Shown here piece by piece: positions 1 through 64,000 of a stretch of 64,000 nucleotides of DNA (position 1 is the first letter of the stretch; the number at the start of each line of letters is the position of its first letter). This DNA is from Deltaproteobacteria bacterium. GTDB taxonomy: Bacteria > Desulfobacterota_D > UBA1144 > Nemesobacterales > UBA2774. Both the position numbers and the translations under genes were made by a program. The stretch is from NCBI GenBank assembly GCA_029262275.1, contig JAJCZS010000008.1:1-64000 (forward strand), written 5' to 3'. The notes beneath the pieces were generated by a model. That model was not told the DNA's origin, made no database searches, and saw only the letters and a program-made list of their open reading frames with translations.

Positions 1-1178
1 TCCCCTGGGTAGACTGCTACGTGGTGTTTAAATAGAGCAACGGTAAGTTCTTGTGCACTCACCCCAGTACCTGAGACATCGATAACCATAGAAAACCCGT
101 ACTGAGGTTCTACCGGAATTACAACACCTGGAGTTTTATCAATAATTTCCTTGACGAGCTTATAGTTCCTGCGGACAATCGCCTCTGATTTTTTTACATA
201 CTCATCGTCCTTTATTGCCGCCAGTGCTCCGTGCTGTGAGATAATATTTGTGTTAAGCCTGGTTAAACCCACTTTAGACATAAGACATGCCCTCATCAGA
301 TCAGGATGTCCGGCTAAAAACCCAAGGCGGACCCCTGCCATTCCGTATCCATGTGAGACACTGAAGGTTGAAATCACATTATCAACATCAGTCTCTTTCC
401 AAAGAGAAGTAATAGGGTAATGAGCAGCATTTGGGTCTATGCGTTGCGTATTATGAGTAAAATCATCAATGATTAACATGTTGTGCTTTTTAGCTATCTG
501 TGCCAGTGCTATTAATTCCGCTTTAGTTTGCACGGTACCAAAAGGGTTAAGGGGGTTGCATACCAGAAGGACCTTTGTGCGCGGGGTAATTGCTTGCTCT
601 ACTTCCTCAGGATTTAAGCGGTAGCTGTTATGTTCTGTAATCGGAATTCTTAGAGGCACTCCCCCTGCCATAAGGATTGCTGATTCAAAGTGGAAGTATC
701 CCGGATCTGTAATAATTACTTCCTCTCCCGGATTGAGGAAAGTTTGAAGCGTATAAGAAATACCGGCTTGCGCGCCCTCAGTGCCAACAACCTCAAACTG
801 ATCGCTTCTTTCTCTTTTAAACTTTATTTGGGCACAGGCTTCTCTAACCGGATTGATAAGGTCAGGGGAATAGGGGTTCATATTTTCAGAAGTAGTTTGC
901 TCCTTCATTGCTATTACCGCGCTCTCAGGAGGCCCTGCATAGCAGGTCATCCATCCGAGATCTGCCCATTCGCTAGGGTTTAGATCAACCCTGCCGTCCT
1001 TATAAATATCCTCCGGTTTCATGCCCAATATCTTAATGGCATCACGGTAGCTCATATAGTTCCACATTGCGTGAGGGCTTGCCATTACTGACTTAATCCT
1101 CTCTGACAGAAGAGGAGCTGACAGTGACTGCTCTCCTAATTGTTTTTCCCAGGATAAGACAAACCTTTGTTTTTTCAT
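1..1178 (-). CDS. PLP-aminotransferase-like protein (class I/II fold), 3' end cut by window edge
   Basis: Translated from the reverse strand; the ATG at 1178 begins MKKQRFVLSWEK and the frame stays open to base 1. The fold type I landmarks are visible in order: a GxxxA helix region (GTEGAQAGISYTL), NPLNPFGT (usually NPxNPTG), IIDDF (Asp for the pyridine nitrogen) and SVSHGYGMAGVRLGF. In the last motif the family has S-x-S-K, with Lys forming the Schiff base to PLP. Here residue 276 is His (codon on plus-strand bases 351-353). The protein may therefore be a non-transaminating PLP enzyme or have lost PLP chemistry. It starts 9 bases after the stop of the upstream methyltransferase gene, so the two are probably co-transcribed. 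The substrate is unknown. Confidence 0.85.
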   Translation of the reverse strand, partial: MKKQRFVLSWEKQLGEQSLSAPLLSERIKSVMASPHAMWNYMSYRDAIKILGMKPEDIYKDGRVDLNPSEWADLGWMTCYAGPPESAVIAMKEQTTSENMNPYSPDLINPVREACAQIKFKRERSDQFEVVGTEGAQAGISYTLQTFLNPGEEVIITDPGYFHFESAILMAGGVPLRIPITEHNSYRLNPEEVEQAITPRTKVLLVCNPLNPFGTVQTKAELIALAQIAKKHNMLIIDDFTHNTQRIDPNAAHYPITSLWKETDVDNVISTFSVSHGYGMAGVRLGFLAGHPDLMRACLMSKVGLTRLNTNIISQHGALAAIKDDEYVKKSEAIVRRNYKLVKEIIDKTPGVVIPVEPQYGFSMVIDVSGTGVSAQELTVALFKHHVAVYPG

Positions 1179-1187
1179 AAGTTAAAA

Positions 1188-2054
1188 TTACCTCGCCTGA
1201 TTTTTCATCATAACTACCGCATATACTCCGCAAGCGTCCATTACGGTATGGGGCTCTATAAAACCCGCTTCCACGGCCCATTTTATTACAAGCTCTGCTG
1301 GGCGAAGATGCCATACGCATGGCTCCCCGTCACGGTTTACCAGGGATCTTGCTATTAGCTCAATTTGAGGGTTATAAGTTTGAACGTTAAACAGTATCGC
1401 ATCTGGTTTAAGTATTTCTCTTAGATCAACAAAGTGTTTTTGAATTTTCTCGTCATCATGAATAATTCCATAAAGTCCAACCTCGATTACAAGATCCGGC
1501 TTAGTATCTATTTTTTTAAGGCTGCCCCTATCAATTGCGCTTCCAAGCTCGTATTTAATTTCATTCGGTAGTCTCAGATTCTCTGCTATGGCTTTACTTT
1601 CTTTAAGTGCCGACTCATCAATATCACGAAGTAGAATCTTTGCCTGATTCCCAGTTTCCACTAGCGCATCGTAAAGGTAGTCAGCTTTTCCTGATGCTAG
1701 ATCAGCAATCAACGTGGGGGATCCGTTTCTTTGACTGAGGTAGTCCTTAATCATATTTTTTTGGATTTCTTTGATAGACCTAAAAGCCCTGCATGTAATT
1801 TGATTCAGGAAAGCTTTGTCCAGAGCCTTACCAATATAGAATGTTCCCTGAGGAATATCTTCATATACGTAGTTCATTATCATCCCTGAGTCAAAACCAT
1901 GTGTGTAGCCGATATTAATTCCTTGAGAAAGCATACCTACTGTTCTCAGCAGTAGTGATGCTGCCTCGTAATACCATCTCTTTGGAGAGTATAGTGGTAG
2001 TGGTTTTAATAACTCTTCAAATGTAGGCATTTTCGTTGTCACTGTCGCCACCAT
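1188..2054 (-). CDS. Class I SAM-dependent methyltransferase-like protein, PF12147 (Methyltransf_20) type
   Basis: 288 residues. The central block LIADLASGKADYL looks like the SAM-binding motif I, ILLRDIDESAL like motif II, and PDLVIEVGLYGIIHDD like motif IV. The run RDIDESALKESKAIA to IARSLVNRDGEPCVW matches my recollection of PF12147, a family usually seen fused or adjacent to alpha/beta hydrolases in lipid-related clusters and without an established reaction. Here it is free-standing and followed at 9 bases by the aminotransferase-like gene, suggesting an operon. A small membrane protein gene lies 23 bases upstream in the same direction. The pathway is not known; a lipid or small-metabolite role is only an inference. 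Confidence 0.75.
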   Translation of the reverse strand: MVATVTTKMPTFEELLKPLPLYSPKRWYYEAASLLLRTVGMLSQGINIGYTHGFDSGMIMNYVYEDIPQGTFYIGKALDKAFLNQITCRAFRSIKEIQKNMIKDYLSQRNGSPTLIADLASGKADYLYDALVETGNQAKILLRDIDESALKESKAIAENLRLPNEIKYELGSAIDRGSLKKIDTKPDLVIEVGLYGIIHDDEKIQKHFVDLREILKPDAILFNVQTYNPQIELIARSLVNRDGEPCVWHLRPAELVIKWAVEAGFIEPHTVMDACGVYAVVMMKNQAR

Positions 2055-2077
2055 AATTCAGTTTGTCTTATCATATT

Positions 2078-2479
2078 TTATCTCTTGTACTTCTTAGTAG
2101 ACCAAAAATATAACGCCCCGATGTATAGACACGTTAACCCAATTAAAATGATGCCTCCCCAAAGCGAGATAGGTAATAGGTATGACATATTGCTTCCGTC
2201 TGTTGTGATAAGGTATACCCACTCATCGAGAGCTAAACTTAAACCAATGCCAAAAACAGCTGTTGCTATGTCCAGAATTCGTCCCAGATTGGAAAATAAA
2301 ATTAGAGGTATGCTAGCAATAGTGATTAATATAAGCCCAGTATATAAGTGATGAATGTTATAACCAAAAAGGTTAAAATCCGCGTTTGGGTAAAAATAAA
2401 GCCATACTCGAATTATAATAAAAGTAAGGACTAGAGATGCAAGTAGTGTTTTAACCCGTGTCTTATTTATTGAAATCAT
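2078..2479 (-). CDS. Small integral membrane protein of unknown function
   Basis: 133 residues with four probable membrane segments (about residues 9-28, 42-61, 68-88 and 103-125). The segment GYNIHHLYTGLIL carries a paired histidine followed by a glycine, a pattern recurring in small uncharacterised inner-membrane proteins. The last residues are basic (STKKYKR), placing the C-terminus in the cytoplasm by the positive-inside rule. It lies 23 bases upstream of the PF12147-type methyltransferase gene in the same direction, so it may be the first gene of a three-gene transcript. I cannot assign a function. Confidence 0.7.
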   Translation of the reverse strand: MISINKTRVKTLLASLVLTFIIIRVWLYFYPNADFNLFGYNIHHLYTGLILITIASIPLILFSNLGRILDIATAVFGIGLSLALDEWVYLITTDGSNMSYLLPISLWGGIILIGLTCLYIGALYFWSTKKYKR

Positions 2480-2540
2480 AGCAATACAATACTAAAACAT
2501 ACTATTGTTTCAAATTTGTCGGCAATTTTAAGGTAGGTTG

Positions 2541-2864
2541 TTATTTTGATTTCACAATTTTAACTTTCCACTCACCTGACACGTTAATATCTAGAATATA
2601 ATCACCACCCTTTTCCTGTTTAGAAACACCTTTTCCAGGTCCTAGTTGCTCCACTGCATAACCAAGCGGAACACTATCAGCGGAATTCATGAGGATTTGT
2701 AGATATTGACCCTTTGTTTCCCACTGGATTTCCCAGTTATCAGGAACCGTTATAGGACCAACGCTTACTGTTTCTGATCCACTGAGTTCCTTTATAACTT
2801 CTTGGGCTCCTGCTGGCACTAGCAAGAACATAAACAAAACTAATGTTGCTACAAAAAGTTTCAT
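2541..2864 (-). CDS. Small secreted protein of unknown function
   Basis: About 107 residues. The start was set at the ATG at 2864 (MKLFVATLVLFMFLL), because a GGAGGG ribosome-binding sequence (complement of 2869-2874) lies just before it and inside the first codons of a longer reading that begins at 2876. Residues 1-20 form a clear signal peptide ending around PAGAQ-E. The mature part is a short soluble domain rich in beta-forming residues, with the tail GEWKVKIVKSK. It has no cysteines and no recognised motif. It is probably periplasmic. It lies 61 bases beyond the small membrane protein gene start and may have its own promoter. Confidence 0.65.
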   Translation of the reverse strand: MKLFVATLVLFMFLLVPAGAQEVIKELSGSETVSVGPITVPDNWEIQWETKGQYLQILMNSADSVPLGYAVEQLGPGKGVSKQEKGGDYILDINVSGEWKVKIVKSK

Positions 2865-2993
2865 ATTACCCTCCATGTATATATCAGTTTATTATGTGCA
2901 CAAGGCATGAAATTTCCTCATGCACCGCCACATTTTGAAATTATCATAATCGGAAAACAATAACAAGCAGGTTCTAGAATAAGGGTATAATTA

Positions 2994-3074
2994 CTAAACA
3001 ATTCCATAAGCAACCATAACATCTGCAACTTTTACAAATCCGGCAATATTGGCGCCCAAAGGTATCTAGTCCAT
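2994..3074 (-). pseudogene. Remnant of a second gdhA: start and last ~20 codons joined by an internal deletion
   Basis: The first bases after the relic ATG (complement of 3072-3074) match the start of the intact gdhA at 6059, and the last ~70 bases match the gdhA 3' end at 4728-4797. In protein terms, ...GANIAGFVKVADVMLAYGIV of intact GdhA corresponds to GANIAGFVKVADVMVAYGIV. The junction lies where intact gdhA carries CCATAAAG both near its start and near its end, so a deletion between short direct repeats is the likely cause. A one-base loss after the start codon closes the frame at once. Upstream sequence to about 3145 also matches the gdhA leader. Confidence 0.85.
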
Positions 3075-3203
3075 TATTTTTCCTTTCCTAAGTTCTGGTT
3101 TTTGTCACTTTAGAGCACATTGATAAATTATAGATAAAAGAATATTAAAAAAAGGTGCTATATTTTCTTATGGTCGCAGATTTATCTGGATCAACAAGAA
3201 GAT

Positions 3204-3287
3204 TTATTCCTCATTTTCTTCTTTCTCAAAATACAGCAAAGAATTTGCGCGGATGAATAACCCGGAAGTTTCGTTGCCGCATGTAAA
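3204..3287 (-). pseudogene. Remnant of a second msrB (C-terminal ~27 codons)
   Basis: The reverse-strand translation ends SGLFIRANSLLYFEKEENEE, aligning with SGLRYCINSCALEFEKEDD at the end of the intact MsrB at 6180-6587. The catalytic Cys of RYC is not preserved and no upstream part of the domain remains. It sits in the same order relative to the gdhA remnant as intact msrB does to intact gdhA, so both fragments come from one duplicated msrB-gdhA block. Confidence 0.7.
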
Positions 3288-3307
3288 GAGTTGTTTAAAT
3301 AAATGCA

Positions 3308-4558
3308 CTATAATATAAATCCCCATACGGTCTGTATTACTAGGAAGCATACGCACAATAAGAAACCCACTATGGGAACCGCTAAGGGGTAGGTCTTTAC
3401 TCCTTCTGGATGCGGGTTTTTACGCTTCAACAGCAATAGCGAGAGGTTCATAAAGGCAAACACCAGCAAGGTTATGAAGCTAGATATCTCTGCCAGTTTC
3501 AATAGCGGAAGCCACAGTGCCAGCACCAATATAAATGCCGTGATCGAAGCAGTCGCAAGAAGCGGTGTTCTCGTGAACCGGTTTACGGTCGAAAATATAC
3601 GCGGAGCCATGGCACGTTTGCCCATTCCGTAAAGTATGCGCGATCCCATAATTATTTGGATCAACGCGCCGTTGACCACGGCTACTATGCTGACAACGCT
3701 TATAATTTTCGGGGACAGTTTTGTTTTGTGTTCGTATATCGCGGCGAGAGGGCTGTCGCTCCCGGCTAGGATGTCGAGAGGGAGCACTAACACCGCCGAG
3801 AGCGAGACGAGTAGATAAAGCACTGTTGAAATGCCAAGGGCGAGTATTATTGCTATCGGGAGATTTCGCCTCGGGTCTTTGACCTCTTCTGCGACGTTAA
3901 CTATGTCCTCGAACCCTACGAACGCATAGAATGCAAGGAACGCGCCTAGGGCTACTGCGACCCAGGCTTGAGCGTCGAGGGGCGGTATAAATTCCTCTAG
4001 TCTACTCGGCAGCTCGGCAAAAGAATCGCCGGCGACGGCGATTATTGAGAGCAGCCCTAAAATCTCGATTACAGTTATTATAGACGCAACAGCGATCGAT
4101 TCAGTGATTCCCCAACCTGCAACTATGCCTAGAGTTATAACAAGAATGGTGATAGCAACCCAATCTGGGGTATCAATAAAGATTTTAAAATAGCCGACGA
4201 AACCGTTTGCGATGGTCGCGGCAGAAACCGAGCCTATGATGACCACCGACCATCCTACCGCCGCAGATATCCAACGAACGGAGAACGCCTCTTGGGCATA
4301 TACTGCTTCGCCCGCGCTTTGAGGGTACCGTGAGGAAAGCTCCGCATATGAGAAAGCGGTAAAACCTGCGATTACAGACGCTATTAAGAAGGACGCTGGG
4401 GCAAACATCCCAGCTTTTCCCGCAACTTCTCCTATCAGCACGTATATACCAGCGCCTAGGATCGTTCCGAGGCCATAAAGGGTTACAAGAGGTACTGAAA
4501 GGGTTCGTTTTAAAGAGGTTGTTTCCGGAATATGTTCGTCCCTCAACAAATGTATCAA
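3308..4558 (-). CDS. APC-superfamily amino-acid permease
   Basis: 416 residues with about 12 membrane segments. The N-terminal LVTLYGLGTILGAGIYVLIGEVAG is the family signature for the unwound first helix that binds the amino-acid backbone. YAELSSRYPQSAGEAVY and AFVGFEDIVNVAEEVKDPRRNLP are also typical of cationic or neutral amino-acid/polyamine-type APC permeases. Translation probably begins at a TTG (4556-4558). By eye the gene is richer in G and C than its neighbours (many CGC, GCG and CCG codons). It lies between a decayed msrB-gdhA copy and the intact one, so it looks acquired. Proximity to glutamate dehydrogenase suggests amino-acid uptake for catabolism, but the substrate cannot be read from sequence. 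Confidence 0.9.
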   Translation of the reverse strand: MIHLLRDEHIPETTSLKRTLSVPLVTLYGLGTILGAGIYVLIGEVAGKAGMFAPASFLIASVIAGFTAFSYAELSSRYPQSAGEAVYAQEAFSVRWISAAVGWSVVIIGSVSAATIANGFVGYFKIFIDTPDWVAITILVITLGIVAGWGITESIAVASIITVIEILGLLSIIAVAGDSFAELPSRLEEFIPPLDAQAWVAVALGAFLAFYAFVGFEDIVNVAEEVKDPRRNLPIAIILALGISTVLYLLVSLSAVLVLPLDILAGSDSPLAAIYEHKTKLSPKIISVVSIVAVVNGALIQIIMGSRILYGMGKRAMAPRIFSTVNRFTRTPLLATASITAFILVLALWLPLLKLAEISSFITLLVFAFMNLSLLLLKRKNPHPEGVKTYPLAVPIVGFLLCVCFLVIQTVWGFIL

Positions 4559-4727
4559 CTATTAATTATATGAATAATGAATATAGGGCTGTAATTCATA
4601 ACCTAGATTCAACAAGCAAATACAACAGAAGTGTTTATCCAAAAAAATACCTGATTAGGTGTTTTAATTCCAAGGAATTCACTGGATTCTAGATTTAAGT
4701 ATGGTTTATGGAAGCTGTATTAAATTT

Positions 4728-6059
4728 TCATACAATTCCATAGGCGAGCATAACGTCGGCAACTTTTACAAACCCGGCAATATTGGCGCCCATAAAGTAA
4801 TCTATCTGCCCGTTTTTCTTGCCGTGCTTTACACACTGCTCGTGAATCCTCCTCATAATCACTCTGAGCCTCTCGTCTATTTCTTCGCGCGACCATGTAA
4901 GTCCAAGTGAGTTTTGAGACATTTCAAGCCCTGATACAGCAACCCCTCCTGCATTTGCAGCTTTGCTCGGTGCATGCATTATACCAGCACTTTCAAAGAT
5001 TTTTATCCCATCAAAAGTGGTCGACATATTAGAGCCTTCACAGACCACCTGGCAGCCGTTTCCTATTAACATACGCGCATCATTCTCATTTATCTCATTT
5101 TGAGTTGCGCAAGGGAAAGCAATATCGCAAGGCACAATCCAGGGTTTTTCATCTGCATAGTATTCACATCCAAATTCTTCAGCATATTCAGATATACGAC
5201 CTCTGCGTTCTTCCTTAAGCTCTTTTAGAAAGGAAAGCTTTTCACTGTTAAGTCCTTCTGGATCATGTATAAAACCAGAGGAATCGGAAAGCGTAACCAC
5301 ATGCGCTCCTTCCTCAATGAGTTTTTCGGCAGTGTAAATAGATACGTTCCCTGAGCCCGAGATAAGACACCTTGTACCCTCAAGAGACTGATCCTTATTC
5401 TTTAACATTTCAGCTGCAAAGTAAACACATCCATAACCTGTAGCTTCTTTTCTTAGTGGGCTGCCCCCAAAATTAAGCCCTTTTCCGGTAAGTGCTCCGG
5501 AAAATTCTTTCTGTAATTTTTTGTATTGGCCGTACATATAACCTATTTCTCTCTCACCCACCCCTATATCTCCTGCGGGGACATCAATATCTTCTCCAAT
5601 ATGCCTGGACAGCTCAGTCATAAAAAACTGGCAGAATCTCATCACTTCTCTATCGGATTTACCCTTTGGATCAAAATCAGATCCCCCCTTACCCCCGCCC
5701 ATTGGAAGAGTTGTCAGGCTATTTTTAAAGATCTGCTCGAAACCGAGAAATTTCAACACACTTAAATTAACACTCGGATGAAATCTTAGACCGCCTTTAT
5801 AAGGACCAATAGCATTATTGAATTGTATCCTGTAACCTCTGTTTATCTGAGGTTTTCCGTCATCATCTTCCCAACATACACTGAAAATGATTGTTCGATC
5901 AGGCTCAATCATTCTCTCAAGAATACAAGCCTCTTCATATTGTGGATTTTTGTTTATAAAAGGAATAAGATTGACAGCAATTTCCTTTACAGCTTGATGA
6001 AATTCAGTTTCGCCCGGATTTTTTCTGACAACTTCATCCATAAAGGTATCTAGTTCCAT
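4728..6059 (-). CDS. gdhA: NADP-type glutamate dehydrogenase
   Basis: 443 residues, the normal length of the hexameric small-subunit enzyme that interconverts 2-oxoglutarate plus ammonia and glutamate. Visible are the substrate lysine in GPYKGGLRFHPS (Lys88), the catalytic lysine in PMGGGKGGSDFDP (Lys124), and the Rossmann segment CLISGSGNVSIYTAEKL near residue 235. The C-terminal GANIAGFVKVADVMLAYG is characteristic. The start is supported by upstream GAAAAGGAAAA. msrB lies 120 bases upstream in the same direction. Downstream, a weak hairpin with a T7 run (around 4643-4665) could be a terminator. A decayed partial copy lies at 2994-3074. Confidence 0.97.
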   Translation of the reverse strand: MELDTFMDEVVRKNPGETEFHQAVKEIAVNLIPFINKNPQYEEACILERMIEPDRTIIFSVCWEDDDGKPQINRGYRIQFNNAIGPYKGGLRFHPSVNLSVLKFLGFEQIFKNSLTTLPMGGGKGGSDFDPKGKSDREVMRFCQFFMTELSRHIGEDIDVPAGDIGVGEREIGYMYGQYKKLQKEFSGALTGKGLNFGGSPLRKEATGYGCVYFAAEMLKNKDQSLEGTRCLISGSGNVSIYTAEKLIEEGAHVVTLSDSSGFIHDPEGLNSEKLSFLKELKEERRGRISEYAEEFGCEYYADEKPWIVPCDIAFPCATQNEINENDARMLIGNGCQVVCEGSNMSTTFDGIKIFESAGIMHAPSKAANAGGVAVSGLEMSQNSLGLTWSREEIDERLRVIMRRIHEQCVKHGKKNGQIDYFMGANIAGFVKVADVMLAYGIV

Positions 6060-6179
6060 TATTTTTCCTTTTCTAAGTTCTGAATTTTGTTAAATTGCAT
6101 GTATTTATGAATTATAGATGAAAGAAAGAAATAAACGCTGCTAAATTTATCAACGCGAATAAAGTTGAAGTAAATAGAC

Positions 6180-6587
6180 CTAATCCTTGTCGTCTTCTTT
6201 CTCAAATTCTAGTGCGCAGGAATTTATGCAGTAGCGAAGCCCAGAGGGGTTTGGACCGTCTGGAAATACATGACCTAAATGTGCGTCGCAGCTACTACAA
6301 AGAACTTCGGTCCTCGTCATACCAAGACTTCCATCAGCTTCAGTAGTAACATGTTCCAGGTTTGCAGGCTCCGAGAAACTTGGCCAGCCTGTACCTGAAT
6401 CAAACTTCGTATCTGATCTGAATAATTCCTTTCCACAGCCCACACACTTGTACATGCCTTGTTCTTTGTGGTCATGGTACTTTCCGGTAAACGGTCTCTC
6501 AATTCCTTTTTGTCTAGTTACATAGTGCTGCTCTTCGGTCAGCATTTCACGCCATTGTTCGTCGGTTTTTTTTATTTTCTCAGTCAT
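6180..6587 (-). CDS. msrB: Peptide-methionine (R)-S-oxide reductase
   Basis: 135 residues, covering the whole MsrB domain, which reduces the R epimer of methionine sulfoxide in proteins. Zinc-site cysteines are in KCVGCGKELF (Cys48, Cys51) and LCSSCDAHLGHVF (Cys97, Cys100), and the catalytic cysteine is in GLRYCINS (Cys120). The segment KFDSGTGWPSF has Thr where many family members carry a recycling Cys; Cys124 close to the active site may substitute. No signal peptide is seen, so it is cytoplasmic. A good AAGGAG site precedes the start. A decayed paralogue tail lies at 3204-3287. Confidence 0.97.
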   Translation of the reverse strand: MTEKIKKTDEQWREMLTEEQHYVTRQKGIERPFTGKYHDHKEQGMYKCVGCGKELFRSDTKFDSGTGWPSFSEPANLEHVTTEADGSLGMTRTEVLCSSCDAHLGHVFPDGPNPSGLRYCINSCALEFEKEDDKD

Positions 6588-6694
6588 TTTAATGGTCTCC
6601 TTGTAAGAGTTATAAAACTATATTTAACATATATAGTGTAACAAAGATACGATAATAAGCCTAAAAAGTTTTTATCTCTCTCATATAACCCCTG

Positions 6695-8263
6695 CTAGCC
6701 TGCTTTCCTTCTTTCAATTGAAAACCAAACTACAAAGGTACAAAACAGAACTAATCCACAAGAGATAAGCATCATCAATCGAAAGCTTGCTAAAAAGGAT
6801 ATATCAATTGCGTTTTTTATATAAGTCTTAGTCTCAGTTTCGATGTTCTCAGGTATTTCAATCAGCAATATCTTGATACGTTGATCATCGATAGATTGTC
6901 TCGTTTCCTGCTGCAGATCTAAAGAGCTAAGCTCATAATCCAAACTCCTATTAAATGTGGATAAGGCAAATACACCCATTATAGCTATAGCCAAAACCCC
7001 CGCTATCCTGCCAGCAGTGTTATTGATACCCGATGCAACTCCTGAATCCTTAAGCTCTACCGATTCCATCACAGCAGTTGTAAGGGTAGGGATCAAGATG
7101 GCCATTCCTACTCCTAGGATGATTATAGGTAGAAAGAAAGTAGTCCAATAACTCCCTCCAATACCGGGCAGAGTAAATAGATAAAACCCGAAAGAGGCCA
7201 ATATTGTTCCGGTCATTATTGGTATTTTTGCGCCATATTTCGCCACAAGTCCACCTGCCCAGGGAGAGAATAAAAATAGAGCTAGAACAAGAGGCACAAA
7301 GGCAAGACCTGCACTTGCAGCCGAATAACCTTGTAGCTGAATAAGATTGAAGGGAATAAAGAATATAGCCCCGCTCCAGGCGCCCCAGAATAGCAAGGTG
7401 ACAAGGTTTCCACCACCAAAAGTCTTTGACTTAAAAAGATTAAGAGGCATCATCGGAGAAGAAGTACGGTTTTCATGAAATACAAAAGATAACAACAAAA
7501 TTCCCCCCGCAACTAGAGGAATAATTACTTTGGGATGTCCAAAGCCTACATTTGCCGAGTCTATTAATCCAAACACTATGCAACCAAGACCTAATGTTGC
7601 CAGCAACGAACCCAACAAATCGAGTTTCTCAGCACCAGTGCCTTTTCTACTCTCTGGTATCCGCGAATAAAGGATTCCCAGAACTATTATAGCAATAGGA
7701 ACATTAATAAAAAACACATAGCGCCACGAATGGTTCTGTGCAAGCCAGCCGCCTAAAATTGGGCCCAAAGTAGTTGTTATGGCAGTAAAACCAGACCAAA
7801 TCCCAATTGCTCTCCCCCTGTGCTCACTACTAAATGATATATTTACTATTGCTAAACTTCCCGGTACTAGAAGTGCTCCACCCGTTCCTTGAAATGCTCT
7901 TGCAATAATTAATTGACTTGTATTCGCGGAGAGACCACACCATATTGAGGCTCCTGTGAATAAAATTATCCCGAGCGCAAAGATTCTCTTTCTTCCGAAT
8001 TTATCTCCTAGAGAGCCCCCCAAAAGCATGAGCGAAGACATAAAAAGTGCATACGCCTCCATTATCCACTGAACCTGAGGTATTGTAGCGTTAAGTTCTG
8101 ATTGAAGTACTGGTATAACAACATTCATAGCGGTACTGTCTATAAATGCCATACTTGAGCCGAGTATAGTCGCTAGTAATACCCATCTTCCAACACTTTT
8201 ACTTACAGGAGTAATTGCTGGTGCAGAATCAATTTCATCCTGAGTTAAAGCCTTATCAGTCAT
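6695..8263 (-). CDS. MFS drug exporter, DHA2 (14-TM, EmrB/QacA-like) family
   Basis: 522 residues with about 14 membrane segments. The loop motif GGSLGDKFGRKR after TM2 and the antiporter motif C LGPILGGWL in TM5, followed by SWRYVFFINVPI, are typical of the DHA2 proton-coupled multidrug exporters. A periplasmic loop near residues 430-480 (LSSLDLQQETRQSIDDQ) precedes the last helix, as in the family. GGGAG precedes the ATG at 8263. It follows the SDR/NmrA/MarR cluster in the same direction after a 186-base gap, so it could be an efflux partner of that cluster, though no operator like those upstream of marR was seen directly before it. The substrate is unknown. Confidence 0.93.
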   Translation of the reverse strand: MTDKALTQDEIDSAPAITPVSKSVGRWVLLATILGSSMAFIDSTAMNVVIPVLQSELNATIPQVQWIMEAYALFMSSLMLLGGSLGDKFGRKRIFALGIILFTGASIWCGLSANTSQLIIARAFQGTGGALLVPGSLAIVNISFSSEHRGRAIGIWSGFTAITTTLGPILGGWLAQNHSWRYVFFINVPIAIIVLGILYSRIPESRKGTGAEKLDLLGSLLATLGLGCIVFGLIDSANVGFGHPKVIIPLVAGGILLLSFVFHENRTSSPMMPLNLFKSKTFGGGNLVTLLFWGAWSGAIFFIPFNLIQLQGYSAASAGLAFVPLVLALFLFSPWAGGLVAKYGAKIPIMTGTILASFGFYLFTLPGIGGSYWTTFFLPIIILGVGMAILIPTLTTAVMESVELKDSGVASGINNTAGRIAGVLAIAIMGVFALSTFNRSLDYELSSLDLQQETRQSIDDQRIKILLIEIPENIETETKTYIKNAIDISFLASFRLMMLISCGLVLFCTFVVWFSIERRKAG

Positions 8264-8449
8264 CTATCTCCCTATCAACTCACACTAAAACTTTTCTATG
8301 TATATGGAATGCCGACTCCGCAGCGGACATAAAGATAACTTTATCCTACCCGAATGAGCAAAAATTATCTTATTTTATTTCCAACACATATTCTGTAATA
8401 TGATCGTTAGATAGCAGATAGCACTATTAAGACTCAGTTTAATAAGATA

Positions 8450-9304
8450 CTAATATGATATTTCGTGATAGACCTTTCCCTTATAAGTACCCAGTAGTCT
8501 GGCAAATATTTTATTAGCAAGCAGTCTAACTATCAGATCTCCTAGATAGGGTGAGATTGCATCTGCCAGAATCAAAACTTTTGGCTGAAACGGGAGAACT
8601 ATTCGAGCTTGATTGTAATAAACACCATTCAAAACAGCTTTAGCAACTGAATCAACTGTTATTGGAGTCATTCTCCTAAATGGAGGCGGCATATCTTCAG
8701 GTCTAACGTGATCTAGAAGTGGAGTTCGTGTTAATGCCGGATGAATAATAGATACTTTAATACCCGAACCAAATAGCTCTTGTCTCAATGAATCTGTAAA
8801 AGCTGAAATTGCATGCATTGCAGAAGAATATCCTCCAAAATGCGGAAATGCTTTACGGCCTACAACTGAGGACATATTCATTATATGCCCTTCTCCCTGT
8901 TCTTTCATTATAGGAAGAATCTCTTTTGTAACAATGATGGTTCCAAAATAATCAACCTCCATCATCTCTCTCGTATTTTCAAGGAAATTACTATCCTCAA
9001 CCCGACCTACAAAGGAACTCCCGGCATTATTAAAAAGGACATCAATTCTGCCAAATTCCGACAAAACCGTTTTTACCATTTGCTGGACTTGCTCAGTATC
9101 CGACACATCTGTCGCAACAATTAATATATCGGGATTAAAACTCCTGATCTCATCCGCCACTCTTTCTAACTTGTCAGCCGAGCGGGAAACTAATACTGTT
9201 TTTGCTCCTTCTCTGGCAAACTCAATTGCTGTGCTACGACCGATACCACTTGAAGCTCCTGTTACAACCACAACTTTATCTTCAAATCTTCCTTTTTTAG
9301 TCAT
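8450..9304 (-). CDS. Short-chain dehydrogenase/reductase with Met at the catalytic Lys position
   Basis: 284 residues. The cofactor motif TGASSGIG (residues 15-22), DVSD, the NNAG motif (92-95) and the catalytic Ser region MNMSSVVG are all present. The active-site motif normally YxxxK reads Y159-SSA-M163, so the lysine that lowers the tyrosine pKa is Met. The C-terminal part (IVLPFQPKVLILADAISPYL) resembles the membrane-facing tail of some lipid-acting SDRs. AAGGAG precedes the ATG. It begins 51 bases after the NmrA-like gene, probably on the marR transcript. It may be inactive, atypical or regulatory; the substrate is unknown. Confidence 0.92.
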   Translation of the reverse strand: MTKKGRFEDKVVVVTGASSGIGRSTAIEFAREGAKTVLVSRSADKLERVADEIRSFNPDILIVATDVSDTEQVQQMVKTVLSEFGRIDVLFNNAGSSFVGRVEDSNFLENTREMMEVDYFGTIIVTKEILPIMKEQGEGHIMNMSSVVGRKAFPHFGGYSSAMHAISAFTDSLRQELFGSGIKVSIIHPALTRTPLLDHVRPEDMPPPFRRMTPITVDSVAKAVLNGVYYNQARIVLPFQPKVLILADAISPYLGDLIVRLLANKIFARLLGTYKGKVYHEISY

Positions 9305-9355
9305 TTTTAATATCTCCTTAATTTAATATAGTTTTTGTATTTATTATCTCCATAC

Positions 9356-10480
9356 TTACACTGCAATTTTGTTTTTATTAATGGAACTCTCAATATGGTT
9401 TGGACCAATTAGCGCAAGCCGCTTCTGCTTGGCCGTCACCATCCATTCTTCACTATCGTGGGCCAAAACAGGTTTTTCCAATAAGGGGTAACTGCGTTCG
9501 GACTCCCACCGGTCGAGGTCTGGTGCTTTAGTCAACATCGTCCTGAGCATAAGCCAAGCCGCTTCAAGCTTGTTTCCGATCTTAAAGTGTGGGAAGACAA
9601 GTTCAGGGTTATTAATGTAACGTTGTGCCGTGATTTCAAAGTTTTCGGGTGGTCGTCCGGTCACAAGCTCAACATGATCTGTAGGCGCGCCTATAGCATA
9701 AGTCCCACCTCGCAACTCCTCTGCGTAGTGGCGTATCTGAGCAATCTCGAAGTTCGAGAACCCAAGAGCCTTGGCAGCCTTGGTGAACATCCAGGTTGGA
9801 ACGTCCTGATAGCTAACCTTGCGATCCAAAATGCGGCCGAAGGTATCTGCAACATCGTGCCCGGAAATAAGCTTTGGTCCTGTGGGCCTATAGTTCTTGT
9901 TTATATACGATTCAGGTTTTTCGAGAACTCCCGCTACTACGGAAGCGATGTCCTCGTTCGAAGGCGGAGCGTTTAGCCCTTCACCGAACGGAAGCATGAG
10001 CTTGCCAAAGTTGACAACTGCTGGTAGGCCGAAGAAATATGTGAAAGCAAACATGCCAGGGTTGACATAAATGACATCGACCGTTGGCATCCATTGATAG
10101 ATATTGTCTGCCAGCCAGTGTTCGCGCTGATGGATAGACGGATGAGTCGGATGGGGATTCCATGCTGCCATGAGCGCCACCACTTCCAACTTTGCTTCCT
10201 CCGCAGCCAGAGCGAAAAGCATCGAACCATGCAATACATTCGCTGTGAACGGCGCACAAGAATAAGCGCGCTGGACATCTATGAGCGCCTTGCGAAGGTC
10301 CCGCATATCAAATAGATCTCCTACAAAGATCTCCGCACCTTCTTTCCTCAGGCGCTCCGAGCGTGCGTCTTCTCGGCGCACAAATGCTCTTACTGGAAAA
10401 CCTTTTTTTAGGAGTGCGGCTACTACTAAAGATCCGGTATGCCCTGCAGCAGATGTGACAAGTATTCTAGGTTTCTTCAT
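9356..10480 (-). CDS. NmrA-like NAD(P)-binding oxidoreductase (atypical SDR)
   Basis: 374 residues. The N-terminus ILVTSAAGHTGSLVV carries the GxxGxxG dinucleotide-binding pattern, and a second strand with VRAFVRREDA suggests NADP preference through its arginines. There is no YxxxK pair, as expected for NmrA-like proteins, which act as reductases or redox sensors. The last ~130 residues are an extension of unknown role. By eye the gene is richer in G+C than its neighbours, consistent with transfer. A perfect 16-bp palindrome sits 15-30 bases upstream of the start, matching one at marR, so this gene is likely repressed by that MarR protein. Confidence 0.85.
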   Translation of the reverse strand: MKKPRILVTSAAGHTGSLVVAALLKKGFPVRAFVRREDARSERLRKEGAEIFVGDLFDMRDLRKALIDVQRAYSCAPFTANVLHGSMLFALAAEEAKLEVVALMAAWNPHPTHPSIHQREHWLADNIYQWMPTVDVIYVNPGMFAFTYFFGLPAVVNFGKLMLPFGEGLNAPPSNEDIASVVAGVLEKPESYINKNYRPTGPKLISGHDVADTFGRILDRKVSYQDVPTWMFTKAAKALGFSNFEIAQIRHYAEELRGGTYAIGAPTDHVELVTGRPPENFEITAQRYINNPELVFPHFKIGNKLEAAWLMLRTMLTKAPDLDRWESERSYPLLEKPVLAHDSEEWMVTAKQKRLALIGPNHIESSINKNKIAV

Positions 10481-10494
10481 TTAATTCCCCCTGT

Positions 10495-10510
10495 ATGTGT
10501 ATATACACAT
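10495..10510. promoter_or_regulatory. Probable MarR operator upstream of the NmrA-like gene
   Basis: Perfect 16-bp palindrome ATGTGTATATACACAT in the 46-base gap between marR and the NmrA-like gene. Its core GTATATAC is shared with the palindrome at the marR start. MarR dimers bind palindromes of this size; binding here is inferred. Confidence 0.7.
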
Positions 10511-10526
10511 AATTGTTTAAATTTTT

Positions 10527-10997
10527 TTATCTTTCGTTTAGCTTCTTAGTTAACTCCTTAAGATTTGCAACTATAGAGCCCCATTTCTCAATTCCAAGCA
10601 AATTCCTAATCTGTTCATGTGTCTCTTTCCATACAGGCAAAGCTTGAGATAAAATTTGTTTTCCGTAATCTGTAATGCTGATTAGCTTGGCCCTTCGGTC
10701 ATCACCGGGTTTGATTTCTATAAAACCTTTCTTTTCTAATGGTTTTAAATTGCGCCCCAATGTAGTTCTATCCACCGACATCAATTCCGCTAATTTGGAT
10801 AATGTTATTGGTTCAGACACGAAAATGTTAGCTAAAACGGTATATTGGGTTCCTTCCAATCCAATAGACTTATATGCGCTATCAAAAAGATTTTGTACAG
10901 CCCTCGTAGCCTTTTTTAAATTGTAGGCCATACATTCACCACCTTCAGCCACGGCATCTTTATCCAATTTGTTTAAATCAATTTTTGCTTTAACCAT
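10527..10997 (-). CDS. MarR-family transcriptional regulator
   Basis: 156 residues with the winged-helix core TLSKLAELMSVDRTTLGRNLKPLEKKGFIEI (about residues 73-103), followed by the wing PGDDRRAKLISIT, the MarR signature. The N-terminal helix has Cys22 in GGECMAYNLKKATRAVQ, a position where related MarR proteins carry a conserved cysteine, so oxidant or electrophile sensing is possible. A near-perfect 26-bp palindrome overlaps its own start and a second lies before the next gene, indicating autoregulation and control of the NmrA-like oxidoreductase and probably the SDR. The ligand is unknown. Confidence 0.92.
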   Translation of the reverse strand: MVKAKIDLNKLDKDAVAEGGECMAYNLKKATRAVQNLFDSAYKSIGLEGTQYTVLANIFVSEPITLSKLAELMSVDRTTLGRNLKPLEKKGFIEIKPGDDRRAKLISITDYGKQILSQALPVWKETHEQIRNLLGIEKWGSIVANLKELTKKLNER

Positions 10998-11021
10998 AAT
11001 AGGAGTATATACACCTATTAT
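10996..11021. promoter_or_regulatory. Probable MarR autoregulatory operator overlapping the marR start
   Basis: 26-bp inverted repeat centred between 11008 and 11009 with one mismatched pair (arms AATAGGAGTAT and ATACACCTATT, extended by AT on each side). It overlaps the marR start codon and contains the same GTATATAC core as the site at 10495-10510. Confidence 0.72.
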
Positions 11022-11123
11022 TTTATTGTCAAGTCTTATTTTAATAATCTGAGAAACTTACATTTAAACCAGTTTGCCTAATTGCCTTTATTTCCTATAA
11101 TATTAAGCAGAGAGTATAAATAT

Positions 11124-12323
11124 ATGTCTAGAATAGAGAAGAAAAACATAATAGTTGGAGTCACCGGGGGAATAGCTGCGTATAAATCCTGCGAGCTTGT
11201 GAGAGGACTTATTAAGAAAGACGCATCTGTACAAGTAGTTATGACAAAGAATGCGACAGAGTTCATTACCCCTCTAACACTTCAAACACTATCTGGGAAG
11301 AAAGTGGCTATAAACACATTTGATCTTGAGTGGGAATCAGAAATAGGCCATATAACACTTGCCGATAATGCAGATCTTATAGTTGTGGCTCCGGCTACTG
11401 CAAGCTTTATTGGAAAAGTGGCTTCAGGTATTGCAGACAGTCTTCTTTCTACAGTTATTCTGGCAACCAAAGCGCCAATCATACTCTGCCCTGCCATGAA
11501 TGTGAATATGTACGAGAATGAAGCGGTTCAAGAAAACATAAAGAAACTACAACAACGCGGATTAATAGTTATGGAACCTGGGAAAGGGGATCTCGCTTGC
11601 GGATGGGAAGGCAAAGGTCGTTTGCCGGAGATCGATGTTATATTAGCAGAGATTGAGAGGACTTTAAGCCCGGAGGATATGAGTAATGAGAAAGTACTCA
11701 TTACAGCCGGAGCTACCAGAGAATTTATCGATCCAGTTAGATATATCTCCAACCCTTCAAGTGGCAAAATGGGTTATGCTCTTGCCAAGGAAGCGTCAAA
11801 CAGGGGCGCGGATGTAGTGCTAGTCTCTGGAAAAACTAATTTATGCCCTATTTCCGGTGTTAAAACGATCAATATTGAAAGCTCAGAAGAAATGTATAAT
11901 GCCGTTATGGACCATTTGGATTGGTCCACCATTGTAATAAAAGCAGCGGCAGTAGGAGATTATACACCTACAAAGACCCATAACGGAAAAATGAAAAAGG
12001 ATGACCAAGACAAGACATTAAAGCTTAAACGCACTAAAGATATACTTCATGAGATTGGCAAGAAGAAAGATGGCAGAATAGTCATTGGTTTTGCAGCCGA
12101 GACAGATAATTTAATCAAAAACGCTCAAGACAAATTAAAAAAGAAAAATGCAGATATGATTGTGGCAAATGATGTCTCTAAATCTGGAGCCGGATTTGAA
12201 GAGGATACTAATATAGCCCACCTAGTTTACGATAAGAATAGTGAAGAATTACCACTTATGCCAAAATCCCACCTAGCAAAAATAATATTTGATAAGATTT
12301 CAGATATCAAAAAAGATCAGTAG
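11124..12323 (+). CDS. coaBC: Bifunctional phosphopantothenoylcysteine decarboxylase / phosphopantothenate-cysteine ligase
   Basis: 399 residues from the ATG at 11124; an in-frame ATG at 11082 would add 14 residues lacking family features. The N-terminal half is the FMN flavoprotein CoaC ([19 protein letters not shown], then the [10 protein letters not shown] substrate clamp near residue 130 and [13 protein letters not shown]). The C-terminal half is the CTP-dependent ligase CoaB ([39 protein letters not shown]). It makes 4'-phosphopantetheine for coenzyme A. It is transcribed away from marR and stands alone. Confidence 0.96.
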
Positions 12324-12457
12324 ATAGTCTGAACCACTAGATTTATTACTCGAGCTGTAATAATTTGTGATTTTTGGGCAAAGAGTTTTACAAACCTTGT
12401 TCTGAACTACTCCAAGATCTACACAAAATTCGAAGAACCTACTATTAGAATGAAGAC

Positions 12458-12751
12458 TTAACCTATAACAGCGTCTTTACAGGCTTTGGCAACCCTGAAT
12501 TTTACTACTTTTTTGGCTGCAATTTTAATTGTCTCGCCTGTAGCAGGGTTTCTTCCCATTCTGGCTTTACGTCTGTCTAATACCAGTTTGCCAATTCCTG
12601 GGATTGTGAACTGCTTGTTCTTCTTTGCCTCTTTATAGGCAACTGCAGCTATTTCATCAAGGATTTCTGTAGCTGCTTTTTTTGTAATACCTGCTTTCTC
12701 CGCTATGTGGGTAGAAAGCTGAGATTTGGTCATGGGTCTACTAGGTGCCAT
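12458..12751 (-). CDS. HU-family DNA-binding protein
   Basis: 97 residues. MTKSQLSTHIAEKAGITKKAA opens the HU fold, and the DNA-inserting beta-arm region is GKLVLDRRKARMGRNPATG, with the invariant RNPxTG and Pro at the tip, followed by ETIKIAAKKVVKFRVAKACKDA. A short basic N-terminal extension (MAPSRP) precedes the fold. AAAGGAG precedes the ATG. HU proteins bend and compact DNA; this is a different gene from the IHF-type copy at 41321. It stands alone. Confidence 0.93.
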   Translation of the reverse strand: MAPSRPMTKSQLSTHIAEKAGITKKAATEILDEIAAVAYKEAKKNKQFTIPGIGKLVLDRRKARMGRNPATGETIKIAAKKVVKFRVAKACKDAVIG

Positions 12752-13060
12752 CTCTTACTCCTTTAAATACTGGGTTTTGTCTCAATCTTACTAAAAATAT
12801 CTAAAAAAATCAACCGGTTCTGATAAAAAAGTAAAAACAACTTTAAGGTCATTGCTCAACTGTCTCTGGGCATTGAATGTTTTTATGCTAGAAAACCCCA
12901 ATTGTTGAGAAAAGCTAATAAGTATGGACAATTATGGCATAGAGCTACAATTGAAGCTATTCAGTCAATAAGGAAAATGCTAGAGAAATTACTTATATTC
13001 AATAAAATATCTTGTGCTAAACTTATTTGGTATTAGTTTATATGTATAGGTAAAAGAATT
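12752..13060. other. Intergenic region between the divergent HU and RND genes
   Basis: 309 bases holding the promoters of two divergent units. I saw no gene, no strong hairpin and no repeat array. Only an AT-rich stretch before 13061 with GGTAAAAG as ribosome-binding site stands out. Confidence 0.5.
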
Positions 13061-14182
13061 ATGAAACGCTCAAAGACAAGAAAACAATGGATTTGGTTTT
13101 TCGGTTTATTTGCAGCTTTTATAGTGCTGCTACTGGGATTATACGTTCGCATGATCTCGGTTAGATCATCAGCCTATGAAGCTGTAAGCGAAGAACGCAT
13201 CTCCCCCGTCAGAGTTCAGGAAACTCTTTCAACTGAAATATGGCGAACAACTAGCTTTTTGGCCAGAGTTGAGGGTGGACAAACTATAGACATAATCGGC
13301 GATGTGGGTGGATGGGTTATAGAAAAGAAAGTTGTTCTTGGTCAGGAAGTAGAAAAAGGCGAAGAGCTCATCGTGCTTGAAGATCCAAGAAGAGTTCTGA
13401 GACTTCAGGAATCTGAAGCTCGGCTAAAATCTGCAAAGGCCAATCTGAACGAGCTAAGAAGAAAGTATGATCAATCTCTTACCCTCCTTGAAAAGGGTAT
13501 TATCGCGAGAGACTCTGTTGACTCACTTTCTAATCAACTGGCCTCTGAATCAGCTAATGTTGACTCACTTGAAGCATCTTATGGTCTTATGAAATGGGAT
13601 GTGGACAACATGACTGTAAGAGCCCCGATCTCAGGGAAAATAGTTGAGGTCATACCAGACATAGGACAAGAGGTAAAAGCTGGGCAGCTTGCGGTTAAAA
13701 TGGTGAGCATAGAAGAAAAGCGTGTCGTGGCAGGTGTGGAGCCCAAATGGGCACGTATCATTGAGCCCGGAATGACAGTTAGGCTTAGCACTACTTTAAA
13801 TAATAGTCTGGAAGAAACAGATGGAAAGATAATTGGGGTGAGCCCTGATATAGATACTATCTCAGGAACCTACAGAGTTGAAGCCGGCATAGTCAATAAT
13901 GATTACAATTGGCTATCTGGAGAAATAGTAAACATGGAGATTCCTATTGAACTACTAGAAGATGTAGTAGTAGTACCAAGAACCGCTGTCCTATCAGATA
14001 GTAACGAGCTCTTCATATTTGTATATAAAGATGGGAAAGCACTTAAAGTTCCAGTTACAGTGGATTGGATCAACGATAGAGAAGGCACAATTTCAAAAGA
14101 CCTGATACCTTCTGATAGCAGTATAATCGTGGAAGGGCACGTTGGACTTGCAGGCGGACAATTAGTTAAATTAATACAGTAG
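13061..14182 (+). CDS. RND efflux pump periplasmic adaptor (HlyD/AcrA-type membrane fusion protein)
   Basis: 373 residues. One N-terminal membrane anchor (about residues 10-29) is followed by a lipoyl-type half (GDVGGWVIEKKVVLGQEVEKGEELIVL), an alpha-hairpin (about 108-165), the second lipoyl half (VRAPISGKIVEVIPDIGQEVKAG) and a beta-barrel and membrane-proximal domain (VVVPRTAVL). It has no lipobox cysteine, so it is anchored by the helix. It lies 16 bases upstream of the RND transporter gene with which it forms an inner-membrane efflux complex. No outer-membrane factor gene is in the window. Confidence 0.94.
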   Translation: MKRSKTRKQWIWFFGLFAAFIVLLLGLYVRMISVRSSAYEAVSEERISPVRVQETLSTEIWRTTSFLARVEGGQTIDIIGDVGGWVIEKKVVLGQEVEKGEELIVLEDPRRVLRLQESEARLKSAKANLNELRRKYDQSLTLLEKGIIARDSVDSLSNQLASESANVDSLEASYGLMKWDVDNMTVRAPISGKIVEVIPDIGQEVKAGQLAVKMVSIEEKRVVAGVEPKWARIIEPGMTVRLSTTLNNSLEETDGKIIGVSPDIDTISGTYRVEAGIVNNDYNWLSGEIVNMEIPIELLEDVVVVPRTAVLSDSNELFIFVYKDGKALKVPVTVDWINDREGTISKDLIPSDSSIIVEGHVGLAGGQLVKLIQ

Positions 14183-14198
14183 ATTCAAACTACTTCAA

Positions 14199-17100
14199 AT
14201 GCACATAGCTGAATTCTCAGTTAAAAACCCGGTACTAGTCAACCTTTTAATGCTGGCTATTTTAGTTGTAGGTGTAATGTCTGCTGCTAAGTTGCCCCTT
14301 GAGTTATTTCCCTCTATCAAATTAGAGCTAGTCTCTGTAACAACAGTATTTCCTGGAGCCTCTGCAGAGGATGTGGAAAAACTTGTAAGTATTCCTATCG
14401 AGGATGAAATAAATGATATAAGCGGTATTAAAGTGATACGCTCTACTTCCTCTGAAGGGATGTCTAGGATAATTGCGGAAGTAGAAACCGGAGAAGATAC
14501 GCAGAAGATTGCTCAAGACATAAGAGCAGAAGTTGCGAAAATCGAAGATGAACTGCCCGAGGACGCGGAAGCTCCGGTGACTGAAGAATTTGATGCAAAC
14601 TTCCCCCTAATAAGCGTTGCAATTGCCGGAGACGTTCCCAAGGAAACCCTAAGAGCATATGGGCTTAGATTTGAAGACCGGGTCAAGCTTGTACCAGGTG
14701 TTGATAACGTAGTTACCTCAGGTTTGGGCGATCCTGTATTTTGGGTTTATGTGGATCCTGAGAAATTGAGGCAATACGAGATCACGCTTGAGCAAATAGC
14801 AAGCGTCATAGATCAAAAAAATCTTGACCTCCCAGGAGGCGCCGTAGAGCAGGGAGACGCCGAGTTTTTAGTACGCGTTACAGGCAGAGTAGAGAGGGTT
14901 CAGGATTTACTCAACCTCCCAGTTAAAAGCAATCCTAACGGAAGACACATCTTATTAAAGGACATAGCAAAAATTGAGCAAGGTGAGCAAAAGACAAGAA
15001 CCAAGGCTAGAGTAAATGGGCTTCCGGCCATAAACTTTTGGATCAACAAACAAAAAGGCGCAGACTCTATTGAAACAGTTAAGGAAATTGAGAAAAGGGT
15101 CTCAGAATTTGAAAGAACTAAACCTGATGAAATTGAGATTTTTGTAACCAACGACAGCTCTTTCTGGGTCCAAGAAAGATTCAATACAATGGTAAGCAGT
15201 GGAGTAATTGGTCTAGTAGTTGTTCTTATCATTTTGGCTTTATTTCTAGACTTTCGCTCTGCATTTTTAGCCGCCATAGGCCTGCCGATCGCATTTTTTG
15301 GAGCATTTATCATTATGCAGTTCACAGGTGTAACCCTAAACATTTTATCTATGTTTGGGCTGATATTGGTTCTGGGAATTATTGTCGATGATGCGATAAT
15401 TGTGGCTGAGAATATTCAAAGATATATCCAGCTCGGCTACTCACCTGTTGATTCAGCAATAAAAGGAACCAAAGAAGTAGCACTCCCGGTTGTAGCCACC
15501 ATACTCACGAATATTGCCTCGTTTCTTCCACTCCTTATAGCCACAGGTCTTATAGGCAAGTTCATGGCTGTTATACCAACAGTGGCAATATATGCACTTT
15601 TGGTCTCTCTAATTGAGGCACTCGTTATATTGCCCTCTCACTGTGCTGATTTTCTAAAACCACAGCGCGCCAATAGACCCGCAAGAAGATGGGTACATAA
15701 AGTGCGTTTTTACTATATGAAAGCACTCGTATTTACTATAAAGAACAGATACGTGACAGTAGCAACCTTCGTATTAGTTTTGGCTTTAACGATGGTTATA
15801 TTTGTCAAAATACCTAGAATTCTTTTCTATTCTCAAGACATAGCTCAGTTTTTTGTCAGAGTTGAAAACCCAACATGGTCAAAAATCGATTCTACTGAAG
15901 AGTCTGTAATAGAAGTTGAAAACGTCGTAAAACAAGTGGTTCCGGACCATGTCCTCAAAGATACAGTAGCAATGGTAGGTATGGATATCTCAAATGATCA
16001 ATCAGAATTCGGAGATCACCTAGCCACATTAATTGTAGAGTATGAGGACTTTGATAAGCGTAAGGAAAACGGAATTGAACTAATGGAGGAAGTAAGAAAA
16101 AGTGTTGAATCCAATGTTGTAGGACCAGTTAAGGTAGATTTTGTGAGCAACGAGGGGCCTCCTGTGGGAAAACCTGTGGATTTCAGGATACAGGGCGCTG
16201 AATTTAGCACACTCAAAGAGCTTGCTAGAGAAATATCAACCTACCTCGAAACAATCCCAGGAGTATTTCAAGCAAGTGATGATCTTATTTGGGGAAAACC
16301 TGAAATCCGCATAAACGTGGATGAGCGTAGAGCTGCAATTTACGGTCTTGATACCAGAACAATTGCAAGATCTATCAGAGCAGCTGCAGAAGGATTAACC
16401 GTTTCTCAAACCCGCATAGGAACTGAGGAAGCAGACATAGTTGTTAAGTACGAGCTCCCTTCAGGAAATCTCATGTCGCTCTTGGAATCTTATCAAATTC
16501 CAACACCCCAGGGGGGATGGGTTCCCTTAAGCAACGTTGTTACCATGTCGACTGAACCTAGTATGCTAAACATTTCCCGCTACGATTTGGAACGCTCAGT
16601 AAGAATTACAGCTGAGATAAACGAACAAGCAACAACAGCCACAGAAGTAAACAGCCTAATCTCTGCATTTCTAGATGAGAGGCTTCTAGATTATCAGGGC
16701 TATACATATTCCTTTGGAGGGGAGGAAGAACAGACAAGAGAGTCTCTTGAGAGCATACAAAGGGCTGCTATCATAGCAATACTTCTTATATATCTAATTC
16801 TAGCAAGCATGCTTCAATCTTATACTCAGCCCTTCATCATAATGTCGGTTCTACCATTCGCTTTAGTTGGGGTAATGGTTGGGATTCTACTTCGTGGTGA
16901 GCCTCTTACTTTGCCAGCTTTAATAGGAGTAGTGGCACTTTTGGGAATTGTAGTAAACGACAGCCTTGTACTCATGACTTTTATAAACTCGCGTTTTAAA
17001 AGGATGAACAGAGTACTCGCCGTAGCCCTTTCGGCTAAGCACAGATTCAGACCAATCGTGCTCACAACGGTTACAACATTTGGCGGACTGGCTTCACTTA

Positions 17101-17324
17101 TGATTAAATTTAGGGGAGAGGCTGCATTTTTGGCACCTATGGCTGTTGCGCTCGGATTTGGATTAGTCTTTGCTACTTTTATAACCTTAATACTTATCCC
17201 TTGTCTGTATATAATGTTAGATGATTTAAATATCTACATTAAAAAGAAGTGGTCAAATTGGCGTGGAGAAAAAACGGTCGGCACTGAAATAGGTGATGCT
17301 GCAAAACCTACAACAACACTATAG
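14199..17324 (+). CDS. RND-family efflux transporter, inner-membrane pump (AcrB-like)
   Basis: 1041 residues, the full length of the AcrB/MexB type, with 12 membrane helices and two large periplasmic loops (about residues 30-330 and 545-850). The proton-relay motif in TM4 is LGIIVDDAIIVAENIQR with the two aspartates, and the second-half match is LLGIVVNDSLVLMTFIN. It exports hydrophobic compounds using proton motive force together with the adaptor encoded just upstream. The substrate cannot be told from sequence, and no local regulator or TolC gene is present. Confidence 0.96.
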   Translation: MHIAEFSVKNPVLVNLLMLAILVVGVMSAAKLPLELFPSIKLELVSVTTVFPGASAEDVEKLVSIPIEDEINDISGIKVIRSTSSEGMSRIIAEVETGEDTQKIAQDIRAEVAKIEDELPEDAEAPVTEEFDANFPLISVAIAGDVPKETLRAYGLRFEDRVKLVPGVDNVVTSGLGDPVFWVYVDPEKLRQYEITLEQIASVIDQKNLDLPGGAVEQGDAEFLVRVTGRVERVQDLLNLPVKSNPNGRHILLKDIAKIEQGEQKTRTKARVNGLPAINFWINKQKGADSIETVKEIEKRVSEFERTKPDEIEIFVTNDSSFWVQERFNTMVSSGVIGLVVVLIILALFLDFRSAFLAAIGLPIAFFGAFIIMQFTGVTLNILSMFGLILVLGIIVDDAIIVAENIQRYIQLGYSPVDSAIKGTKEVALPVVATILTNIASFLPLLIATGLIGKFMAVIPTVAIYALLVSLIEALVILPSHCADFLKPQRANRPARRWVHKVRFYYMKALVFTIKNRYVTVATFVLVLALTMVIFVKIPRILFYSQDIAQFFVRVENPTWSKIDSTEESVIEVENVVKQVVPDHVLKDTVAMVGMDISNDQSEFGDHLATLIVEYEDFDKRKENGIELMEEVRKSVESNVVGPVKVDFVSNEGPPVGKPVDFRIQGAEFSTLKELAREISTYLETIPGVFQASDDLIWGKPEIRINVDERRAAIYGLDTRTIARSIRAAAEGLTVSQTRIGTEEADIVVKYELPSGNLMSLLESYQIPTPQGGWVPLSNVVTMSTEPSMLNISRYDLERSVRITAEINEQATTATEVNSLISAFLDERLLDYQGYTYSFGGEEEQTRESLESIQRAAIIAILLIYLILASMLQSYTQPFIIMSVLPFALVGVMVGILLRGEPLTLPALIGVVALLGIVVNDSLVLMTFINSRFKRMNRVLAVALSAKHRFRPIVLTTVTTFGGLASLMIKFRGEAAFLAPMAVALGFGLVFATFITLILIPCLYIMLDDLNIYIKKKWSNWRGEKTVGTEIGDAAKPTTTL

Positions 17325-17360
17325 AGAGATATGACTGCTAAAGTTGTTTACTTGGCCGGA

Positions 17361-17936
17361 TTAAGTATTTCGTTTCCACCAAAATATAATCAAGACAAAA
17401 AGGGCTGCAATTGGAAGTACAATTATCCATATTACCTGCTCTACAAATGCAACACCTGCTACAGCTGCACCTAGTATTACCCCAACTACCATAAAGCGCC
17501 AGTCAAAATGTACCCCTGCAAGAAAAGTTGTAAGAGCAAGGGAAAGAAGTGCCAAAAGAGCAAGCTGATTACTATCTATTCGGTTAGTGGCTGAGAATAG
17601 AAGATAGATTAGTCCAATTGCCGCAAGCAAGCCAAACCAGTGCAGGAGTTGTACCCATATTATCCTGGATACCCCCTCCCCACGCCTTCTAGCCTTGGAC
17701 CATCCGATATAAAGACTGGTCAAACCAAAGATTGGTACCATGGCAACCCAAAACCAGAAACTTTTAACAGGCATAAAATTAGTTAGCCCTATACCAACTG
17801 CTGAAAGTACAATTAAACTAGCGAGTATTGCTTCTTCTAATCTCACTGATTTTGAGAAACTGGGTTTCGAAGAGCTATTATTTGAAGAACTACTATCTGT
17901 GGTGGTATTAGTACCTGGAGTGCTGAATTCTGTCAT
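17361..17936 (-). CDS. Multi-spanning membrane protein with Ser/Thr/Asn-rich N-terminal tail
   Basis: 191 residues. The first ~30 residues are almost all Ser, Thr, Asn and Pro (TNTTTDSSSSNNSSSKPS) and probably disordered. Five or six hydrophobic segments follow (about 33-52, 57-76, 89-110, 121-140, 144-160 and 165-187), with a basic loop WSKARRRGEG between the second and third. The C-terminal WWKRNT is cytoplasmic by charge. It is convergent with the RND operon. I do not recognise the family; a small membrane scaffold or transporter component is possible but unproven. Confidence 0.75.
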   Translation of the reverse strand: MTEFSTPGTNTTTDSSSSNNSSSKPSFSKSVRLEEAILASLIVLSAVGIGLTNFMPVKSFWFWVAMVPIFGLTSLYIGWSKARRRGEGVSRIIWVQLLHWFGLLAAIGLIYLLFSATNRIDSNQLALLALLSLALTTFLAGVHFDWRFMVVGVILGAAVAGVAFVEQVIWIIVLPIAALFVLIIFWWKRNT

Positions 17937-18031
17937 AATTATCTCCTTGATTGCAGTATATCACTTACTCAGCAGAAACAAAATATATACTTTAAAAGGA
18001 AAATTATGAGTAGATCCTGAATTATCTATAA

Positions 18032-18166
18032 CTAGAATGATGGGTTAATAAAACTGAAATAAACGCCGCCTATAGCTAAAAGAACTGTAGCGCCTAGAAT
18101 ACCAATGGCTAGTAAAACAAATAGACCCGGATAGGAATTTAACTTTTTAGTGTTTTGTTCAGACAT
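18032..18166 (-). CDS. Small single-span membrane protein (44 residues)
   Basis: Short gene read from the reverse strand: ATG at 18166, TAG at 18032-18034. It begins MSEQNTKKLNSYPG, followed by one hydrophobic helix of about 22 residues (LFVLLAIGILGATVLLAIGG) and the tail VYFSFINPSF. AAAGAGG lies 8 bases before the ATG, a good ribosome-binding site. It lies between the 191-residue membrane protein, read in the same direction, and the promoter region of the PAP2-like gene. Function unknown; such proteins often sit beside larger membrane complexes. Confidence 0.6.
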   Translation of the reverse strand: MSEQNTKKLNSYPGLFVLLAIGILGATVLLAIGGVYFSFINPSF

Positions 18167-18532
18167 AACTTAAACCTCTTTAATTTAATATGGGTTAAAT
18201 ATATTAAGCTCCACAAAATTTATGTCAAGCTCAGCACTAGGAAAACACTTGAGATTTCTCAAACTAAGTTTTATACAAAGATTGCAGTTTCTATAATTAA
18301 CACATTCTTAACAGTTAATTAAAGCAGGATTAACACTTTAGTATTAAAATTTATTGTAGAATGGCGAAGTATTCCGTATTTATCAAACCGCGGTACTATA
18401 TATAAAGATTATATTGAAAGCTTTACTTTCGACTCTATTGAGTTCATTATTATGTTTGAATATTACTTATGGGAATGGGATAGTTATGATTGGGAAAGTT
18501 GATTCTAACATAACTCAGATTAAGGATCCAAG
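18167..18532. other. Intergenic region with an 11-bp-period repeat array
   Basis: About 365 bases without a sizeable gene. It holds the four-repeat TTAACA array (18297-18335, listed separately) upstream of the PAP2-like gene. An 18-codon open frame (18486-18542) overlaps that gene's start and could be a leader. Confidence 0.5.
18297..18335 (+). promoter_or_regulatory. Pho-box-like array of four direct repeats with 11-bp period
   Basis: TTAACA occurs at 18297, 18308 and 18330, and TTAAAG at 18319, exactly 11 bases apart each. Direct repeats on one face of the helix at this period are how PhoB/PhoP/SphR-type response regulators bind. TTAACA is the known PhoP half-site in Bacillus and resembles the cyanobacterial CTTAACC. 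The regulator here is inferred, not shown. Confidence 0.55.
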
Positions 18533-19171
18533 ATGGAAATAAATAAAAGCTATTACTCAAGAATAGCGGAAACTGTACTAATTTCTGCTGAATGGAAAGA
18601 CCGCTGGGCCCGAGTAGTTTCAGGGGTTTTAAGCCCTCTTACCATTGCAATAGCCGCTGTAGCAGTTGCAGGGCTTGCTATTAACGACGAGTCTGCACTT
18701 ATATGGATAGCTCTATACATTGCGCTCACGATAATACCCCCCACTATATATATTATGTACTTGGTCCGCAAAGGAATCGTAACGGACTTTCACCTAAATG
18801 TAAGGCACGAGAGAACTCAGCCGTTTTTGATTATGGCAATAAACTCAGCAGCTGTTTTCTTCATAATGTTACTAGCTGGGGCACCAAAACTGATATTAGT
18901 TGTAATAGCAGCAGCCACTATACAGCTGGTATGCATGCTAATAATTACCCTTAAATGGAAAATTAGCGGTCATTGCACAGCTTTAACAGGGCTTATAGTA
19001 CTAGCTCTTGCTCTTTTCGGTGAAAACCTGCTCCCCATTTTGCTACTTATTCCACTTGTGGCCTGGTCGCGAATCCGTCTTAACCGACACACCTTGGCTC
19101 AAACAGTTGCAGGGATATTTCTTGGAGCCCTAACAGTTTCAACCCTTTTGTACGCTACCAATTATCTTTAA
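18533..19171 (+). CDS. PAP2-like membrane phosphatase (divergent)
   Basis: 212 residues, mostly membrane helices. Three blocks line up with the PAP2 acid phosphatase signature: VRHERTQPF (family KxxxxxxRP), KISGHCTALTG (family PSGH) and WSRIRLNRHTLAQTVAG (family SRxxxxxHxxxD, here with Gln in place of Asp). Such enzymes remove phosphate from phosphatidic acid, isoprenyl diphosphates or similar lipids at the membrane. The motifs are divergent, so activity is uncertain. A Pho-box-like array lies ~200 bases upstream, and a glycosyltransferase gene is close by, which would fit membrane-lipid remodelling. Confidence 0.7.
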   Translation: MEINKSYYSRIAETVLISAEWKDRWARVVSGVLSPLTIAIAAVAVAGLAINDESALIWIALYIALTIIPPTIYIMYLVRKGIVTDFHLNVRHERTQPFLIMAINSAAVFFIMLLAGAPKLILVVIAAATIQLVCMLIITLKWKISGHCTALTGLIVLALALFGENLLPILLLIPLVAWSRIRLNRHTLAQTVAGIFLGALTVSTLLYATNYL

Positions 19172-19298
19172 TAAAAAAGCCTTGGTTTACTGAAGATTTC
19201 CTCAAAAAATAGCTTAACAAACCCCAACTTGCACCTTCTCTTTATAAACTATTGGTTTTTAATACTCTTTTTATAACTCGGCTAACAAAATCCATTTC

Positions 19299-19315
19299 TT
19301 AACACAATCTTAACA
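19299..19315 (+). promoter_or_regulatory. Pho-box-like pair of direct repeats
   Basis: TTAACACAATCTTAACA, two TTAACA half-sites 11 bases apart, 51 bases upstream of the helical protein gene at 19367. It differs by one base from the 17 bases at 18297-18313 upstream of the PAP2-like gene, so both genes may answer to one OmpR/PhoB-type regulator. Confidence 0.5.
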
Positions 19316-19366
19316 TTTCTCTGTTACTTTTAATCCGTATGGTTTTTTAAAAAGGAGAGCAATAAG

Positions 19367-19942
19367 ATGGCAGATGAAAGCACAGAAAGACTATTGATTG
19401 AGTCCAAGTTCGAAACACTTATTTCAAAATCAAAAAACTATATTGAAACTAGAGATGAAAGTGAGCTTTTATCTTTAAAAGAGGACACTGAAAATCTCAA
19501 GCTCAAAGTTAGTGAAGCATTAGAAAACATTCAAAATGAGAATGATGTGAAGAACTACTTAATTTCCCTAAAGTTAATGCTTTCAATAATACAAAAGTTC
19601 ACATGCTCTCTTCAATTGATGGAAAACATGAAATCTAAAAAGCCTCTTTATGAGCAGTTAGATACAAAACAGATGTTAGATATTCTACTGCCTCATATTA
19701 AATGTTTAGTAGAATATGAGAATTGGTCAACAAATCTTGATACTAAAAAATTAGAAGAAGATCATTCTTTTATAGAAGCCTTGGAAGACCAACACAAAAG
19801 AGTATTACTCAGCTACTTAATTCAGGATTGGCATAATATGGATGAAGTTATTAATTTGCTGAAGATTGGCGAAATATATAAAAACATTGCTGAGAAACTT
19901 GTAAGTTTGTCTCTATTATCAAACTATTGGGAAAAACACTAA
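19367..19942 (+). CDS. Uncharacterised alpha-helical protein
   Basis: 191 residues, rich in Leu, Glu, Lys and Ser with few Gly or Pro, predicted all-helical and cytoplasmic (no signal or membrane segment). Helix-heptad patterns occur at about 30-60 (ELLSLKEDTENLKLKVSEAL) and 160-190. Three Cys are scattered without pairing. A strong AAAAAGGAGAG lies 7 bases before the ATG. I do not recognise the family. The Pho-box-like pair upstream and the PAP2-like gene in front suggest the same regulon; a PhoU-like three-helix arrangement was considered, but its metal-binding motifs were not seen. Confidence 0.75.
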   Translation: MADESTERLLIESKFETLISKSKNYIETRDESELLSLKEDTENLKLKVSEALENIQNENDVKNYLISLKLMLSIIQKFTCSLQLMENMKSKKPLYEQLDTKQMLDILLPHIKCLVEYENWSTNLDTKKLEEDHSFIEALEDQHKRVLLSYLIQDWHNMDEVINLLKIGEIYKNIAEKLVSLSLLSNYWEKH

Positions 19943-19955
19943 CACCAGTGATATT

Positions 19956-20954
19956 TTAAGAAGTTCCAAGTTCATGATATTCAAAAATTTTCTCTACAAT
20001 CTGGGGAATATGATCTTTATAGTCAGCATGATAGATGTAAGATGAATTCACCCACTCTGCAAGACTCTCACTAAACCTACTGTCAATTTCATTTACAACA
20101 GCAATACCTAAACCTTTAAGTGCCTCCGCATTGCATTCTTGCTCATATTGCCTTTTCATTGGTATTACCATAAGCTTTTTTCCTAAATATAAAGTCTCCG
20201 CAGGGGTTTCAAACCCCGCATTACAAAGTAGTCCCTCACAGCTTGCAAGGCTTTTAACAAAGCTCTCATTATCGACTCTACAAACGGTTACATTCTCTTC
20301 TTTAAAAGGCTCTCCCTTGTAATGTTTTGAAAAGATCTCCCAGGGAACATCTATTTTCTTCAGAATCTCTATTACATATCTCTCATCATATGAGGGCAAA
20401 TAAACCGTATAGTGGCCGTTGTTCGTCACATCGGTATTACGTATCTCCTCACGGATAATCGGAGTAAATATGAAATCATCATACTCTTTAAAATGAAGAC
20501 CGATCAAGCTAGATCCAGGTGCATACCATTCCATAACAAATTGTTGAAAGCGGTTTTTGCCTTTAGGACGGGGTACTCTAGAAGATAAAAGCGCTGCTTG
20601 ATGAGAAATGCAAACATATGGCTTGCGTTTGATCTTCGCAGCCCAGGCGGTTACTGGCTCAAAGTCACTTATAACAAGATCATATTTATCTACTGGCAAA
20701 CTATGTATATCAGAGAGGAGCTTATATGGACTCATACATCTAACAGACTTCCAGTAGTCAATCCCGCCCTTTTTACCAAACATAAATCCCAGTCCATCTA
20801 ATTTATATTTGGTTTCATATCCAAGATCGACTTCATGGTGAATACCACTCACCAGAATATCAACTTCGGCTTGTTTGCATAGGCATTTTAAAACTTCTCT
20901 GGAGCGAGAAATATGTCCATTCCCCGTACCCTGAATTCCATATAGAATCTTCAT
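19956..20954 (-). CDS. Glycosyltransferase, MJ1255/VC2487-like (TIGR00661 type)
   Basis: 332 residues. The start MKILYGIQGTGNGHISRS is the family opening, a glycine-rich loop followed by GH, as in GT-B enzymes of the GT28/UGT group. The C-terminal donor site appears as LLCNAGFETPAETLYLGKKLMVIPMKRQYEQECNA, where the Gly-Phe-Glu-Thr-Pro run binds the nucleotide sugar. It presumably transfers a sugar to a lipid or cell-envelope acceptor. It converges with the helical protein gene, ending 13 bases from it. Confidence 0.85.
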   Translation of the reverse strand: MKILYGIQGTGNGHISRSREVLKCLCKQAEVDILVSGIHHEVDLGYETKYKLDGLGFMFGKKGGIDYWKSVRCMSPYKLLSDIHSLPVDKYDLVISDFEPVTAWAAKIKRKPYVCISHQAALLSSRVPRPKGKNRFQQFVMEWYAPGSSLIGLHFKEYDDFIFTPIIREEIRNTDVTNNGHYTVYLPSYDERYVIEILKKIDVPWEIFSKHYKGEPFKEENVTVCRVDNESFVKSLASCEGLLCNAGFETPAETLYLGKKLMVIPMKRQYEQECNAEALKGLGIAVVNEIDSRFSESLAEWVNSSYIYHADYKDHIPQIVEKIFEYHELGTS

Positions 20955-21116
20955 ATTTAACCTTACTTCTGATTTAACATAGCACTAATCCAAATTTCAA
21001 TCAATCCCGCCGGAGCTCTAAACTCATAGTTGAACAAGCTACTTGAGCTTACAAACTACCTAGGAACTGCGATTGTTATGATCAAATAAAGTTAAGATTC
21101 AATCAAATCAGAAACG

Positions 21117-22373
21117 CTAGGCCTTTTCCAAGAGTGTGACTGATTCTATATGGAAAGTTTGTGGAAACATATCAAACGGGCGTACTTTGACAACCTTGTA
21201 GCCTAACCCACTTAATTTTTTTAAGTCGCGTGCCAAAGTAGGTGGATCACATGACACATATATAATTTTGTCAGGAGAAAGGTCAACAAGTCCCTCTATA
21301 ATTTCCTTAGAACCCTCTCTTGTAGGATCGAGAACTACCAAATCAAATTTCTCTTCTTGCTCTTTTAAAATTTGAATTGCGTCCTCACAAGTAGCATTTT
21401 GAAATACTATATTTTTGACTGAATTAAGCTCTGAGTTTTCTCTAGCAAGTTTGACCGAATTATTGCTTACCTCCACCCCCAGAACCTCTTTTGACTTAAG
21501 TGCAAGTGGTATTGAGAAATTCCCTATTCCTGAATATAGGTCCAATACCGTTTCTTTGCCCGTAAGTTTTGCAAAATCCAGCACACACTTTATCATGAGC
21601 TCGTTAACTTTACTATTTACTTGAGTAAAGGCAGAAGGTGTAGTCAAAAATTTATTACCCATGATGCTGAATTCAAACCCAGTCTCGCCCGCTCCGCTAA
21701 TTGAGCTATTCTCGGTTTCGGGATGTCTTTTTAAGTGCCTTAAAAGAGTTTTTAGAGTATTCCCTTTTCTACTAGTTCTAGGAACAATGGTCACTTGGGA
21801 TCTAGTCCCGTTTGAAGAAATATGTATTTTTTCAAGTGGGTAATGAGGATCGCCAAGAGAAGAGAGAACCTCAGAGATACGTTTAATAGTATTATTGACT
21901 ATGCCGTCTGAAATAGGGCAAGAGTGGATAGCAACTTTTCTAGTACTACCCTTTTGGTTATAACCTAAGTGCCAGGTGCCTTTATAGAACCAAGTTGAAA
22001 GAGTTACTTTGTTTCTAAATTCAAACTCATTTGGAGAAGGCACTATAGGGTCTATAGGAATATCATATAGTCCGCCCAGCCTACCAAGCGTTTCTTGTAG
22101 AATATGCTCTTTTTCCCTGAGTTGAGCCTGATAGTTTAAATTTTGGAGCTGACACCCGCCGCACGTATCGAAGACAGGACATTTTGGCGTAATTCTATCC
22201 GGAGAGGGTGTAACAATTTCAGAAATAACAGCTTCAGCATATTTCCCTTTATCCTTTATAATGTTTATCTCAACAACGTCTTTGGGAAGCCCGCCCCGTA
22301 CAAAAAACACCTTTCCATCCTTCTTAGCAATTCCTGCCCCGCCAAAAGCTATGCTGTCTATTTCTATCTGCAA
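21117..22373 (-). CDS. rlmD: 23S rRNA (uracil-C5)-methyltransferase, RlmD/TrmA family
   Basis: 418 residues. An N-terminal TRAM domain (about 1-55) binds RNA. The [4Fe-4S] cysteines are in CPVFDTCGGCQ (Cys65, Cys71, Cys74), with a fourth in IHSCPIS near residue 152. SAM binding is DLYSGIGNFSIPLA, and the catalytic nucleophile is in YVSCDPPTLARDLKKL near residue 375, preceded by VVLDPTREGS. The domain set fits RlmD or RlmCD; the exact uridine is not decidable here. It starts 15 bases after queA, as the last gene of the argG-queA-rlmD run. Confidence 0.92.
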   Translation of the reverse strand: MQIEIDSIAFGGAGIAKKDGKVFFVRGGLPKDVVEINIIKDKGKYAEAVISEIVTPSPDRITPKCPVFDTCGGCQLQNLNYQAQLREKEHILQETLGRLGGLYDIPIDPIVPSPNEFEFRNKVTLSTWFYKGTWHLGYNQKGSTRKVAIHSCPISDGIVNNTIKRISEVLSSLGDPHYPLEKIHISSNGTRSQVTIVPRTSRKGNTLKTLLRHLKRHPETENSSISGAGETGFEFSIMGNKFLTTPSAFTQVNSKVNELMIKCVLDFAKLTGKETVLDLYSGIGNFSIPLALKSKEVLGVEVSNNSVKLARENSELNSVKNIVFQNATCEDAIQILKEQEEKFDLVVLDPTREGSKEIIEGLVDLSPDKIIYVSCDPPTLARDLKKLSGLGYKVVKVRPFDMFPQTFHIESVTLLEKA

Positions 22374-22388
22374 TTTCCCACCCCTTAA

Positions 22389-23396
22389 TTAGTTTATAAA
22401 CATTGCGTCCCCATAACTGAGGAACCTATAATTCATTTTCCTGGCTTCTTCATAAGCCTTAAATATATACTCACGGTCTGAAAAAGCTGATACTAGCATC
22501 AGCAATGTTGAGCGAGGAAGATGAAAGTTAGTAATTAGTGCATCTACTACGTTGAATTTAAATCCCGGCACTATGAAAAGATCCGTTTCCCCACTCTGCG
22601 GTACTACATGACCTTCCGCATTTACTGCGGACTCTAGTGTCCTCACCACAGTTGTACCCACAGCAATTACTCGCCTGCCCTCTGACTTAGCTTTATTAAT
22701 TGCAGCAGCCGAGCTTTGAGAGACCGTTCTATACTCTTGGTGCATTATATGATCTTGTATATTATCAACTTTCACTGGTTTAAAAGTTCCAATCCCAACA
22801 TGAAGAGTAACATATTCAACACCTATACCCTTAGATTTAATTTCATCAAGCAACTCACTCGTGAAATGAAGCCCTGCAGTTGGTGCCGCAATGGCGCCTT
22901 TGTGCTCAGCATATACGGTTTGGTAAGTGACTTTGTCAGACTCCTGGGGCCTGCGGTTTATATAGGGCGGAAGAGGCATATTGCCATAAATTTCAATATA
23001 ATCATCCACTGGCTCTTCAAACTCAATCAGCCAGTTTTGTTGATCTCTCTTCGACAATCTTCCAATAAGCCCTTTGTCAAAGACGATTTCTTCATTATTC
23101 TTTGGACTTCTAACCAAGCATTCCCAGGTCTTTTGTGACAGTTTTTGAACGAGCAATATTTCAACTTCTACGCCTGACTTTCTCTTGCCCAGTAGTCTTG
23201 CGGGAATAACCTTTGTGTTATTTAGAACAAGTAAATCGCCTGGACTCAAAAGATTAGGAAGGTCGTAAAAATTCTTATGATTTATCTCACCGTTTTTTTT
23301 ATTAAGTAGAAGTAGCCTAGAGTTCTGTCTTTGACCCTCTGGATGATATGCGATTTGTTCATCAGGCAAGTGGTAATCAAAATCAGAAGCTTTCAT
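22389..23396 (-). CDS. queA: S-adenosylmethionine:tRNA ribosyltransferase-isomerase
   Basis: 335 residues, the normal family length. The opening SDFDYHLPDEQIAYHPEG, then SRLLLLNKKNGEI, GDLLVLNNTKVIPARLLG and AAPTAGLHFT, VTLHVGIGTFKPV and ITNFHLPRSTLLMLVSAF are all QueA hallmarks. It moves the ribose of SAM onto 7-aminomethyl-7-deazaguanine in tRNA, the step to epoxyqueuosine. It follows argG after 14 bases and precedes rlmD, so it shares the transcript. Confidence 0.97.
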   Translation of the reverse strand: MKASDFDYHLPDEQIAYHPEGQRQNSRLLLLNKKNGEINHKNFYDLPNLLSPGDLLVLNNTKVIPARLLGKRKSGVEVEILLVQKLSQKTWECLVRSPKNNEEIVFDKGLIGRLSKRDQQNWLIEFEEPVDDYIEIYGNMPLPPYINRRPQESDKVTYQTVYAEHKGAIAAPTAGLHFTSELLDEIKSKGIGVEYVTLHVGIGTFKPVKVDNIQDHIMHQEYRTVSQSSAAAINKAKSEGRRVIAVGTTVVRTLESAVNAEGHVVPQSGETDLFIVPGFKFNVVDALITNFHLPRSTLLMLVSAFSDREYIFKAYEEARKMNYRFLSYGDAMFIN

Positions 23397-23410
23397 TGGG
23401 ATTAAGTGCT

Positions 23411-24616
23411 CTATCCTTTTTTATCCAGGAGCTTTTGAACTGAAAGCCTCAAAGCATTGAGCTTGATGAACCCTGTGGCGTCAGCCTGATTATAAATACT
23501 GTCCTCTTCAAAAGTCGCCAGGTCTTCCTGATACAGCGAATAAGGGGAGCGCCTTCCAGCTATGATTATGTTCCCTTTGTATATCTTTAGCTTTATAGTA
23601 CCAGTTACGTTCTTTTGAGACTCTTCAATAGCAGCAGTTAGCATATCCATCTCGGGGGAGTACCAAAACCCGTAGTATATGAGCTCTGAGATTTTAGGAA
23701 TCAAGGAATCTCGCAGGTGCATTACTTCACGATCCATTGTAAGTGATTCGAGTGCCCTGTGAGCAGCATGCAGTATGGTTCCGCCAGGAGTCTCATACAC
23801 CCCTCTTGATTTCATTCCTACAAAGCGGTTCTCCACTAAATCAACTCTTCCCACACCGTTTGCGCCGCCAATTTTGTTTAGAGAATCTAATATTTGAGAA
23901 GGTTTTAGTTCCTTGCCGTCTATTTTTACTGCAACGCCCTTTTCAAAGTCAATTTCAACATACTGAGGCTTGTCAGGAGCACTCTCAGGAGACACAGTCA
24001 TTTCAAACATATCTTCTGGGGGCTCAGTCCACGGATCCTCTAATATCCCACCCTCGTAGCTTATGTGCAGTAAATTCCTATCACAGCTATAAGGTTTTTT
24101 CTGAGTTACAGGGACAGGGATTCCGTTCTTCTCTGCATATTCTATTAGTGCTGTTCTTGAGTTAAGATCCCACTCGCGCCATGGCGCAATAACCTGAATA
24201 TCAGGATCAAGAGCATAGTAAGTAAGCTCAAAGCGGACCTGATCATTTCCCTTACCCGTAGATCCATGTGATACGGCAAAGGCTTTTTCTTCCTGGGCAA
24301 TTTCTATTTGTCTTTTAGCAATCAATGGACGCGCAAGAGAGGTTCCCAACAGATATACACCTTCATATACTGCGTTTGCTTTTATGGCAGGAAAAACAAA
24401 GTCGGTAACAAACTCTTCAGTTAAGTCTTCTATATATACTTTGCTAGCGCCTGTCTTTATCGCCTTTTCCCTTACTTCCTCTAAATCCTCTCCCTGACCT
24501 ACATCAGCAACATATGCAATAATCTCTGCGTCATATTTCTCAGCAAGCCATTTTAATATGACTGATGTATCCAGTCCTCCAGAGTATGCTAAAACAATCT
24601 TATTTTTTTCACTCAT
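23411..24616 (-). CDS. argG: Argininosuccinate synthase
   Basis: 401 residues. The PP-loop [15 protein letters not shown] (from residue 10) binds ATP, and [45 protein letters not shown] and [11 protein letters not shown]-like [16 protein letters not shown] are diagnostic. It condenses citrulline and aspartate in arginine biosynthesis. argC, from the same pathway, lies separately at 33241. First gene of the argG-queA-rlmD run, with AGGAGGAG ahead of the start. Confidence 0.98.
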
Positions 24617-24742
24617 TTACTAAAACTCCTCCTAAACACTAAGAGCATAACATTTTTAAAGTAAGCTTAAACTAACTTGAAATTAATCTAGGAATATAGA
24701 ATACAGAGAACAACCAATATCCAAATATAGTGAACACAAGTT

Positions 24743-25192
24743 TTACTTAGGCTGTTCTTGCTGTTCCTGATTTTCAGCAGGAGGTCTCAAGTCGTGTAGA
24801 TAAAACTTGGCACCGTTGTCATCGTAAAACTTCTCAAGTGTGAAGCCTATATACTCTATTTTCTCCAAATCGTCACCCATGAAAGCAGCCTTTTTAACTT
24901 CATCTGACAACTTACAGTCTATAGGTATTTCCTTAGTTGGGCTATCATTAGCAATGAATATTAACCTAAAATCTTTTTGGAGCTCTAAGTTGTTGGGCGT
25001 TACAAAACCCACTGCCATTTTCATATCGGAAAATTCAAAAACTATAAGTCTGACTGCACTACTTCCCATCCCTTCCTTACCACCTTCAACAGTAAACAAA
25101 TAGCCGTAACAATTCACTGCCCTCTTGCTCTCATTAAATGAATTTAGTTGCCAGTAGTCTTCTGAATCAACCATGCACAATATTTGAAGCAT
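24743..25192 (-). CDS. Hypothetical protein, conserved function not recognised
   Basis: 149 residues, predicted soluble, mixed alpha/beta. The N-terminal half has SESKRAVNCYGYLFTVEGG-like content around residues 20-40 and hydrophobic strands (VRLIVFEF, MAVGFVTP, FRLIFIAN). The C-terminus is an acidic, Gln-rich tail (PPAENQEQQEQPK). GGAGAG precedes the ATG. It lies between pgeF and argG in the same direction, with 81 and 126 base gaps, so it may be transcribed alone. No catalytic motif or membrane segment is seen. Confidence 0.7.
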   Translation of the reverse strand: MLQILCMVDSEDYWQLNSFNESKRAVNCYGYLFTVEGGKEGMGSSAVRLIVFEFSDMKMAVGFVTPNNLELQKDFRLIFIANDSPTKEIPIDCKLSDEVKKAAFMGDDLEKIEYIGFTLEKFYDDNGAKFYLHDLRPPAENQEQQEQPK

Positions 25193-25273
25193 TTTTACTC
25201 TCCGTTCAAGTTGTTTAAGTACCCAAATTTTGAAACATTATACCTTCTCTGAAAAATATTAACACCGTTTTGA

Positions 25274-25960
25274 TCATGTGCTACTCAAAGCAATAAAGCT
25301 AAGCTGTGTACTAACCCCTTTCCCTTCTCTTCTATATGAATAGAAATTAGCATTACACTTAGTGCAAATATCAACAATCTCAATATCCGCAACCCCCGCT
25401 TTTTCTAATGCAATCTTATTTGCAATACCCAGATCGAGAACATATTTAGATTCTCCAGACTCAAACAAATATTGATCACAATTGGAGAACCTTTCTTTAA
25501 AGAGAGCCGCAACATCTTCACCAACTACGTAGCAGCAGCTCGAAATCGAGGGACCTATGACTGAAGTTAACAAAGAGGAATCAATTCCATACTCTGATTT
25601 TATTGTATTTATTGTTTTTATAGCTATTTCTGACAAAGTACCACGCCATCCAGCATGCACGGCAGCCACAATTGATTTATCTCTATCAACTATTAATATA
25701 GGCACACAATCAGCAGTTCTTATACCAATTCCAACATCTTTCAAGCTTGTGATAATAGAGTCCCCTTCCCTTAAGTCATCATGGTTCTCTATATCATCTA
25801 AAACTACTACATTAGCACTGTGAATTTGTTTAAGCTGTGCAATTCTTGGCAATTTAGAATATTTTTCTATCAAAGAAGCATCTGTACCCACCTCTCTATT
25901 CGAAAAGCCGTGAACTACTCCACCCATTGATTCAAGCTTTTTAGATTTAACAAAATTCAT
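25274..25960 (-). CDS. pgeF: YfiH-type purine nucleoside phosphorylase / laccase-domain protein
   Basis: 228 residues. The metal-binding histidine motifs of the Cu-oxidase_4 (laccase-domain) family are visible: LKQIHSANVVVLDD, AVHAGWRGTLSEIA and GPSISSCCYVVGEDV. The family was first called a polyphenol oxidase. Members act on purine nucleosides and in E. coli help edit peptidoglycan precursors (PgeF). Cytoplasmic. It starts 8 bases after rluD, third gene of the SAM hydrolase-rluD-pgeF operon. Confidence 0.93.
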   Translation of the reverse strand: MNFVKSKKLESMGGVVHGFSNREVGTDASLIEKYSKLPRIAQLKQIHSANVVVLDDIENHDDLREGDSIITSLKDVGIGIRTADCVPILIVDRDKSIVAAVHAGWRGTLSEIAIKTINTIKSEYGIDSSLLTSVIGPSISSCCYVVGEDVAALFKERFSNCDQYLFESGESKYVLDLGIANKIALEKAGVADIEIVDICTKCNANFYSYRREGKGVSTQLSFIALSST

Positions 25961-25968
25961 TTTTATAT

Positions 25969-26925
25969 CTAGTCCTGTATTTTTTCTAAATAACTTAGCG
26001 CTCTCTGCATATCCTCGGGGATTGGGGCTTCGAATTCAACCCATTTCTTAGTTTCAGGATGCATGAAACCTATCTTTGAGGCATGAAGAGCCTGACGGCC
26101 GATTTCCTTTGCTGCCTTTGTCAGTACTTCATTTCTTTGCTTTTTGTGTCCGTAGACTTTGTCTGCCAGAATTGGAAAACCATTTTCAGAAAAATGTACC
26201 CTTATCTGGTGAGTCCTTCCTGTTTTTGGCTCCGCTTCAACAAGTGATGTAGAGTTAAATCTTTTAAGAACATTCCACAAGGTAAGGGACTCTCTCCCTG
26301 CTTTTGATTTAGAAGACATCTTGATTCTATTGTTGGGATCTCTACCAATTTGAGAGGCAAATGAGCCTGAATCCTCTTTAATATTACCTTCAACTATGGC
26401 TAAGTAGCGTTTCTTAACCTCTCTTGCTTTAAACTGGTTAACCAGAGAATTGTGGGCCTGATCATTTTTTGCAGCCACTATAACTCCGGAGGTATCTTTA
26501 TCTAGCCTGTGAACGATACCAGGGCGAATCTTACCACCAATGCCTGATAGGTCTTTGCATCTATATAACAATGCGTTTACTAAAGTTCCTGTTTTTACCC
26601 CTGCCCCCGGATGCACCACCATACCAGCAGGCTTGTTAGATACGATAATAGAAGAATCCTCATAAATAACTTCGATATCTATATCTTCAGGCTCTGCATC
26701 TATTGAAACTGGGGCTGGTAGGTTCACATAAATAATCTCGCCCTTATCAAATTTCTTTGAAGGCTTTATTGGCTGTCCTTTAACCAGCACATTATTCTCG
26801 TCTATAAGTTTTTTTATTTGTGAGCGGGTATGATCGGACAGAAAGTGAGCTAGCACAACATCAGCTCTCTTTCCTGACATCTCCTCAGTAATCTCAAATG
26901 TTTCTTTTTGTTCTTCTTTGACCAT
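25969..26925 (-). CDS. rluD: 23S rRNA pseudouridine synthase, RluD type
   Basis: 318 residues. An N-terminal S4 RNA-binding domain (GKRADVVLAHFLSDHTRSQIKKLID, about 15-60) is followed by the RluA-class catalytic core. The invariant aspartate is in PGIVHRLDKDTSGVIVAAK near residue 140, and the motif GRTHQIRVHFSENGFPILAD follows. It isomerises uridines in helix 69 of 23S rRNA if orthologous to RluD. It starts 2 bases after the SAM hydrolase stop, and pgeF follows at 8 bases, an arrangement common in bacteria. Confidence 0.95.
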   Translation of the reverse strand: MVKEEQKETFEITEEMSGKRADVVLAHFLSDHTRSQIKKLIDENNVLVKGQPIKPSKKFDKGEIIYVNLPAPVSIDAEPEDIDIEVIYEDSSIIVSNKPAGMVVHPGAGVKTGTLVNALLYRCKDLSGIGGKIRPGIVHRLDKDTSGVIVAAKNDQAHNSLVNQFKAREVKKRYLAIVEGNIKEDSGSFASQIGRDPNNRIKMSSKSKAGRESLTLWNVLKRFNSTSLVEAEPKTGRTHQIRVHFSENGFPILADKVYGHKKQRNEVLTKAAKEIGRQALHASKIGFMHPETKKWVEFEAPIPEDMQRALSYLEKIQD

Positions 26926-26927
26926 AG

Positions 26928-27680
26928 CTATTTTACAACTGTAATTTTGTGACTATTTATGTGCTCTGACGCACTTCCCTGGTTTACAGCTATTTCTAAA
27001 AAACCTGAGCTTCCGACGATAGCAAGAAGCTCTCCTTTGGCAACATCCTGATAAGAACTTGAAATGGAGTTAATGACAACACCGTCTAGATCAATCTTAC
27101 TGGTGTGCTCTACAATGTCACCCGGAATATTCGTAATTAGGTTACCAAAAGAATCCTTGTAGATAATCTCACCTATGATTCTATCATCAAGAATTTGAGG
27201 CTTACCTATATTTAACAAAACAGGAGATGATAATACCTCCCCAAACTCATTGGCACCCAGGCCAAGAGATAAATGTGCAGCAACTGGTGCAAATATATCC
27301 CTTCCATGAAAGGTGCTACTCAGATCCTCAAGCATAAATTCCCTGTTGGTGATCTCGAATACACGACTACTCTCTTCGATAAATGAAAACACTCCATTAT
27401 CAGGCCCTACAAAAACACCATGCTCGGTCTCTACAATAATAGGCTTTCTATCAGTGCCTACCCCAGGATCCACCACTACTACATGAATAGAGTCTTTAGG
27501 AAAATATTTGTAGAAATTCCTTACCACTAGTGCTGCTTTGATAATGTCGTACTTAGGGATTTCATGAGTAATATCCACAATTCTACAGTCTGAGTTTATT
27601 CCCATAATAACTCCCTTCATCGAACCAACATAATGGTCGACAAGGCCGAAATCAGATGTAAGAGTTATGATTCGTCTCAC
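26928..27680 (-). CDS. SAM hydroxide adenosyltransferase (DUF62 / SAM hydrolase, fluorinase fold)
   Basis: 250 residues. Family blocks are ITLTSDFGLVDHYVGSMKGV, VDITHEIPKYDI, VHVVVVDPGVGTDRKP-like VVVDPGVGTDRKPI, and GPDNGVFSF; SFHGRDIFAPVAAHLS-like STFHGRDIFAPVAAHL and YKDSFGNLITNI follow. These enzymes split SAM to adenosine and methionine using the conserved Asp-Arg-His set. The fluorinase Ser and the 20-residue loop are not evident, so halogenation is unlikely. First gene of the run with rluD and pgeF; divergent from the MBL hydrolase with 74 bases between. Confidence 0.94.
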   Translation of the reverse strand: MRRIITLTSDFGLVDHYVGSMKGVIMGINSDCRIVDITHEIPKYDIIKAALVVRNFYKYFPKDSIHVVVVDPGVGTDRKPIIVETEHGVFVGPDNGVFSFIEESSRVFEITNREFMLEDLSSTFHGRDIFAPVAAHLSLGLGANEFGEVLSSPVLLNIGKPQILDDRIIGEIIYKDSFGNLITNIPGDIVEHTSKIDLDGVVINSISSSYQDVAKGELLAIVGSSGFLEIAVNQGSASEHINSHKITVVK

Positions 27681-27754
27681 TTAAGTTGCCCTTTAATAAC
27701 AGTAGTGATAAAGTGGTTATTACTTAAAATAACTCATCTAGGCACAATAGAGAA

Positions 27755-28504
27755 ATGAAACTAACTATTTTGGGTTCAGGCACCTGTATACCAAATACAA
27801 AAAGAGGATCTTCTGGATATCTCATACAAACATCTAACTCTAAAATCCTTCTTGATTGCGGAAGTGGTACAACATGGAAGCTTGAGGAGATAGGAGTTAA
27901 TTATCTTGAGATTGACCACATATTCTTTTCTCACATACACCCTGACCACACTGGCGACTTAGTACCCTTTTTATTCGGAACTAAATACAATCACTATCAG
28001 AAAAGAGAAAGACCTCTAAATCTTTGGGGAGGGAAAGGCTTCATTAAACTTTTTGGTGCCTTAAAAAAAGCTTACAGCAACTGGATTGTTCCAAAGGATT
28101 TGTGTGTGGATGAAATTAAGGGTGGATCACAAACCTATGAAGATTTTAAAATTCTTACGACCAAAGTCCCGCACATAGAAAGCAGCTTAGCCTACAGAAT
28201 TGAGTCAGAAGGGAAATCTATTGTATATTCTGGAGACACGGATTATTCGGAATCCTTGATTAACCTAGCTGCTAAGTGTGATCTTCTAATAATAGAATGT
28301 GCGCTTGCAGATGACGACCATAAAATAAAAGGTCACCTCACACCAACTGAGGTAATAAAGACTATCAACGCTGCAAATCCCAAGAAAGCAGTCATAACCC
28401 ATCTCTATCCAGAATGTGATGAAAAAAATGTAGTCGAGATAATAAAAAAAGATGTAGATTTGGAAGTAATAGAGGCTCAAGATTTATTGGAATTAATTAT
28501 CTAA
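27755..28504 (+). CDS. Metallo-beta-lactamase-fold hydrolase (RNase Z/phosphodiesterase-like)
   Basis: 249 residues. The zinc motif is FFSHIHPDHTGDL (HxHxDH), and the second-site ligands are in TKVPHIESSLAYRIE, SGDTDYSE and THLYPE. The opening LTILGSGTCIPNTKRGSSGYLI is typical of the RNase Z/ElaC-like and ArsJ-like branch, but the exosite arm of true RNase Z is absent, so it is probably a small phosphodiesterase. Cytoplasmic. Read divergently from the SAM hydrolase operon; a hairpin at 28551 follows. Confidence 0.88.
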   Translation: MKLTILGSGTCIPNTKRGSSGYLIQTSNSKILLDCGSGTTWKLEEIGVNYLEIDHIFFSHIHPDHTGDLVPFLFGTKYNHYQKRERPLNLWGGKGFIKLFGALKKAYSNWIVPKDLCVDEIKGGSQTYEDFKILTTKVPHIESSLAYRIESEGKSIVYSGDTDYSESLINLAAKCDLLIIECALADDDHKIKGHLTPTEVIKTINAANPKKAVITHLYPECDEKNVVEIIKKDVDLEVIEAQDLLELII

Positions 28505-28550
28505 GACCAATATATCTTGACTTAAGAACTCAGGTTATTCACTATATTAA

Positions 28551-28572
28551 CGAGCAAGCGCTCGGTTTATTT
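28551..28572 (+). terminator. Hairpin terminator after the MBL hydrolase gene
   Basis: Stem CGAGC-AAGC-GCTCG followed by GTTTATTT, 47 bases past the stop. A 5-bp GC-rich stem with a short T-rich tail; modest strength. Confidence 0.5.
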
Positions 28573-28641
28573 AGCGAATATAGGGATCTTCAATAAAATA
28601 AATACGGGCATAAAAATAAGTTAAAAACAAGGAGGCAAGTT

Positions 28642-29523
28642 ATGGAACTTTTAGAAGCTATAGGAAGTAGGAGAAGTATCAGATTTTTTAAACCATGGCA
28701 AGATGTGGAAGAGTGGAAAATCCAGAGAATGCTGCAAGCAGCACGTTATGCTTCATGTCAGGGAAACTGTGGATCCACTGAAGCAATCGTAATTGATAAA
28801 AGAACTTACCCCCAAGAAAAGTTTGAGCAGATAATTGAATGTGCATCACCTTTTAATGAGCAGCCACTCAGACAGGCACCAATAGTAATAGCTTGGCTTA
28901 TTAACATGGATGCTTGGTATAAAGAGCTAGTAGAGTCATTTTCTGTTCTATTCCCCGCAAGGGCGGTAACAGCTGCATATGGATGGACTTATAAAATTCT
29001 AACAGAATCAACTTATCCGCGTTTGATGAGCTTCCCAAAAGATAGAGCTGAGGATCTACTCAGGATTGAATCAGGACAAGCTATAGCACATTCACTACTT
29101 GCGGCAACAGAGCTTGGTCTTGGAGCTTGCCTGTTAGCCACAGGTAGAAAACCTGCAGAGTTCCCACAAGTACTCGGAACTCCTGAAAATGTAGTACCTA
29201 TATGGCTAATGGCAGTAGGATATGCAGCAGAAACCCCTGGTCAAAGACCAAGAAAGAGGTTTGATAAGCTCTACCATTCTAATGAATACGGAACCCCTCT
29301 AAAAGAGGATTCTGATGTTCGCCAAGAGCTAAAAGACGCTAACATGATTCAGCCTATGGCTCCACATCCTGGAAGAGATGAAGAATTAAAACACCTTTGC
29401 AAAATGTTCGGGCTTGATGAAGGAATGCCTGATATGCCTAAAGATAAGATTAAAGAGCTTTATCAGGAAGACTCAATTTATTATGGTGAAGTACCAGAGG
29501 GTCTTGAAGACAAGGGCGTATAA
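28642..29523 (+). CDS. Nitroreductase-family FMN oxidoreductase with C-terminal extension
   Basis: 293 residues. The family opening AIGSRRSIRFFKPWQDVEEWKIQRML with the FMN-phosphate RRSxRxF motif, then AARYASCQGNCGS, and the C-terminal half-site GQAIAHSLLAATELGLGACLL and PENVVPIWLMAVGYA are present. About 80 residues beyond the normal domain end (from residue 210) form an acidic tail with several Asp-Met-Pro turns and no motif. AAGGAGG precedes the ATG. It probably acts as an NAD(P)H-dependent flavin reductase; the substrate is unknown. Monocistronic, with a terminator at 29542. Confidence 0.9.
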   Translation: MELLEAIGSRRSIRFFKPWQDVEEWKIQRMLQAARYASCQGNCGSTEAIVIDKRTYPQEKFEQIIECASPFNEQPLRQAPIVIAWLINMDAWYKELVESFSVLFPARAVTAAYGWTYKILTESTYPRLMSFPKDRAEDLLRIESGQAIAHSLLAATELGLGACLLATGRKPAEFPQVLGTPENVVPIWLMAVGYAAETPGQRPRKRFDKLYHSNEYGTPLKEDSDVRQELKDANMIQPMAPHPGRDEELKHLCKMFGLDEGMPDMPKDKIKELYQEDSIYYGEVPEGLEDKGV

Positions 29524-29541
29524 TTAAAAAGCAGATATTTC

Positions 29542-29590
29542 TGAGGTGAGGGAATTTAAAGACATGATTCTTTCACCTCATTTATTTTCA
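29542..29590 (+). terminator. Intrinsic terminator between convergent nitroreductase and aldolase genes
   Basis: Arms TGAGGTGAGGGAAT (from 29542) and ATTCTTTCACCTCA (to 29580) pair over 14 positions with two G-U pairs and an 11-base loop, followed by TTTATTTT. Orientation favours the plus-strand nitroreductase gene. Confidence 0.75.
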
Positions 29591-29594
29591 TGAT

Positions 29595-30674
29595 CTAAGC
29601 AACTGTTATATCTCTATCAAGATAGACATTTTGTACGGCGTTTAGTATCTCGACCCCGTCCTTCATAGGTTTCTGAAATGATTTGCGCCCAGTAATAAGG
29701 CCCATACCACCAGCTCGTTTATTAATAACAGCTGTTCTTACTGCTTGAACCAGATCACTGCTTTCATCACCGCTTGAGGCACCACCTGAATTAATTAAAC
29801 CAGCCCGTCCCATGTAGCAGTTCACAACCTGGTAGCGAGTAAGGTCAATTGGATGATCAGTAGTTAGTTTTGAATAAACCCTTGGGTCGGTCTTTCCAAA
29901 ATTAAGAGCAGTGAAGCCGCCGTTATTCTCAGGCAATTTCTGCTTGATGATATCCGCTTCAATTGTGGAGCCAATATGATTTGCCTGAGCCGTAAGATCG
30001 GCAGCTACGTGATAATCTGCTTCTTTTGTCTTAAAAGCGGGGTTTCTTAGATAACACCAAAGTATTGTCACAAGTCCAAGAGTATGAGCATATCTAAACG
30101 CCTCCGAGATCTCTTGTAGCTGATGATGACTTTCCTCTGAGCCAAAATAAATTGTAGCACCTACTGCAATAGCTCCCATCTCAAAAGCCTGATCTACATT
30201 TGCAAAGAGTATCTGGTCATAAGTGTTGGGATAGGATAGGAATTCGTTATGGTTAAGTTTGACAATAAATGGAATTTTATGCGCATACTTTCTTGAAACA
30301 GCTCCCAGAACTCCAAGAGTGGAAGCAACACCGTTGCATCCCCCTTCAATTGCAAGTTTTACTATATTCTCTGGGTCAAAATAAATTGGGTTAGGAGCAA
30401 ACGATGCGCCTGCTGAATGTTCTATGCCCTGATCGACGGGCAATATGGATAAATACCCAGTTCCGGCCAGACGTCCAGTGTTAAAAAGAAGCTCAAAATT
30501 TCTTAGAACTGAGTTAGGACGGTCAGTTGAAATGAAAATATCGTCAACAAAAGAAGGTCCGGGCAGATGAAGTTGTTTTTTGGAAATGGTCTTGCATTTG
30601 TGATTTAAAAGATAATCCGCTTCCTTACCTAAAAGCTTTACCGTTGAATCAATGCCATCTTTTGCTTTAGCCAT
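29595..30674 (-). CDS. fbaB: Class I fructose-bisphosphate aldolase (FbaB/DhnA type)
   Basis: 359 residues. The DeoC/FbaB barrel starts after ~70 residues with [22 protein letters not shown], then [21 protein letters not shown], and the Schiff-base lysine in [31 protein letters not shown] and [15 protein letters not shown] bind the phosphates. It cleaves fructose-1,6-bisphosphate without a metal. It follows gap-pgk in the same direction, with 126 bases between, so these lower-glycolysis genes are clustered. AAGGAG lies ahead of the start. Confidence 0.95.
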
Positions 30675-30800
30675 CGCCTTATTTCGCTCCTTATTAGAAT
30701 CCTTATATTATTTTGTCATAAATATGGTCGAAATTAAATATAAATTCTAAGATCAAAAAACAGTGAACTCTATTTTAAATAAGGGGACTAAAAAAATAAA

Positions 30801-32018
30801 TCAACTTGCTACAACAGAAATTTCGTTCTCTTTATTATCCAGTATTGAAATACCAGGAAGATCTGTTCCACCAAGGAATTCTAACAATGCTCCTCCGCCT
30901 GTGGAAATATGCGTAATCTCTGAATCTAACACCTCTGCATTTCTAATTGCAGCAATTGTTTCTCCGCCTCCTACAACGGTGGTTGCACCACGCCACGTAG
31001 CAAGCGCCACAGCCCTGGCCAGCTGAGTAGTTCCTGCTGAGAAGTCACCTACTTCAAATACTCCCATAGGGCCACCCCAGAAAACAGAGCCTGTTCCCTT
31101 TATCTGATGGGCAAATAAAGCAGCAGTCTTAGGACCTATGTCAAAACCCTGCAAATCCTCAGGGATGTCATCCATAACCATGCAATTTTTTCTTCTTTCA
31201 AAATTATCAGCAACCACGTGATCTACAGGCAGGAATATTTTATCTCCGTATTTCTCTAAAGACTCTTTTGCCCAGCCAAGCATCTCATCATCTACAATTG
31301 AATTGCCAATATTGATGCCCTTTGCTTTCAAAAATGTATATGCGGCGCCTCCGCCTAAAAGGACTTTATCGGCTTTATCTATTAAGCTTTTTAGTGCATG
31401 TATTTTATCTTTTATCTTTCCCCCGCCCACTATTACAACAAATGGACGCTCTGGATTCTCACGAATCCTAGTTAGGAACTTTAGCTCCCTGCTAACTAAA
31501 AACCCGGCAAGTCTGTGATTAAACTCTAAAGCCATTCCATATGTAGAAGCATGTTTTCTGTGTGAGGTTCCAAAGGCATCGTTTACATAAATATCAGCAA
31601 AAGAAGCCAATTCTTTTGAAAACTCAGGATCGTTATCTGTTTCCTCTTTATGAAATCTTAAGTTCTCAAGCAACATAACTTCGCCGTCGCCTAGAGTATC
31701 AATGGCTTTTTTTAATTCATCACCTACCACATTCCCTGTAAAATTCACCGATTTTCCAAGGAGTTCTGATAGCCTAGCCTGTATGGGTTTTAAAGAAAGA
31801 TCAGGAATAAAAATCCCTTTAGGTCGTCCAAGATGGGTGCCAATAATTACCTTGGCTTTTCTCTCAATCAAGTAGTCAATAGTTGGTATTGCTCTTCTAA
31901 TTCGGTAATCTTCGCTGATCTTCCCATCTCTAATAGGGACATTGAAGTCGACTCTAACAAATACCCGCTTACCTTCAAATGAGGAATCGGGCAGATCAGA
32001 AATTACCAGCTTGCTCAT
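30801..32018 (-). CDS. pgk: Phosphoglycerate kinase
   Basis: 405 residues. N-terminal substrate motifs are RVFVRVDFNVPIRDGKISEDYRI, GTHLGRPKG and NDAFGTSHRKHAS, the hinge is about residue 190, and the nucleotide-binding end is VFWGGPMGVFEVGDFSAGT and VVGGGETIAA with GGGALLEFLGG. It converts 1,3-bisphosphoglycerate and ADP to 3-phosphoglycerate and ATP. Its ATG overlaps the gap stop (32015-32018), indicating coupled translation. Confidence 0.98.
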   Translation of the reverse strand: MSKLVISDLPDSSFEGKRVFVRVDFNVPIRDGKISEDYRIRRAIPTIDYLIERKAKVIIGTHLGRPKGIFIPDLSLKPIQARLSELLGKSVNFTGNVVGDELKKAIDTLGDGEVMLLENLRFHKEETDNDPEFSKELASFADIYVNDAFGTSHRKHASTYGMALEFNHRLAGFLVSRELKFLTRIRENPERPFVVIVGGGKIKDKIHALKSLIDKADKVLLGGGAAYTFLKAKGINIGNSIVDDEMLGWAKESLEKYGDKIFLPVDHVVADNFERRKNCMVMDDIPEDLQGFDIGPKTAALFAHQIKGTGSVFWGGPMGVFEVGDFSAGTTQLARAVALATWRGATTVVGGGETIAAIRNAEVLDSEITHISTGGGALLEFLGGTDLPGISILDNKENEISVVAS

Positions 32019-33025
32019 TTAGCCTTATCCCCTACATACTCTATCAGATCAACCACTCTTGACGAGTATCCGTACTCGTTATCGTACCATCCGATTACCT
32101 TAACAAGATTGCCTTTTACAACTGAGGTTAGAGGAGCATCAAAAATAGCTGAATGTGGATCACCAATAAAGTCAGAAGAAACTAGTTCTTCGTCGCTATA
32201 TCTCAAATAACCCTTAAGCTCACCTTCAGCTGCTTGTTTGAATTTTTCATTTACTTCTTCTGCCGTTGTTGATTTCTCGACTTCAACATTAAAATCGACA
32301 ACAGAAACATCAGAGGTTGGAACTCTCATAGCTACTGCACTCATTTTCCCTTCAAGCTCAGGGAAAATAAGCTTTATAGCACTCGCAGCTCCTGTGCTGG
32401 TTGGTATTATTGACATTGCAGCAGCTCTAGCTCTCCTTAGGTCTTTATGAGGAGCATCTAGTATCTGCTGATCGTTTGTATAAGAATGCACTGTTGTCAT
32501 TTGTCCTTTTACTATTCCAAAATTTTCGTGAATAACTTTCACAATCATAGAAAAGCAGTTAGTGGTACAAGAAGCATTTGAGATTATATGGTGATTAGCG
32601 CTATCGTACTTATCCTCATTAGCACCAAGTACTGCCGTGAGATCAACGTCTCCTTTAGCAGGTGCTGTTATGATAACTTTCTTTACTGTTTCTCCTAGAT
32701 GAGCTGAAACTTCTTCTTTGCTTCTGAAAACACCGCTTGCTTCGGCTACCAATTCAGCGCCCACTTCGTGCCAAGGTATATTGGCGGGGTTTCTCTCAGA
32801 AAAAACTCTTATAGGCTTACCATCTATTATCATATGGCCGTTTTCAGATTTCACTTCACCCTTATATGGACCAAAAATCGAATCATATTTAAAAAGGTGG
32901 GTAAGTGTTTTTGAGTCGGAAATATCATTAATTCCTACAAATTCTATCCCTTCTCTTTCAAGCCCTATACGAAGAATATTTCTTCCGATTCTTCCGAATC
33001 CGTTAATTCCGACCTTAATTGACAT
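32015..33025 (-). CDS. gap: Glyceraldehyde-3-phosphate dehydrogenase
   Basis: 336 residues. The NAD-binding start is KVGINGFGRIGRNILRI, and the catalytic cysteine is in ISNASCTTNCFSMIVKV near residue 150. The anion-binding region HKDLRRARAAAMSIIPTSTGAA and the C-terminal WYDNEYGYSSRVVDLI are invariant. CGGAGGA precedes the ATG. First gene of gap-pgk with fba behind; 215 bases separate it from the divergent argC. Confidence 0.98.
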   Translation of the reverse strand: MSIKVGINGFGRIGRNILRIGLEREGIEFVGINDISDSKTLTHLFKYDSIFGPYKGEVKSENGHMIIDGKPIRVFSERNPANIPWHEVGAELVAEASGVFRSKEEVSAHLGETVKKVIITAPAKGDVDLTAVLGANEDKYDSANHHIISNASCTTNCFSMIVKVIHENFGIVKGQMTTVHSYTNDQQILDAPHKDLRRARAAAMSIIPTSTGAASAIKLIFPELEGKMSAVAMRVPTSDVSVVDFNVEVEKSTTAEEVNEKFKQAAEGELKGYLRYSDEELVSSDFIGDPHSAIFDAPLTSVVKGNLVKVIGWYDNEYGYSSRVVDLIEYVGDKAK

Positions 33026-33240
33026 TTATAAATTCCTCCGAGAAAAAGCTACTCTGAAATAGCCTTAAGTCATTTTCTTTACTTCTAATTCTTATCTGTA
33101 GAAAACTACCTTTCTCAGCAATCGGAGTCAAGAATCTGACCTCAATTTGGCTAATAATTTAAGAGAATTATGAAAAAATGAGCCTAACAAAATAAGATAA
33201 GACTTGTATTTAATAATTTTCCCTGATATTTTCAACTTCC

Positions 33241-34281
33241 ATGGACAAGAAAAAAGTAGCGGTGCTCGGTGCAAGCGGATATACAGGTAGTGATTTACTT
33301 AGGTTTTTACTTGTACATCCGGGTGTTGAGATTACTCACTTAACTGCTGAAAAACATGCTGGGAAGATGATCTCCGATGTTTTCCCTCATTTAAAGGGCA
33401 TTGTAGATTTAGAGCTTAAACCTCTTAGGCCAAAATCTATACCTAAAAATATAGATGTAATATTTGCTGCCCTTCCACACGGCACATCTGCTGCTGTTAT
33501 AAAAGAACTATATGAGAGGGATGTAAAAATAATAGATTTAGGTGCTGATTTTAGGATAAGCAATAAAAATTATAAAAAATGGTATGGACAGCACCCGTGC
33601 CCAGAGTTGATTAAAAAAGCGGTTTATGGAATCACCGAGCTAAACAGAGATAAAGTTAAGAAAGCAAAACTCGTAGCCAATCCAGGGTGCTACCCTACGT
33701 CGTCCATATTAGGACTTGCGCCCCTTGTTAAAAACAAGCTGGCGGAAGAGAGCTCAATAATAGTGGATTCCAAATCTGGAGTTACAGGTGCTGGAAGGTC
33801 TCCTTCGCTTGACTACCATTTCTCTGAGGTAAACGAGGGGCTTAAAGCATATAAGGTTGGAGAGCACCGTCATATGCCTGAGATTGAAGAGGCTTTATCC
33901 AATTATTCAGGACTAAATGTAGATGTGTTTTTCACTCCGCACCTGATACCAATGGATAGGGGAATTTTATCAACCATATACGTAAATCTAAAGAAAAAAC
34001 TCACAACAAAAAAACTAATAAACATATATAAAGATCATTACAAAGATGAGAAGTTTGTTAGGATTTCAGACGAGAATGTATACCCTTCAACAAAACAGGT
34101 CCGGGGTTCAAATTACTGTGATATTGGAATAAAGGTTAATAGCTCTGGTAGTAGGGCTGTAATTGTATCGGTCATAGACAATCTGGTGAAAGGAGCTTCA
34201 GGACAAGCAGTTCAAAACATGAATGTAATGCTTGGTTTTGAAGAATCTACCGGCATAAATACAACGCCAGTTTTTCCTTAG
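33241..34281 (+). CDS. argC: N-acetyl-gamma-glutamyl-phosphate reductase
   Basis: 346 residues. The NADP-binding start is VAVLGASGYTGSDLLRFL, and the catalytic cysteine is in VANPGCYPTSSILGLAPL near residue 150. HRHMPEIEE and FTPHLIPMDRGILSTIYV are typical of the long-chain type I ArgC. It makes N-acetylglutamate semialdehyde in arginine biosynthesis, whose argG is elsewhere in this window. The ATG has no obvious ribosome-binding site, which is unusual here. It is convergent with the cysteine desulfurase gene, two bases apart. Confidence 0.97.
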   Translation: MDKKKVAVLGASGYTGSDLLRFLLVHPGVEITHLTAEKHAGKMISDVFPHLKGIVDLELKPLRPKSIPKNIDVIFAALPHGTSAAVIKELYERDVKIIDLGADFRISNKNYKKWYGQHPCPELIKKAVYGITELNRDKVKKAKLVANPGCYPTSSILGLAPLVKNKLAEESSIIVDSKSGVTGAGRSPSLDYHFSEVNEGLKAYKVGEHRHMPEIEEALSNYSGLNVDVFFTPHLIPMDRGILSTIYVNLKKKLTTKKLINIYKDHYKDEKFVRISDENVYPSTKQVRGSNYCDIGIKVNSSGSRAVIVSVIDNLVKGASGQAVQNMNVMLGFEESTGINTTPVFP

Positions 34282-34283
34282 TT

Positions 34284-35447
34284 TTATTTCACACTTCTAA
34301 TTCTATCCACAATCTTGGGCATTACTGAAGCCATGTAATCTATATCTTCTCTATCAGTAAACCTGCCTAGGCTTACTCGAACTGATGAAGCCGCCTCATC
34401 TCTACTTAGGCCCATAGCTGCTAAGACATGAGAAGACTCGACCGCCCCTTCAGAGCATGCCGATCCAGTGGAAACTGCAACTCCCTCTATATCGAGGTTT
34501 ATAGCAAGAGAACCTCCCTCAACACCTGCAATGCTTAGATTAAGCGTGTTCCAGAGCATATTTTCTAGAGATCCATTTAATTTTGTGCCCTTGATGTTTT
34601 TAGAAATATCCTCTAAAAGTTTATCCCTCATCACTTTGACTCTGGATTCATCCGCCTGCATCTCATTTTGAGCTATATTGCTAGCAGCACCTAAACCTAC
34701 TATACCTGCTACATTTTCTGTCCCTGAGCGTTTTCCTCTTTCTTGTCCGCCACCATGAATTAAAGGGGAAAGCGAGGTTTTCTGAGAAAAAGAGTCTCTT
34801 ATAAATAGAGCGCCCACAGATTTTGGACCATAAAACTTATGAGCGGAAATAGAAACCAGATCTGCTGGAATTTTTTCAAGATCAATATTGATTTTGCCTG
34901 CCGCCTGAACTGCGTCGGTGTGAAAGAAGGCAGCGCCTTCATTTTTAACAATTTCAGCAATCCTATCTATAGGGAAAATGACTCCTGTCTCATTATTTGC
35001 ATATATGGTTGAGACAAGAATAGTTTCATCTGTGATGCTGTCTCTGAGTTCATCAAGATCTATGAGTCCCTCCTTATTTACTCCTAAATAAGTGGTTTGA
35101 AACCCTTGCCTCTCTAAAAACTTAAACGACTCAAGAACACATTCGTGCTCAACTTTTGTTGTTATTAAATGATTACCCTTTTCCCTTAAACTGGAAAGAG
35201 CAGCACCTTTAATGGCAAAGTTCGCCCCCTCACTTCCACCAGAGGTGAACGTTATCTCCTTTGAGCCACAATTTAATAATTGTGAAACCTGCTCTCTTGC
35301 CGTATCAAGTGCTTCTTTACCCTTTCTACCAAAAGAATGGATGCTTGAGGGGTTTCCATAGTTCTCAGTAAAATAAGGCATCATCTCCTCAAGAACTCTA
35401 GGATCTATAGGGGTGGTTGCATTGTAATCTAGATATACTTTTCTCAT
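34284..35447 (-). CDS. Cysteine desulfurase, NifS/IscS family
   Basis: 387 residues. MRKVYLDYNATTPIDPRVLEEM opens the family. The PLP lysine is in SISAHKFYGPKSVGALF near residue 205, and the catalytic cysteine lies on the flexible loop STGSACSEGAVESSHVL near residue 328. It extracts sulfur from cysteine for Fe-S clusters or tRNA thiolation. No iscU or mnmA is adjacent, so NifS, IscS and IscS-like names cannot be separated. It follows oxyR directly (no gap between its start and the oxyR stop), suggesting co-transcription with the peroxide regulator. Confidence 0.95.
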   Translation of the reverse strand: MRKVYLDYNATTPIDPRVLEEMMPYFTENYGNPSSIHSFGRKGKEALDTAREQVSQLLNCGSKEITFTSGGSEGANFAIKGAALSSLREKGNHLITTKVEHECVLESFKFLERQGFQTTYLGVNKEGLIDLDELRDSITDETILVSTIYANNETGVIFPIDRIAEIVKNEGAAFFHTDAVQAAGKINIDLEKIPADLVSISAHKFYGPKSVGALFIRDSFSQKTSLSPLIHGGGQERGKRSGTENVAGIVGLGAASNIAQNEMQADESRVKVMRDKLLEDISKNIKGTKLNGSLENMLWNTLNLSIAGVEGGSLAINLDIEGVAVSTGSACSEGAVESSHVLAAMGLSRDEAASSVRVSLGRFTDREDIDYMASVMPKIVDRIRSVK

Positions 35448-36347
35448 CTAATTAGACTCTACTAGAGAATTATACTCTTCATTAACAATTGAGATAAATT
35501 CAAGTGCAAGTTTTGATAACCTTCTATCCTTATGCCAGGCAGCAACTACAGCTCTAGAAGGAGACTGCCCCTTAATCTCTCTATACTCGCAGCTTTTTGA
35601 GGAATCAGTCATAACTAACATCTTTGGAACCAGCGAAATCCCATTACCAAATGATACACATTGCTGAATGGTAGATAAATTCCATGTTCTGCATATTATG
35701 TCAGGATTTATCTGCTTTTCATAGCAAAAACTCTTTATCTGCTCGCCCAAACAATGTTCTTCCTCTAGGGCTATAAAAGGTATTGATTTAAGGGCATCAA
35801 TTTTTATACTCTTTGATTTCGCAAGAGGATGATCAGGAGATAGAGCAAGAACTAAAGGATCGTCAAAAAGTGTTTTTGTTTGTACAAGAGGATCATCTAT
35901 TGGAAGACTCATTATGGCTACATCAATCTCAAGATTAACAATGCTTTTTATAAGTCTTTCGGTAAGATTCTCATTTATCTTTATACGCGACATCGGAAAT
36001 CTTTTGTGGTATTTATCCAATGAGCCAGGCAAAAGATATGGAGCAATCGTAGGAATTAGCCCCACAGAGAGAGTTCCAGAACCCGAGTCCACATCCTCTA
36101 AGATTCCTGACTTAATGTTCCCAGCTTCTTTAAGAATAAGCTTGGCTCTAGGTAAAAGTGCTTTTCCCGCCTCTGTTAATACGATTTTTCTACTTAATCT
36201 TTCAAATAGCTCCTGTCCAAGCTCGTGTTCAAGCTTAATAATCTGCTGGCTTAGCGAGGGCTGCGCCACATAACACCTTTTAGCAGCCTTACTAAACCCC
36301 CCGGTTTCTGCAACCGCAACAAAATATCTTAGTTGATGAAGTTCCAT
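35448..36347 (-). CDS. oxyR: Peroxide-sensing LysR-type regulator OxyR
   Basis: 299 residues from MELHQLRYFVAVAETGGF; the frame extends 37 codons further upstream, but that part has no LysR features. The winged HTH is FSKAAKRCYVAQPSLSQQI. The regulatory domain holds both OxyR redox cysteines in EHCLGEQIKSFC, at positions 199 and 208, the same numbers as in E. coli OxyR. This supports disulfide activation by hydrogen peroxide. It is divergent from katG with an OxyR-type site in the 137-base gap, and the cysteine desulfurase gene follows it directly. Confidence 0.93.
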   Translation of the reverse strand: MELHQLRYFVAVAETGGFSKAAKRCYVAQPSLSQQIIKLEHELGQELFERLSRKIVLTEAGKALLPRAKLILKEAGNIKSGILEDVDSGSGTLSVGLIPTIAPYLLPGSLDKYHKRFPMSRIKINENLTERLIKSIVNLEIDVAIMSLPIDDPLVQTKTLFDDPLVLALSPDHPLAKSKSIKIDALKSIPFIALEEEHCLGEQIKSFCYEKQINPDIICRTWNLSTIQQCVSFGNGISLVPKMLVMTDSSKSCEYREIKGQSPSRAVVAAWHKDRRLSKLALEFISIVNEEYNSLVESN

Positions 36348-36349
36348 AA

Positions 36350-38701
<2,352 letters not shown>

Positions 38702-38761
38702 TTTCGGAGATTTTTTGGCTAACTGAGAAGCTAGTAAATCTAAAAATTAAAAATCAACCAT

Positions 38762-38790
38762 AAAAAGGGCCCTTTTCGAAGGGCCTTTTT
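38762..38790 (+). terminator. Strong intrinsic terminator after katG
   Basis: AAAAAGGGCCCTT and AAGGGCCTTTTT form a GC-rich stem (one bulged G) around a TTCG tetraloop, ending in a T run, 61 bases past the katG stop. Confidence 0.85.
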
Positions 38791-38886
38791 ATTATCTAAA
38801 TCAAAACTCTGATCAGCTCTATTTAAGGAGCGGTATTGACCCTCTACTTAGAATATGTAACTATTTCATATTGATCTGGGACACAA

Positions 38887-41298
38887 ATGAAATTCACACT
38901 AAACTGGCTTAAAGACTATATAGATTTTGATCTATCCCCTGAAGAACTATCCGACAGCTTAACTATGGCTGGGCTTGAGGTAGAAGATATTATTTATCAG
39001 GGAAAGGGGCTGGATAATGTAGTCTCAGCGCAAATTCTAGAATTAGACTCTCATCCGAATGCTGAGAAATTATCTTTATGTAAGGTTACGGATGGCGAGA
39101 ACACCTACCCAATAGTTTGTGGAGCCACAAACATGAAAGCGGGTGATAAAGTTGCTCTAGCAAAAATAGGGGCAAACCTGCCGCCAGGACCTAAATTTGA
39201 AGACGGATTAAAAATAAAGAAAGCCAAGATCAGAGGTGAGGTTTCAGAGGGCATGCTATGCGCTGAAAATGAACTTGGTCTTGGAGAAGAAAGCGACGGA
39301 ATATTAATACTATCAGGGTCTGCAAATTTAGGTGACCCAATAGCAACCGTACTAGGTTTAAATGACGTCATATTTGAAGTAGGTATTACTCCTAATCGTC
39401 CTGATTGTTTAAGTGTTATTGGTGTGGCAAGAGAAGTAGCTGCGCTGACAGGACAAACAGTGAAACACCCGGACTCTTCTGTAAGCGAATCAGGAGACGA
39501 TATAAGCAGCATTGCAAAAGTTGAACTTCAGGACTCAGAGAAATGTCCTAGATATTCCTGCCGTGTTATAAAAAACGTGAGTATTGGACCTTCTCCGGAC
39601 TGGCTTAAAAGAAGGTTAGAAGCCTCCGACATCAGGAGCATAAATAATGTAGTTGATATCACAAATTACATATTGCTTGAGTTTGGACAGCCTCTGCATG
39701 CTTTTGATTACGACCTTCTCGAAGATCATAAAATCGTGGTCAGAGCTGCTAATGAAGAAGAAATAATAAAAACCCTAGACGATGTAGAGAGAAAACTTAC
39801 ATCTAGCGATCTTCTTATTTGCGATGGAAAAAGGCCCGTAGCACTTGCAGGGGTAATGGGAGGAGCAAATACAGAAGTATCTGAAAAAACTAAAAACGTT
39901 CTACTTGAAAGCGCATACTTTGAGCCTGTTACAGTTAGAAAAACTTCCAAAGCAACCGGGCTTAGATCAGAATCCTCTTATAGGTTTGAAAGGGGAGTTG
40001 ATCCAAATGCTGTAGTAAAAGCACTGGACAGAGCAGCTGAGCTAATTAGAGAGTTGGGAGATGGAGAGATCGCCAAAGGTTTTATTGATGAGTATCCAAA
40101 TCCAATTGAGCCTGGAGAAGTCAAACTCTCATTGGAACGTACAAACAAAGTGCTTGGCACTGACATTAGCCCTGAAGAACTTGCGAGAATAGCAAATGGG
40201 CTTGAGTTTGAAGAGCTTGAATCTAATGGGGATGAGCACACATTTCGTATCCCCACCTTTAGAGTGGATATCACTAGAGAAATTGATTTAATTGAGGAAG
40301 CCGCAAGGCTGCATGGATATGACAATATTCCTACTACTCTGCCGGCAGTAGCAATGTCATCTGACAAGGTAAACATCAATAAAGTTGTCCAGGACAGACT
40401 AAAAGAAGTATTAATATCTAGTGGCTTTTATGAAGTAATTAACTACAGTTTTGAAGATCACGAATTATTAAGCTTAATTAATAAGTCTGATGCACTAAAA
40501 ATATTAAACCCACTTACTACAGAAAGCTCTGTGATGAGAACCAGCATGTTGCCTGGTCTTTTAAAAAATGGCATTTTAAATTTAAATCACCAGGAGCAAG
40601 ATTTAAGGCTTTTTGAAATTGGGAGAGTATATCTTCCAATAGAAAATAGCGCATTACCAAACGAAATTAGAAAAATAGCAGCTTTGGCAACCGGACGTAG
40701 AACACCCGAATTCTGGGGAAAGGAGGAATTCGATTTCTTCGACTTTAAGAGCATCTTGGAAAGGGGTTTTGAAACCCTTATAAATAAGGAGGATGTTGAA
40801 TTCCTGGATGCTCAGGAAATTGGATTTCTTCACCCCGGAAAATCGGCAAGGATTCTAGTCAACAACTCGGAGATAGGATATATGGGAGAGCTCCATCCGG
40901 ATTTGAGCGAGAAACTCGAGATCACTAAAAAGTTATATGTATTGGAGCTTGATCTTGATGAACTTGCAAATATTTCAAAGCAAAAGAATAAAACCTTTAA
41001 GCCACTCCCCAAATTCCCTTCAGTAAGAAGAGACATTGCATTAATTGTTGATGAATCAACTCCTGTTGGGGGAATTTTGGAAGAGATAAACAAAATTGGC
41101 TCAAGCTTAATAGAAGACGCTGCCATATTTGACGTCTACACAGGAGAGCATGTGGAAGAAGGAAAAAAGAGTGTTGCTGTATCTCTTCACCTACGGGCAA
41201 CTGATAAAACCCTGACCGAAGAAGAGATCAATAAAGTTCAGGAAAAAACACTTAAAAAACTAGGCTTGGCTCTTGGAGCCGAATTACGTACAATATAG
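38887..41298 (+). CDS. pheT: Phenylalanine-tRNA ligase beta subunit
   Basis: 803 residues, full length. An N-terminal tRNA-binding (EMAP-like) domain carries the segment LDSHPNAEKLSLCKV (about 40-150), followed by B3/4 and B5 domains, the catalytic-like core and a C-terminal anticodon-binding FDX-ACB domain (about 710-803; KFPSVRRDIALIVDE). It pairs with PheS. pheS is normally directly upstream, but here the upstream neighbour is katG with its terminator, so pheS must be elsewhere. Followed by ihfA with a 22-base gap, as in the enterobacterial pheST-ihfA order. Confidence 0.97.
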   Translation: MKFTLNWLKDYIDFDLSPEELSDSLTMAGLEVEDIIYQGKGLDNVVSAQILELDSHPNAEKLSLCKVTDGENTYPIVCGATNMKAGDKVALAKIGANLPPGPKFEDGLKIKKAKIRGEVSEGMLCAENELGLGEESDGILILSGSANLGDPIATVLGLNDVIFEVGITPNRPDCLSVIGVAREVAALTGQTVKHPDSSVSESGDDISSIAKVELQDSEKCPRYSCRVIKNVSIGPSPDWLKRRLEASDIRSINNVVDITNYILLEFGQPLHAFDYDLLEDHKIVVRAANEEEIIKTLDDVERKLTSSDLLICDGKRPVALAGVMGGANTEVSEKTKNVLLESAYFEPVTVRKTSKATGLRSESSYRFERGVDPNAVVKALDRAAELIRELGDGEIAKGFIDEYPNPIEPGEVKLSLERTNKVLGTDISPEELARIANGLEFEELESNGDEHTFRIPTFRVDITREIDLIEEAARLHGYDNIPTTLPAVAMSSDKVNINKVVQDRLKEVLISSGFYEVINYSFEDHELLSLINKSDALKILNPLTTESSVMRTSMLPGLLKNGILNLNHQEQDLRLFEIGRVYLPIENSALPNEIRKIAALATGRRTPEFWGKEEFDFFDFKSILERGFETLINKEDVEFLDAQEIGFLHPGKSARILVNNSEIGYMGELHPDLSEKLEITKKLYVLELDLDELANISKQKNKTFKPLPKFPSVRRDIALIVDESTPVGGILEEINKIGSSLIEDAAIFDVYTGEHVEEGKKSVAVSLHLRATDKTLTEEEINKVQEKTLKKLGLALGAELRTI

Positions 41299-41320
41299 AA
41301 GACTAAAGCGAGGTATAGAG

Positions 41321-41605
41321 ATGACGAAAAAAGAGCTTGCAGATGTTATTCACACGAAAATAGGCCTGTCAAAGAGAGAGTCGGCTGAGATAGTTGAGTT
41401 CTTCTTTGATATTACAAAAGACAGGCTCAGTAAAGGTGAGGGAATAAAACTTCCAAGATTCGGTAGCTTCAGAGTCCAAAACCGTAAAGCTAGAAAAGGA
41501 AGAAATCCTGCAACCGGAGAAACAATTGAAATTGCAGAGAGAAAAGCGGTAGTGTTTAAACCAAGCAGATTTCTCCGCGACTCTATTGATAAGCATACAG
41601 ACTAA
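41321..41605 (+). CDS. ihfA: Integration host factor alpha-type DNA-bending protein
   Basis: 94 residues from MTKKELADVIHTKIG; an in-frame start at 41273 inside pheT was rejected because it lacks the fold. The beta-arm holds GIKLPRFGSFRVQNRKARKGRNPATGE, in overlapping shorter form RFGSF and RNPATG, and the tail EIAERKAVVFKPSRFLRD is IHF-alpha-like. The position straight after pheT supports IhfA over HU. It binds and sharply bends DNA. Confidence 0.9.
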   Translation: MTKKELADVIHTKIGLSKRESAEIVEFFFDITKDRLSKGEGIKLPRFGSFRVQNRKARKGRNPATGETIEIAERKAVVFKPSRFLRDSIDKHTD

Positions 41606-41608
41606 TGT

Positions 41609-42277
41609 ATGAAATATTTGTATAGTTTCTTCAGAAATAATATTCTTACCGGCGTACTGGTCACAGTACCGTTCGCACTTACCATATTTGTACTATACAA
41701 GCTTGGAACTTGGATAATTGGGCTTGTAAGTGCAGCACCTAATAAATTTATAGGTGAACTTCTCAATCAACAAAACCCCTTAGTATCTCAAACAATACTA
41801 TTTGCCATAGGACTTCTAGGGGCTCTACTCATAGTTCTTATTGCAGGCGCTGTAGCAAGGAATATATTGGGACGAAAGTTGGTTGGATTTGGCGAATATC
41901 TGATCAATAAAATTCCACTAGCTAGAACAATATATACCGCGACTAAACAAGTAATAGAAACAATCATGGGTAGGGGTGGGATGAAGAACCTAAAGAGGGT
42001 TGCAATGATCGAATACCCTCGGAAGGGCATATATTCTATAGGATTTATTACAAGTACAGTAGAAGATGGTAAACATCACAACCAATCGGGCAAAAAGCTT
42101 TTTAGCATATTTATACCTACCACACCAAACCCCACCAGCGGGTATTATATAATGCTTCCAGAAGAGGAAATAACAGAGTTATCAATTTCGGTAGAGGACG
42201 CATTTAAAATAATAATGTCCGCGGGTCTTGCCACAAACAATATAGAAGATGCTGGCCAAAGTAACAAAAACACTTAA
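41609..42277 (+). CDS. DUF502 family inner-membrane protein
   Basis: 222 residues. The opening FFRNNILTGVLVTVPFALTIFVLYKL is the DUF502 signature. Two membrane helices (about 10-33 and 60-84) precede a soluble domain with IPLARTIYTATKQVIETI, and later YPRKGIYSIGFITS and FIPTTPNPTSGYYIMLPEEEI. The start ATG is 3 bases after ihfA, and its last 29 bases overlap tilS. The function of this family is not established; a role in membrane homeostasis has been suggested. Confidence 0.9.
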   Translation: MKYLYSFFRNNILTGVLVTVPFALTIFVLYKLGTWIIGLVSAAPNKFIGELLNQQNPLVSQTILFAIGLLGALLIVLIAGAVARNILGRKLVGFGEYLINKIPLARTIYTATKQVIETIMGRGGMKNLKRVAMIEYPRKGIYSIGFITSTVEDGKHHNQSGKKLFSIFIPTTPNPTSGYYIMLPEEEITELSISVEDAFKIIMSAGLATNNIEDAGQSNKNT

Positions 42278-43619
42278 GAAATACGGCATGTTGAGACAGG
42301 GTGAGAAAGTAGTGCTAGGAGTCTCAGGCGGAGCAGACTCTATAGCAATGCTACATGCTTTAGATGGTCTAATCGACTACGGACTTGAGCTCATTGTGGC
42401 TCACCTGAACCACGGTATCAGAGGCGATGAAGCAAAAAGAGACGCCGATTTTGTTAAAGAGACTGCAAAGTCACTTGGGCTTACATATGTATACGGTGAG
42501 GTTGATTCACTTAAGTATAAAGAAGAGCATGGGTTATCCGTTGAAGATGCAGCAAGGACTCTAAGATATAAATTCTTTGATCAAGTACTAAGTAAACACT
42601 ACGCCACTAAACTCGCTACAGCACATACCCTGGACGACCAGGCTGAGACAGTATTAATGAGATTAATTAGGGGAAGCGGCTCCAAGGGTCTCTCTGGCAT
42701 ACCGCCTATTTCAAAAAATATTATACGGCCGCTTATTGAAACCAGCCGCTCTGATATTGAAGAATATCTTCGCTCAAAAGGTATCAAATGGGTAGAGGAT
42801 TCAACAAATGAGTCAAATGAATATCTAAGGAACAAGATCAGACATGACCTTATTGTTGAACTTAAGCAATACAACCCTCAGATTAAAGACACACTGGCCA
42901 GGACGGCAGACATATTGAGAGCCGAAGATGAATTTATTACAAGTGAAGCACTTAAACATTTTGAGAACGTATTTAGCTTAAACGGATCAGAATTAATCGG
43001 GGATTTAAAAAATTATAAGAGCATTGATAAACCCCTTAGATTTTCTTTGTTAAGAGCAGCAATTGAAAAACTTAACTCGAGTTTGAAAAACATATCCTCT
43101 GTGCACATAGTTTCAGCAGATGATTTTCTTTTATCTGAGACGGCCTCAGGTGAGATAGAGTTCCCTGATGAAACTATAATTGTTAAGGGTTATGATAGTT
43201 TTCTGGCAACAAAAAAGTCAGAGCTTGAACACGAGTTTTCATACTTGATCCAGTCAGAAGGTAGATGGGGTTTCCCGAAGCTCGAAGTTGAGGTTTCAAT
43301 TCTCAAATCAGATACTTTGGATGAAAATGACGAGAGCGTTGCATACTTTGACCCCGAAACAGTAGAATTCCCAATTGAAGTTAGAAATTTTAGAGCTGGT
43401 GACCGCTTTTGCCCGCTTGGAATGAATGACTCAAAAAAACTCCAGGACTATTTTACCGATATTAAGCTGCCTAAATTCTTAAGATCAAGGGTTCCAATAT
43501 TCAGCACCAAAGGTGAAATCATGTGGCTTGGCGGAATAAGGGTCGATAATAGGTTTAAAGTAATTGATAGAGAAAAGGAAGTTTTAAAGATGAAACTTGT
43601 AAGACCTAGCTTATCTTAA
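42249..43619 (+). CDS. tilS: tRNA(Ile)-lysidine synthase
   Basis: 456 residues. The PP-loop VVLGVSGGADSIAML near residue 22 binds ATP, followed by HLNHGIRGDEAKRDADFV, ATAHTLDDQAETVLMRLIRGSG and RPLIETSRSDIEEYL. The C-terminal TilS domain shows FRAGDRFCPLGMNDSKKLQDY. It makes lysidine at the wobble base of the AUA-reading tRNA-Ile. It overlaps the DUF502 gene by 29 bases and converges with the ROK gene 8 bases away. Confidence 0.96.
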   Translation: MLAKVTKTLKKYGMLRQGEKVVLGVSGGADSIAMLHALDGLIDYGLELIVAHLNHGIRGDEAKRDADFVKETAKSLGLTYVYGEVDSLKYKEEHGLSVEDAARTLRYKFFDQVLSKHYATKLATAHTLDDQAETVLMRLIRGSGSKGLSGIPPISKNIIRPLIETSRSDIEEYLRSKGIKWVEDSTNESNEYLRNKIRHDLIVELKQYNPQIKDTLARTADILRAEDEFITSEALKHFENVFSLNGSELIGDLKNYKSIDKPLRFSLLRAAIEKLNSSLKNISSVHIVSADDFLLSETASGEIEFPDETIIVKGYDSFLATKKSELEHEFSYLIQSEGRWGFPKLEVEVSILKSDTLDENDESVAYFDPETVEFPIEVRNFRAGDRFCPLGMNDSKKLQDYFTDIKLPKFLRSRVPIFSTKGEIMWLGGIRVDNRFKVIDREKEVLKMKLVRPSLS

Positions 43620-43627
43620 GACCTTCT

Positions 43628-44587
43628 TTATTTGCAGCCCTGATGAGCTAAATATGCTGCACCTAATATTCCAGCATCATCTTTGAGTGAACCTCTTCCT
43701 ATTGAAGCCCTTTCCATTGGTGCGCGGAAAGCTCTCTTTCTGGCTTCACTGTAAGCCCGGTCTATAAATAAATCCCATGCGTTTGAAACCCCTCCCCCAA
43801 TTACAATCATCTCTATATTCAACAAATTAACCAGGCTCGCAATCCCTATCCCCATAGCCACTCCAACCTGATGCCAAATTGAAAGTGAAAATTCGTCCCC
43901 CGAGCTAGCAGCTTCCATAACAATTAGAGGTATATCCTCTATCTCTACATTTTTTGTACTTTCTCTGAGCGACGTTGACAAGCTTTCATCCTCAAGACCT
44001 TCATGCACCATTCTTCTTATCGCTGTAGCTGAGGCATAACTCTCAAGACAGCCGTAGTTGCCACAGTTACACTTTGCGCCATCTGGGTAAATCGTTATGT
44101 GCCCAATCTCCCCCGCCATACCACTAGCCCCAGTCCAGAGCTTGTCATCTAAAATGATCCCTCCCCCAATGCCTGTCCCCATGGTAATCATAATCATAGA
44201 ATTTACTTCCTTTGCAGCCCCCATCCACCATTCTCCGAGTGCTGCACTATTTGCATCGTTTTCTATGACGATATTAATATCGCTACCCAACTTTTTATCG
44301 AGTACAGATCTTAAGGGATAATCGCTAACATTTAATATATTTGGAGCCTCAGTAATAATGCCCTCTTTAGAATCTATTATTCCGGGAATCCCAATTCCTA
44401 TGTCATACACGCTCTCTCCCTCGCTAATGTCCTTTATAAACCCTGCCAAGTTATCAATGAGTTTATTGATACCCTGATCTGCCTCGGACAATATTTTCAT
44501 TCTTTTTAATATATTGCCTTCTCTATCAACCAAAGCCCCCCTTAGATTTGTACCCCCAATATCTATTCCAATTACTTTATCAGCCAT
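43628..44587 (-). CDS. ROK-family glucokinase
   Basis: 319 residues. The phosphate loop is VIGIDIGGTNLRGALVD. The ROK signature lies at LWTGASGMAGEIGHITI, with the Zn-binding cysteines in CNCGNYGCLESYAS (CxCGxxGCxE). No HTH is present, so it is the kinase rather than the repressor branch. It phosphorylates glucose or a similar sugar with ATP. No sugar operon is adjacent; the trehalose synthesis genes lie 1.5 kb away. Confidence 0.92.
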   Translation of the reverse strand: MADKVIGIDIGGTNLRGALVDREGNILKRMKILSEADQGINKLIDNLAGFIKDISEGESVYDIGIGIPGIIDSKEGIITEAPNILNVSDYPLRSVLDKKLGSDINIVIENDANSAALGEWWMGAAKEVNSMIMITMGTGIGGGIILDDKLWTGASGMAGEIGHITIYPDGAKCNCGNYGCLESYASATAIRRMVHEGLEDESLSTSLRESTKNVEIEDIPLIVMEAASSGDEFSLSIWHQVGVAMGIGIASLVNLLNIEMIVIGGGVSNAWDLFIDRAYSEARKRAFRAPMERASIGRGSLKDDAGILGAAYLAHQGCK

Positions 44588-44664
44588 ATTTATCCCTTTT
44601 AGTGTATAATTTCCTTCTCAATAAATATTACTAAGTGTATGATGTCTAAACAATATAACTAAAG

Positions 44665-45564
44665 ATGCCGATTAAAAATAAAATACTTTGTTATGAGAGC
44701 TCACTCAATGCAAATGAGGAGATGTATGGAACAGCTCCCAGAGTGGACGTATGGTTTTTGCTTGAATATAGAGGGAACTGGTCTGGAAGCGCGTTTAAAG
44801 ACAGCAAAATCCCAAAGAGCGTAAAATCTTATCTAAATAAAGAACTTAAAGCAGTCAAGAATTCACGCCTGCAACTCATCAAAAAACATGACAACTCTGA
44901 GGATGATCTGAAATTTTATATAGCTGTATCCGACGAGAGCAATCCCAGATTGTATGAGTTTAAATTCAACGACTATAAAGATTTGATGTCTCTTAAAACC
45001 AAAAAAATTCTAAAATCTGATGAGCACTTATCAGATGAGAAAATATATATTATTTGTACAAACGGAGAATACGACATATGCTGCGGCAAGTTTGGCATGC
45101 CTGTTTATCTGGATATAGCCAAAGGTAGATACGGCCCCCAAACTTGGGAAGCAAACCATATAGGCGGCCATAGATTCGCTTCAACCTTTGTATGCCTACC
45201 CCATGGCTTAGTTTATGGTCGCATTAGAGAAGGAAAGATTGCAGAGAAGTTAATCAATGAATATGAAACAGGAAGAGTTAATTTATCAAGCTATAGAGGA
45301 CGTTCATGTCATCCTCTTGAGGCACAAGCTGCTGAATACTACTTGAGAAAAGAAACTGGCTCTGTTGAAATTTCAGAAATGGTACTTAAAGGTTTGAAAA
45401 AAAGCGACAAAAAATCTAACGTAAAGTTTCAATCTCAATCTGATGACATAGTTCACAAAGTTAAAATCCGCCAAGACAAAAAAGCTATAAAAGTCATAAA
45501 AAGCTGCGGGGATAAGAACTCATTTATACCTCAGTATAGGCTTATAGATTACTCGTCAACCTAG
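44665..45564 (+). CDS. Sucrase/ferredoxin-like (Suc_Fer) thioredoxin-fold protein
   Basis: 299 residues. The family block IYIICTNGEYDICCGKFGMPVY, in pieces CTNGEYDICCGKFG, then WEANHIGGHRFASTFVCLPHGLVYGRI, matches the Suc_Fer-like family, whose thioredoxin-like [2Fe-2S] domain uses these Cys and His residues. The N-terminal ~90 residues include LEYRGNWSGSAFKDS. The enzymatic role of bacterial members is not established. It overlaps the convergent nitroreductase gene by 23 bases at the 3' ends. Confidence 0.85.
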   Translation: MPIKNKILCYESSLNANEEMYGTAPRVDVWFLLEYRGNWSGSAFKDSKIPKSVKSYLNKELKAVKNSRLQLIKKHDNSEDDLKFYIAVSDESNPRLYEFKFNDYKDLMSLKTKKILKSDEHLSDEKIYIICTNGEYDICCGKFGMPVYLDIAKGRYGPQTWEANHIGGHRFASTFVCLPHGLVYGRIREGKIAEKLINEYETGRVNLSSYRGRSCHPLEAQAAEYYLRKETGSVEISEMVLKGLKKSDKKSNVKFQSQSDDIVHKVKIRQDKKAIKVIKSCGDKNSFIPQYRLIDYSST

Positions 45565-46060
45565 ATCCATAAGAATCCAGATGAAAAACCTGATCTGGGT
45601 CCCTTCTAAATTTAACAGTATCTATTAGTCTCTCGTCAAAATAACCAAAAGGCAGCACAGTTAAAACATTTAGCTCCTTTGGGATATTTAAATACTCCAT
45701 AAGGCCTTTTTTTTCAAGCCTCCCTATCCAGCATGAGCCAAGTTTATGATTCCAGGCAGTAAGCACCATATTTTGAACTGCCCGCGTGCTGTCTATTTCG
45801 TGCCACTTAGAGGAAGGATCAGTTACAACCACAATTGCAAAATCAACCTGAGTTATAAAACTTCCGCTTACACAATATCTCTTCATGTCACTCAGCGCAG
45901 ATTGATCTTTTATTAGAATAAATTCCCAGGGCTGATCATTATGAGCACTAGGTGCTAACCTACCCGCCTCAAGCACTTCCCTAACAACCTCGTCTGGAAC
46001 TTGTTTCTGCTGGTAACTTCTAATTGAGCTCAAAGTAGAAACACATTCAAACACTTCCAT
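45542..46060 (-). CDS. Nitroreductase-family protein
   Basis: 172 residues starting at the second ATG (46060), because AGGAG touches the first ATG (46066) but lies 6 bases before this one. The FMN-site opening STLSSIRSYQQKQVPDE lacks the second Arg of the usual RRSxR. EAGRLAPSAHNDQPWEFILI and AVQNMVLTAWNHKLGSCWIG are typical. The C-terminus is short (KFRRDPDQVFHLDSYGSRL). Probably an FMN-dependent dimeric reductase; substrate unknown. Confidence 0.9.
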   Translation of the reverse strand: MEVFECVSTLSSIRSYQQKQVPDEVVREVLEAGRLAPSAHNDQPWEFILIKDQSALSDMKRYCVSGSFITQVDFAIVVVTDPSSKWHEIDSTRAVQNMVLTAWNHKLGSCWIGRLEKKGLMEYLNIPKELNVLTVLPFGYFDERLIDTVKFRRDPDQVFHLDSYGSRLTSNL

Positions 46061-46144
46061 TTTCATCTCCTAAAAAGTTTATTAAAAATTTTTATATAAA
46101 CCATTGTGTATTGGAAAATAGTCTCTATACTTACGTCTCTAATT

Positions 46145-46810
46145 ATGACTTCTAAAACAGAAAATATGCAACCTCTTGTGATAAAAGACTGCAATGTCTT
46201 AAACATCGCAACTGGTGTGCGAGCACAAAATTTAAAAGAATTGAGAGATGCGCTGGTCAACATTCACCCGGGGAGTATTACCTATCATTTCTGGACTAAT
46301 AAACTTAGACCCAGCTTTGAAGAGCCAGAATATAACAATGATTTTGCCATTTGGGCATACAAGAGCCTCCATGACAATAAGCTGGCTGAAAGGTTAAGCT
46401 TAATAAATCCGGTTGCCTTTTCCGACACTGAAGATCTAAGAAAAAAGTTAATTGAAGTTCTAGATTTGAGCATTGAAGAAAACCAATCACATGAGAGAAG
46501 TAAAGAGAGTGAAAAATTCCAGTTCACCCGCTCAGAAATAGTTGTATTTGATAAAGAAATAGTTGTTAACAGACCAGAGGAGCTTTCAAATATAATCGGC
46601 GAGCTACCTTTGGGCAGCATTTACTATCATTATATTTACACCAATGAACCCTCAGAGAACATATACACATGGTTAGCTAGATTTGGAGATCAATATAAAG
46701 GCTTAACTTTGGAAATTATTAACCTGGACCCCTACTTGTATACACTACAAGAGCTACGTTCAAGGAGCGCTCAAGTTTTTAAAGACCATTTCGAAGGAGA
46801 TGCAAATTGA
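46145..46810 (+). CDS. DUF5752 family protein, partner of trehalose synthase
   Basis: About 221 residues. Two similar halves are visible: PGSITYHFWTN followed by DFAIWAYKSL and LINPVAFSDTEDLRKKLI, then LGSIYYHYIYTN followed by NIYTWLARF and NLDPYLYTLQELRSR. So the protein is an internal duplication. From memory, DUF5752 proteins lie next to TreT-type glycosyltransferases, as here, where the next gene starts inside this stop codon. The start is unsure: 46145, 46106 and 46166 are all in frame and none has a clear ribosome-binding site. Confidence 0.75.
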   Translation: MTSKTENMQPLVIKDCNVLNIATGVRAQNLKELRDALVNIHPGSITYHFWTNKLRPSFEEPEYNNDFAIWAYKSLHDNKLAERLSLINPVAFSDTEDLRKKLIEVLDLSIEENQSHERSKESEKFQFTRSEIVVFDKEIVVNRPEELSNIIGELPLGSIYYHYIYTNEPSENIYTWLARFGDQYKGLTLEIINLDPYLYTLQELRSRSAQVFKDHFEGDAN

Positions 46811-48033
46811 GCGAACTACTTAAATCTTATGCCAAAGTGGCAGGGGAAGATGCCGTTGTCAAACTACAGCAACTTGCAGCTCCTATGAAGGGAGCCAAAT
46901 TTGTGCACGTGAATTCCACTCGTGTAGGAGGCGGAGTAGCTGAAATACTAATGAAAATGGTCCCTCTTATGAATGAGCTTGGAATAGATACAAGCTGGGA
47001 AGTGATTACTGGAGAAGACAAATTTTATCAATGTACAAAAGGTATGCACAATGGGCTTCAGGGAGACGCGGTTAATATCTCAGAAGACTTGCTGAAAGCA
47101 TATGAAGAAACTAACGCCAAAAATGCCGAAACACTTCGTCCTATCCTAGAAGATGCGGACTATGTCATCATACATGACCCTCAGCCCGCACCACTACTTA
47201 GTCTTTGTCCAAAGAGGAAAGGCAAATGGGTATGGCGCTGTCATATTGATGCAAGTAAACCACATCCACCAGTCTGGAACTATCTTAGTCAGTATGTTAA
47301 AGACTATGATGCAAGCTTTTTCTCACTTGCAGACTATGCTCAACAACTGCCGCACACACAGTATCTAATTCCTCCCAGCATTGATCCTCTTAGTGAAAAG
47401 AATATGGATCTTGATCAATCAGAAATTGAGTCAGTATATGCAGAGTTTAGTCTTGATGCTGAGAGGCCTATTATGCTGCAGGTCTCAAGATATGACCGGT
47501 TCAAAGACCCAATAGGTGTTATTAAGGCATATAAATTTGTTAAGGAATCCGTACCTGAGATTCAATTGGTACTTGCTGGTGGGGGAGCAACAGATGATCC
47601 CGAAGGAGAGGAAGTATTAAGAGAAGTAAAAGAGGCAGCTGGAGATGACAAAGACATTCATATACTACTTCTACCCCCAGATGCACATAAAACCATCAAC
47701 GCGCTCCAAAGAGTATCAGACATTATACTTCAGAAATCGTTAAAAGAAGGTTTTGGCCTCACAGTAACTGAGGCAATGTGGAAAGGAAAACCTATTATTG
47801 GTGGCAATACTGGAGGCATTAGGCTCCAGATAGTAAATCATCATACAGGTTTTCTTGTCGATACCCCAGAAGGAGCCGCTCTAAGGATTATTGAGCTTCT
47901 TCAGAACCCTGAGAAAATGAGAGAAATGGGCATAAATGCAAAAGAATATGTACGCGAGAACTTCCTTAACACCCGTCACCTAAGAGAGATACTCAGCCTT
48001 TTTACTATTTTAGATGATCAGTCCAAAACATAA
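46807..48033 (+). CDS. treT: Trehalose synthase, NDP-glucose transferring (TreT-like, GT4)
   Basis: 408 residues. It begins at a TTG (46807) overlapping the preceding stop, with AAGGAG 7 bases ahead. The N-terminal VHVNSTRVGGGVAEILMKM and VIIHDPQPAPL, the central MLQVSRYDRFKDPIGVI, and the C-terminal donor site SLKEGFGLTVTEAMWKGKP and GGNTGGIRLQI define the GT4 trehalose-synthase subgroup. It would join glucose from an NDP-glucose to glucose, making trehalose, an osmoprotectant. The overlap with the DUF5752 gene implies a joint function. Confidence 0.9.
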   Translation: MSELLKSYAKVAGEDAVVKLQQLAAPMKGAKFVHVNSTRVGGGVAEILMKMVPLMNELGIDTSWEVITGEDKFYQCTKGMHNGLQGDAVNISEDLLKAYEETNAKNAETLRPILEDADYVIIHDPQPAPLLSLCPKRKGKWVWRCHIDASKPHPPVWNYLSQYVKDYDASFFSLADYAQQLPHTQYLIPPSIDPLSEKNMDLDQSEIESVYAEFSLDAERPIMLQVSRYDRFKDPIGVIKAYKFVKESVPEIQLVLAGGGATDDPEGEEVLREVKEAAGDDKDIHILLLPPDAHKTINALQRVSDIILQKSLKEGFGLTVTEAMWKGKPIIGGNTGGIRLQIVNHHTGFLVDTPEGAALRIIELLQNPEKMREMGINAKEYVRENFLNTRHLREILSLFTILDDQSKT

Positions 48034-48102
48034 TCAGCTAAGGTAATTCAAATTATTAGGTATCCTAACGCATAAGTTATTAATTCCCCTGAGAGAAGAA
48101 AC

Positions 48103-48456
48103 TTGTCACAATCTGTAAAAGTAGGTGATCCAGCCCCCAATTTTGCTCTTTTCTCCGAAACAGGAGAAGCTGTAGAGCTTCAAGATTATATTGGAGATAG
48201 ACCAATTGTATTATTTTTCTATCCCAAAGATAATACAGCCATATGCACCAAAGAGGTATGCCACTTCAGAGATAATTTCGATGAGCTGAGAAAAATTAAA
48301 AATGCTGAAGTTATTGGAATTAGCTCAGACAACATTGAATCGCACAAAGAGTTTTCAGATACATACAACCTACCCTTTATGCTACTAAGCGACCCAGACA
48401 ATGACGTAAGAGGGGAATATGGAGTTCCCAAAACTCTTGGTACTATTCTGATTTAA
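48103..48456 (+). CDS. bcp: Bcp/PrxQ-type peroxiredoxin, C-terminally truncated
   Basis: 117 residues; the family is about 150. It starts at TTG (48103). The active site NTAICTKEVCHFRDNF holds the peroxidatic Cys and the resolving Cys five positions later, and GISSDNIESHKEFSDTYNLPFMLLSDPDNDVRGEYGVPKTLG follows in normal order across residues 72-113. The frame then ends TILI-stop, where homologues continue with GRVTFVIDKxG and a final helix. The break coincides with the shift to AT-rich accessory DNA, so insertion of the island into this gene is the likely cause. It may retain little activity. Confidence 0.88.
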   Translation: MSQSVKVGDPAPNFALFSETGEAVELQDYIGDRPIVLFFYPKDNTAICTKEVCHFRDNFDELRKIKNAEVIGISSDNIESHKEFSDTYNLPFMLLSDPDNDVRGEYGVPKTLGTILI

Positions 48457-48590
48457 TTAACCTACTTTTCATTTTACAAGATAGGAATACGAAATAGCTA
48501 AATCAAAGAGATTTTAAATCTTAGTGGCTTATTACGTATGAAATCTTTCCTAATTCTATGAGGATAAAAATAAAAAAGGAGGTGTATTAT

Positions 48591-48836
48591 ATGCCATTAT
48601 TCGAAGTAGAAATACAGAATAGAGTAGTAAAAGGGAAGTTTAAACCCAAAAGAATCAAAGGAACGCAAGGTAATTGGTATCTTGAGAAACTTTACTATCT
48701 TGCTGATTCTGAAGATGAAGCGAAAGAATCTGCCACAAACGATGTTAAGGGAAGAAGAAAATCCGGATTTTCTTTTAGTAGAGATAAAAAGTTAACAAGA
48801 GAGATCGAAATACTAAATATAAGGAGGATTGCATGA
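48591..48836 (+). CDS. Small island protein of unknown function
   Basis: 81 residues from MPLFEVEIQN; AAGGAGG 8 bases ahead decides this start over an in-frame ATG at 48558. Very basic and acidic mix (about a third Lys, Arg, Asp, Glu), with a beta-rich N-terminal half and the segment YYLADSEDEAKESATNDVKGR that could be a helix. No cysteine or known motif. Its stop overlaps the start of the DUF3102 gene, so they are translated together. Possibly a small accessory DNA-binding or phage-type protein. Confidence 0.65.
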   Translation: MPLFEVEIQNRVVKGKFKPKRIKGTQGNWYLEKLYYLADSEDEAKESATNDVKGRRKSGFSFSRDKKLTREIEILNIRRIA

Positions 48837-49642
48837 TGTATACATACCAAACTCTAGAAAACAAAAAAGTATCGGGGTTTAAAACAACTGAACCAGCATT
48901 ACAGCTATTATTCGAAGCTAAAAGAATCAAAGATGAGAGAGAAAAATCGTTTAAAAATGATAGAGAGAAGATGGCAAATATGGAAGATTATATGGATTCG
49001 GTTCAAGAGGAATTAAAGGTTAGAGGTCAAGCATTTAAATACCATATTTTTGAAATAGGAAGAATTTTATGCGAGCTCAAAAGAATTCTACGACACGGTA
49101 GTTTCCAAGATTGGATTGATAATAATTTCGATTTTTGTTATGAAACAGCAAATAACTTTATGAAAGTTTATAGAGCCTGTATGGGGCATCCGGAGGTGGT
49201 TGAGTATTTCAATCCTTCTTGTTTATATGTTATAGCCAAACCAGATTTTCCTGCTGATTTACGTCAAGCCTTGTTTGAAGGGGCCAAAGGTCCTGTAGAT
49301 ATAAAAAAGGTAGATTTGGTAAAAGCAGCCATTCAATTTAGAAACGGAGAAGTCAAAACTACTGACAAAGTAGTACAAGATTTACTAAAAAAGCAAAAAG
49401 ATGTATCAATTTGGGAAAAGTACATAATTGAGCTAAAAGCATTGAATCAATTAATAAGCGATAGCCTAAAAAAGATAGAGAAACTACCAAACATTTACCC
49501 ATCAAATCCATTGATTGAGAAATATAGTGACGAAGAACTTATAACTAGTCAAGAAGAACATTACGAGATCCTTGCTAAGCTAGAAGGTTTCATTGCACAG
49601 ATAGATACTATGATAAAGGAGCTGGATGAAAAGTGTAATTGA
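48833..49642 (+). CDS. DUF3102-like island protein
   Basis: 269 residues. Residues 65-115 (HIFEIGRILCELKRILRHG, SFQDWIDNNFDFCYETANN and FMKVYRAC) match the DUF3102 pattern, a helical domain common in phages and plasmids with a likely link to ParB or KilA-type DNA-binding proteins. A helical rest (200-269) suggests a coiled coil. AAGGAGG precedes the ATG, which overlaps the previous stop. The gene may take part in maintenance of the element; this is inference. Confidence 0.7.
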   Translation: MMYTYQTLENKKVSGFKTTEPALQLLFEAKRIKDEREKSFKNDREKMANMEDYMDSVQEELKVRGQAFKYHIFEIGRILCELKRILRHGSFQDWIDNNFDFCYETANNFMKVYRACMGHPEVVEYFNPSCLYVIAKPDFPADLRQALFEGAKGPVDIKKVDLVKAAIQFRNGEVKTTDKVVQDLLKKQKDVSIWEKYIIELKALNQLISDSLKKIEKLPNIYPSNPLIEKYSDEELITSQEEHYEILAKLEGFIAQIDTMIKELDEKCN

Positions 49643-49938
49643 TACATATATGTAACAGTTTCATTTTTGATACCTTAGTTGAGTTAGATGGCTGTCAGCA
49701 AGGTATAAAAAAACATGTAAAAACTGCCCGTAAATTGTATTTAATTCGTTTTCCTTAGTGAGTGGAAAAGATACTAGCGCAGTTTCTATTCAAAATTAAG
49801 TTTTTGTAACATGTAAAAATATTAGATTCGAATATGCTGGGGACTAGGTAGTGATTAGCTACACTGCTGAAGCGACCTGCCCCGCGTGTCCCCAGTTTTA
49901 TTAATTTAGGGCAGGATATCAAATTTTGAGGGCAGATT
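49643..49938. other. Intergenic leader of the replication-initiator-like gene
   Basis: About 300 bases with two copies of AACATGTAAAAA (49712-49723 and 49808-49819) and the 59-base hairpin element listed separately. No protein gene was seen. Confidence 0.5.
49837..49899 (+). ncRNA. Structured element upstream of the Rep-like gene (possible small RNA or terminator)
   Basis: CTGGGGAC at 49837-49844 pairs perfectly with GTCCCCAG at 49888-49895, closing a 43-base interior with its own small inverted pieces (GTAG and CTAC around 49850-49863), followed by TTTT. It ends 40 bases before the initiator-like gene. Plasmid copy-number control RNAs and attenuators look like this, but a plain terminator of the upstream genes is also possible. 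A tRNA was excluded (no TPsiC arm, too short). Confidence 0.4.
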
Positions 49939-50769
49939 ATGAAAATTAACTGGAAAGAAAGAGTAAAAGGCGATGTTGAAAGACAAATTATAAAAGAAGC
50001 TGATAGAAATACTAAAACAGAACATGAGAGAAAGAGAGAGTTTTACAAAAAACTCTATAGTAAAATCAAAAAATATGAATTTCCACCTAAGGACAAAATT
50101 AACATAAATAAGCACTTTTTCTTTCCGAAGTCCATAATCACAGAATATAATCTCTCAAAACGTGCTTTAGCTGTTTATCCAGTTATGTGTCTTAAAGCAG
50201 ATTTTAAAGTTGATACTTGGTTTCACATTTCTCTTGAGGAAATAGTTACAAAATCTGGTTTGTCAAAAAACACCGTTAGTAAAGCATTATTAGACCTTAA
50301 AGATAAAGGTTTATTGACTAGAGAGAAACGGAATGCTGGTAAGAAACATTATTACTTTTATAGAGTCCAATTCATCCGCAAAGACATGATTGAAGAACAT
50401 TCAAATCAATATTTTATATTTAATCAAAGCATAGTTGATACTGGTACATGGTCAGACCTCAACTTAAGATCAAAAGCACTATATTTAGCATTTAGAGTAA
50501 TGGCTAGATTTGATATAGATACAATATTTGATAAAGACGAGATACAAGAGGCTCCATGGATCGATTATGATTTCTATATTAAAATGAACTTAGCTGAACA
50601 TAGATATAGGGATTATGACATATGTACGGCGCCTATATCATTACTATGTGAATTAGTAGGTATAAATTCATCAAACATAAAGCCGACAATAAAACAATTG
50701 GAAGATTATAATTTGATAAAATATTATTTTTATGGATGTACAGAGGTATATTTGAGACCTAAATTATAA
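49939..50769 (+). CDS. Winged-helix protein, probable replication initiator
   Basis: 276 residues, basic. The first HTH is ISLEEIVTKSGLSKNTVSKALLDLKDKGLL (about 91-120), with a wing RNAGKKHYYFYRV. A second possible HTH lies at the C-terminus: SLLCELVGINSSNIKPTIKQLEDYNLIKYYF (about 233-263). Two winged helices in a row followed by iteron-like repeats fit Rep proteins of iteron plasmids, or a phage replication protein. The family is not certain. Preceded by a structured element; the ribosome site is weak (GAGGG, 15 bases away). Confidence 0.65.
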   Translation: MKINWKERVKGDVERQIIKEADRNTKTEHERKREFYKKLYSKIKKYEFPPKDKININKHFFFPKSIITEYNLSKRALAVYPVMCLKADFKVDTWFHISLEEIVTKSGLSKNTVSKALLDLKDKGLLTREKRNAGKKHYYFYRVQFIRKDMIEEHSNQYFIFNQSIVDTGTWSDLNLRSKALYLAFRVMARFDIDTIFDKDEIQEAPWIDYDFYIKMNLAEHRYRDYDICTAPISLLCELVGINSSNIKPTIKQLEDYNLIKYYFYGCTEVYLRPKL

Positions 50770-50779
50770 TCATAATTAA

Positions 50780-50868
50780 GAGTTGATAGACGATTTATTA
50801 AGAGTCGATAGTACGAATTCGTTAGAGTTGATAGACGATTAGTTAATACTTGATAGACGATTAATTCA
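50780..50868 (+). repeat. Four iteron-like direct repeats of about 22 bp
   Basis: Copies begin at 50780, 50802, 50825 and 50847 (22, 23 and 22 bases apart). The shared core is GAGTTGATAGACGATT; copy 2 is diverged (GAGTCGATAGTACGAATT) and copy 4 starts TACTTGATAGACG. Spacing of two helical turns, AT-rich flanks and a Rep-like gene ending 10 bases upstream suggest an origin of replication. Confidence 0.75.
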
Positions 50869-51296
50869 CGATATATATAAGTATTTTTAAGAATTAGAAG
50901 AAATTATTAAGAAGAGTAAGTGCAATGCAATTTTTTCCTTCTAAAAAACATCATTCTATTTTATAGGTTTACTTTCCTACCATGGTGAAAATTCAAATAG
51001 TGATTTTGTTTCTTCTGGTTATATCTTCTTAAATGTGATGCAATCCACAATTCACCTTCTTACAACAGTTTTTTACCGAAATCACGTATATATGCCCTAA
51101 TTATGTAAGATCTCGCAGTTTTGACCGGTTTACGTTAAGATTTACCCCCGAATATCCTATTTTCATACCGTATCTATAGCTTATTTTCTACTCTACGGTT
51201 TTAAATATTACTTGTTTAGTATAATTTAATATCTAGAACTCCTACTTAAACTAAGCTTAAGAAAAGAGTTCAGAATGATCATTGGTCATTAATATT
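50869..51296. other. AT-rich gene-free stretch after the iteron-like repeats
   Basis: About 430 bases with no gene. Runs of A and T occur near 50875 and 51200. It may be the DNA-unwinding part of an origin, but no clear DnaA box was seen here. Confidence 0.35.
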
Positions 51297-51647
51297 ATGC
51301 AAATATACAGATTAGCTGTTTTAGTTATCATCTTATTTATACCCGCTGTCTCATATGCAGACGGAACACTGAAGTGCGGTATAAAACCGATACCCGAAGT
51401 AGGCTGTCGTATTGGTCGCTGTGTAGACGCTATGTGGGAACAGGTTTGTGACACTTCGCCAACTGTATCATGCGGAATAAAACCAATTCCTAATGTTGGC
51501 TGCAAAATTGGTAGGTGTGTGAATGGAAGGTGGGAACAAGTATGTGATACCTCTCCAACATTAGACTGTGGGATAAAACCAATTCCAGATGTAGGTTGCA
51601 AAATAGGTAGATGTGTGAATGGGATATGGGAACAGGTCTGTTATTGA
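51297..51647 (+). CDS. Secreted protein of three four-cysteine repeats
   Basis: 116 residues. A signal peptide occupies residues 1-21 (MQIYRLAVLVIILFIPAVSYA). The mature protein is three near-identical units of 32 residues, each running C-GIKPIPxVG-C-xIGR-C-V-xxxWEQV-C, separated by DTSPT. It has 12 cysteines in all, so disulfide-bonded repeats outside the cytoplasm are likely. The start MQIYR was chosen over a start 15 bases earlier because the signal peptide is cleaner. A terminator follows at 51718. I cannot assign a function; small adhesive, inhibitory or toxin-like roles are conceivable. Confidence 0.75.
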   Translation: MQIYRLAVLVIILFIPAVSYADGTLKCGIKPIPEVGCRIGRCVDAMWEQVCDTSPTVSCGIKPIPNVGCKIGRCVNGRWEQVCDTSPTLDCGIKPIPDVGCKIGRCVNGIWEQVCY

Positions 51648-51717
51648 TAAAAAACTCTGCAGAAGAAATGCGATAGCTTAAACTAATTTAGATTAATTAT
51701 GTGAATAAAATAAAGAT

Positions 51718-51738
51718 GGAGCTTCGGCTCCCTTTTTT
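51718..51738 (+). terminator. Intrinsic terminator after the cysteine-repeat gene
   Basis: Stem GGAGC-TTCG-GCTCC followed by C and six Ts, 71 bases past the stop. Confidence 0.8.
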
Positions 51739-52022
51739 GTTTGGTTTTATTATTCTAAAATCCCAACTTATACCGAGCTTGACAAAAGGGTGCAGTACAA
51801 GCCTTGACAGCCATTATTTTAAATACATAATATAAATTTGTATGTAAAATTGGATAATATACATTGGAAGACTTCTTAATATTCGAGAATAAACTTGAAA
51901 AATTTTGGGATCTTAGTTTTAAAATTCGAACTGTTCGATATAACCAAAAGATTGTAAAATGCCTGTACAAAAACGGATTCCATACTATAAATAAAGTATC
52001 TTTAATAATAGAAGATAATTTT

Positions 52023-52940
52023 ATGAACAAAAAGAATTTAAACAATAAAAAAGAATGCAAAGGCTGTGGGAAGATATTTTATAAAAAGGATTATGGAACT
52101 ATTAATAAAAATAAATGGGGGAAAAAACAATTTTGTAGTCATCCATGTTATGTAAAGAATATGGAAGAAGCAATAAAAAAAATAAGATCAACAATAAAGA
52201 AAGGATATGAAGAAGGGAGGGTCGTATGGAACAAAGATAAACCAATGAATAAAAATACAAAATTAAAACTTAGCAAGTCCAAAAGAAGGTATGAAGTAAA
52301 TGAAACTTTTTTCAAAAAATGGAACCAAAAAATGGCATATGTTTTTGGATTGTATATTAGTGATGGGAATTTAGTCATAAGAAATAAGCAATTAAGATTT
52401 AGATTGACAGACAAAGAGGTGTTGGAAGATATTAAAGAATTAATGCAAACTCAGCAACCAATAAGAGAAATCATAGGTCGTGATTCTAAAATGTATAACT
52501 TAACTATAACGAGTTTTGAAATAACAGAAGACTTAAAAAAATTAGGTATTAATCCGAGTAAAGAAAACTTCTATAATAATTTCAATATTCCAGATAAGTA
52601 TTTTCCACATTTTTTTAGGGGAGTATTTGAGAGAGATGGTGAAATTCACTTTAATAAACTAAATAAAGGGGTTCAGGTAGTAATAACGAACAACTCAAAA
52701 ATATTTTTAGAAACATTAAAAGAGAAAGTTTATACATCAGTTAATGTTGACATGAGAATAGTTTCAGTAAAAGATAAGAATGCTTACAGATTAGTGTCTT
52801 CAAGAAACGATAATAATTTGAAATTATTTCAGTTCTTATATCCTAATCCTAATGTTTATAAGCTTAAAAGAAAATATGATGTATTTAAAGATTATGTTGA
52901 TAACTGTATCGTGTACAGCAGGCCTAACCCTTTAAAATAA
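52023..52940 (+). CDS. Free-standing LAGLIDADG homing endonuclease with N-terminal NUMOD-like region
   Basis: 305 residues from the ATG at 52023; the frame extends to a TTG at 51864. The N-terminus has a CxxC...CxxxC zinc-finger-like run (CKGCGKIF, then FCSHPCY) and a NUMOD3-like DNA-binding repeat (WNKDKPMNKNTKLKLSKSKR). Two LAGLIDADG motifs follow: FGLYISDGNL and FRGVFERDGEI, each with the catalytic Asp or Glu near the end. So it is a monomeric two-motif nuclease. No host gene or intron interruption was recognised around it, so it is probably a free-standing mobile gene. Confidence 0.85.
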   Translation: MNKKNLNNKKECKGCGKIFYKKDYGTINKNKWGKKQFCSHPCYVKNMEEAIKKIRSTIKKGYEEGRVVWNKDKPMNKNTKLKLSKSKRRYEVNETFFKKWNQKMAYVFGLYISDGNLVIRNKQLRFRLTDKEVLEDIKELMQTQQPIREIIGRDSKMYNLTITSFEITEDLKKLGINPSKENFYNNFNIPDKYFPHFFRGVFERDGEIHFNKLNKGVQVVITNNSKIFLETLKEKVYTSVNVDMRIVSVKDKNAYRLVSSRNDNNLKLFQFLYPNPNVYKLKRKYDVFKDYVDNCIVYSRPNPLK

Positions 52941-52980
52941 GACCATAATATAAGTAAGTTTTTGAGAGAAAACTATATTT

Positions 52981-52999
52981 ATAGTGGCTAGGTCACTAT
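52981..52999. repeat. Short inverted repeat between homing endonuclease and methyltransferase genes
   Basis: ATAGTG and CACTAT flank a 7-base centre (GCTAGGT). It lies in the 282-base gap before the RM genes and could be an operator for them, but 6-bp arms can arise by chance. Confidence 0.3.
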
Positions 53000-53222
53000 T
53001 TATCAGAGTTAATAAAAGGTAAGCTCTAAACATATTATTTTTTGACATTTAACGCCGACGAAGTGTTAGAAATGTTGCAGTACATATCAACCATATTTAT
53101 ACAAACTTTACCTAAAGCAAACCTACTATGAACTAAGTTGGATGACTGAAACAAGGAATTTAGTTATAGTTCACAATACAATCTATGTTACGTAATTTAG
53201 AGTTTGCTTCATAGAAAGAAAT

Positions 53223-54860
53223 ATGAATAAAGACAAATTAGAAGAACATATCTCATCACTACTAACTAATAATCCAACTGTATATAAAAAAGATTTAATT
53301 ACTTTTTATTGGACAAGGAAAAAATCGTCTTTACTACTTAATTTACTTAATGAGTTTACCAAAGAAGGCGATTTAATTTTTGATCCATTTTTAGGTTCAG
53401 CACCCATACTTTTTAGTCTAGATACAAAAAAATCAAATTTAGGTTTTGTTGGGTGTGAAATAAATGAAATGCCCATTGCATTTATAAAATTTAATATTAA
53501 ACAAATAGGTAAGAACAAATTAGTAGAACTCAAAGATAAAATTGAAGAATTTAGTAACGAATATATGAAGTACTATGAATACGAGAACCACTTATACAAT
53601 CATAAATCAACCATTTCAAAGTTAATTATTGATAGAATTGATAATCAAGTAATTGTTAATCAATTTCATTTTACTGATGATCCAAAGTCAGTTCTTGATA
53701 GTAAAGCTAATGATAAAATATTTAAGCTTAATTCTGATACTTACTTAAAAAGATGTTGTGAGTGTTTTGAAAAAATTAAAAATAAGGACACCGAATTAGT
53801 TACTAACTCTAGGATAGCTATCAAGTCAGGAATGATGCTATCTAATCTTTTTAACCCAATCAATTTTTATGTGTTGAAAAAATATTCCGAAAAGTTCAAA
53901 AATGATGAATTGATGATTACAATTTTAAGTTCAGTCTTGCACCTTTGTAGATTAACTGACTTAAAGTCGCAATCACAATTTCCGTATTGGGTACCTGATA
54001 AAAATATTATTGAAAGAAATGTCTTACTACTTTTAACAAGGTGTATTGATAAAATTATAAAAAGTAAAGAGCATAATACATTAAAGCTAGATTCAATTAA
54101 TAGCATTAATAAAATCGCTGATAAAAAAAAACCAGTATTAATTATTAATAAAGCTATACAAACTATAACCAATGAAGATATACCAGATAAAACCTTTGAC
54201 TTAGTGATAACAGATCCACCTTACTTTGATCAAGTTGCTTATTCAGAGTACTTAAAAATTTGGGAATATTTTTGTTTCTACAAATCCAATCTTAAGGATG
54301 AAGTTGTATTTTCAAATCGAAAAATTGAGCCAAGCAATGAAGAGCTTTATATTGAAAACCTTAAAAAGTCCTTTATAGTTGTTAAAAATAAATTAAAGGA
54401 TGATGGATTAGTAATCATATTTTTTAAAGATAGCAAACCTAAAAATATTCATATATTTCTTAAAGTAATGGGAGATTGTGGATTAAATTTTATTCGCTCT
54501 TTACATATAGGGAATAAAAAATATACATATAAGCAAAATACGACTCAAGAGACTACAGTTAGTGGAGAGTGTCTATTCTTTTTTGATAAAATTACTAAGA
54601 ATAAAGAATTAATTTTACCTAAAGAAGTTAAACTCAACAAAGCTGAATTGGATATTAAGTTAAATGACATTGTATATGAATTTACAAACAATTACTTAAG
54701 ATACAATCATCTTGCTGAACTTGGTGAGCTTTATGATAATGGATTATTGTACGAATTATATATTAACGGTCTTTTACCGTACATCACTTCATCCAAAACA
54801 ATAGTAGATATTTTGAATAAAAATTTTAATTTATTATACAATAGGAATTATACTAATTGA
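53223..54860 (+). CDS. DNA methyltransferase (N6-adenine or N4-cytosine), first of a pair
   Basis: 545 residues. The SAM motif I DPFLGSAPILFS is at residues 54-65 and the catalytic motif IV TDPPYFDQVAYSEYLKIW at about 329-346, an order I then IV. The rest, including the CCECFEKI run, forms an expanded helical section between them, probably target recognition. The C-terminal ~110 residues have no known motif. TTG of the next gene overlaps this stop. The pair and a convergent nuclease gene form a restriction-modification system. Target sequence unknown. Confidence 0.88.
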   Translation: MNKDKLEEHISSLLTNNPTVYKKDLITFYWTRKKSSLLLNLLNEFTKEGDLIFDPFLGSAPILFSLDTKKSNLGFVGCEINEMPIAFIKFNIKQIGKNKLVELKDKIEEFSNEYMKYYEYENHLYNHKSTISKLIIDRIDNQVIVNQFHFTDDPKSVLDSKANDKIFKLNSDTYLKRCCECFEKIKNKDTELVTNSRIAIKSGMMLSNLFNPINFYVLKKYSEKFKNDELMITILSSVLHLCRLTDLKSQSQFPYWVPDKNIIERNVLLLLTRCIDKIIKSKEHNTLKLDSINSINKIADKKKPVLIINKAIQTITNEDIPDKTFDLVITDPPYFDQVAYSEYLKIWEYFCFYKSNLKDEVVFSNRKIEPSNEELYIENLKKSFIVVKNKLKDDGLVIIFFKDSKPKNIHIFLKVMGDCGLNFIRSLHIGNKKYTYKQNTTQETTVSGECLFFFDKITKNKELILPKEVKLNKAELDIKLNDIVYEFTNNYLRYNHLAELGELYDNGLLYELYINGLLPYITSSKTIVDILNKNFNLLYNRNYTN

Positions 54861-55672
54861 GTAAAGCTGACAAATATAAAGATAAAGTTGTATTAGCTGA
54901 CTGCTTATCAAAATTAAAAAAAATTGATGATAATATTTTTGATCATTGTATTACAGATCCTCCTTACAATATCTCTGGTTATGATAATAAAAAAGAGATT
55001 GGTTGGTATAAATCTAATAATGTATGGAAAGGTGATAAAAAATTCTTAAAAATTAACGAAAATTGGGACAACTTTAGTGATAAAGAGTATTTTGATTTTT
55101 GTTATGAATGGATTTCTGAAATTACACGAGTAGTAAAACTTAATGGAAATATTATGATTTTTGGTTCTTATCACAATATTTATAAAATTGGTTTTATCCT
55201 GGAATTACTGGGATTAAAAATTGTGAACTCTTTGATTTGGTATAAAAGAAATGCTTTTCCTAACATCACGCAACGTATGTTCTGTGAGAGTACAGAGCAA
55301 ATAATATGGGCTGTTAATAATTCTAAAGCTAAAGCCAAAAATTGGACGTTTAACTATAAAGTCATGAAGGAATTAACTCCAAATAAAAAACAAATGAGAA
55401 ATATGTGGGATATACCTATGACTTCTATAAAAGAAAAGACTTATGGTAAGCATCCATCTCAAAAACCGTTAGAAGTGTTAGGTAGGTTAATTTTAGGTTG
55501 TACTAATGCTGACGAATTGATCATTGACCCATTCTGTGGTTCTGGTACTACAGCAGTATCAGCCAAGATTAATGGTAGGCATTACTATATTATAGATAGA
55601 AATAAAGAATACATTGAATTAACTAAAAAAAGACTCAAAAGTACTATCATACAACTACCTCATTCTCTATAA
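54857..55672 (+). CDS. DNA methyltransferase, beta-class, second of a pair
   Basis: 271 residues. Order here is motif IV first (HCITDPPYNISG, about 32-43), target-recognition middle, then motif X and motif I (KHPSQKPLEVLGRLI, then LIIDPFCGSGTTAVSA). This permuted order is that of the beta class (MboII/DpnA type) that methylates adenine N6 or cytosine N4. It starts at TTG overlapping the first methyltransferase gene. Its 3' end overlaps the 3' end of the convergent nuclease gene by 26 bases. Confidence 0.95.
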   Translation: MSKADKYKDKVVLADCLSKLKKIDDNIFDHCITDPPYNISGYDNKKEIGWYKSNNVWKGDKKFLKINENWDNFSDKEYFDFCYEWISEITRVVKLNGNIMIFGSYHNIYKIGFILELLGLKIVNSLIWYKRNAFPNITQRMFCESTEQIIWAVNNSKAKAKNWTFNYKVMKELTPNKKQMRNMWDIPMTSIKEKTYGKHPSQKPLEVLGRLILGCTNADELIIDPFCGSGTTAVSAKINGRHYYIIDRNKEYIELTKKRLKSTIIQLPHSL

Positions 55673-56636
55673 ATTTTTGTATGTCTTTTAATGTTACGCT
55701 TATTTGAAGTCTCCTTAAAGGTTCACCTTTCTTAGATTTTTTTTCATCTAACTTTTCTCTAATCCTATCTAATAAATTAGTATTTACCAAGTAAATCTTC
55801 TTAATTGAAACTGTATCAACATCTTTTATAGCCAATACAAAGTACTTTACATGTTCATATTTTTTTAAAACATTTTCACTTATATCTTGAAAATTCCAAT
55901 TTGTAGCTTTAGAGATTTTATATTCGTATTGATTACCGAATTCATCAAAAGCATCGTGAGCTCCTTCTCGTCCACCTTGCTCAGAATTTACGTTGTGATT
56001 TAGATGTATTGAAGTTAATAATTCCCAGATTTTGTTACTTGTTAAGATATTTTCGACCTTAGATTCAATCTCCATATTTTTTATAACAGTATAAATTTTG
56101 TTTAAGTCTTTTGTATAAATCCCATTAACTGTTTGCTTCTTAACATAAGACTTACTAATTCCCAATCGTGTTTCTAATTGGCGAGGACTGATGTTTATCA
56201 TCTTACGTGTATTTTTAATTGAAAGAATTGCTTGATTTAAGTAATTTGCCATATCACTTCCTTCAACTTCGTAATACCAATCAAATTCGTATATTCCTGT
56301 CACATCACTAATGTGTGTAAATAAAATAGATTTTATGCCATTTAATTTATCAATAGTTGTATTGCTGAAATCATTAAAAGTCCAAGAATGATTTGAGCTT
56401 GTTTCTTTGTAATGTTTGTATTCAAATTCATCACCGAATTTATCTTTCGCATCTCTACTACCACTATGTCCTGGAATTAATTGATGCCCTAAGCTATCAG
56501 CAATAATTATCTCAAAGATTTTGCTATTGCTAAAAATATCATCTATACCATATTGTGTTAGAAAGTATTTCTGAATGATGCTTAATTCCTTAGCTAAATC
56601 CAAGATTTTTGTTTTATTTGTATTATGAAATTTCAT
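55647..56636 (-). CDS. Restriction endonuclease made of two tandem PD-(D/E)XK-like halves
   Basis: 329 residues from ATG at 56636, with GAGGG 10 bases ahead. Two repeats are clear: residues 40-110 (SRDAKDKFGDEFEYK then WTFNDFS) and 203-270 (GAHDAFDEFGNQYEYK then WNFQDIS). Both carry DAxDxFGxx[FY]EYK, the acidic residues and E-x-K of a PD-(D/E)XK active site (E72-Y-K74 and E238-Y-K240). So one chain appears to hold both active sites, like a fused dimer. A linker with an HTH-like run (PRQLETRLGISKSYVKKQ) separates them. Convergent with and overlapping the second methyltransferase gene. Confidence 0.8.
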   Translation of the reverse strand: MKFHNTNKTKILDLAKELSIIQKYFLTQYGIDDIFSNSKIFEIIIADSLGHQLIPGHSGSRDAKDKFGDEFEYKHYKETSSNHSWTFNDFSNTTIDKLNGIKSILFTHISDVTGIYEFDWYYEVEGSDMANYLNQAILSIKNTRKMINISPRQLETRLGISKSYVKKQTVNGIYTKDLNKIYTVIKNMEIESKVENILTSNKIWELLTSIHLNHNVNSEQGGREGAHDAFDEFGNQYEYKISKATNWNFQDISENVLKKYEHVKYFVLAIKDVDTVSIKKIYLVNTNLLDRIREKLDEKKSKKGEPLRRLQISVTLKDIQKFIENEVVV

Positions 56637-56639
56637 AAT

Positions 56640-56885
56640 TGTCAAACCCTCGAAAACGAGCCTAGCTTAAGCGTTAGATTTTCTCCATGTTAAGCGCTGC
56701 TCTAAAGTTGTAACAGATAATTAGAGACATCTGGTTTTCTTAAATGCTTTTTCACGCTCTCCTTAAGCGTCATAGTATCCACATCCTAATGGGATCTGAA
56801 ACCGTTGTTATCACTCCCCCAAGTTTCTATCATTTCCATTACGTCGTCAAGTGACAGAAACCAGTCGGTATGTAAATTTTCATTA
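56640..56885 (-). pseudogene. IS3-family transposase C-terminal remnant and probable IS end
   Basis: Reverse-strand translation from about 56881 reads ENLHTDWFLSLDDVMEMIE, then TWGSDNNGFRSH-stop, matching the end of IS3-family OrfB (ECLNxHWFLSLxDAxxxIExWxxxYNxxRPH). The frame stops early and the catalytic core is missing. The last bases before 56640 (GTTTTCGAGGGTTTGACA on the reverse strand) end in CA, as IS3-family termini do. It abuts the restriction endonuclease start. Confidence 0.7.
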
Positions 56886-57510
56886 CTAAAGCTCCTGTTG
56901 TTAAGGATAAGGGTGGTACACAGATTAAGCAAAGTAAAAATAATGCAAATTGAACCGGTAGTTGTAACGATTTGAACGTATTATTCCGCCTTTTTTAAGT
57001 GTTTTTGTTAAATAATCAAAAATAAAAGGCGGTTGGTGTAGTATAATATATTGTAAGTAAATTTAACTTTAGGAGTGTAAAATAGTGATAAAAAACTAAG
57101 AAACACAGTTTTGGCGGGGCTAAGGTTGCTAAATAAATCCTGCTGCAAATCAATATCCAAGAGTAATAAGTTCCGTTATCTTTTGAAGAGGCCTTAAAAC
57201 TGAATTTAGCTCTTGATGAATGTTTACGTCATCTAAATTCTTACAATAGGGCCACTACTAAAGGTAAGGCTCAAGGTGTGAACATTTCGATAAAGACTGG
57301 CCCGCGGTCTATAGACATATTAGAAGGAAAAGTTTAACTCAAAAATGGAAATCTTTCATCATAGTTGATATCACTTAATTTCTGATTATTTCACTTTGCA
57401 TACTAACACCACTATTTTATAGAGAATATAAATAATCTATAAGATTTGGTCGTTTTTGGCGTAATAATCCATAAAATAGTTTTAGTAAACTATATTATAG
57501 GAGGCCAAAA
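56886..57510. other. Degraded gene-free region between the IS remnant and the tyrosine recombinase
   Basis: About 625 bases. It contains the inverted repeat CCGCCTTTT (56986-56994) / AAAAGGCGG (57024-57032) and the decayed reading frame at 57170-57337. No intact gene was found. Confidence 0.5.
57170..57337 (+). pseudogene. Remnant of a short conserved-looking protein
   Basis: 55 codons open between stops: VPLSFEEALKLNLALDECLR, then HLNSYNRATTKGKAQGVNIS, ending DILEGKV-stop. There is no start codon in this frame after the upstream stop, so the 5' end is lost. The composition looks like a real helical protein. Function unknown. Confidence 0.4.
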
Positions 57511-58155
57511 ATGATTTCTTCACGTTATAGAATTGATAGAGAAAAGGTTTTAGACCTTGATCAAAGGTCAAAACTACTAAGAACATGTGAGAAAAAAGCC
57601 AAACTGGATTTATACTTTGGACGTGAAACGTGGGTAAAACGTTACATGTTGGTAGATTTAGCACTTTATACCGGTTTACGTGTTGCTGAGATAGCTGATT
57701 TAACGATAGGTGATATCAATTTAAAAGCTAGAGATCCATATTTAATTGTAAGAAGTGGAAAGAGAGGCAAAAAAAGAGATGTTTATTTTGACAAAGAACT
57801 CTCAAAACATCTAAAATCATTTATAGATTGGAAAAAGAAAGCCATGAAAGAAGAAGTTAACACTGACAGTCCATTATTTGTTGGTAGATACGGTAAACAC
57901 AGTGCTGTTATAACTCTTATGAAATCATTTAAGAGAGCAGTTCAAGAATCTGATTTGCCTTCACACTTCTCAATACATAGTGCTCGTCATACATATGCTA
58001 CCTTTTTATTACATACAACTAACAATCTTAGGTATGTACAGAAACAGCTTGGACATAGTTCAATAAGTATGACTTCACTATATGCTGATGTCCTACCATC
58101 AGAAAATGGCAGCTTAGCCAATAAGATATTAGAACAATGTAGACAGATAGACTAG
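57511..58155 (+). CDS. Short tyrosine recombinase (catalytic domain only)
   Basis: 214 residues. All catalytic residues are seen: Arg57 in TGLRVAEI, a lysine near 84-88, His156 and Arg159 in HSARHTYATF, His182 in LGHSS, and Tyr191 in SLYADV. The usual N-terminal core-binding (SAM-like) domain is nearly absent, leaving about 40 residues before the catalytic fold. It may serve to resolve element multimers or to integrate cassettes. AGGAGG 6 bases before the ATG. No attachment repeats were found directly around it. Confidence 0.92.
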   Translation: MISSRYRIDREKVLDLDQRSKLLRTCEKKAKLDLYFGRETWVKRYMLVDLALYTGLRVAEIADLTIGDINLKARDPYLIVRSGKRGKKRDVYFDKELSKHLKSFIDWKKKAMKEEVNTDSPLFVGRYGKHSAVITLMKSFKRAVQESDLPSHFSIHSARHTYATFLLHTTNNLRYVQKQLGHSSISMTSLYADVLPSENGSLANKILEQCRQID

Positions 58156-58327
58156 AACACTATTAGCTTAAGTGATGATAATAAAAAAATATATTTTTGT
58201 ATATAGTTATTAGAGACCTTGCAGAATTCGACAGATAAAAGAAATATCTGATTTGAAAACACTTTTTATAAGTAAAAGGAAATTTTGTGTTATATTCTAC
58301 AATAAGCAACACCTGCCGGAGCCTTAA
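58156..58327. other. Intergenic stretch after the tyrosine recombinase
   Basis: 172 bases between the recombinase and the 36-residue gene, AT-rich, with no clear hairpin or gene. Confidence 0.35.
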
Positions 58328-58438
58328 CTAGCACTTAGGTAGTTTTTTTGGCTTAGAACGTTTATAACCTTTAACTCTTACGCTCTTTGGGCCAGGTTTA
58401 CCTTTAGTCCTAGTATGTCTACATTTGACCTTTGGCAT
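58328..58438 (-). CDS. 36-residue strongly basic protein
   Basis: ATG at 58438, TAG at 58328-58330, with GGAG 9 bases ahead of the ATG. The product starts MPKVKCRHTRTKGKPGPKSV and ends KLPKC; about 40% of residues are Lys or Arg, with one Cys near each end. It resembles neither a ribosomal protein nor a known toxin that I can name. Convergent with the tyrosine recombinase gene and in line with the large HTH-nuclease gene transcribed toward it. Probably a nucleic-acid-binding peptide, if expressed. Confidence 0.5.
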   Translation of the reverse strand: MPKVKCRHTRTKGKPGPKSVRVKGYKRSKPKKLPKC

Positions 58439-58631
58439 AAAGATCATCTCCTTCGGCATTGAGAAATAACTGCCGTGCCCCAATACAGCAGGTTTCTCTC
58501 AAAGGAGCTATAAAAATCCGACAGGTGTCGCAATCTTAAAATTTCTGATTTTAAAGACGTTAACAATTATCCACAACTCAAACTTCCTGATAATTTTTCT
58601 TAAATAAGAGTTCTCAAATAACAAGTTTTAA
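58439..58631. other. Gap between the large HTH-nuclease gene and the 36-residue gene
   Basis: 193 bases. It contains one TTATCCACA (58567-58575), a perfect DnaA-box sequence, but a single one is expected by chance in a window this size. No terminator hairpin was certain. Confidence 0.35.
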
Positions 58632-61600
58632 CTAATATCTGCCATATATGCCAAGTCTACGGTGCACTTTTTCATCCATCTCCCAATACTGTGCATCATG
58701 CATATATGAAGAAACGATTTTATCTAATATTGTGGATACATATGGAAAATCGAAAGCAAGTTTCCTTGACCAATTTCTATATTTCTCTGCAAGTTCAATC
58801 TCTTGCTTTCCACCCTCTCCCCTCCAAGCAGTCCCTCTTGAATTATAAACTCCTATGGCTAAACCTATAGCTATCTCATTAGATGAAATCTCTTCTAAAA
58901 CACTTCGTACAGATTCACATGGCCAAATATCGTCTTTTCCTATTGGGCTTTTAGCAAGTAGTTGACCGATCATTTGATCCCCAATGTCCTCTCGCGCATA
59001 ATTAATACATAATTCCCGAACTTTAAGTATCCAATCTCTCAGTTTCTTTTGATCAATTTTATTATCTCCTTGATCACCAGGTATTCGCTTTATTTTATCA
59101 AGGAAGTAATAACTTGCTGAAGCTAATGCGCTCTTATCGGTTACGTTATGTGGTATTAATTCTTGAGGATCTACTTGATCATCAGAACGCTTAAATGCTA
59201 AAGCAATCGCTTGGACAAATAGAAATGGTAACTTTTCTACTTCTTTTTCTAGATTTGGTATCCCATATTCGCTGTTATGCAAACTATTTATATGCATAAA
59301 CTCCAGTGTAGCAAGTTGATCCCTTGATACATCTGCTCTTGAATTAAGAATTTCAAACACATTTGATATGTCATATAAAGATATCTGAAAACGTTTATCA
59401 GCCTCACTGCTATTAACGCCAAGATTTTGCAAGAGTTCTATTAGAAGATCTGACTCTATTTTATCAATATGACTATTTGTAGTCATTAACGCTGCCCTAG
59501 GTCGACTACAATTGATAAAATTTTTAATAAATATCTCTAATTCTGACTCATTATGATTTTCAAATCTTGGAGCAACATCGGACCAATATATTTTCTGTAT
59601 CTCACTAGAACGATTTTTTACTATGCTCCATGTTTCCATACGAAATGGTGCGCATTTTAGTAATCGTATAATGTGATCAGAATTATCAGTTTTATCTCTA
59701 TCAAAAACGTCTAGCAATTCTTTAATTAAATGTTTTCTATCCCGAGAGCTAAGTTGATATATGAACCCAGAAATACAACTATCAATTTTATATTCAAGAT
59801 TTTTATCTTTACTAATAATCATCAGATACACTAAATCTGCCCTTGACTTATTTGGTATTGCACCTTGAGCAAGATGTTTACCTATAATTCTTGGAGCTTC
59901 AGAATTACTTAGTAACTCTAATACTCCTTCGATATTTTTTTTTGACCAAATTTTATTTAAAGCCTCTACACGTTTTTTACTTGTTTGTTCCTGGCGCTGT
60001 GTAAAGTCACTTTCCAATTCTTCAATTTTGTTAAAGGATTCATCTATCCATTCTTTCTCAAATAACCAAATATTCTCTATAACAGGGTCTAAAGGAGTTA
60101 ACATGTTGAATGCTTCTCTAGCTAACTTTCTAGTCTCATTATCAAAATATTTATACCCATACCATGTAAAAGCATTTTTTCTTATTGACTCACGCAACTC
60201 TGCTCTTTTGTGATCATTTGTTTCGTTTAAATTCCAAATTTTGATAAGTTCCCATACCCGATTTCTGTCAGAGTCAGGCATTGAAGGAATTCTATGAACG
60301 AGATCAGATAACTTCATTTCATCATAAATATCCCATTCTAGAACGATGTCTAAAACTTTTCTTCTATATTCGTATATTTCCTCGTTGTCCGGTCTAGTAA
60401 CAACTCCGCTTGCATCATTTAACCATTGCGGACGTTGATTTGAATAGGAAACGTTTGTATCTGTATAAATTTGATCCATGCAAATTTGCCAGCCTATGGA
60501 AGGATAGAGCTTAATAATATTTTCTAAAACTTTAATACGCTGATTAAGGTTTGCCGCCGTTTGTGGGCGCCATGAACGAAATATTTCAAGTAGACTATTA
60601 ATAGGTTTATTAACATAGTTATCATTAATTGTATTCTCTGATAGTTTACAGAGAATAGATGCGACTCTGTTTAATCTTTCCGGCTTCCATGCCAGCGTTT
60701 CAAGTGCCCAAAGCAATCCAGCTCTATAACACTCGGACCCAAATATTGAACTATCAACAGGTTCTAACAAAAACAATAATTCAGGTTGTTCACTTTTCAA
60801 ATCTTCCTCTATTATTTCTAAAAAGACATCGGGAGAAGCTTCGGCATAACGTGGTAAATCGTGTTGATGAGATAGCCAAGTTTTTGCTCTAAATGGTTTT
60901 AACAATCCACTGATTAAGGCATTAACCTTTAACTTTATATTTATTCCTAACCTATTTTGAAATAAATCATTACCAAATATTGAAAGTAATACTATGGTCT
61001 CACAAAGATTTTCCCTTAACGCTGATGATTGATTTCTGGTTTTATTATAAAGTGCTGCTGCCCAGCGTTTGTCATTTGGTAAATCGAGGGCAGGATCTTC
61101 TTCACTTAGAACACATGTGGCTACAATAAAGAAGTTATCTAAATTATTGGCAGTTACTAAATCTTTTATTAAAAATAAGCTGTCTAACTTTGATGTTACT
61201 CCTCTATACTTACCAATGCTCCACAATGGTGATTCTTCCATTTTATGTATTTTGGCAAATACTTCTTCTACTCGTTGGTATTTCTTATATTCATAGAAAA
61301 ATAGTACAACATCTTGATCATCAGGATTTGTTGCATCCCAAGCTCCAACTAAAACTAAAGGAATCATTTTTTTTACTAAATCTAAATCTTGAGCCCATAC
61401 CGGTTGTCTAATCTCTGGTATCTGAGATAGCAAACGTCTTAGAACTGTAGGAGACTTACCAGATTTTCTTGAGAATGTATCAACTTCTAATTCATCAATC
61501 CCCATTGAAAGTAGAGATTGTTTAAAGTTTTCATCTCCAAGTATATCAAGTGATATATCAGGATCATTTATTAACGAACCTTTACTACGAACTATAATTA

Positions 61601-62735
61601 TATGTTTCTCTTTTTGTAGTCCCTCTAAAGCTTTTTCCGCATCCCCTGTTCCAATAATAGCAATATAATCAGTGTGAGCTCTACTTAATTTATTGAGAGC
61701 GTCTGCTGACAAAATTACAGCTACGTTATCATAGTAACTTGAGTTAGAATTACTAATGTGTTCAAATAAACACACTAAAAATGCAATAGCTTCATCTTTA
61801 GAATCTGCAGCAACAATATAAGGTTTATCAGGATTTGAATTGAGCCAATCTAAAAACTTACTTTTATATGCTTCAGATGAAGTTAAAAACAATTCTTTAC
61901 CTAACTCGGGTTTAGTACAAGAAGCCCACCTATGCCAATATTGGTCAAGCGATAGAATTTTATCATCATATAGTCCTAGTAATTCGGCAAACCAAATTTG
62001 AGTTTGGAAAGATTGCTCTATCCACTGTTCAAGGTCGTTCGAATCATAAACTCTTACATCTTTGAACTCTGATAGATTCTTTTTTTTAATTTCCCACTCT
62101 TTCTTCTTACTCCAAGTCCTAGGTGTTACAAATACAAATGTTGTTTTCTGTCTTTCACTATTGGAAATAGATTTAATTCGTGATTCATAATCTTTGTCAG
62201 CTTTTGATTTAGGATTCTTATCACAGCCAAATTCCCATCCAGATTTCCCATTAGGAATCCAAGGTGTAGTCGTTTGTGTTTCAACAACTCCATCCCATCC
62301 AGGCTTTTGTGAATTATCATAAGCCGGAAAATCAACTTTACTCAGTTCTATTCCAGTTGTATTGACTAATCTTCTTATAAGTGCGGCAAGAAGTGACCTG
62401 GCTTCAATTGATTCCGACCATAATTCGATTTGACTTGCAGTTATTTTCCTGAAATTAGGACTATAAGTTTGTACTGTTAAGTTTGGCTTATCTTTTTTTA
62501 TTTTAAAGTCATCAAATTTTGTTTGCATATCCAGCAATTCTAGGCTATTCAATTCGAAAGCTTTTTCAAAACGAGCTGCCATTCTAGGTGAGAGTGTTGA
62601 TTTTTCATTAAGAAGATTTGATAATGCGGGCCTGCCAACATTTAAGATTTTTGCAGTGTCTGTAATGGTTAGATTTTTTGATTCTATGAATTTTTTTAGA
62701 AACTTTCCAGGATGTTCGGGTTTGATATTATGCAT
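58632..62735 (-). CDS. 1367-residue HTH / nuclease-like / helical-repeat protein, candidate defence effector
   Basis: Residues 8-62 (HPGKFLKKFIESKNLTITDT, then VGRPALSNLLNEKSTLSPRM) match the HigA-type antitoxin HTH. Residues 105-250 look like a PD-(D/E)XK-type fold: KPGWDGVV (Asp148), SGWEFGCDK (Glu168, Lys173) then KSKADKDYE, TTFVFVTPRTW and VRVYDSNDLEQWIEQS. At 307-320, YIVAADSKDEAIAFL stands where STAND ATPases have a P-loop, but lacks the GxxxxGK[ST] glycines and lysine. The remaining ~900 residues are helical and repeat-like. I believe the 100-320 block recurs in large uncharacterised bacterial proteins, without an agreed function. Position in a defence-bearing island suggests anti-phage activity. 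Confidence 0.8.
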   Translation of the reverse strand: MHNIKPEHPGKFLKKFIESKNLTITDTAKILNVGRPALSNLLNEKSTLSPRMAARFEKAFELNSLELLDMQTKFDDFKIKKDKPNLTVQTYSPNFRKITASQIELWSESIEARSLLAALIRRLVNTTGIELSKVDFPAYDNSQKPGWDGVVETQTTTPWIPNGKSGWEFGCDKNPKSKADKDYESRIKSISNSERQKTTFVFVTPRTWSKKKEWEIKKKNLSEFKDVRVYDSNDLEQWIEQSFQTQIWFAELLGLYDDKILSLDQYWHRWASCTKPELGKELFLTSSEAYKSKFLDWLNSNPDKPYIVAADSKDEAIAFLVCLFEHISNSNSSYYDNVAVILSADALNKLSRAHTDYIAIIGTGDAEKALEGLQKEKHIIIVRSKGSLINDPDISLDILGDENFKQSLLSMGIDELEVDTFSRKSGKSPTVLRRLLSQIPEIRQPVWAQDLDLVKKMIPLVLVGAWDATNPDDQDVVLFFYEYKKYQRVEEVFAKIHKMEESPLWSIGKYRGVTSKLDSLFLIKDLVTANNLDNFFIVATCVLSEEDPALDLPNDKRWAAALYNKTRNQSSALRENLCETIVLLSIFGNDLFQNRLGINIKLKVNALISGLLKPFRAKTWLSHQHDLPRYAEASPDVFLEIIEEDLKSEQPELLFLLEPVDSSIFGSECYRAGLLWALETLAWKPERLNRVASILCKLSENTINDNYVNKPINSLLEIFRSWRPQTAANLNQRIKVLENIIKLYPSIGWQICMDQIYTDTNVSYSNQRPQWLNDASGVVTRPDNEEIYEYRRKVLDIVLEWDIYDEMKLSDLVHRIPSMPDSDRNRVWELIKIWNLNETNDHKRAELRESIRKNAFTWYGYKYFDNETRKLAREAFNMLTPLDPVIENIWLFEKEWIDESFNKIEELESDFTQRQEQTSKKRVEALNKIWSKKNIEGVLELLSNSEAPRIIGKHLAQGAIPNKSRADLVYLMIISKDKNLEYKIDSCISGFIYQLSSRDRKHLIKELLDVFDRDKTDNSDHIIRLLKCAPFRMETWSIVKNRSSEIQKIYWSDVAPRFENHNESELEIFIKNFINCSRPRAALMTTNSHIDKIESDLLIELLQNLGVNSSEADKRFQISLYDISNVFEILNSRADVSRDQLATLEFMHINSLHNSEYGIPNLEKEVEKLPFLFVQAIALAFKRSDDQVDPQELIPHNVTDKSALASASYYFLDKIKRIPGDQGDNKIDQKKLRDWILKVRELCINYAREDIGDQMIGQLLAKSPIGKDDIWPCESVRSVLEEISSNEIAIGLAIGVYNSRGTAWRGEGGKQEIELAEKYRNWSRKLAFDFPYVSTILDKIVSSYMHDAQYWEMDEKVHRRLGIYGRY

Positions 62736-63036
62736 TTTCTAATCTCACTTTAACATTTACTAAAATTATATCATACTGTGTAGCGTTACGCAATACACTT
62801 TTTGAGCACAATATTACGTCATAGTTAAAATGGCAAATTTACAAAAAATAATAGCTGATATAACTGCCTAACATCATTTAACATTCTAAACTATTTTAAA
62901 ATTCTAAAAAAAAGTTGGGCCGATAACCGTTACTGCCTGAGTATAATAAGATAACTAGCGTGTATATCGGCACTGCGATTACGGTTGATTTTACAATATA
63001 CTTCAAATCGATTTTATGCTATAAGGAGGATTTAAG
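62736..63036. promoter_or_regulatory. Divergent promoter region between the large HTH-nuclease and serine recombinase genes
   Basis: 301 bases with GCCGATA (62919-62925) and TATCGGC (62965-62971) as inverted arms, and AACCGT (62925-62930) with ACGGTT (62981-62986) as a second, nested-offset pair. A TATAAT lies at 62942-62947. AAGGAGG is 5 bases before the TTG of the recombinase. The inverted arms could be operators or recombinase-binding DNA. Confidence 0.4.
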
Positions 63037-64000
63037 TTGGGTAAAGAACAAAAAAAAGCAGTTGGCTACATTAGAGTATCAACCTCTATTCAAGCTAAAG
63101 AAGGTGAAAGTCTCTCAACACAAAAACAACAAATAGCTGATTATGCTAAAAGTAAAGGTTGGCAACTAGACTGTATATACGCTGATGAGGGAATTTCAGG
63201 TACCAAGATTGAGTATAGAACTGATTTTCAGAGAATGGTTCAGGATGCTAAGCAAGGAAAGTTTGAAGTTGTTATCTTCACAAAGCTATCAAGATTTGCA
63301 CGCAATGCTAGAGAATATATGAACTTGTCTTATGAACTGGAAGAGCATGGAATCTCTTTAGTAAGCATAAAAGAAAACATAGATCCAACTTCAAGTACTG
63401 GAAAAATGATAGCAGGGATTTTAGCCTTATTTGCAGAATGGGAACATGAAACTATAAAGGAACAAATGTATGAGAATAAGATGTCTAGGTGGAGGGAGCA
63501 ACGCGCATTTATTGGTATGCCACCTTACGCTTACTACTGGAACAAAGTAAAAAAACAGCTTGAAATTAATAAAGAGGAAGCCAAAGTTTATAAATTGCTT
63601 GTTGACATGTATCTGAATCAAAAAATGTCTTTTGAAGACATAAGTCTAAAGCTCAAAGAACAAGGTATAAAAGGTAAACGTGCATATTGGAGCAGTGCAA
63701 CAATCAGTTATACATTAAAGAATCCAGCATATTACGGCAATTATGTTGTTAATCAGTTCGAATACGAAGAGGGAGTGAGGGGCGTTGGTTCAAAAAGAAC
63801 AAAAAAAAGAAAATCTAGTTCTGAACATATTCCTTTTAAGATTCCACCTTTAATTTCAAAAACGCAATGGGATCTAATACAAAAACAGGCAGAATTTAAT
63901 AAGCGTAAATCTAAACGTTCTGATAAAACAGAAGACTTAATCTTGCGTGATGTTCTTATTTGTGGACGATGTGGAAGTCGAGTAAAGCCAAGAGTAGGAA
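63037..64000 (+). CDS. Large serine recombinase, 3' end cut by window edge
   Basis: Open from TTG at 63037 (AAGGAGG 6 bases ahead) to the window end, 321 residues seen. The resolvase domain starts VGYIRVST with the catalytic Ser15, then SLSTQKQQIADYAKSKGW, YADEGISGT, and KLSRFARN with the conserved arginines; the long helix is ALFAEWEHETIKEQMYENK. A recombinase domain (GMPPYAYYW to NPAYYGNYV) and the beginning of the zinc-ribbon (CGRCGS) follow. This is the phage integrase type that inserts DNA at specific sites without a tRNA. It is the likely enzyme that inserted the island into bcp. Confidence 0.96.
   Translation, partial: MGKEQKKAVGYIRVSTSIQAKEGESLSTQKQQIADYAKSKGWQLDCIYADEGISGTKIEYRTDFQRMVQDAKQGKFEVVIFTKLSRFARNAREYMNLSYELEEHGISLVSIKENIDPTSSTGKMIAGILALFAEWEHETIKEQMYENKMSRWREQRAFIGMPPYAYYWNKVKKQLEINKEEAKVYKLLVDMYLNQKMSFEDISLKLKEQGIKGKRAYWSSATISYTLKNPAYYGNYVVNQFEYEEGVRGVGSKRTKKRKSSSEHIPFKIPPLISKTQWDLIQKQAEFNKRKSKRSDKTEDLILRDVLICGRCGSRVKPRVG

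Follow-up and report, generated by a model that had tools for sequence, protein, structure and literature searches.

Type IIT restriction endonucleases have two different catalytic sites, carried on a single chain or in a heterodimer, recognize an asymmetric site and are usually accompanied by two methyltransferases, which are separate or joined (PMC4081073). Mva1269I, BtsCI, AciI, BsrI, BssSI and BsrBI are single-chain enzymes of this type, and BmgBI is also Type IIT (PMC4081073). A tethered single-chain version of the heterodimer BbvCI works (PMC6326814). PvuII is a homodimer of one-domain subunits acting on CAGCTG; single-chain PvuII is a laboratory construct, attributed in PMC4081073, where it is cited, to Simoncsits et al. 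2001, and is an active pseudo-homodimer (PMC3850674). Here, we analyzed a three-gene locus in a stretch of DNA of 64 kb, referred to as the window (Table 1). The initial annotation had proposed a restriction-modification system with two methyltransferases and a fused-dimer nuclease, and sequence, family comparison and fold all back this proposal. Altogether, the three genes very likely form an anti-virus restriction-modification system, the nuclease of which has two PvuII-type domains.

Table 1. Features of the locus in the window and methyltransferase arrangements beside R in related loci (L numbers)
Feature	Description	Position or loci	Strand
Locus	M1 + M2 + R	53223-56636	
M1	545 aa; predicted N6/N4-type DNA methyltransferase, motif I before IV	53223..54860	+
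M1 motif I	IFDPFLGSA, SAM-binding loop	53376..53402	+
M1 motif IV	TDPPYFDQ, catalytic	54210..54233	+
M2	271 aa; predicted CcrM-like beta-class N6-adenine methyltransferase; TTG start	54857..55672	+
M2 motif IV	TDPPYN	54953..54970	+
M2 motif I	IIDPFCGSG	55520..55546	+
R	329 aa; predicted single-chain tandem PvuII-like endonuclease	55647..56636	-
R active site 1	DAKDKFGDEFEYK, residues 62-74 (D62, E72, K74)	56415..56453	-
R SSNH	Residues 80-83, N half only; candidate base-contact loop	56388..56399	-
R WTFNDFS	Residues 85-91, first copy	56364..56384	-
R linker	Variable, between halves; conserved start RKMIN(I/V)S	56112..56219	-
R active site 2	DAFDEFGNQYEYK, residues 228-240 (D228, E238, K240)	55917..55955	-
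R WNFQDIS	Residues 247-253, second copy	55878..55898	-
Type A	M1 and M2 as two genes	Window, L004, L005, L018, L029	
Type A-fused	M1-M2 in one chain of 849-905 aa	L006, L008, L015, L022, L023, L027	
Type B	M2 + small beta enzyme	L007, L009, L012, L017, L019, L020, L021, L028	
Type C	Dam-like D12 domain fused to M1-like domain	L002, L011, L024, L025	
Cut loci	Same methyltransferase pairs	L010, L016	

The M1 stop codon overlaps the TTG start of M2 by 4 nt, and M2 and R are arranged tail to tail with the 3′ end of R overlapping M2 by 26 nt. R reads from an ATG at 56636 to a stop codon at 55647 on the minus strand; an alternative TTG start nine bases upstream of the ATG would give a protein of 332 aa, and residue numbers here refer to the ATG start. 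No gene for a controller protein, as in PvuII-type control, adjoins R within the window. An HTH_3 gene follows R in the relatives L002, L024 and L025; beside these two genes, the same three loci encode a 797-aa-type protein that combines an M1-like methyltransferase with an Mrr_cat nuclease domain (L002 1308-3701, L024 4307-6691 and L025 2170-4554).

R contains two copies of DAxDxFGxxxEYK, each followed by WxFxD[FI]S, as noted initially, and an alignment of 25 full-length homologues shows both copies to be conserved. In all six frames of the window, the pattern DA.D..G...E.K matches only these two places, and none of 20,000 shuffled versions of R had even one copy. The two halves are homologous beyond these motifs, as hhalign aligned them over 112 columns at 23% identity with a probability of 99.3 and an E value of 2.9e-19, compared with a maximum probability of 22.9% among 50 column-shuffled controls. 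No family in Pfam, NCBIfam or PADLOC matched R. The PHROG family phrog_28628 (191 positions; function unknown) matches R in two stretches, and single-domain relatives of R, as suggested by this family, were not found. A helix-turn-helix within R was considered on account of a weak HTH_3 match in the linker (E 0.035) and rejected, as the structure model has no such fold there.

A single-sequence search of the PDB with R gave no match. In a profile search of solved structures, PvuII came out on top; the best match was single-chain PvuII (3ksk), with an E value of 7.6e-4 and both halves of R covered, and the match to one PvuII chain had an E value of 0.3. At this level, the homology of R to PvuII is weak but top-ranked. 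The AlphaFold model of R, for which the alignment was used without the row from the phage collection, has a pLDDT of 89.8 and a pTM of 0.87. Foldseek aligned this model with 3ksk over 328 columns (E 7.4e-16; TM 0.63-0.66); ordinary PvuII chains followed, each matching at one half, and the first 12 matches were all PvuII. Because the model best matches 3ksk along its whole length, it indicates that R is a natural counterpart of engineered single-chain PvuII. An inactive, non-catalytic half, which would speak against the fused-dimer nuclease proposed initially, was not seen in the fold prediction; rather, R consists of two PvuII-like domains in tandem, and both active sites are conserved.

R shares the full-length fold and the D-x9-E-x-K spacing with R.PvuII and 3ksk, and with the latter also the organization of two domains in one chain. 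However, R is natural and has a natural linker, whereas 3ksk is engineered, and its halves have diverged (23% identity), whereas those of 3ksk are copies. Relative to PvuII, the identity in the structural alignment is 16-20%, and native PvuII has one domain per subunit. Thus, R is predicted to be PvuII-like, a fold assignment that would not imply that the two enzymes are isoschizomers. After PvuII, the next best fold matches were the PvuII-like domains of NhoI and Eco15I, the structures of which are with methylated DNA; these matches were weaker (target-normalized TM about 0.5) and covered approximately one half of R only. BbvCI was not among the 50 fold matches listed for the R model.

Using a profile built from two sequences (R and a relative on the gut scaffold MT836948.1) to search genome contigs, we identified 28 loci in many phyla. 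The hosts include Pelagibacteraceae, Prochlorococcus, Synechococcaceae, Bacteroidota, Bdellovibrionota, Melainabacteria, Zixibacteria, several candidate-phyla bacteria, Bacillota and one archaeon, and most of the relatives have two domains and are full length. R was found neither in plasmids (plasmid search) nor in viral contigs (scans with R and with the whole and half alignments). The sole "phage" match, MT836948.1, is perhaps a piece of bacterial DNA; it resembles loci of Petralouisia muris and strain D16-50. In L023 (10001-11033) and L027 (10001-11264), R is frameshifted and split in two frames, while the adjoining fused M1-M2 gene is intact; either decay or a sequencing error accounts for this.

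All 25 aligned full-length proteins have E-x-K in each half without exception; also invariant are Y73 between E72 and K74 in the first half and D228, A229, D231 and Y239, together with E238 and K240, in the second. D62 is kept in 24 of the 25 homologues and D65 in 21. Because N replaces D62 in L007 and D65 in four homologues, the first active site appears to be slightly less constrained than the second. Both halves are conserved at 18 aligned positions; the residue is the same at 11 of these, which include the catalytic D, E and K, and differs at seven. SSNH is present in at least 90% of homologues in the N half, whereas the C half has a gap or other residues there; the EQ preceding the second active site is without a counterpart in the first half; and N88 versus Q250 is a half-specific conserved non-catalytic difference. 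We suggest that the residues shared by both halves serve catalysis and fold, and that those that differ are candidates for reading the target.

Two separate stretches of M1 match Pfam N6_N4_Mtase (1.7e-13). Its motif I (DPFLGSAP at residue 54, ending in GSAP, not GSG) precedes motif IV (DPPY at 331). M2, which has a Pfam match at 5.8e-45 and matches CcrM in the PDB (6pbd; E 9.5e-45), has DPPY at 34 and DPFCGSG at 224, bearing out the opposite motif orders described in the initial annotation. DPPY forms motif IV not only in M1 and M2 but also in the small beta enzymes listed, and in the case of M1 suggests N6-adenine as the target. M2 is similar in fold and motif order to CcrM, MboIIA and HpyAVI-type beta methyltransferases; unlike these enzymes, it is part of a three-gene restriction system. 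The mean identity of M2 is 61% among 19 systems, and its divergence keeps pace with that of R (r = 0.82; Mantel 0/5000). A lake-water metaepigenome study yielded no usable motif, and the relatives of the methyltransferases gave too uncertain a basis for predicting the target.

In each of the 23 loci that are uncut by a contig end, which include the window and L002, at least two methyltransferase domains of different lineages lie beside R. Because M1 and M2 are fused in several relatives and the gene order beside R is conserved, these comparisons indicate that both are part of the R system. By our own grouping, each system would have one of M2 and D12 together with one of M1 and the small beta enzyme; this pattern would look like the independent replacement of strand-specific enzymes. 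On the R tree, the arrangements are grouped, with four changes compared with a mean of 13.9 after shuffling, and the window locus falls with two Pelagibacteraceae loci (support 100/99).

Computation directly shows that R is built in tandem with the PvuII fold, that both of its active sites are conserved and that it is linked to methyltransferase domains of two different lineages; what we infer is that R cleaves DNA, how the strands are assigned, that the site is asymmetric and that the methylated base is adenine. With considerable confidence, we propose a Type II restriction-modification system of the Type IIT organization, in which R would be a monomeric pseudo-dimer of two diverged PvuII-like PD-(D/E)XK domains in a single chain and M1 and M2 would take one strand each. 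The two domains would clasp DNA in the manner of the two PvuII subunits; each would cut one strand and read one half of a site that is probably not a palindrome. M1 and M2 would place an N6-methyl group on adenine, each in one strand of the same site, and thereby protect host DNA; where the host itself has the target, each strand is thus probably guarded by a different enzyme. Because conserved residues outside the catalytic set differ between the halves of R, and methyltransferase domains of two lineages accompany it at every uncut locus, there is good reason to infer an asymmetric target; the two lineages fit one enzyme per strand of such a site.

Two characteristics of Type IIT systems are found here at the sequence level. 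R has two different catalytic sites, in homologous, non-identical PD-(D/E)XK halves with conserved D, E and K, and two methyltransferases are present at the domain level. With two catalytic sites per chain and two predicted methyltransferase activities, separate or fused, the R system resembles the single-chain Type IIT systems, a likeness drawn from their description (PMC4081073) and not from sequence. R also resembles the heterodimers BbvCI and Bpu10I in having two related, diverged catalytic halves; the asymmetric site is theirs, and they have separate subunits, whereas R is one chain. In contrast to the PvuII system with its one N4-cytosine methyltransferase, M.PvuII, the R system has two predicted adenine-type enzymes.

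A single palindrome can likewise be served by a pair of methyltransferases of different classes, as GATC is in the DpnII system. With this precedent, R could be a single-chain PvuII-like enzyme acting on a palindrome, and the two methyltransferases could be present for another reason, e.g., as a DpnII-like duplex/single-strand pair. M2 and the small beta enzymes match structures labeled DpnA, and engineered single-chain PvuII works as a pseudo-homodimer (PMC3850674). However, a symmetric site would not require that the halves of R differ at positions that each half conserves, and the one-to-one fusion of M1 and M2 in several lineages is unlike an accessory single-strand enzyme, making a palindromic target unlikely. 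A few homologues carry single substitutions at D62 or D65 of the first half, which could be taken to mean that one half is a DNA-binding or nicking-deficient pseudo-domain and that R is a nickase or a dimer of dimers; we consider this highly improbable, as E-x-K is invariant in both halves in 25 of 25 proteins, D62 is nearly always kept and the R model as a whole matches the two-site single-chain PvuII.

The locus lies in an island of very low GC content with recombinase genes near, and R is broken in the relatives L023 and L027, which could argue that the three genes are unrelated neighbors or a decaying remnant and not a working system. Yet all three frames are open, the motifs are intact, the genes overlap by 4 and 26 nt and the arrangement is conserved across many phyla, so that we give this explanation the least credence of all. 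We prefer the Type IIT organization with a probably asymmetric target.

This general type of system is known, and the R family appears to be unnamed in the libraries searched. No description of a natural tandem PvuII-like enzyme was found in the full-text literature searched, the coverage of which is incomplete and without REBASE. The R system would be a new PvuII-lineage member of Type IIT, and its own line is apparently undescribed; the comparison with AciI, BsrBI and BmgBI is by description only. We lean slightly toward the idea that R represents an undescribed natural single-chain PvuII-like Type IIT family with a single asymmetric target that is conserved from phylum to phylum. The nuclease would have remained unchanged, while each of the two strand-specific methyltransferase slots (M2 or Dam-like; M1 or small beta) underwent replacement independently of the other. 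If so, gene duplication in nature made what was engineered as single-chain PvuII, and R, at 329 aa, would be a compact scaffold, with two separable active sites, from which strand-specific nicking enzymes could be derived. The family would also be a natural experiment in which the methyltransferase of each strand has seemingly been swapped independently against a conserved nuclease. Present annotation misses R because there is no Pfam, NCBIfam or PADLOC model for it.

The GC content of M1, M2 and R is 26.9%, whereas that of the window's first 48 kb is 40.1%. R was found in none of 57 other genomes of the same phylum, and in none of 379 and 395 other genomes in two further phyla sampled, in which it is rare. 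Based on the low GC content, the absence from the 57 genomes and the nearby recombinase genes, the R system was probably acquired horizontally.

Several other genes surround the locus. Just upstream of M1, 51864-52940 (+) encodes a LAGLIDADG-type homing endonuclease-like protein (Pfam 5.1e-8; phrog_4645 3.6e-31). An ORF of 121 aa at 51282-51647 (+), with no family match above the cutoff, has a hydrophobic N terminus followed by three near-identical repeats of ~30 residues (CGIKPIPxVGCxIGRCV...WEQVCDTSPT). A short XerC-like integrase is encoded at 57511-58155 (+), and a 28-nt piece 6.5 kb away (51108-51135), which ends in a stop, is 82% identical to its coding sequence and is perhaps a remnant integrase copy. 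A serine recombinase (Pfam Resolvase + Recombinase) at 63037-63999 (+) runs off the end of the window. A winged-helix replication-initiator-like protein (49939-50878) followed by iteron-like direct repeats (50779-50878) suggests an integrated plasmid-like element. Finally, 58632-62735 (-) encodes a protein of 1367 aa with a HigA-like helix-turn-helix at its front (NCBIfam TIGR02607, 5e-14) and a body matching phrog_18693 (2e-146; function unknown); the protein also has a weak match to PADLOC PD-Lambda-4_A (5.6e-4), and this is possibly a second defense gene.

Follow-up and report, generated by a model that had tools for sequence, protein, structure and literature searches.

The window analyzed here (64,000 nucleotides, read from the forward strand) contains one exceptionally long gene on the minus strand (58632..62735), whose reading frame is intact from an ATG start with zero internal stops and encodes a protein of 1367 aa; within its own genome, this protein has a single match. 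From the N-terminus, and all on the minus strand, the product comprises a HigA-type HTH (residues 1-81; 62493..62735), a PD-(D/E)XK-like nuclease domain (residues 100-252; 61980..62438), a fold of the NLR/STAND-like nucleotide-binding type that lacks a Walker A motif (residues 257-443; 61407..61967), a putative winged-helix-like segment assigned from model secondary structure (residues 446-513; 61197..61400), and a C-terminal alpha-solenoid, some 850 residues long, that may act as a sensor (residues 514-1367; 58635..61196). The NLR/STAND-like core as a whole spans residues 257-513. PHROG 18693, for which the function entry is "unknown," matches residues 97-1350 (2e-146), such that the profile begins downstream of the HTH.

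The gene belongs to a recombinase island of 16.3 kb that is bounded by perfect 16-bp inverted repeats (48441..48456 on the left; the partner lies outside the window, at contig positions 64690-64705). In relatives, the site is empty: the flanks are 3.2, 4.8, and 2.9 kb apart (G002, G005, and G009, respectively) vs. 19.5 kb here. With these terminal repeats, an empty site, and a recombinase at its end, this is a serine-recombinase (SCC-like) island. The recombinase, noticed previously as a neighbor, is a large, divergently transcribed, CcrB-like serine recombinase (63037..64000, plus strand, extending past the window end; below the family cut-off). A tyrosine recombinase (57511..58155, plus; PF00589, 2.7e-31) lies on the other side. 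Farther along are a DNA methyltransferase-like protein (53223..54860, plus; PF01555, 1.7e-13), a DNA methyltransferase (54857..55672, plus; PF01555, 5.8e-45), and an uncharacterized 332-aa protein (55647..56645, minus) that matches no named family and that we infer as a candidate restriction enzyme of both methyltransferases. Of the restriction-modification system described nearby in the earlier note, the methyltransferase genes are thus present, but no restriction enzyme was identified.

The HTH belongs with the HigA antitoxins, as had been proposed: it scores 51.8 bits (5.3e-14) against the curated model TIGR02607 (antidote_HigA; cut-off 47.7), and HigA structures match it with Z of 11.9-14.7 (3trb: Z 14.7, rmsd 2.7 over 82 residues). 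Operator-bound HigA structures exist, judging by PDB titles. Unlike those antitoxins, this HTH is only the start of a far longer chain, with about 1280 residues fused behind it. The adjoining gaps (58156-58631 and 62736-63036) contain no ORF that reaches 60 aa, and therefore no separate small toxin, such as a HigB partner, is seen beside the gene. The HigA HTH is present in 8/35 tree rows, all from one clade, and family members outside this clade carry other N-terminal extensions, or none. A 26-bp palindromic candidate operator (62772..62797; 21/26 matches) lies 36 bp upstream of the start codon. Such a palindrome occurs close to the start of 6/9 HigA-clade genes vs. 0/20 other family loci, with none near the gene at the remaining 3/9, and shuffled sequence (591 kb) gave zero palindromes scoring at least 19/26. 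This distribution fits self-repression by the HigA-type protein; the regulated expression suggested earlier is accordingly matched by a conserved site, while repression itself stays a putative activity. An operator shared with standalone HigA genes of related genomes was also considered and dropped: at 11 such loci the best sites reached 12-17/26, and shuffles were as good in 5-9/200 cases for the four best loci and in 67-200/200 for the other seven.

In the AlphaFold2 model, the nuclease region forms two helices followed by strand-strand-strand-helix-strand-helix-strand, a topology taken from the model's secondary structure rather than its coordinates. The predicted core features of PD-(D/E)XK enzymes are present in this model, with D148 just ahead of strand 2 and E168 where strand 3 ends. 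Both residues (codons 62292..62294 and 62232..62234, minus) are invariant in 25/25 nuclease-type relatives, including twelve whose comparison with the window protein gave 22-39% identity. The domain assignment, including Asp148 and Glu168, stood, but the lysine did not: position 173, the catalytic lysine of the earlier note, is Lys in only 7/25 relatives, which rules it out, and K178 (62202..62204, minus) is the residue conserved in 25/25. The canonical ExK lysine is missing, as position 170 is Gly in 24/25 and K178 sits in the next helix. PD-(D/E)XK families diverge past the reach of sequence detection, and here the region had zero Pfam or PDB sequence-family matches beyond noise (among the 60 of 77 PDB profile matches listed). 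Residues 132-246 gave a sub-cut-off match to NCBIfam HolA (21.3 bits vs. 80).

The segment in the place of a P-loop without its Gly-Lys was located as described, at residues 309-320 (AADSKDEAIAFL; 61776..61811, minus), although the loss is not particular to this protein: GxxxxGK[ST] is found in 0/25 nuclease-type relatives, all of which lack Walker A and the Gly-Lys at this position. The likeness to Avs-type proteins held at the level of fold. Over the first 600 residues the fold is nearest to Avs4 and CED-4, which are, respectively, the best Foldseek match and the best non-HTH match by VIA-align, and the non-HTH matches are headed by Avs4, AVAST5, Apaf-1, and CED-4. Whole-chain Foldseek TM-scores in these non-HTH rows are low (query-normalized 0.14-0.30; rmsd 7.5-25), and AAA+ Clp ATPases equal the NLRs in core Z-score (8.4-9.1, VIA-align).

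The predicted model also bears out a helical C-terminus of roughly the 900 residues first noted, with HEAT-type Foldseek matches; VIA-align matches to the solenoid (Z up to 8.8) are not diagnostic, as EfAvs5 (7.2) is listed together with importins and other proteins. This C-terminal module of ∼900 aa is also found downstream of a TIR domain (PF13676, 2.8e-12), of an unnamed TDD...QxK domain, or of almost nothing, and these versions are without the NTPase-type core. Searches with the TDD...QxK N-terminus matched no identifiable fold, and a "Cap4-like" label for it finds no backing in the searches here. Relatives occur in Pseudomonadota, Bacteroidota, and Actinomycetota. The Escherichia coli relative (WP_044687236.1), annotated as "hypothetical protein," begins at the nuclease domain, without the HigA HTH, and is found at a query coverage of at least 80% in 125/5426 complete E. 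coli genomes. Scans of viral contigs with single proteins returned zero new contigs.

Among defence families, PD-Lambda-4_A is the nearest by profile (hhalign probability 97.8, E 7.5e-13, 16% identity over 696 columns), and its P-loop is intact. PD-lambda-4 proteins have a similar length and order of parts when aligned by eye (a PD-(D/E)XK-like domain first, then an NTPase-type core and a long C-terminal part), and one relative (L031) likewise bears an antitoxin-type HTH (MqsA). In contrast to the window protein, L030 and L031 retain the P-loop and D...QxK. Membership by sequence is ruled out, as the PADLOC PD-Lambda-4_A model scores the window protein at 15.7 bits (E 5.6e-4) over residues 667-742 only, vs. 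1136.7 bits for L030, 2529.9 for the L037 neighbor, and 263.4 for the distant L031. PD-Lambda-4_B was not among the matches listed for seven neighborhood proteins (the best 25 for two of them). A published table lists a P-loop NTPase for PD-lambda-4 (PMC10952713).

The Avs/AVAST proteins share the three-part layout of effector, NTPase-type core, and repeat sensor, as judged from the model and fold matches, and Avs4 and Avs5 are among the best PDB fold matches. Avs membership by sequence is likewise ruled out: PADLOC-DB 2.0.0 at E up to 1 listed two models, neither of them Avs, and no Avs chain was among the 60 of 77 matches listed in the PDB profile search (E up to 1). DSR2-type SIR2-solenoid proteins consist of an effector and a solenoid without a working NTPase, and are activated by a phage protein. 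The window protein would resemble this layout, and perhaps the kind of trigger, but has another effector and retains a degenerate NTPase-type core. STAND/NLR receptors are generally thought to require nucleotide binding for switching on. In Avs5, a Walker A change abolished immunity, according to PMC12931631, whereas the window protein has lost this motif. GiPD474, as presented in the accessible part of PMC12724215, is a different protein, and no description of the family was found in that of the DefensePredictor report (PMC13092281). A literature search, with most subscription-journal papers outside its reach, found no paper tied to the family.

The genomic context of relatives was examined for defence genes. 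The E. coli-type relative adjoins PD-Lambda-4_A and PD-Lambda-4_B, and a second locus has the same layout, an association representing one island lineage; two further relatives (G035 and G023) directly adjoin type I specificity-like genes. Explicit defence genes occur at 5 of 12 annotated plasmid loci, and in a matched comparison defence neighbors were found at 4/8 loci vs. 2/8 controls; the enrichment over controls is weak. L098 (a Salmonella plasmid, 113-residue match) does not enter the context count. In a PADLOC batch (E up to 1e-15), family neighbors matched 253 models (146 ORFs of 18 non-plasmid loci) and controls 127 (142 ORFs of 11 loci), figures that cover 146/287 test and 142/191 control ORFs, leave out the L080 (G038) neighbors, include the PD-lambda-4 genes of L037, and allow a single protein to match many models; this comparison weakly supports a defence role. 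The proposal of a candidate defence system thus draws on the PD-Lambda-4_A profile link, the E. coli PD-lambda-4 neighbor, and the TIR-bearing relative, but little on enrichment.

Taken together, we consider it reasonably probable that the gene encodes a single-protein, self-repressed putative sensor-nuclease, derived from NLR/STAND receptors and directed against phages or mobile elements, that works with no nucleotide switch. The C-terminal alpha-solenoid would bind a foreign protein, and binding would alter assembly via the winged-helix/pseudo-NTPase core. Since none of the 25 nuclease-type relatives retains a P-loop, no nucleotide switch is envisaged in this activation. The changed assembly would license DNA cleavage by the PD-(D/E)XK-like domain at the N-terminus (with D148/E168/K178), and the outcome would probably be abortive infection. 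In the HigA clade, the HTH, bound to the palindromic footprint, would hold its own expression down.

The invariant D/E/K, the methyltransferases on the same island, and the type I restriction genes beside some relatives would also suit a modification-dependent (Mrr/type IV-like) restriction enzyme, in which the solenoid or the core reads foreign DNA or its modification and no phage protein; this is unlikely, as the NLR-like core and HEAT-type solenoid bind protein in their nearest structures, and the same module is joined to TIR, an effector that does not cut DNA. There is similarly a small chance of a toxin-antitoxin-like maintenance device that stabilizes the island rather than countering phages, in which the HigA part would be the antitoxin or a regulator, and the remaining chain a restrained toxin. 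Such a role would account for the HTH, the candidate autoregulatory palindrome, and the occurrence on plasmids and a recombinase island, but most of the family is without the HTH, the flanking gaps hold no candidate partner of 60 aa or more, and the E. coli relative, starting at the nuclease domain, adjoins a known defence system. If the protein were instead a regulator of transcription, or a degenerate pseudo-enzyme, with no nuclease activity and a solenoid reached by a host signal, this would agree with the non-canonical lysine and with an assignment based on model and conservation only, yet it is improbable given a polar triad invariant across such divergent relatives and the replacement of this domain by TIR or another, which suggests an effector slot.

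The sensor-nuclease reading can be extended, tentatively, to a broad lineage of NLR-like receptors that gave up the ATP switch, of which the HigA clade became a one-protein positive-feedback alarm. The P-loop may have degenerated while the nuclease kept its conserved catalytic residues. A sister clade is without the NTPase-type core, its TIR or other effector being joined straight to the winged-helix/solenoid sensor; in both cases, the order of events is one that we infer. The HigA-clade receptor could combine sensor, effector, and repressor, such that target binding both fires the nuclease and lifts self-repression. An immune effector with an antitoxin-type repressor and a matching palindrome would, if this is true, be a simple self-dosing defence protein. 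Furthermore, a widespread family that has the same layout without a P-loop, and in some members without the NTPase-type core, makes the dispensability of the nucleotide switch testable.

The open reading frame at 58632-62735 on the reverse strand is intact and encodes a protein of 1367 residues, which has a single match within its own 2.48-Mb genome. Residues 1-81 comprise a HigA-type helix-turn-helix (HTH) domain (TIGR02607, 5.3e-14) that aligns with HigA crystal structures at Z 11.9-14.7 (VIA-align), bearing out the antitoxin-type HTH read from the sequence in the earlier note. Beyond this domain, Pfam and NCBIfam searches gave no match above cut-off; below it, residues 132-246 resemble HolA (NCBIfam). 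PADLOC returned PD-Lambda-4_A at 15.7 bits (residues 667-742), plus a weak HTH match, and the function-unknown family PHROG 18693 aligns over residues 97-1350 (2e-146). The family is real and well conserved, and has no name in the libraries searched.

Full-length relatives with 36-39% identity are carried on plasmids of Halioglobus, Shewanella, and Ensifer; 62 plasmid records have any match and 17 cover at least 80% of the protein, while 17 among the 40 plasmid matches listed are to the HTH only. Further relatives occur in Microbacterium, in whole genomes, and in IMG/VR contigs (20 loci, near-copies among them). The ∼900-residue C-terminal module, which starts near residue 452, is present in 12 of 386 genomes, counting the one that the window comes from, and in none of the six same-genus genomes searched.

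A palindrome whose perfect form is TGTATTGTGTAGCGCTACACAATACA (the sequence of locus L035) lies close to the gene start in six of nine HigA-clade genes, with scores out of 26 of 21 in the window, 23 in L003, 19 in L004 (within the called ORF, ahead of the likely true start), 26 in L035 (by construction, as the reference), 22 in L036, and 24 in L039, whose gene is cut at a contig end and was left out of the module tree. L005 has a 22/26 site 1.3 kb upstream of the gene, past a transposase-like ORF, and the best scores for L011 and L012 are 16 and 14. Among 20 family loci lacking the HigA HTH the best site scored 15, and 591 kb of sequence, shuffled once, held no site scoring 19 or more. The palindrome is a footprint, to which the HTH would bind.

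The structure prediction covering residues 90-330 (AlphaFold2, residues 1-600, 8 sequences, mean pLDDT 86.5) yielded a predicted PD-(D/E)XK-like core at residues 100-252. In this model D148 lies ahead of strand 2, strand 3 closes with E168, and K178 is in the following helix. Alignment of nuclease-type relatives, i.e., the 25 of 37 loci whose long ORF has a PD-(D/E)XK-like N-terminus (in the remaining 12 it is of another kind, short, or broken), found D148, E168, K178, D182, and D231 each in 25/25. The domain, D148, and E168 of the earlier note therefore stand, but its K173 does not, being Lys in just 7/25; the place of the ExK lysine, position 170, is Gly in 24/25.

Fold comparison of the model indicated a likeness of residues 257-513 to NLR/STAND cores. 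In the Foldseek ranking Avs4 (8dgf, 6.2e-7), AVAST5, Apaf-1, SAMD9, and CED-4 stand ahead of the HigA chains or between them, and VIA-align gave Z 9.8 for CED-4 (289 residues, rmsd 6.3, model 113-584) and Z 9.0 for the plant TIR-NLR WRR4A (240 residues, rmsd 5.1, model 267-536). Because AAA+ Clp ATPases reach Z 8.4-9.1 across ∼170 residues of this core, and whole-chain Foldseek TM-scores are low (0.14-0.30 to query), the case for NLR depends no less on layout and Foldseek order than on Z. As the earlier note had seen in the window protein, the place of the P-loop lacks its Gly-Lys: GxxxxGK[ST] occurs there in 0/25 nuclease-type relatives, 17 of which fit A-x-[STA]-x-x-E-x-x-A-[FY] (our own count), and no alignment column of the would-be Walker B strand conserves an acidic residue. 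A Walker A-type pattern match in L038 was rejected as a P-loop, as its position falls within the nuclease domain.

Unlike this family, two PD-Lambda-4_A-type proteins of related genomes (L030, 1136.7 bits; L031, 263.4 bits; PADLOC) retain the P-loop and D...QxK. A 12-sequence family profile matched this pair at probability 97.8 (E 7.5e-13, 696 columns, 16% identity), the pair's profile consisting of two sequences only and the alignment being weak in places. The L031 protein (L031:1309-5400), a nuclease-NTPase-helical protein, is fused to an MqsA-type antitoxin HTH, separately from the HigA fusion, and therefore antitoxin-type HTHs joined such proteins at least two times. Avs proteins are the nearest working model for the layout, and DSR2, which is reportedly activated without an NTPase, for the putative NTPase-free activation. 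We place the protein with NLR/STAND-like defence proteins, not as a member of Avs or PD-lambda-4.

A second model (residues 270-1367, 11 sequences, pLDDT 83.2) predicts that the long helical remainder proposed earlier is an alpha-solenoid, with Foldseek matches mostly to HEAT-type proteins. The module follows differing N-termini: a TIR domain in genome G023 (PF13676, 2.8e-12; 145 residues ahead of the module), a conserved 290-residue domain in which TDD and QxK are invariant (E. coli-type, Shewanella, and other loci; no match in family searches), and merely 32-35 residues in one viral contig and Buttiauxella. Judged by length, these forms appear to lack an NTPase-type core. In the module tree (35 rows; two of 37 loci were too short; labels except HigA are our own, from RefSeq names and by eye), all eight HigA-HTH rows form one clade (100/99) and the nine TIR/TDD/near-none rows another (98/99; G142, with 96 residues ahead of the module, was assigned to TDD), whose nearest neighbor is a nuclease-type Shewanella row (100/100). 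The other-HTH label (9 rows) needs three changes, and nuclease without HTH (8 rows) four. At L015:1432-3669 (G103), a relative with a P-loop-less core begins with a hydrophobic-looking stretch where the nuclease would be, and its frame is broken farther on. Short peptides with a QxHxGxGHN-like pattern immediately precede the module at L009:7902-8010 and L052:7914-8010; by analogy with conflict systems, these might recruit an effector in trans.

Of 5426 E. coli genomes, 204 match the E. coli relative WP_044687236.1 ("hypothetical protein"), 125 of them with cover of 80% or more; every place is chromosomal, and IS3 lies inside the gene in 5 of 20 matches listed. At L037 a relative is divergent from and adjoins PD-Lambda-4_A (2529.9 bits), followed by PD-Lambda-4_B, and one E. 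coli chromosome has the same gene lengths and spacing within an integrase island at ssrA. PD-lambda-4 stands back to back with this 1248-residue relative at L037:2905-7545 and 8013-11759 and at L069:10890-19747; being one island lineage, these count as one association. The TDD form matches 8/5426 E. coli genomes, with adjoining prophage tail genes in one case read. The relative's gene directly adjoins a type I specificity-like gene in G035, and in G023 such a gene and then a Fic gene; the G038 relative adjoins a 2019-residue ORF (L080:12531-18590). The survey for defence-island enrichment gave a weak signal. Besides the PD-lambda-4 neighbor, explicit defence genes (restriction, Abi, SIR2, Shedu, superinfection-exclusion; toxin-antitoxin genes and the unspecified "endonuclease" of L003 excluded) occur at 5/12 annotated plasmid loci (L010, L093, L096, L097, L099), or 6/12 with the PDDEXK-annotated gene of L008. 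Matched plasmids had 4/8 test loci (5 with L008) vs. 2/8 controls, i.e., a second 17-kb region on each of the same eight plasmids, a difference that means little at such numbers; a PADLOC batch comparison of neighbors was crude and went in the same direction as the plasmid counts.

The window gene sits in a 16.3-kb island (contig 48441-64705) ended by perfect 16-bp inverted repeats, with two methyltransferases, a tyrosine recombinase, a candidate replication initiator, and, at its right end, a CcrB-like serine recombinase, the neighbor reported earlier. The island also encodes a LAGLIDADG-type protein (51864-52940; PF14528, 5.1e-8) and, beside the methyltransferases, a 332-residue candidate restriction enzyme (55647-56645) with two similar halves, each with an EYK motif (by eye). 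The flanking genes are 19.5 kb apart here vs. 3.2, 4.8, and 4.4 kb in G002, G005, and G006, and 2.9 kb in G009 of the same family; in other same-genus genomes they are on separate contigs or were not both found. The G002 and G005 alignments join at the inverted repeats, and the island's target, judged by eye, is a gene of the peroxiredoxin-like kind. The ORF of the serine recombinase extends past the inverted repeat (G000:C8 64690-64743; L078:690-743), and therefore its last codons are supplied by the target site.

An immune receptor is a plausible role for the window protein, which has an unusual feature. The HTH would repress its own gene, the solenoid may sense a protein from a phage or another foreign source, activation would need no nucleotide, and the N-terminal PD-(D/E)XK-like domain would then cut DNA.
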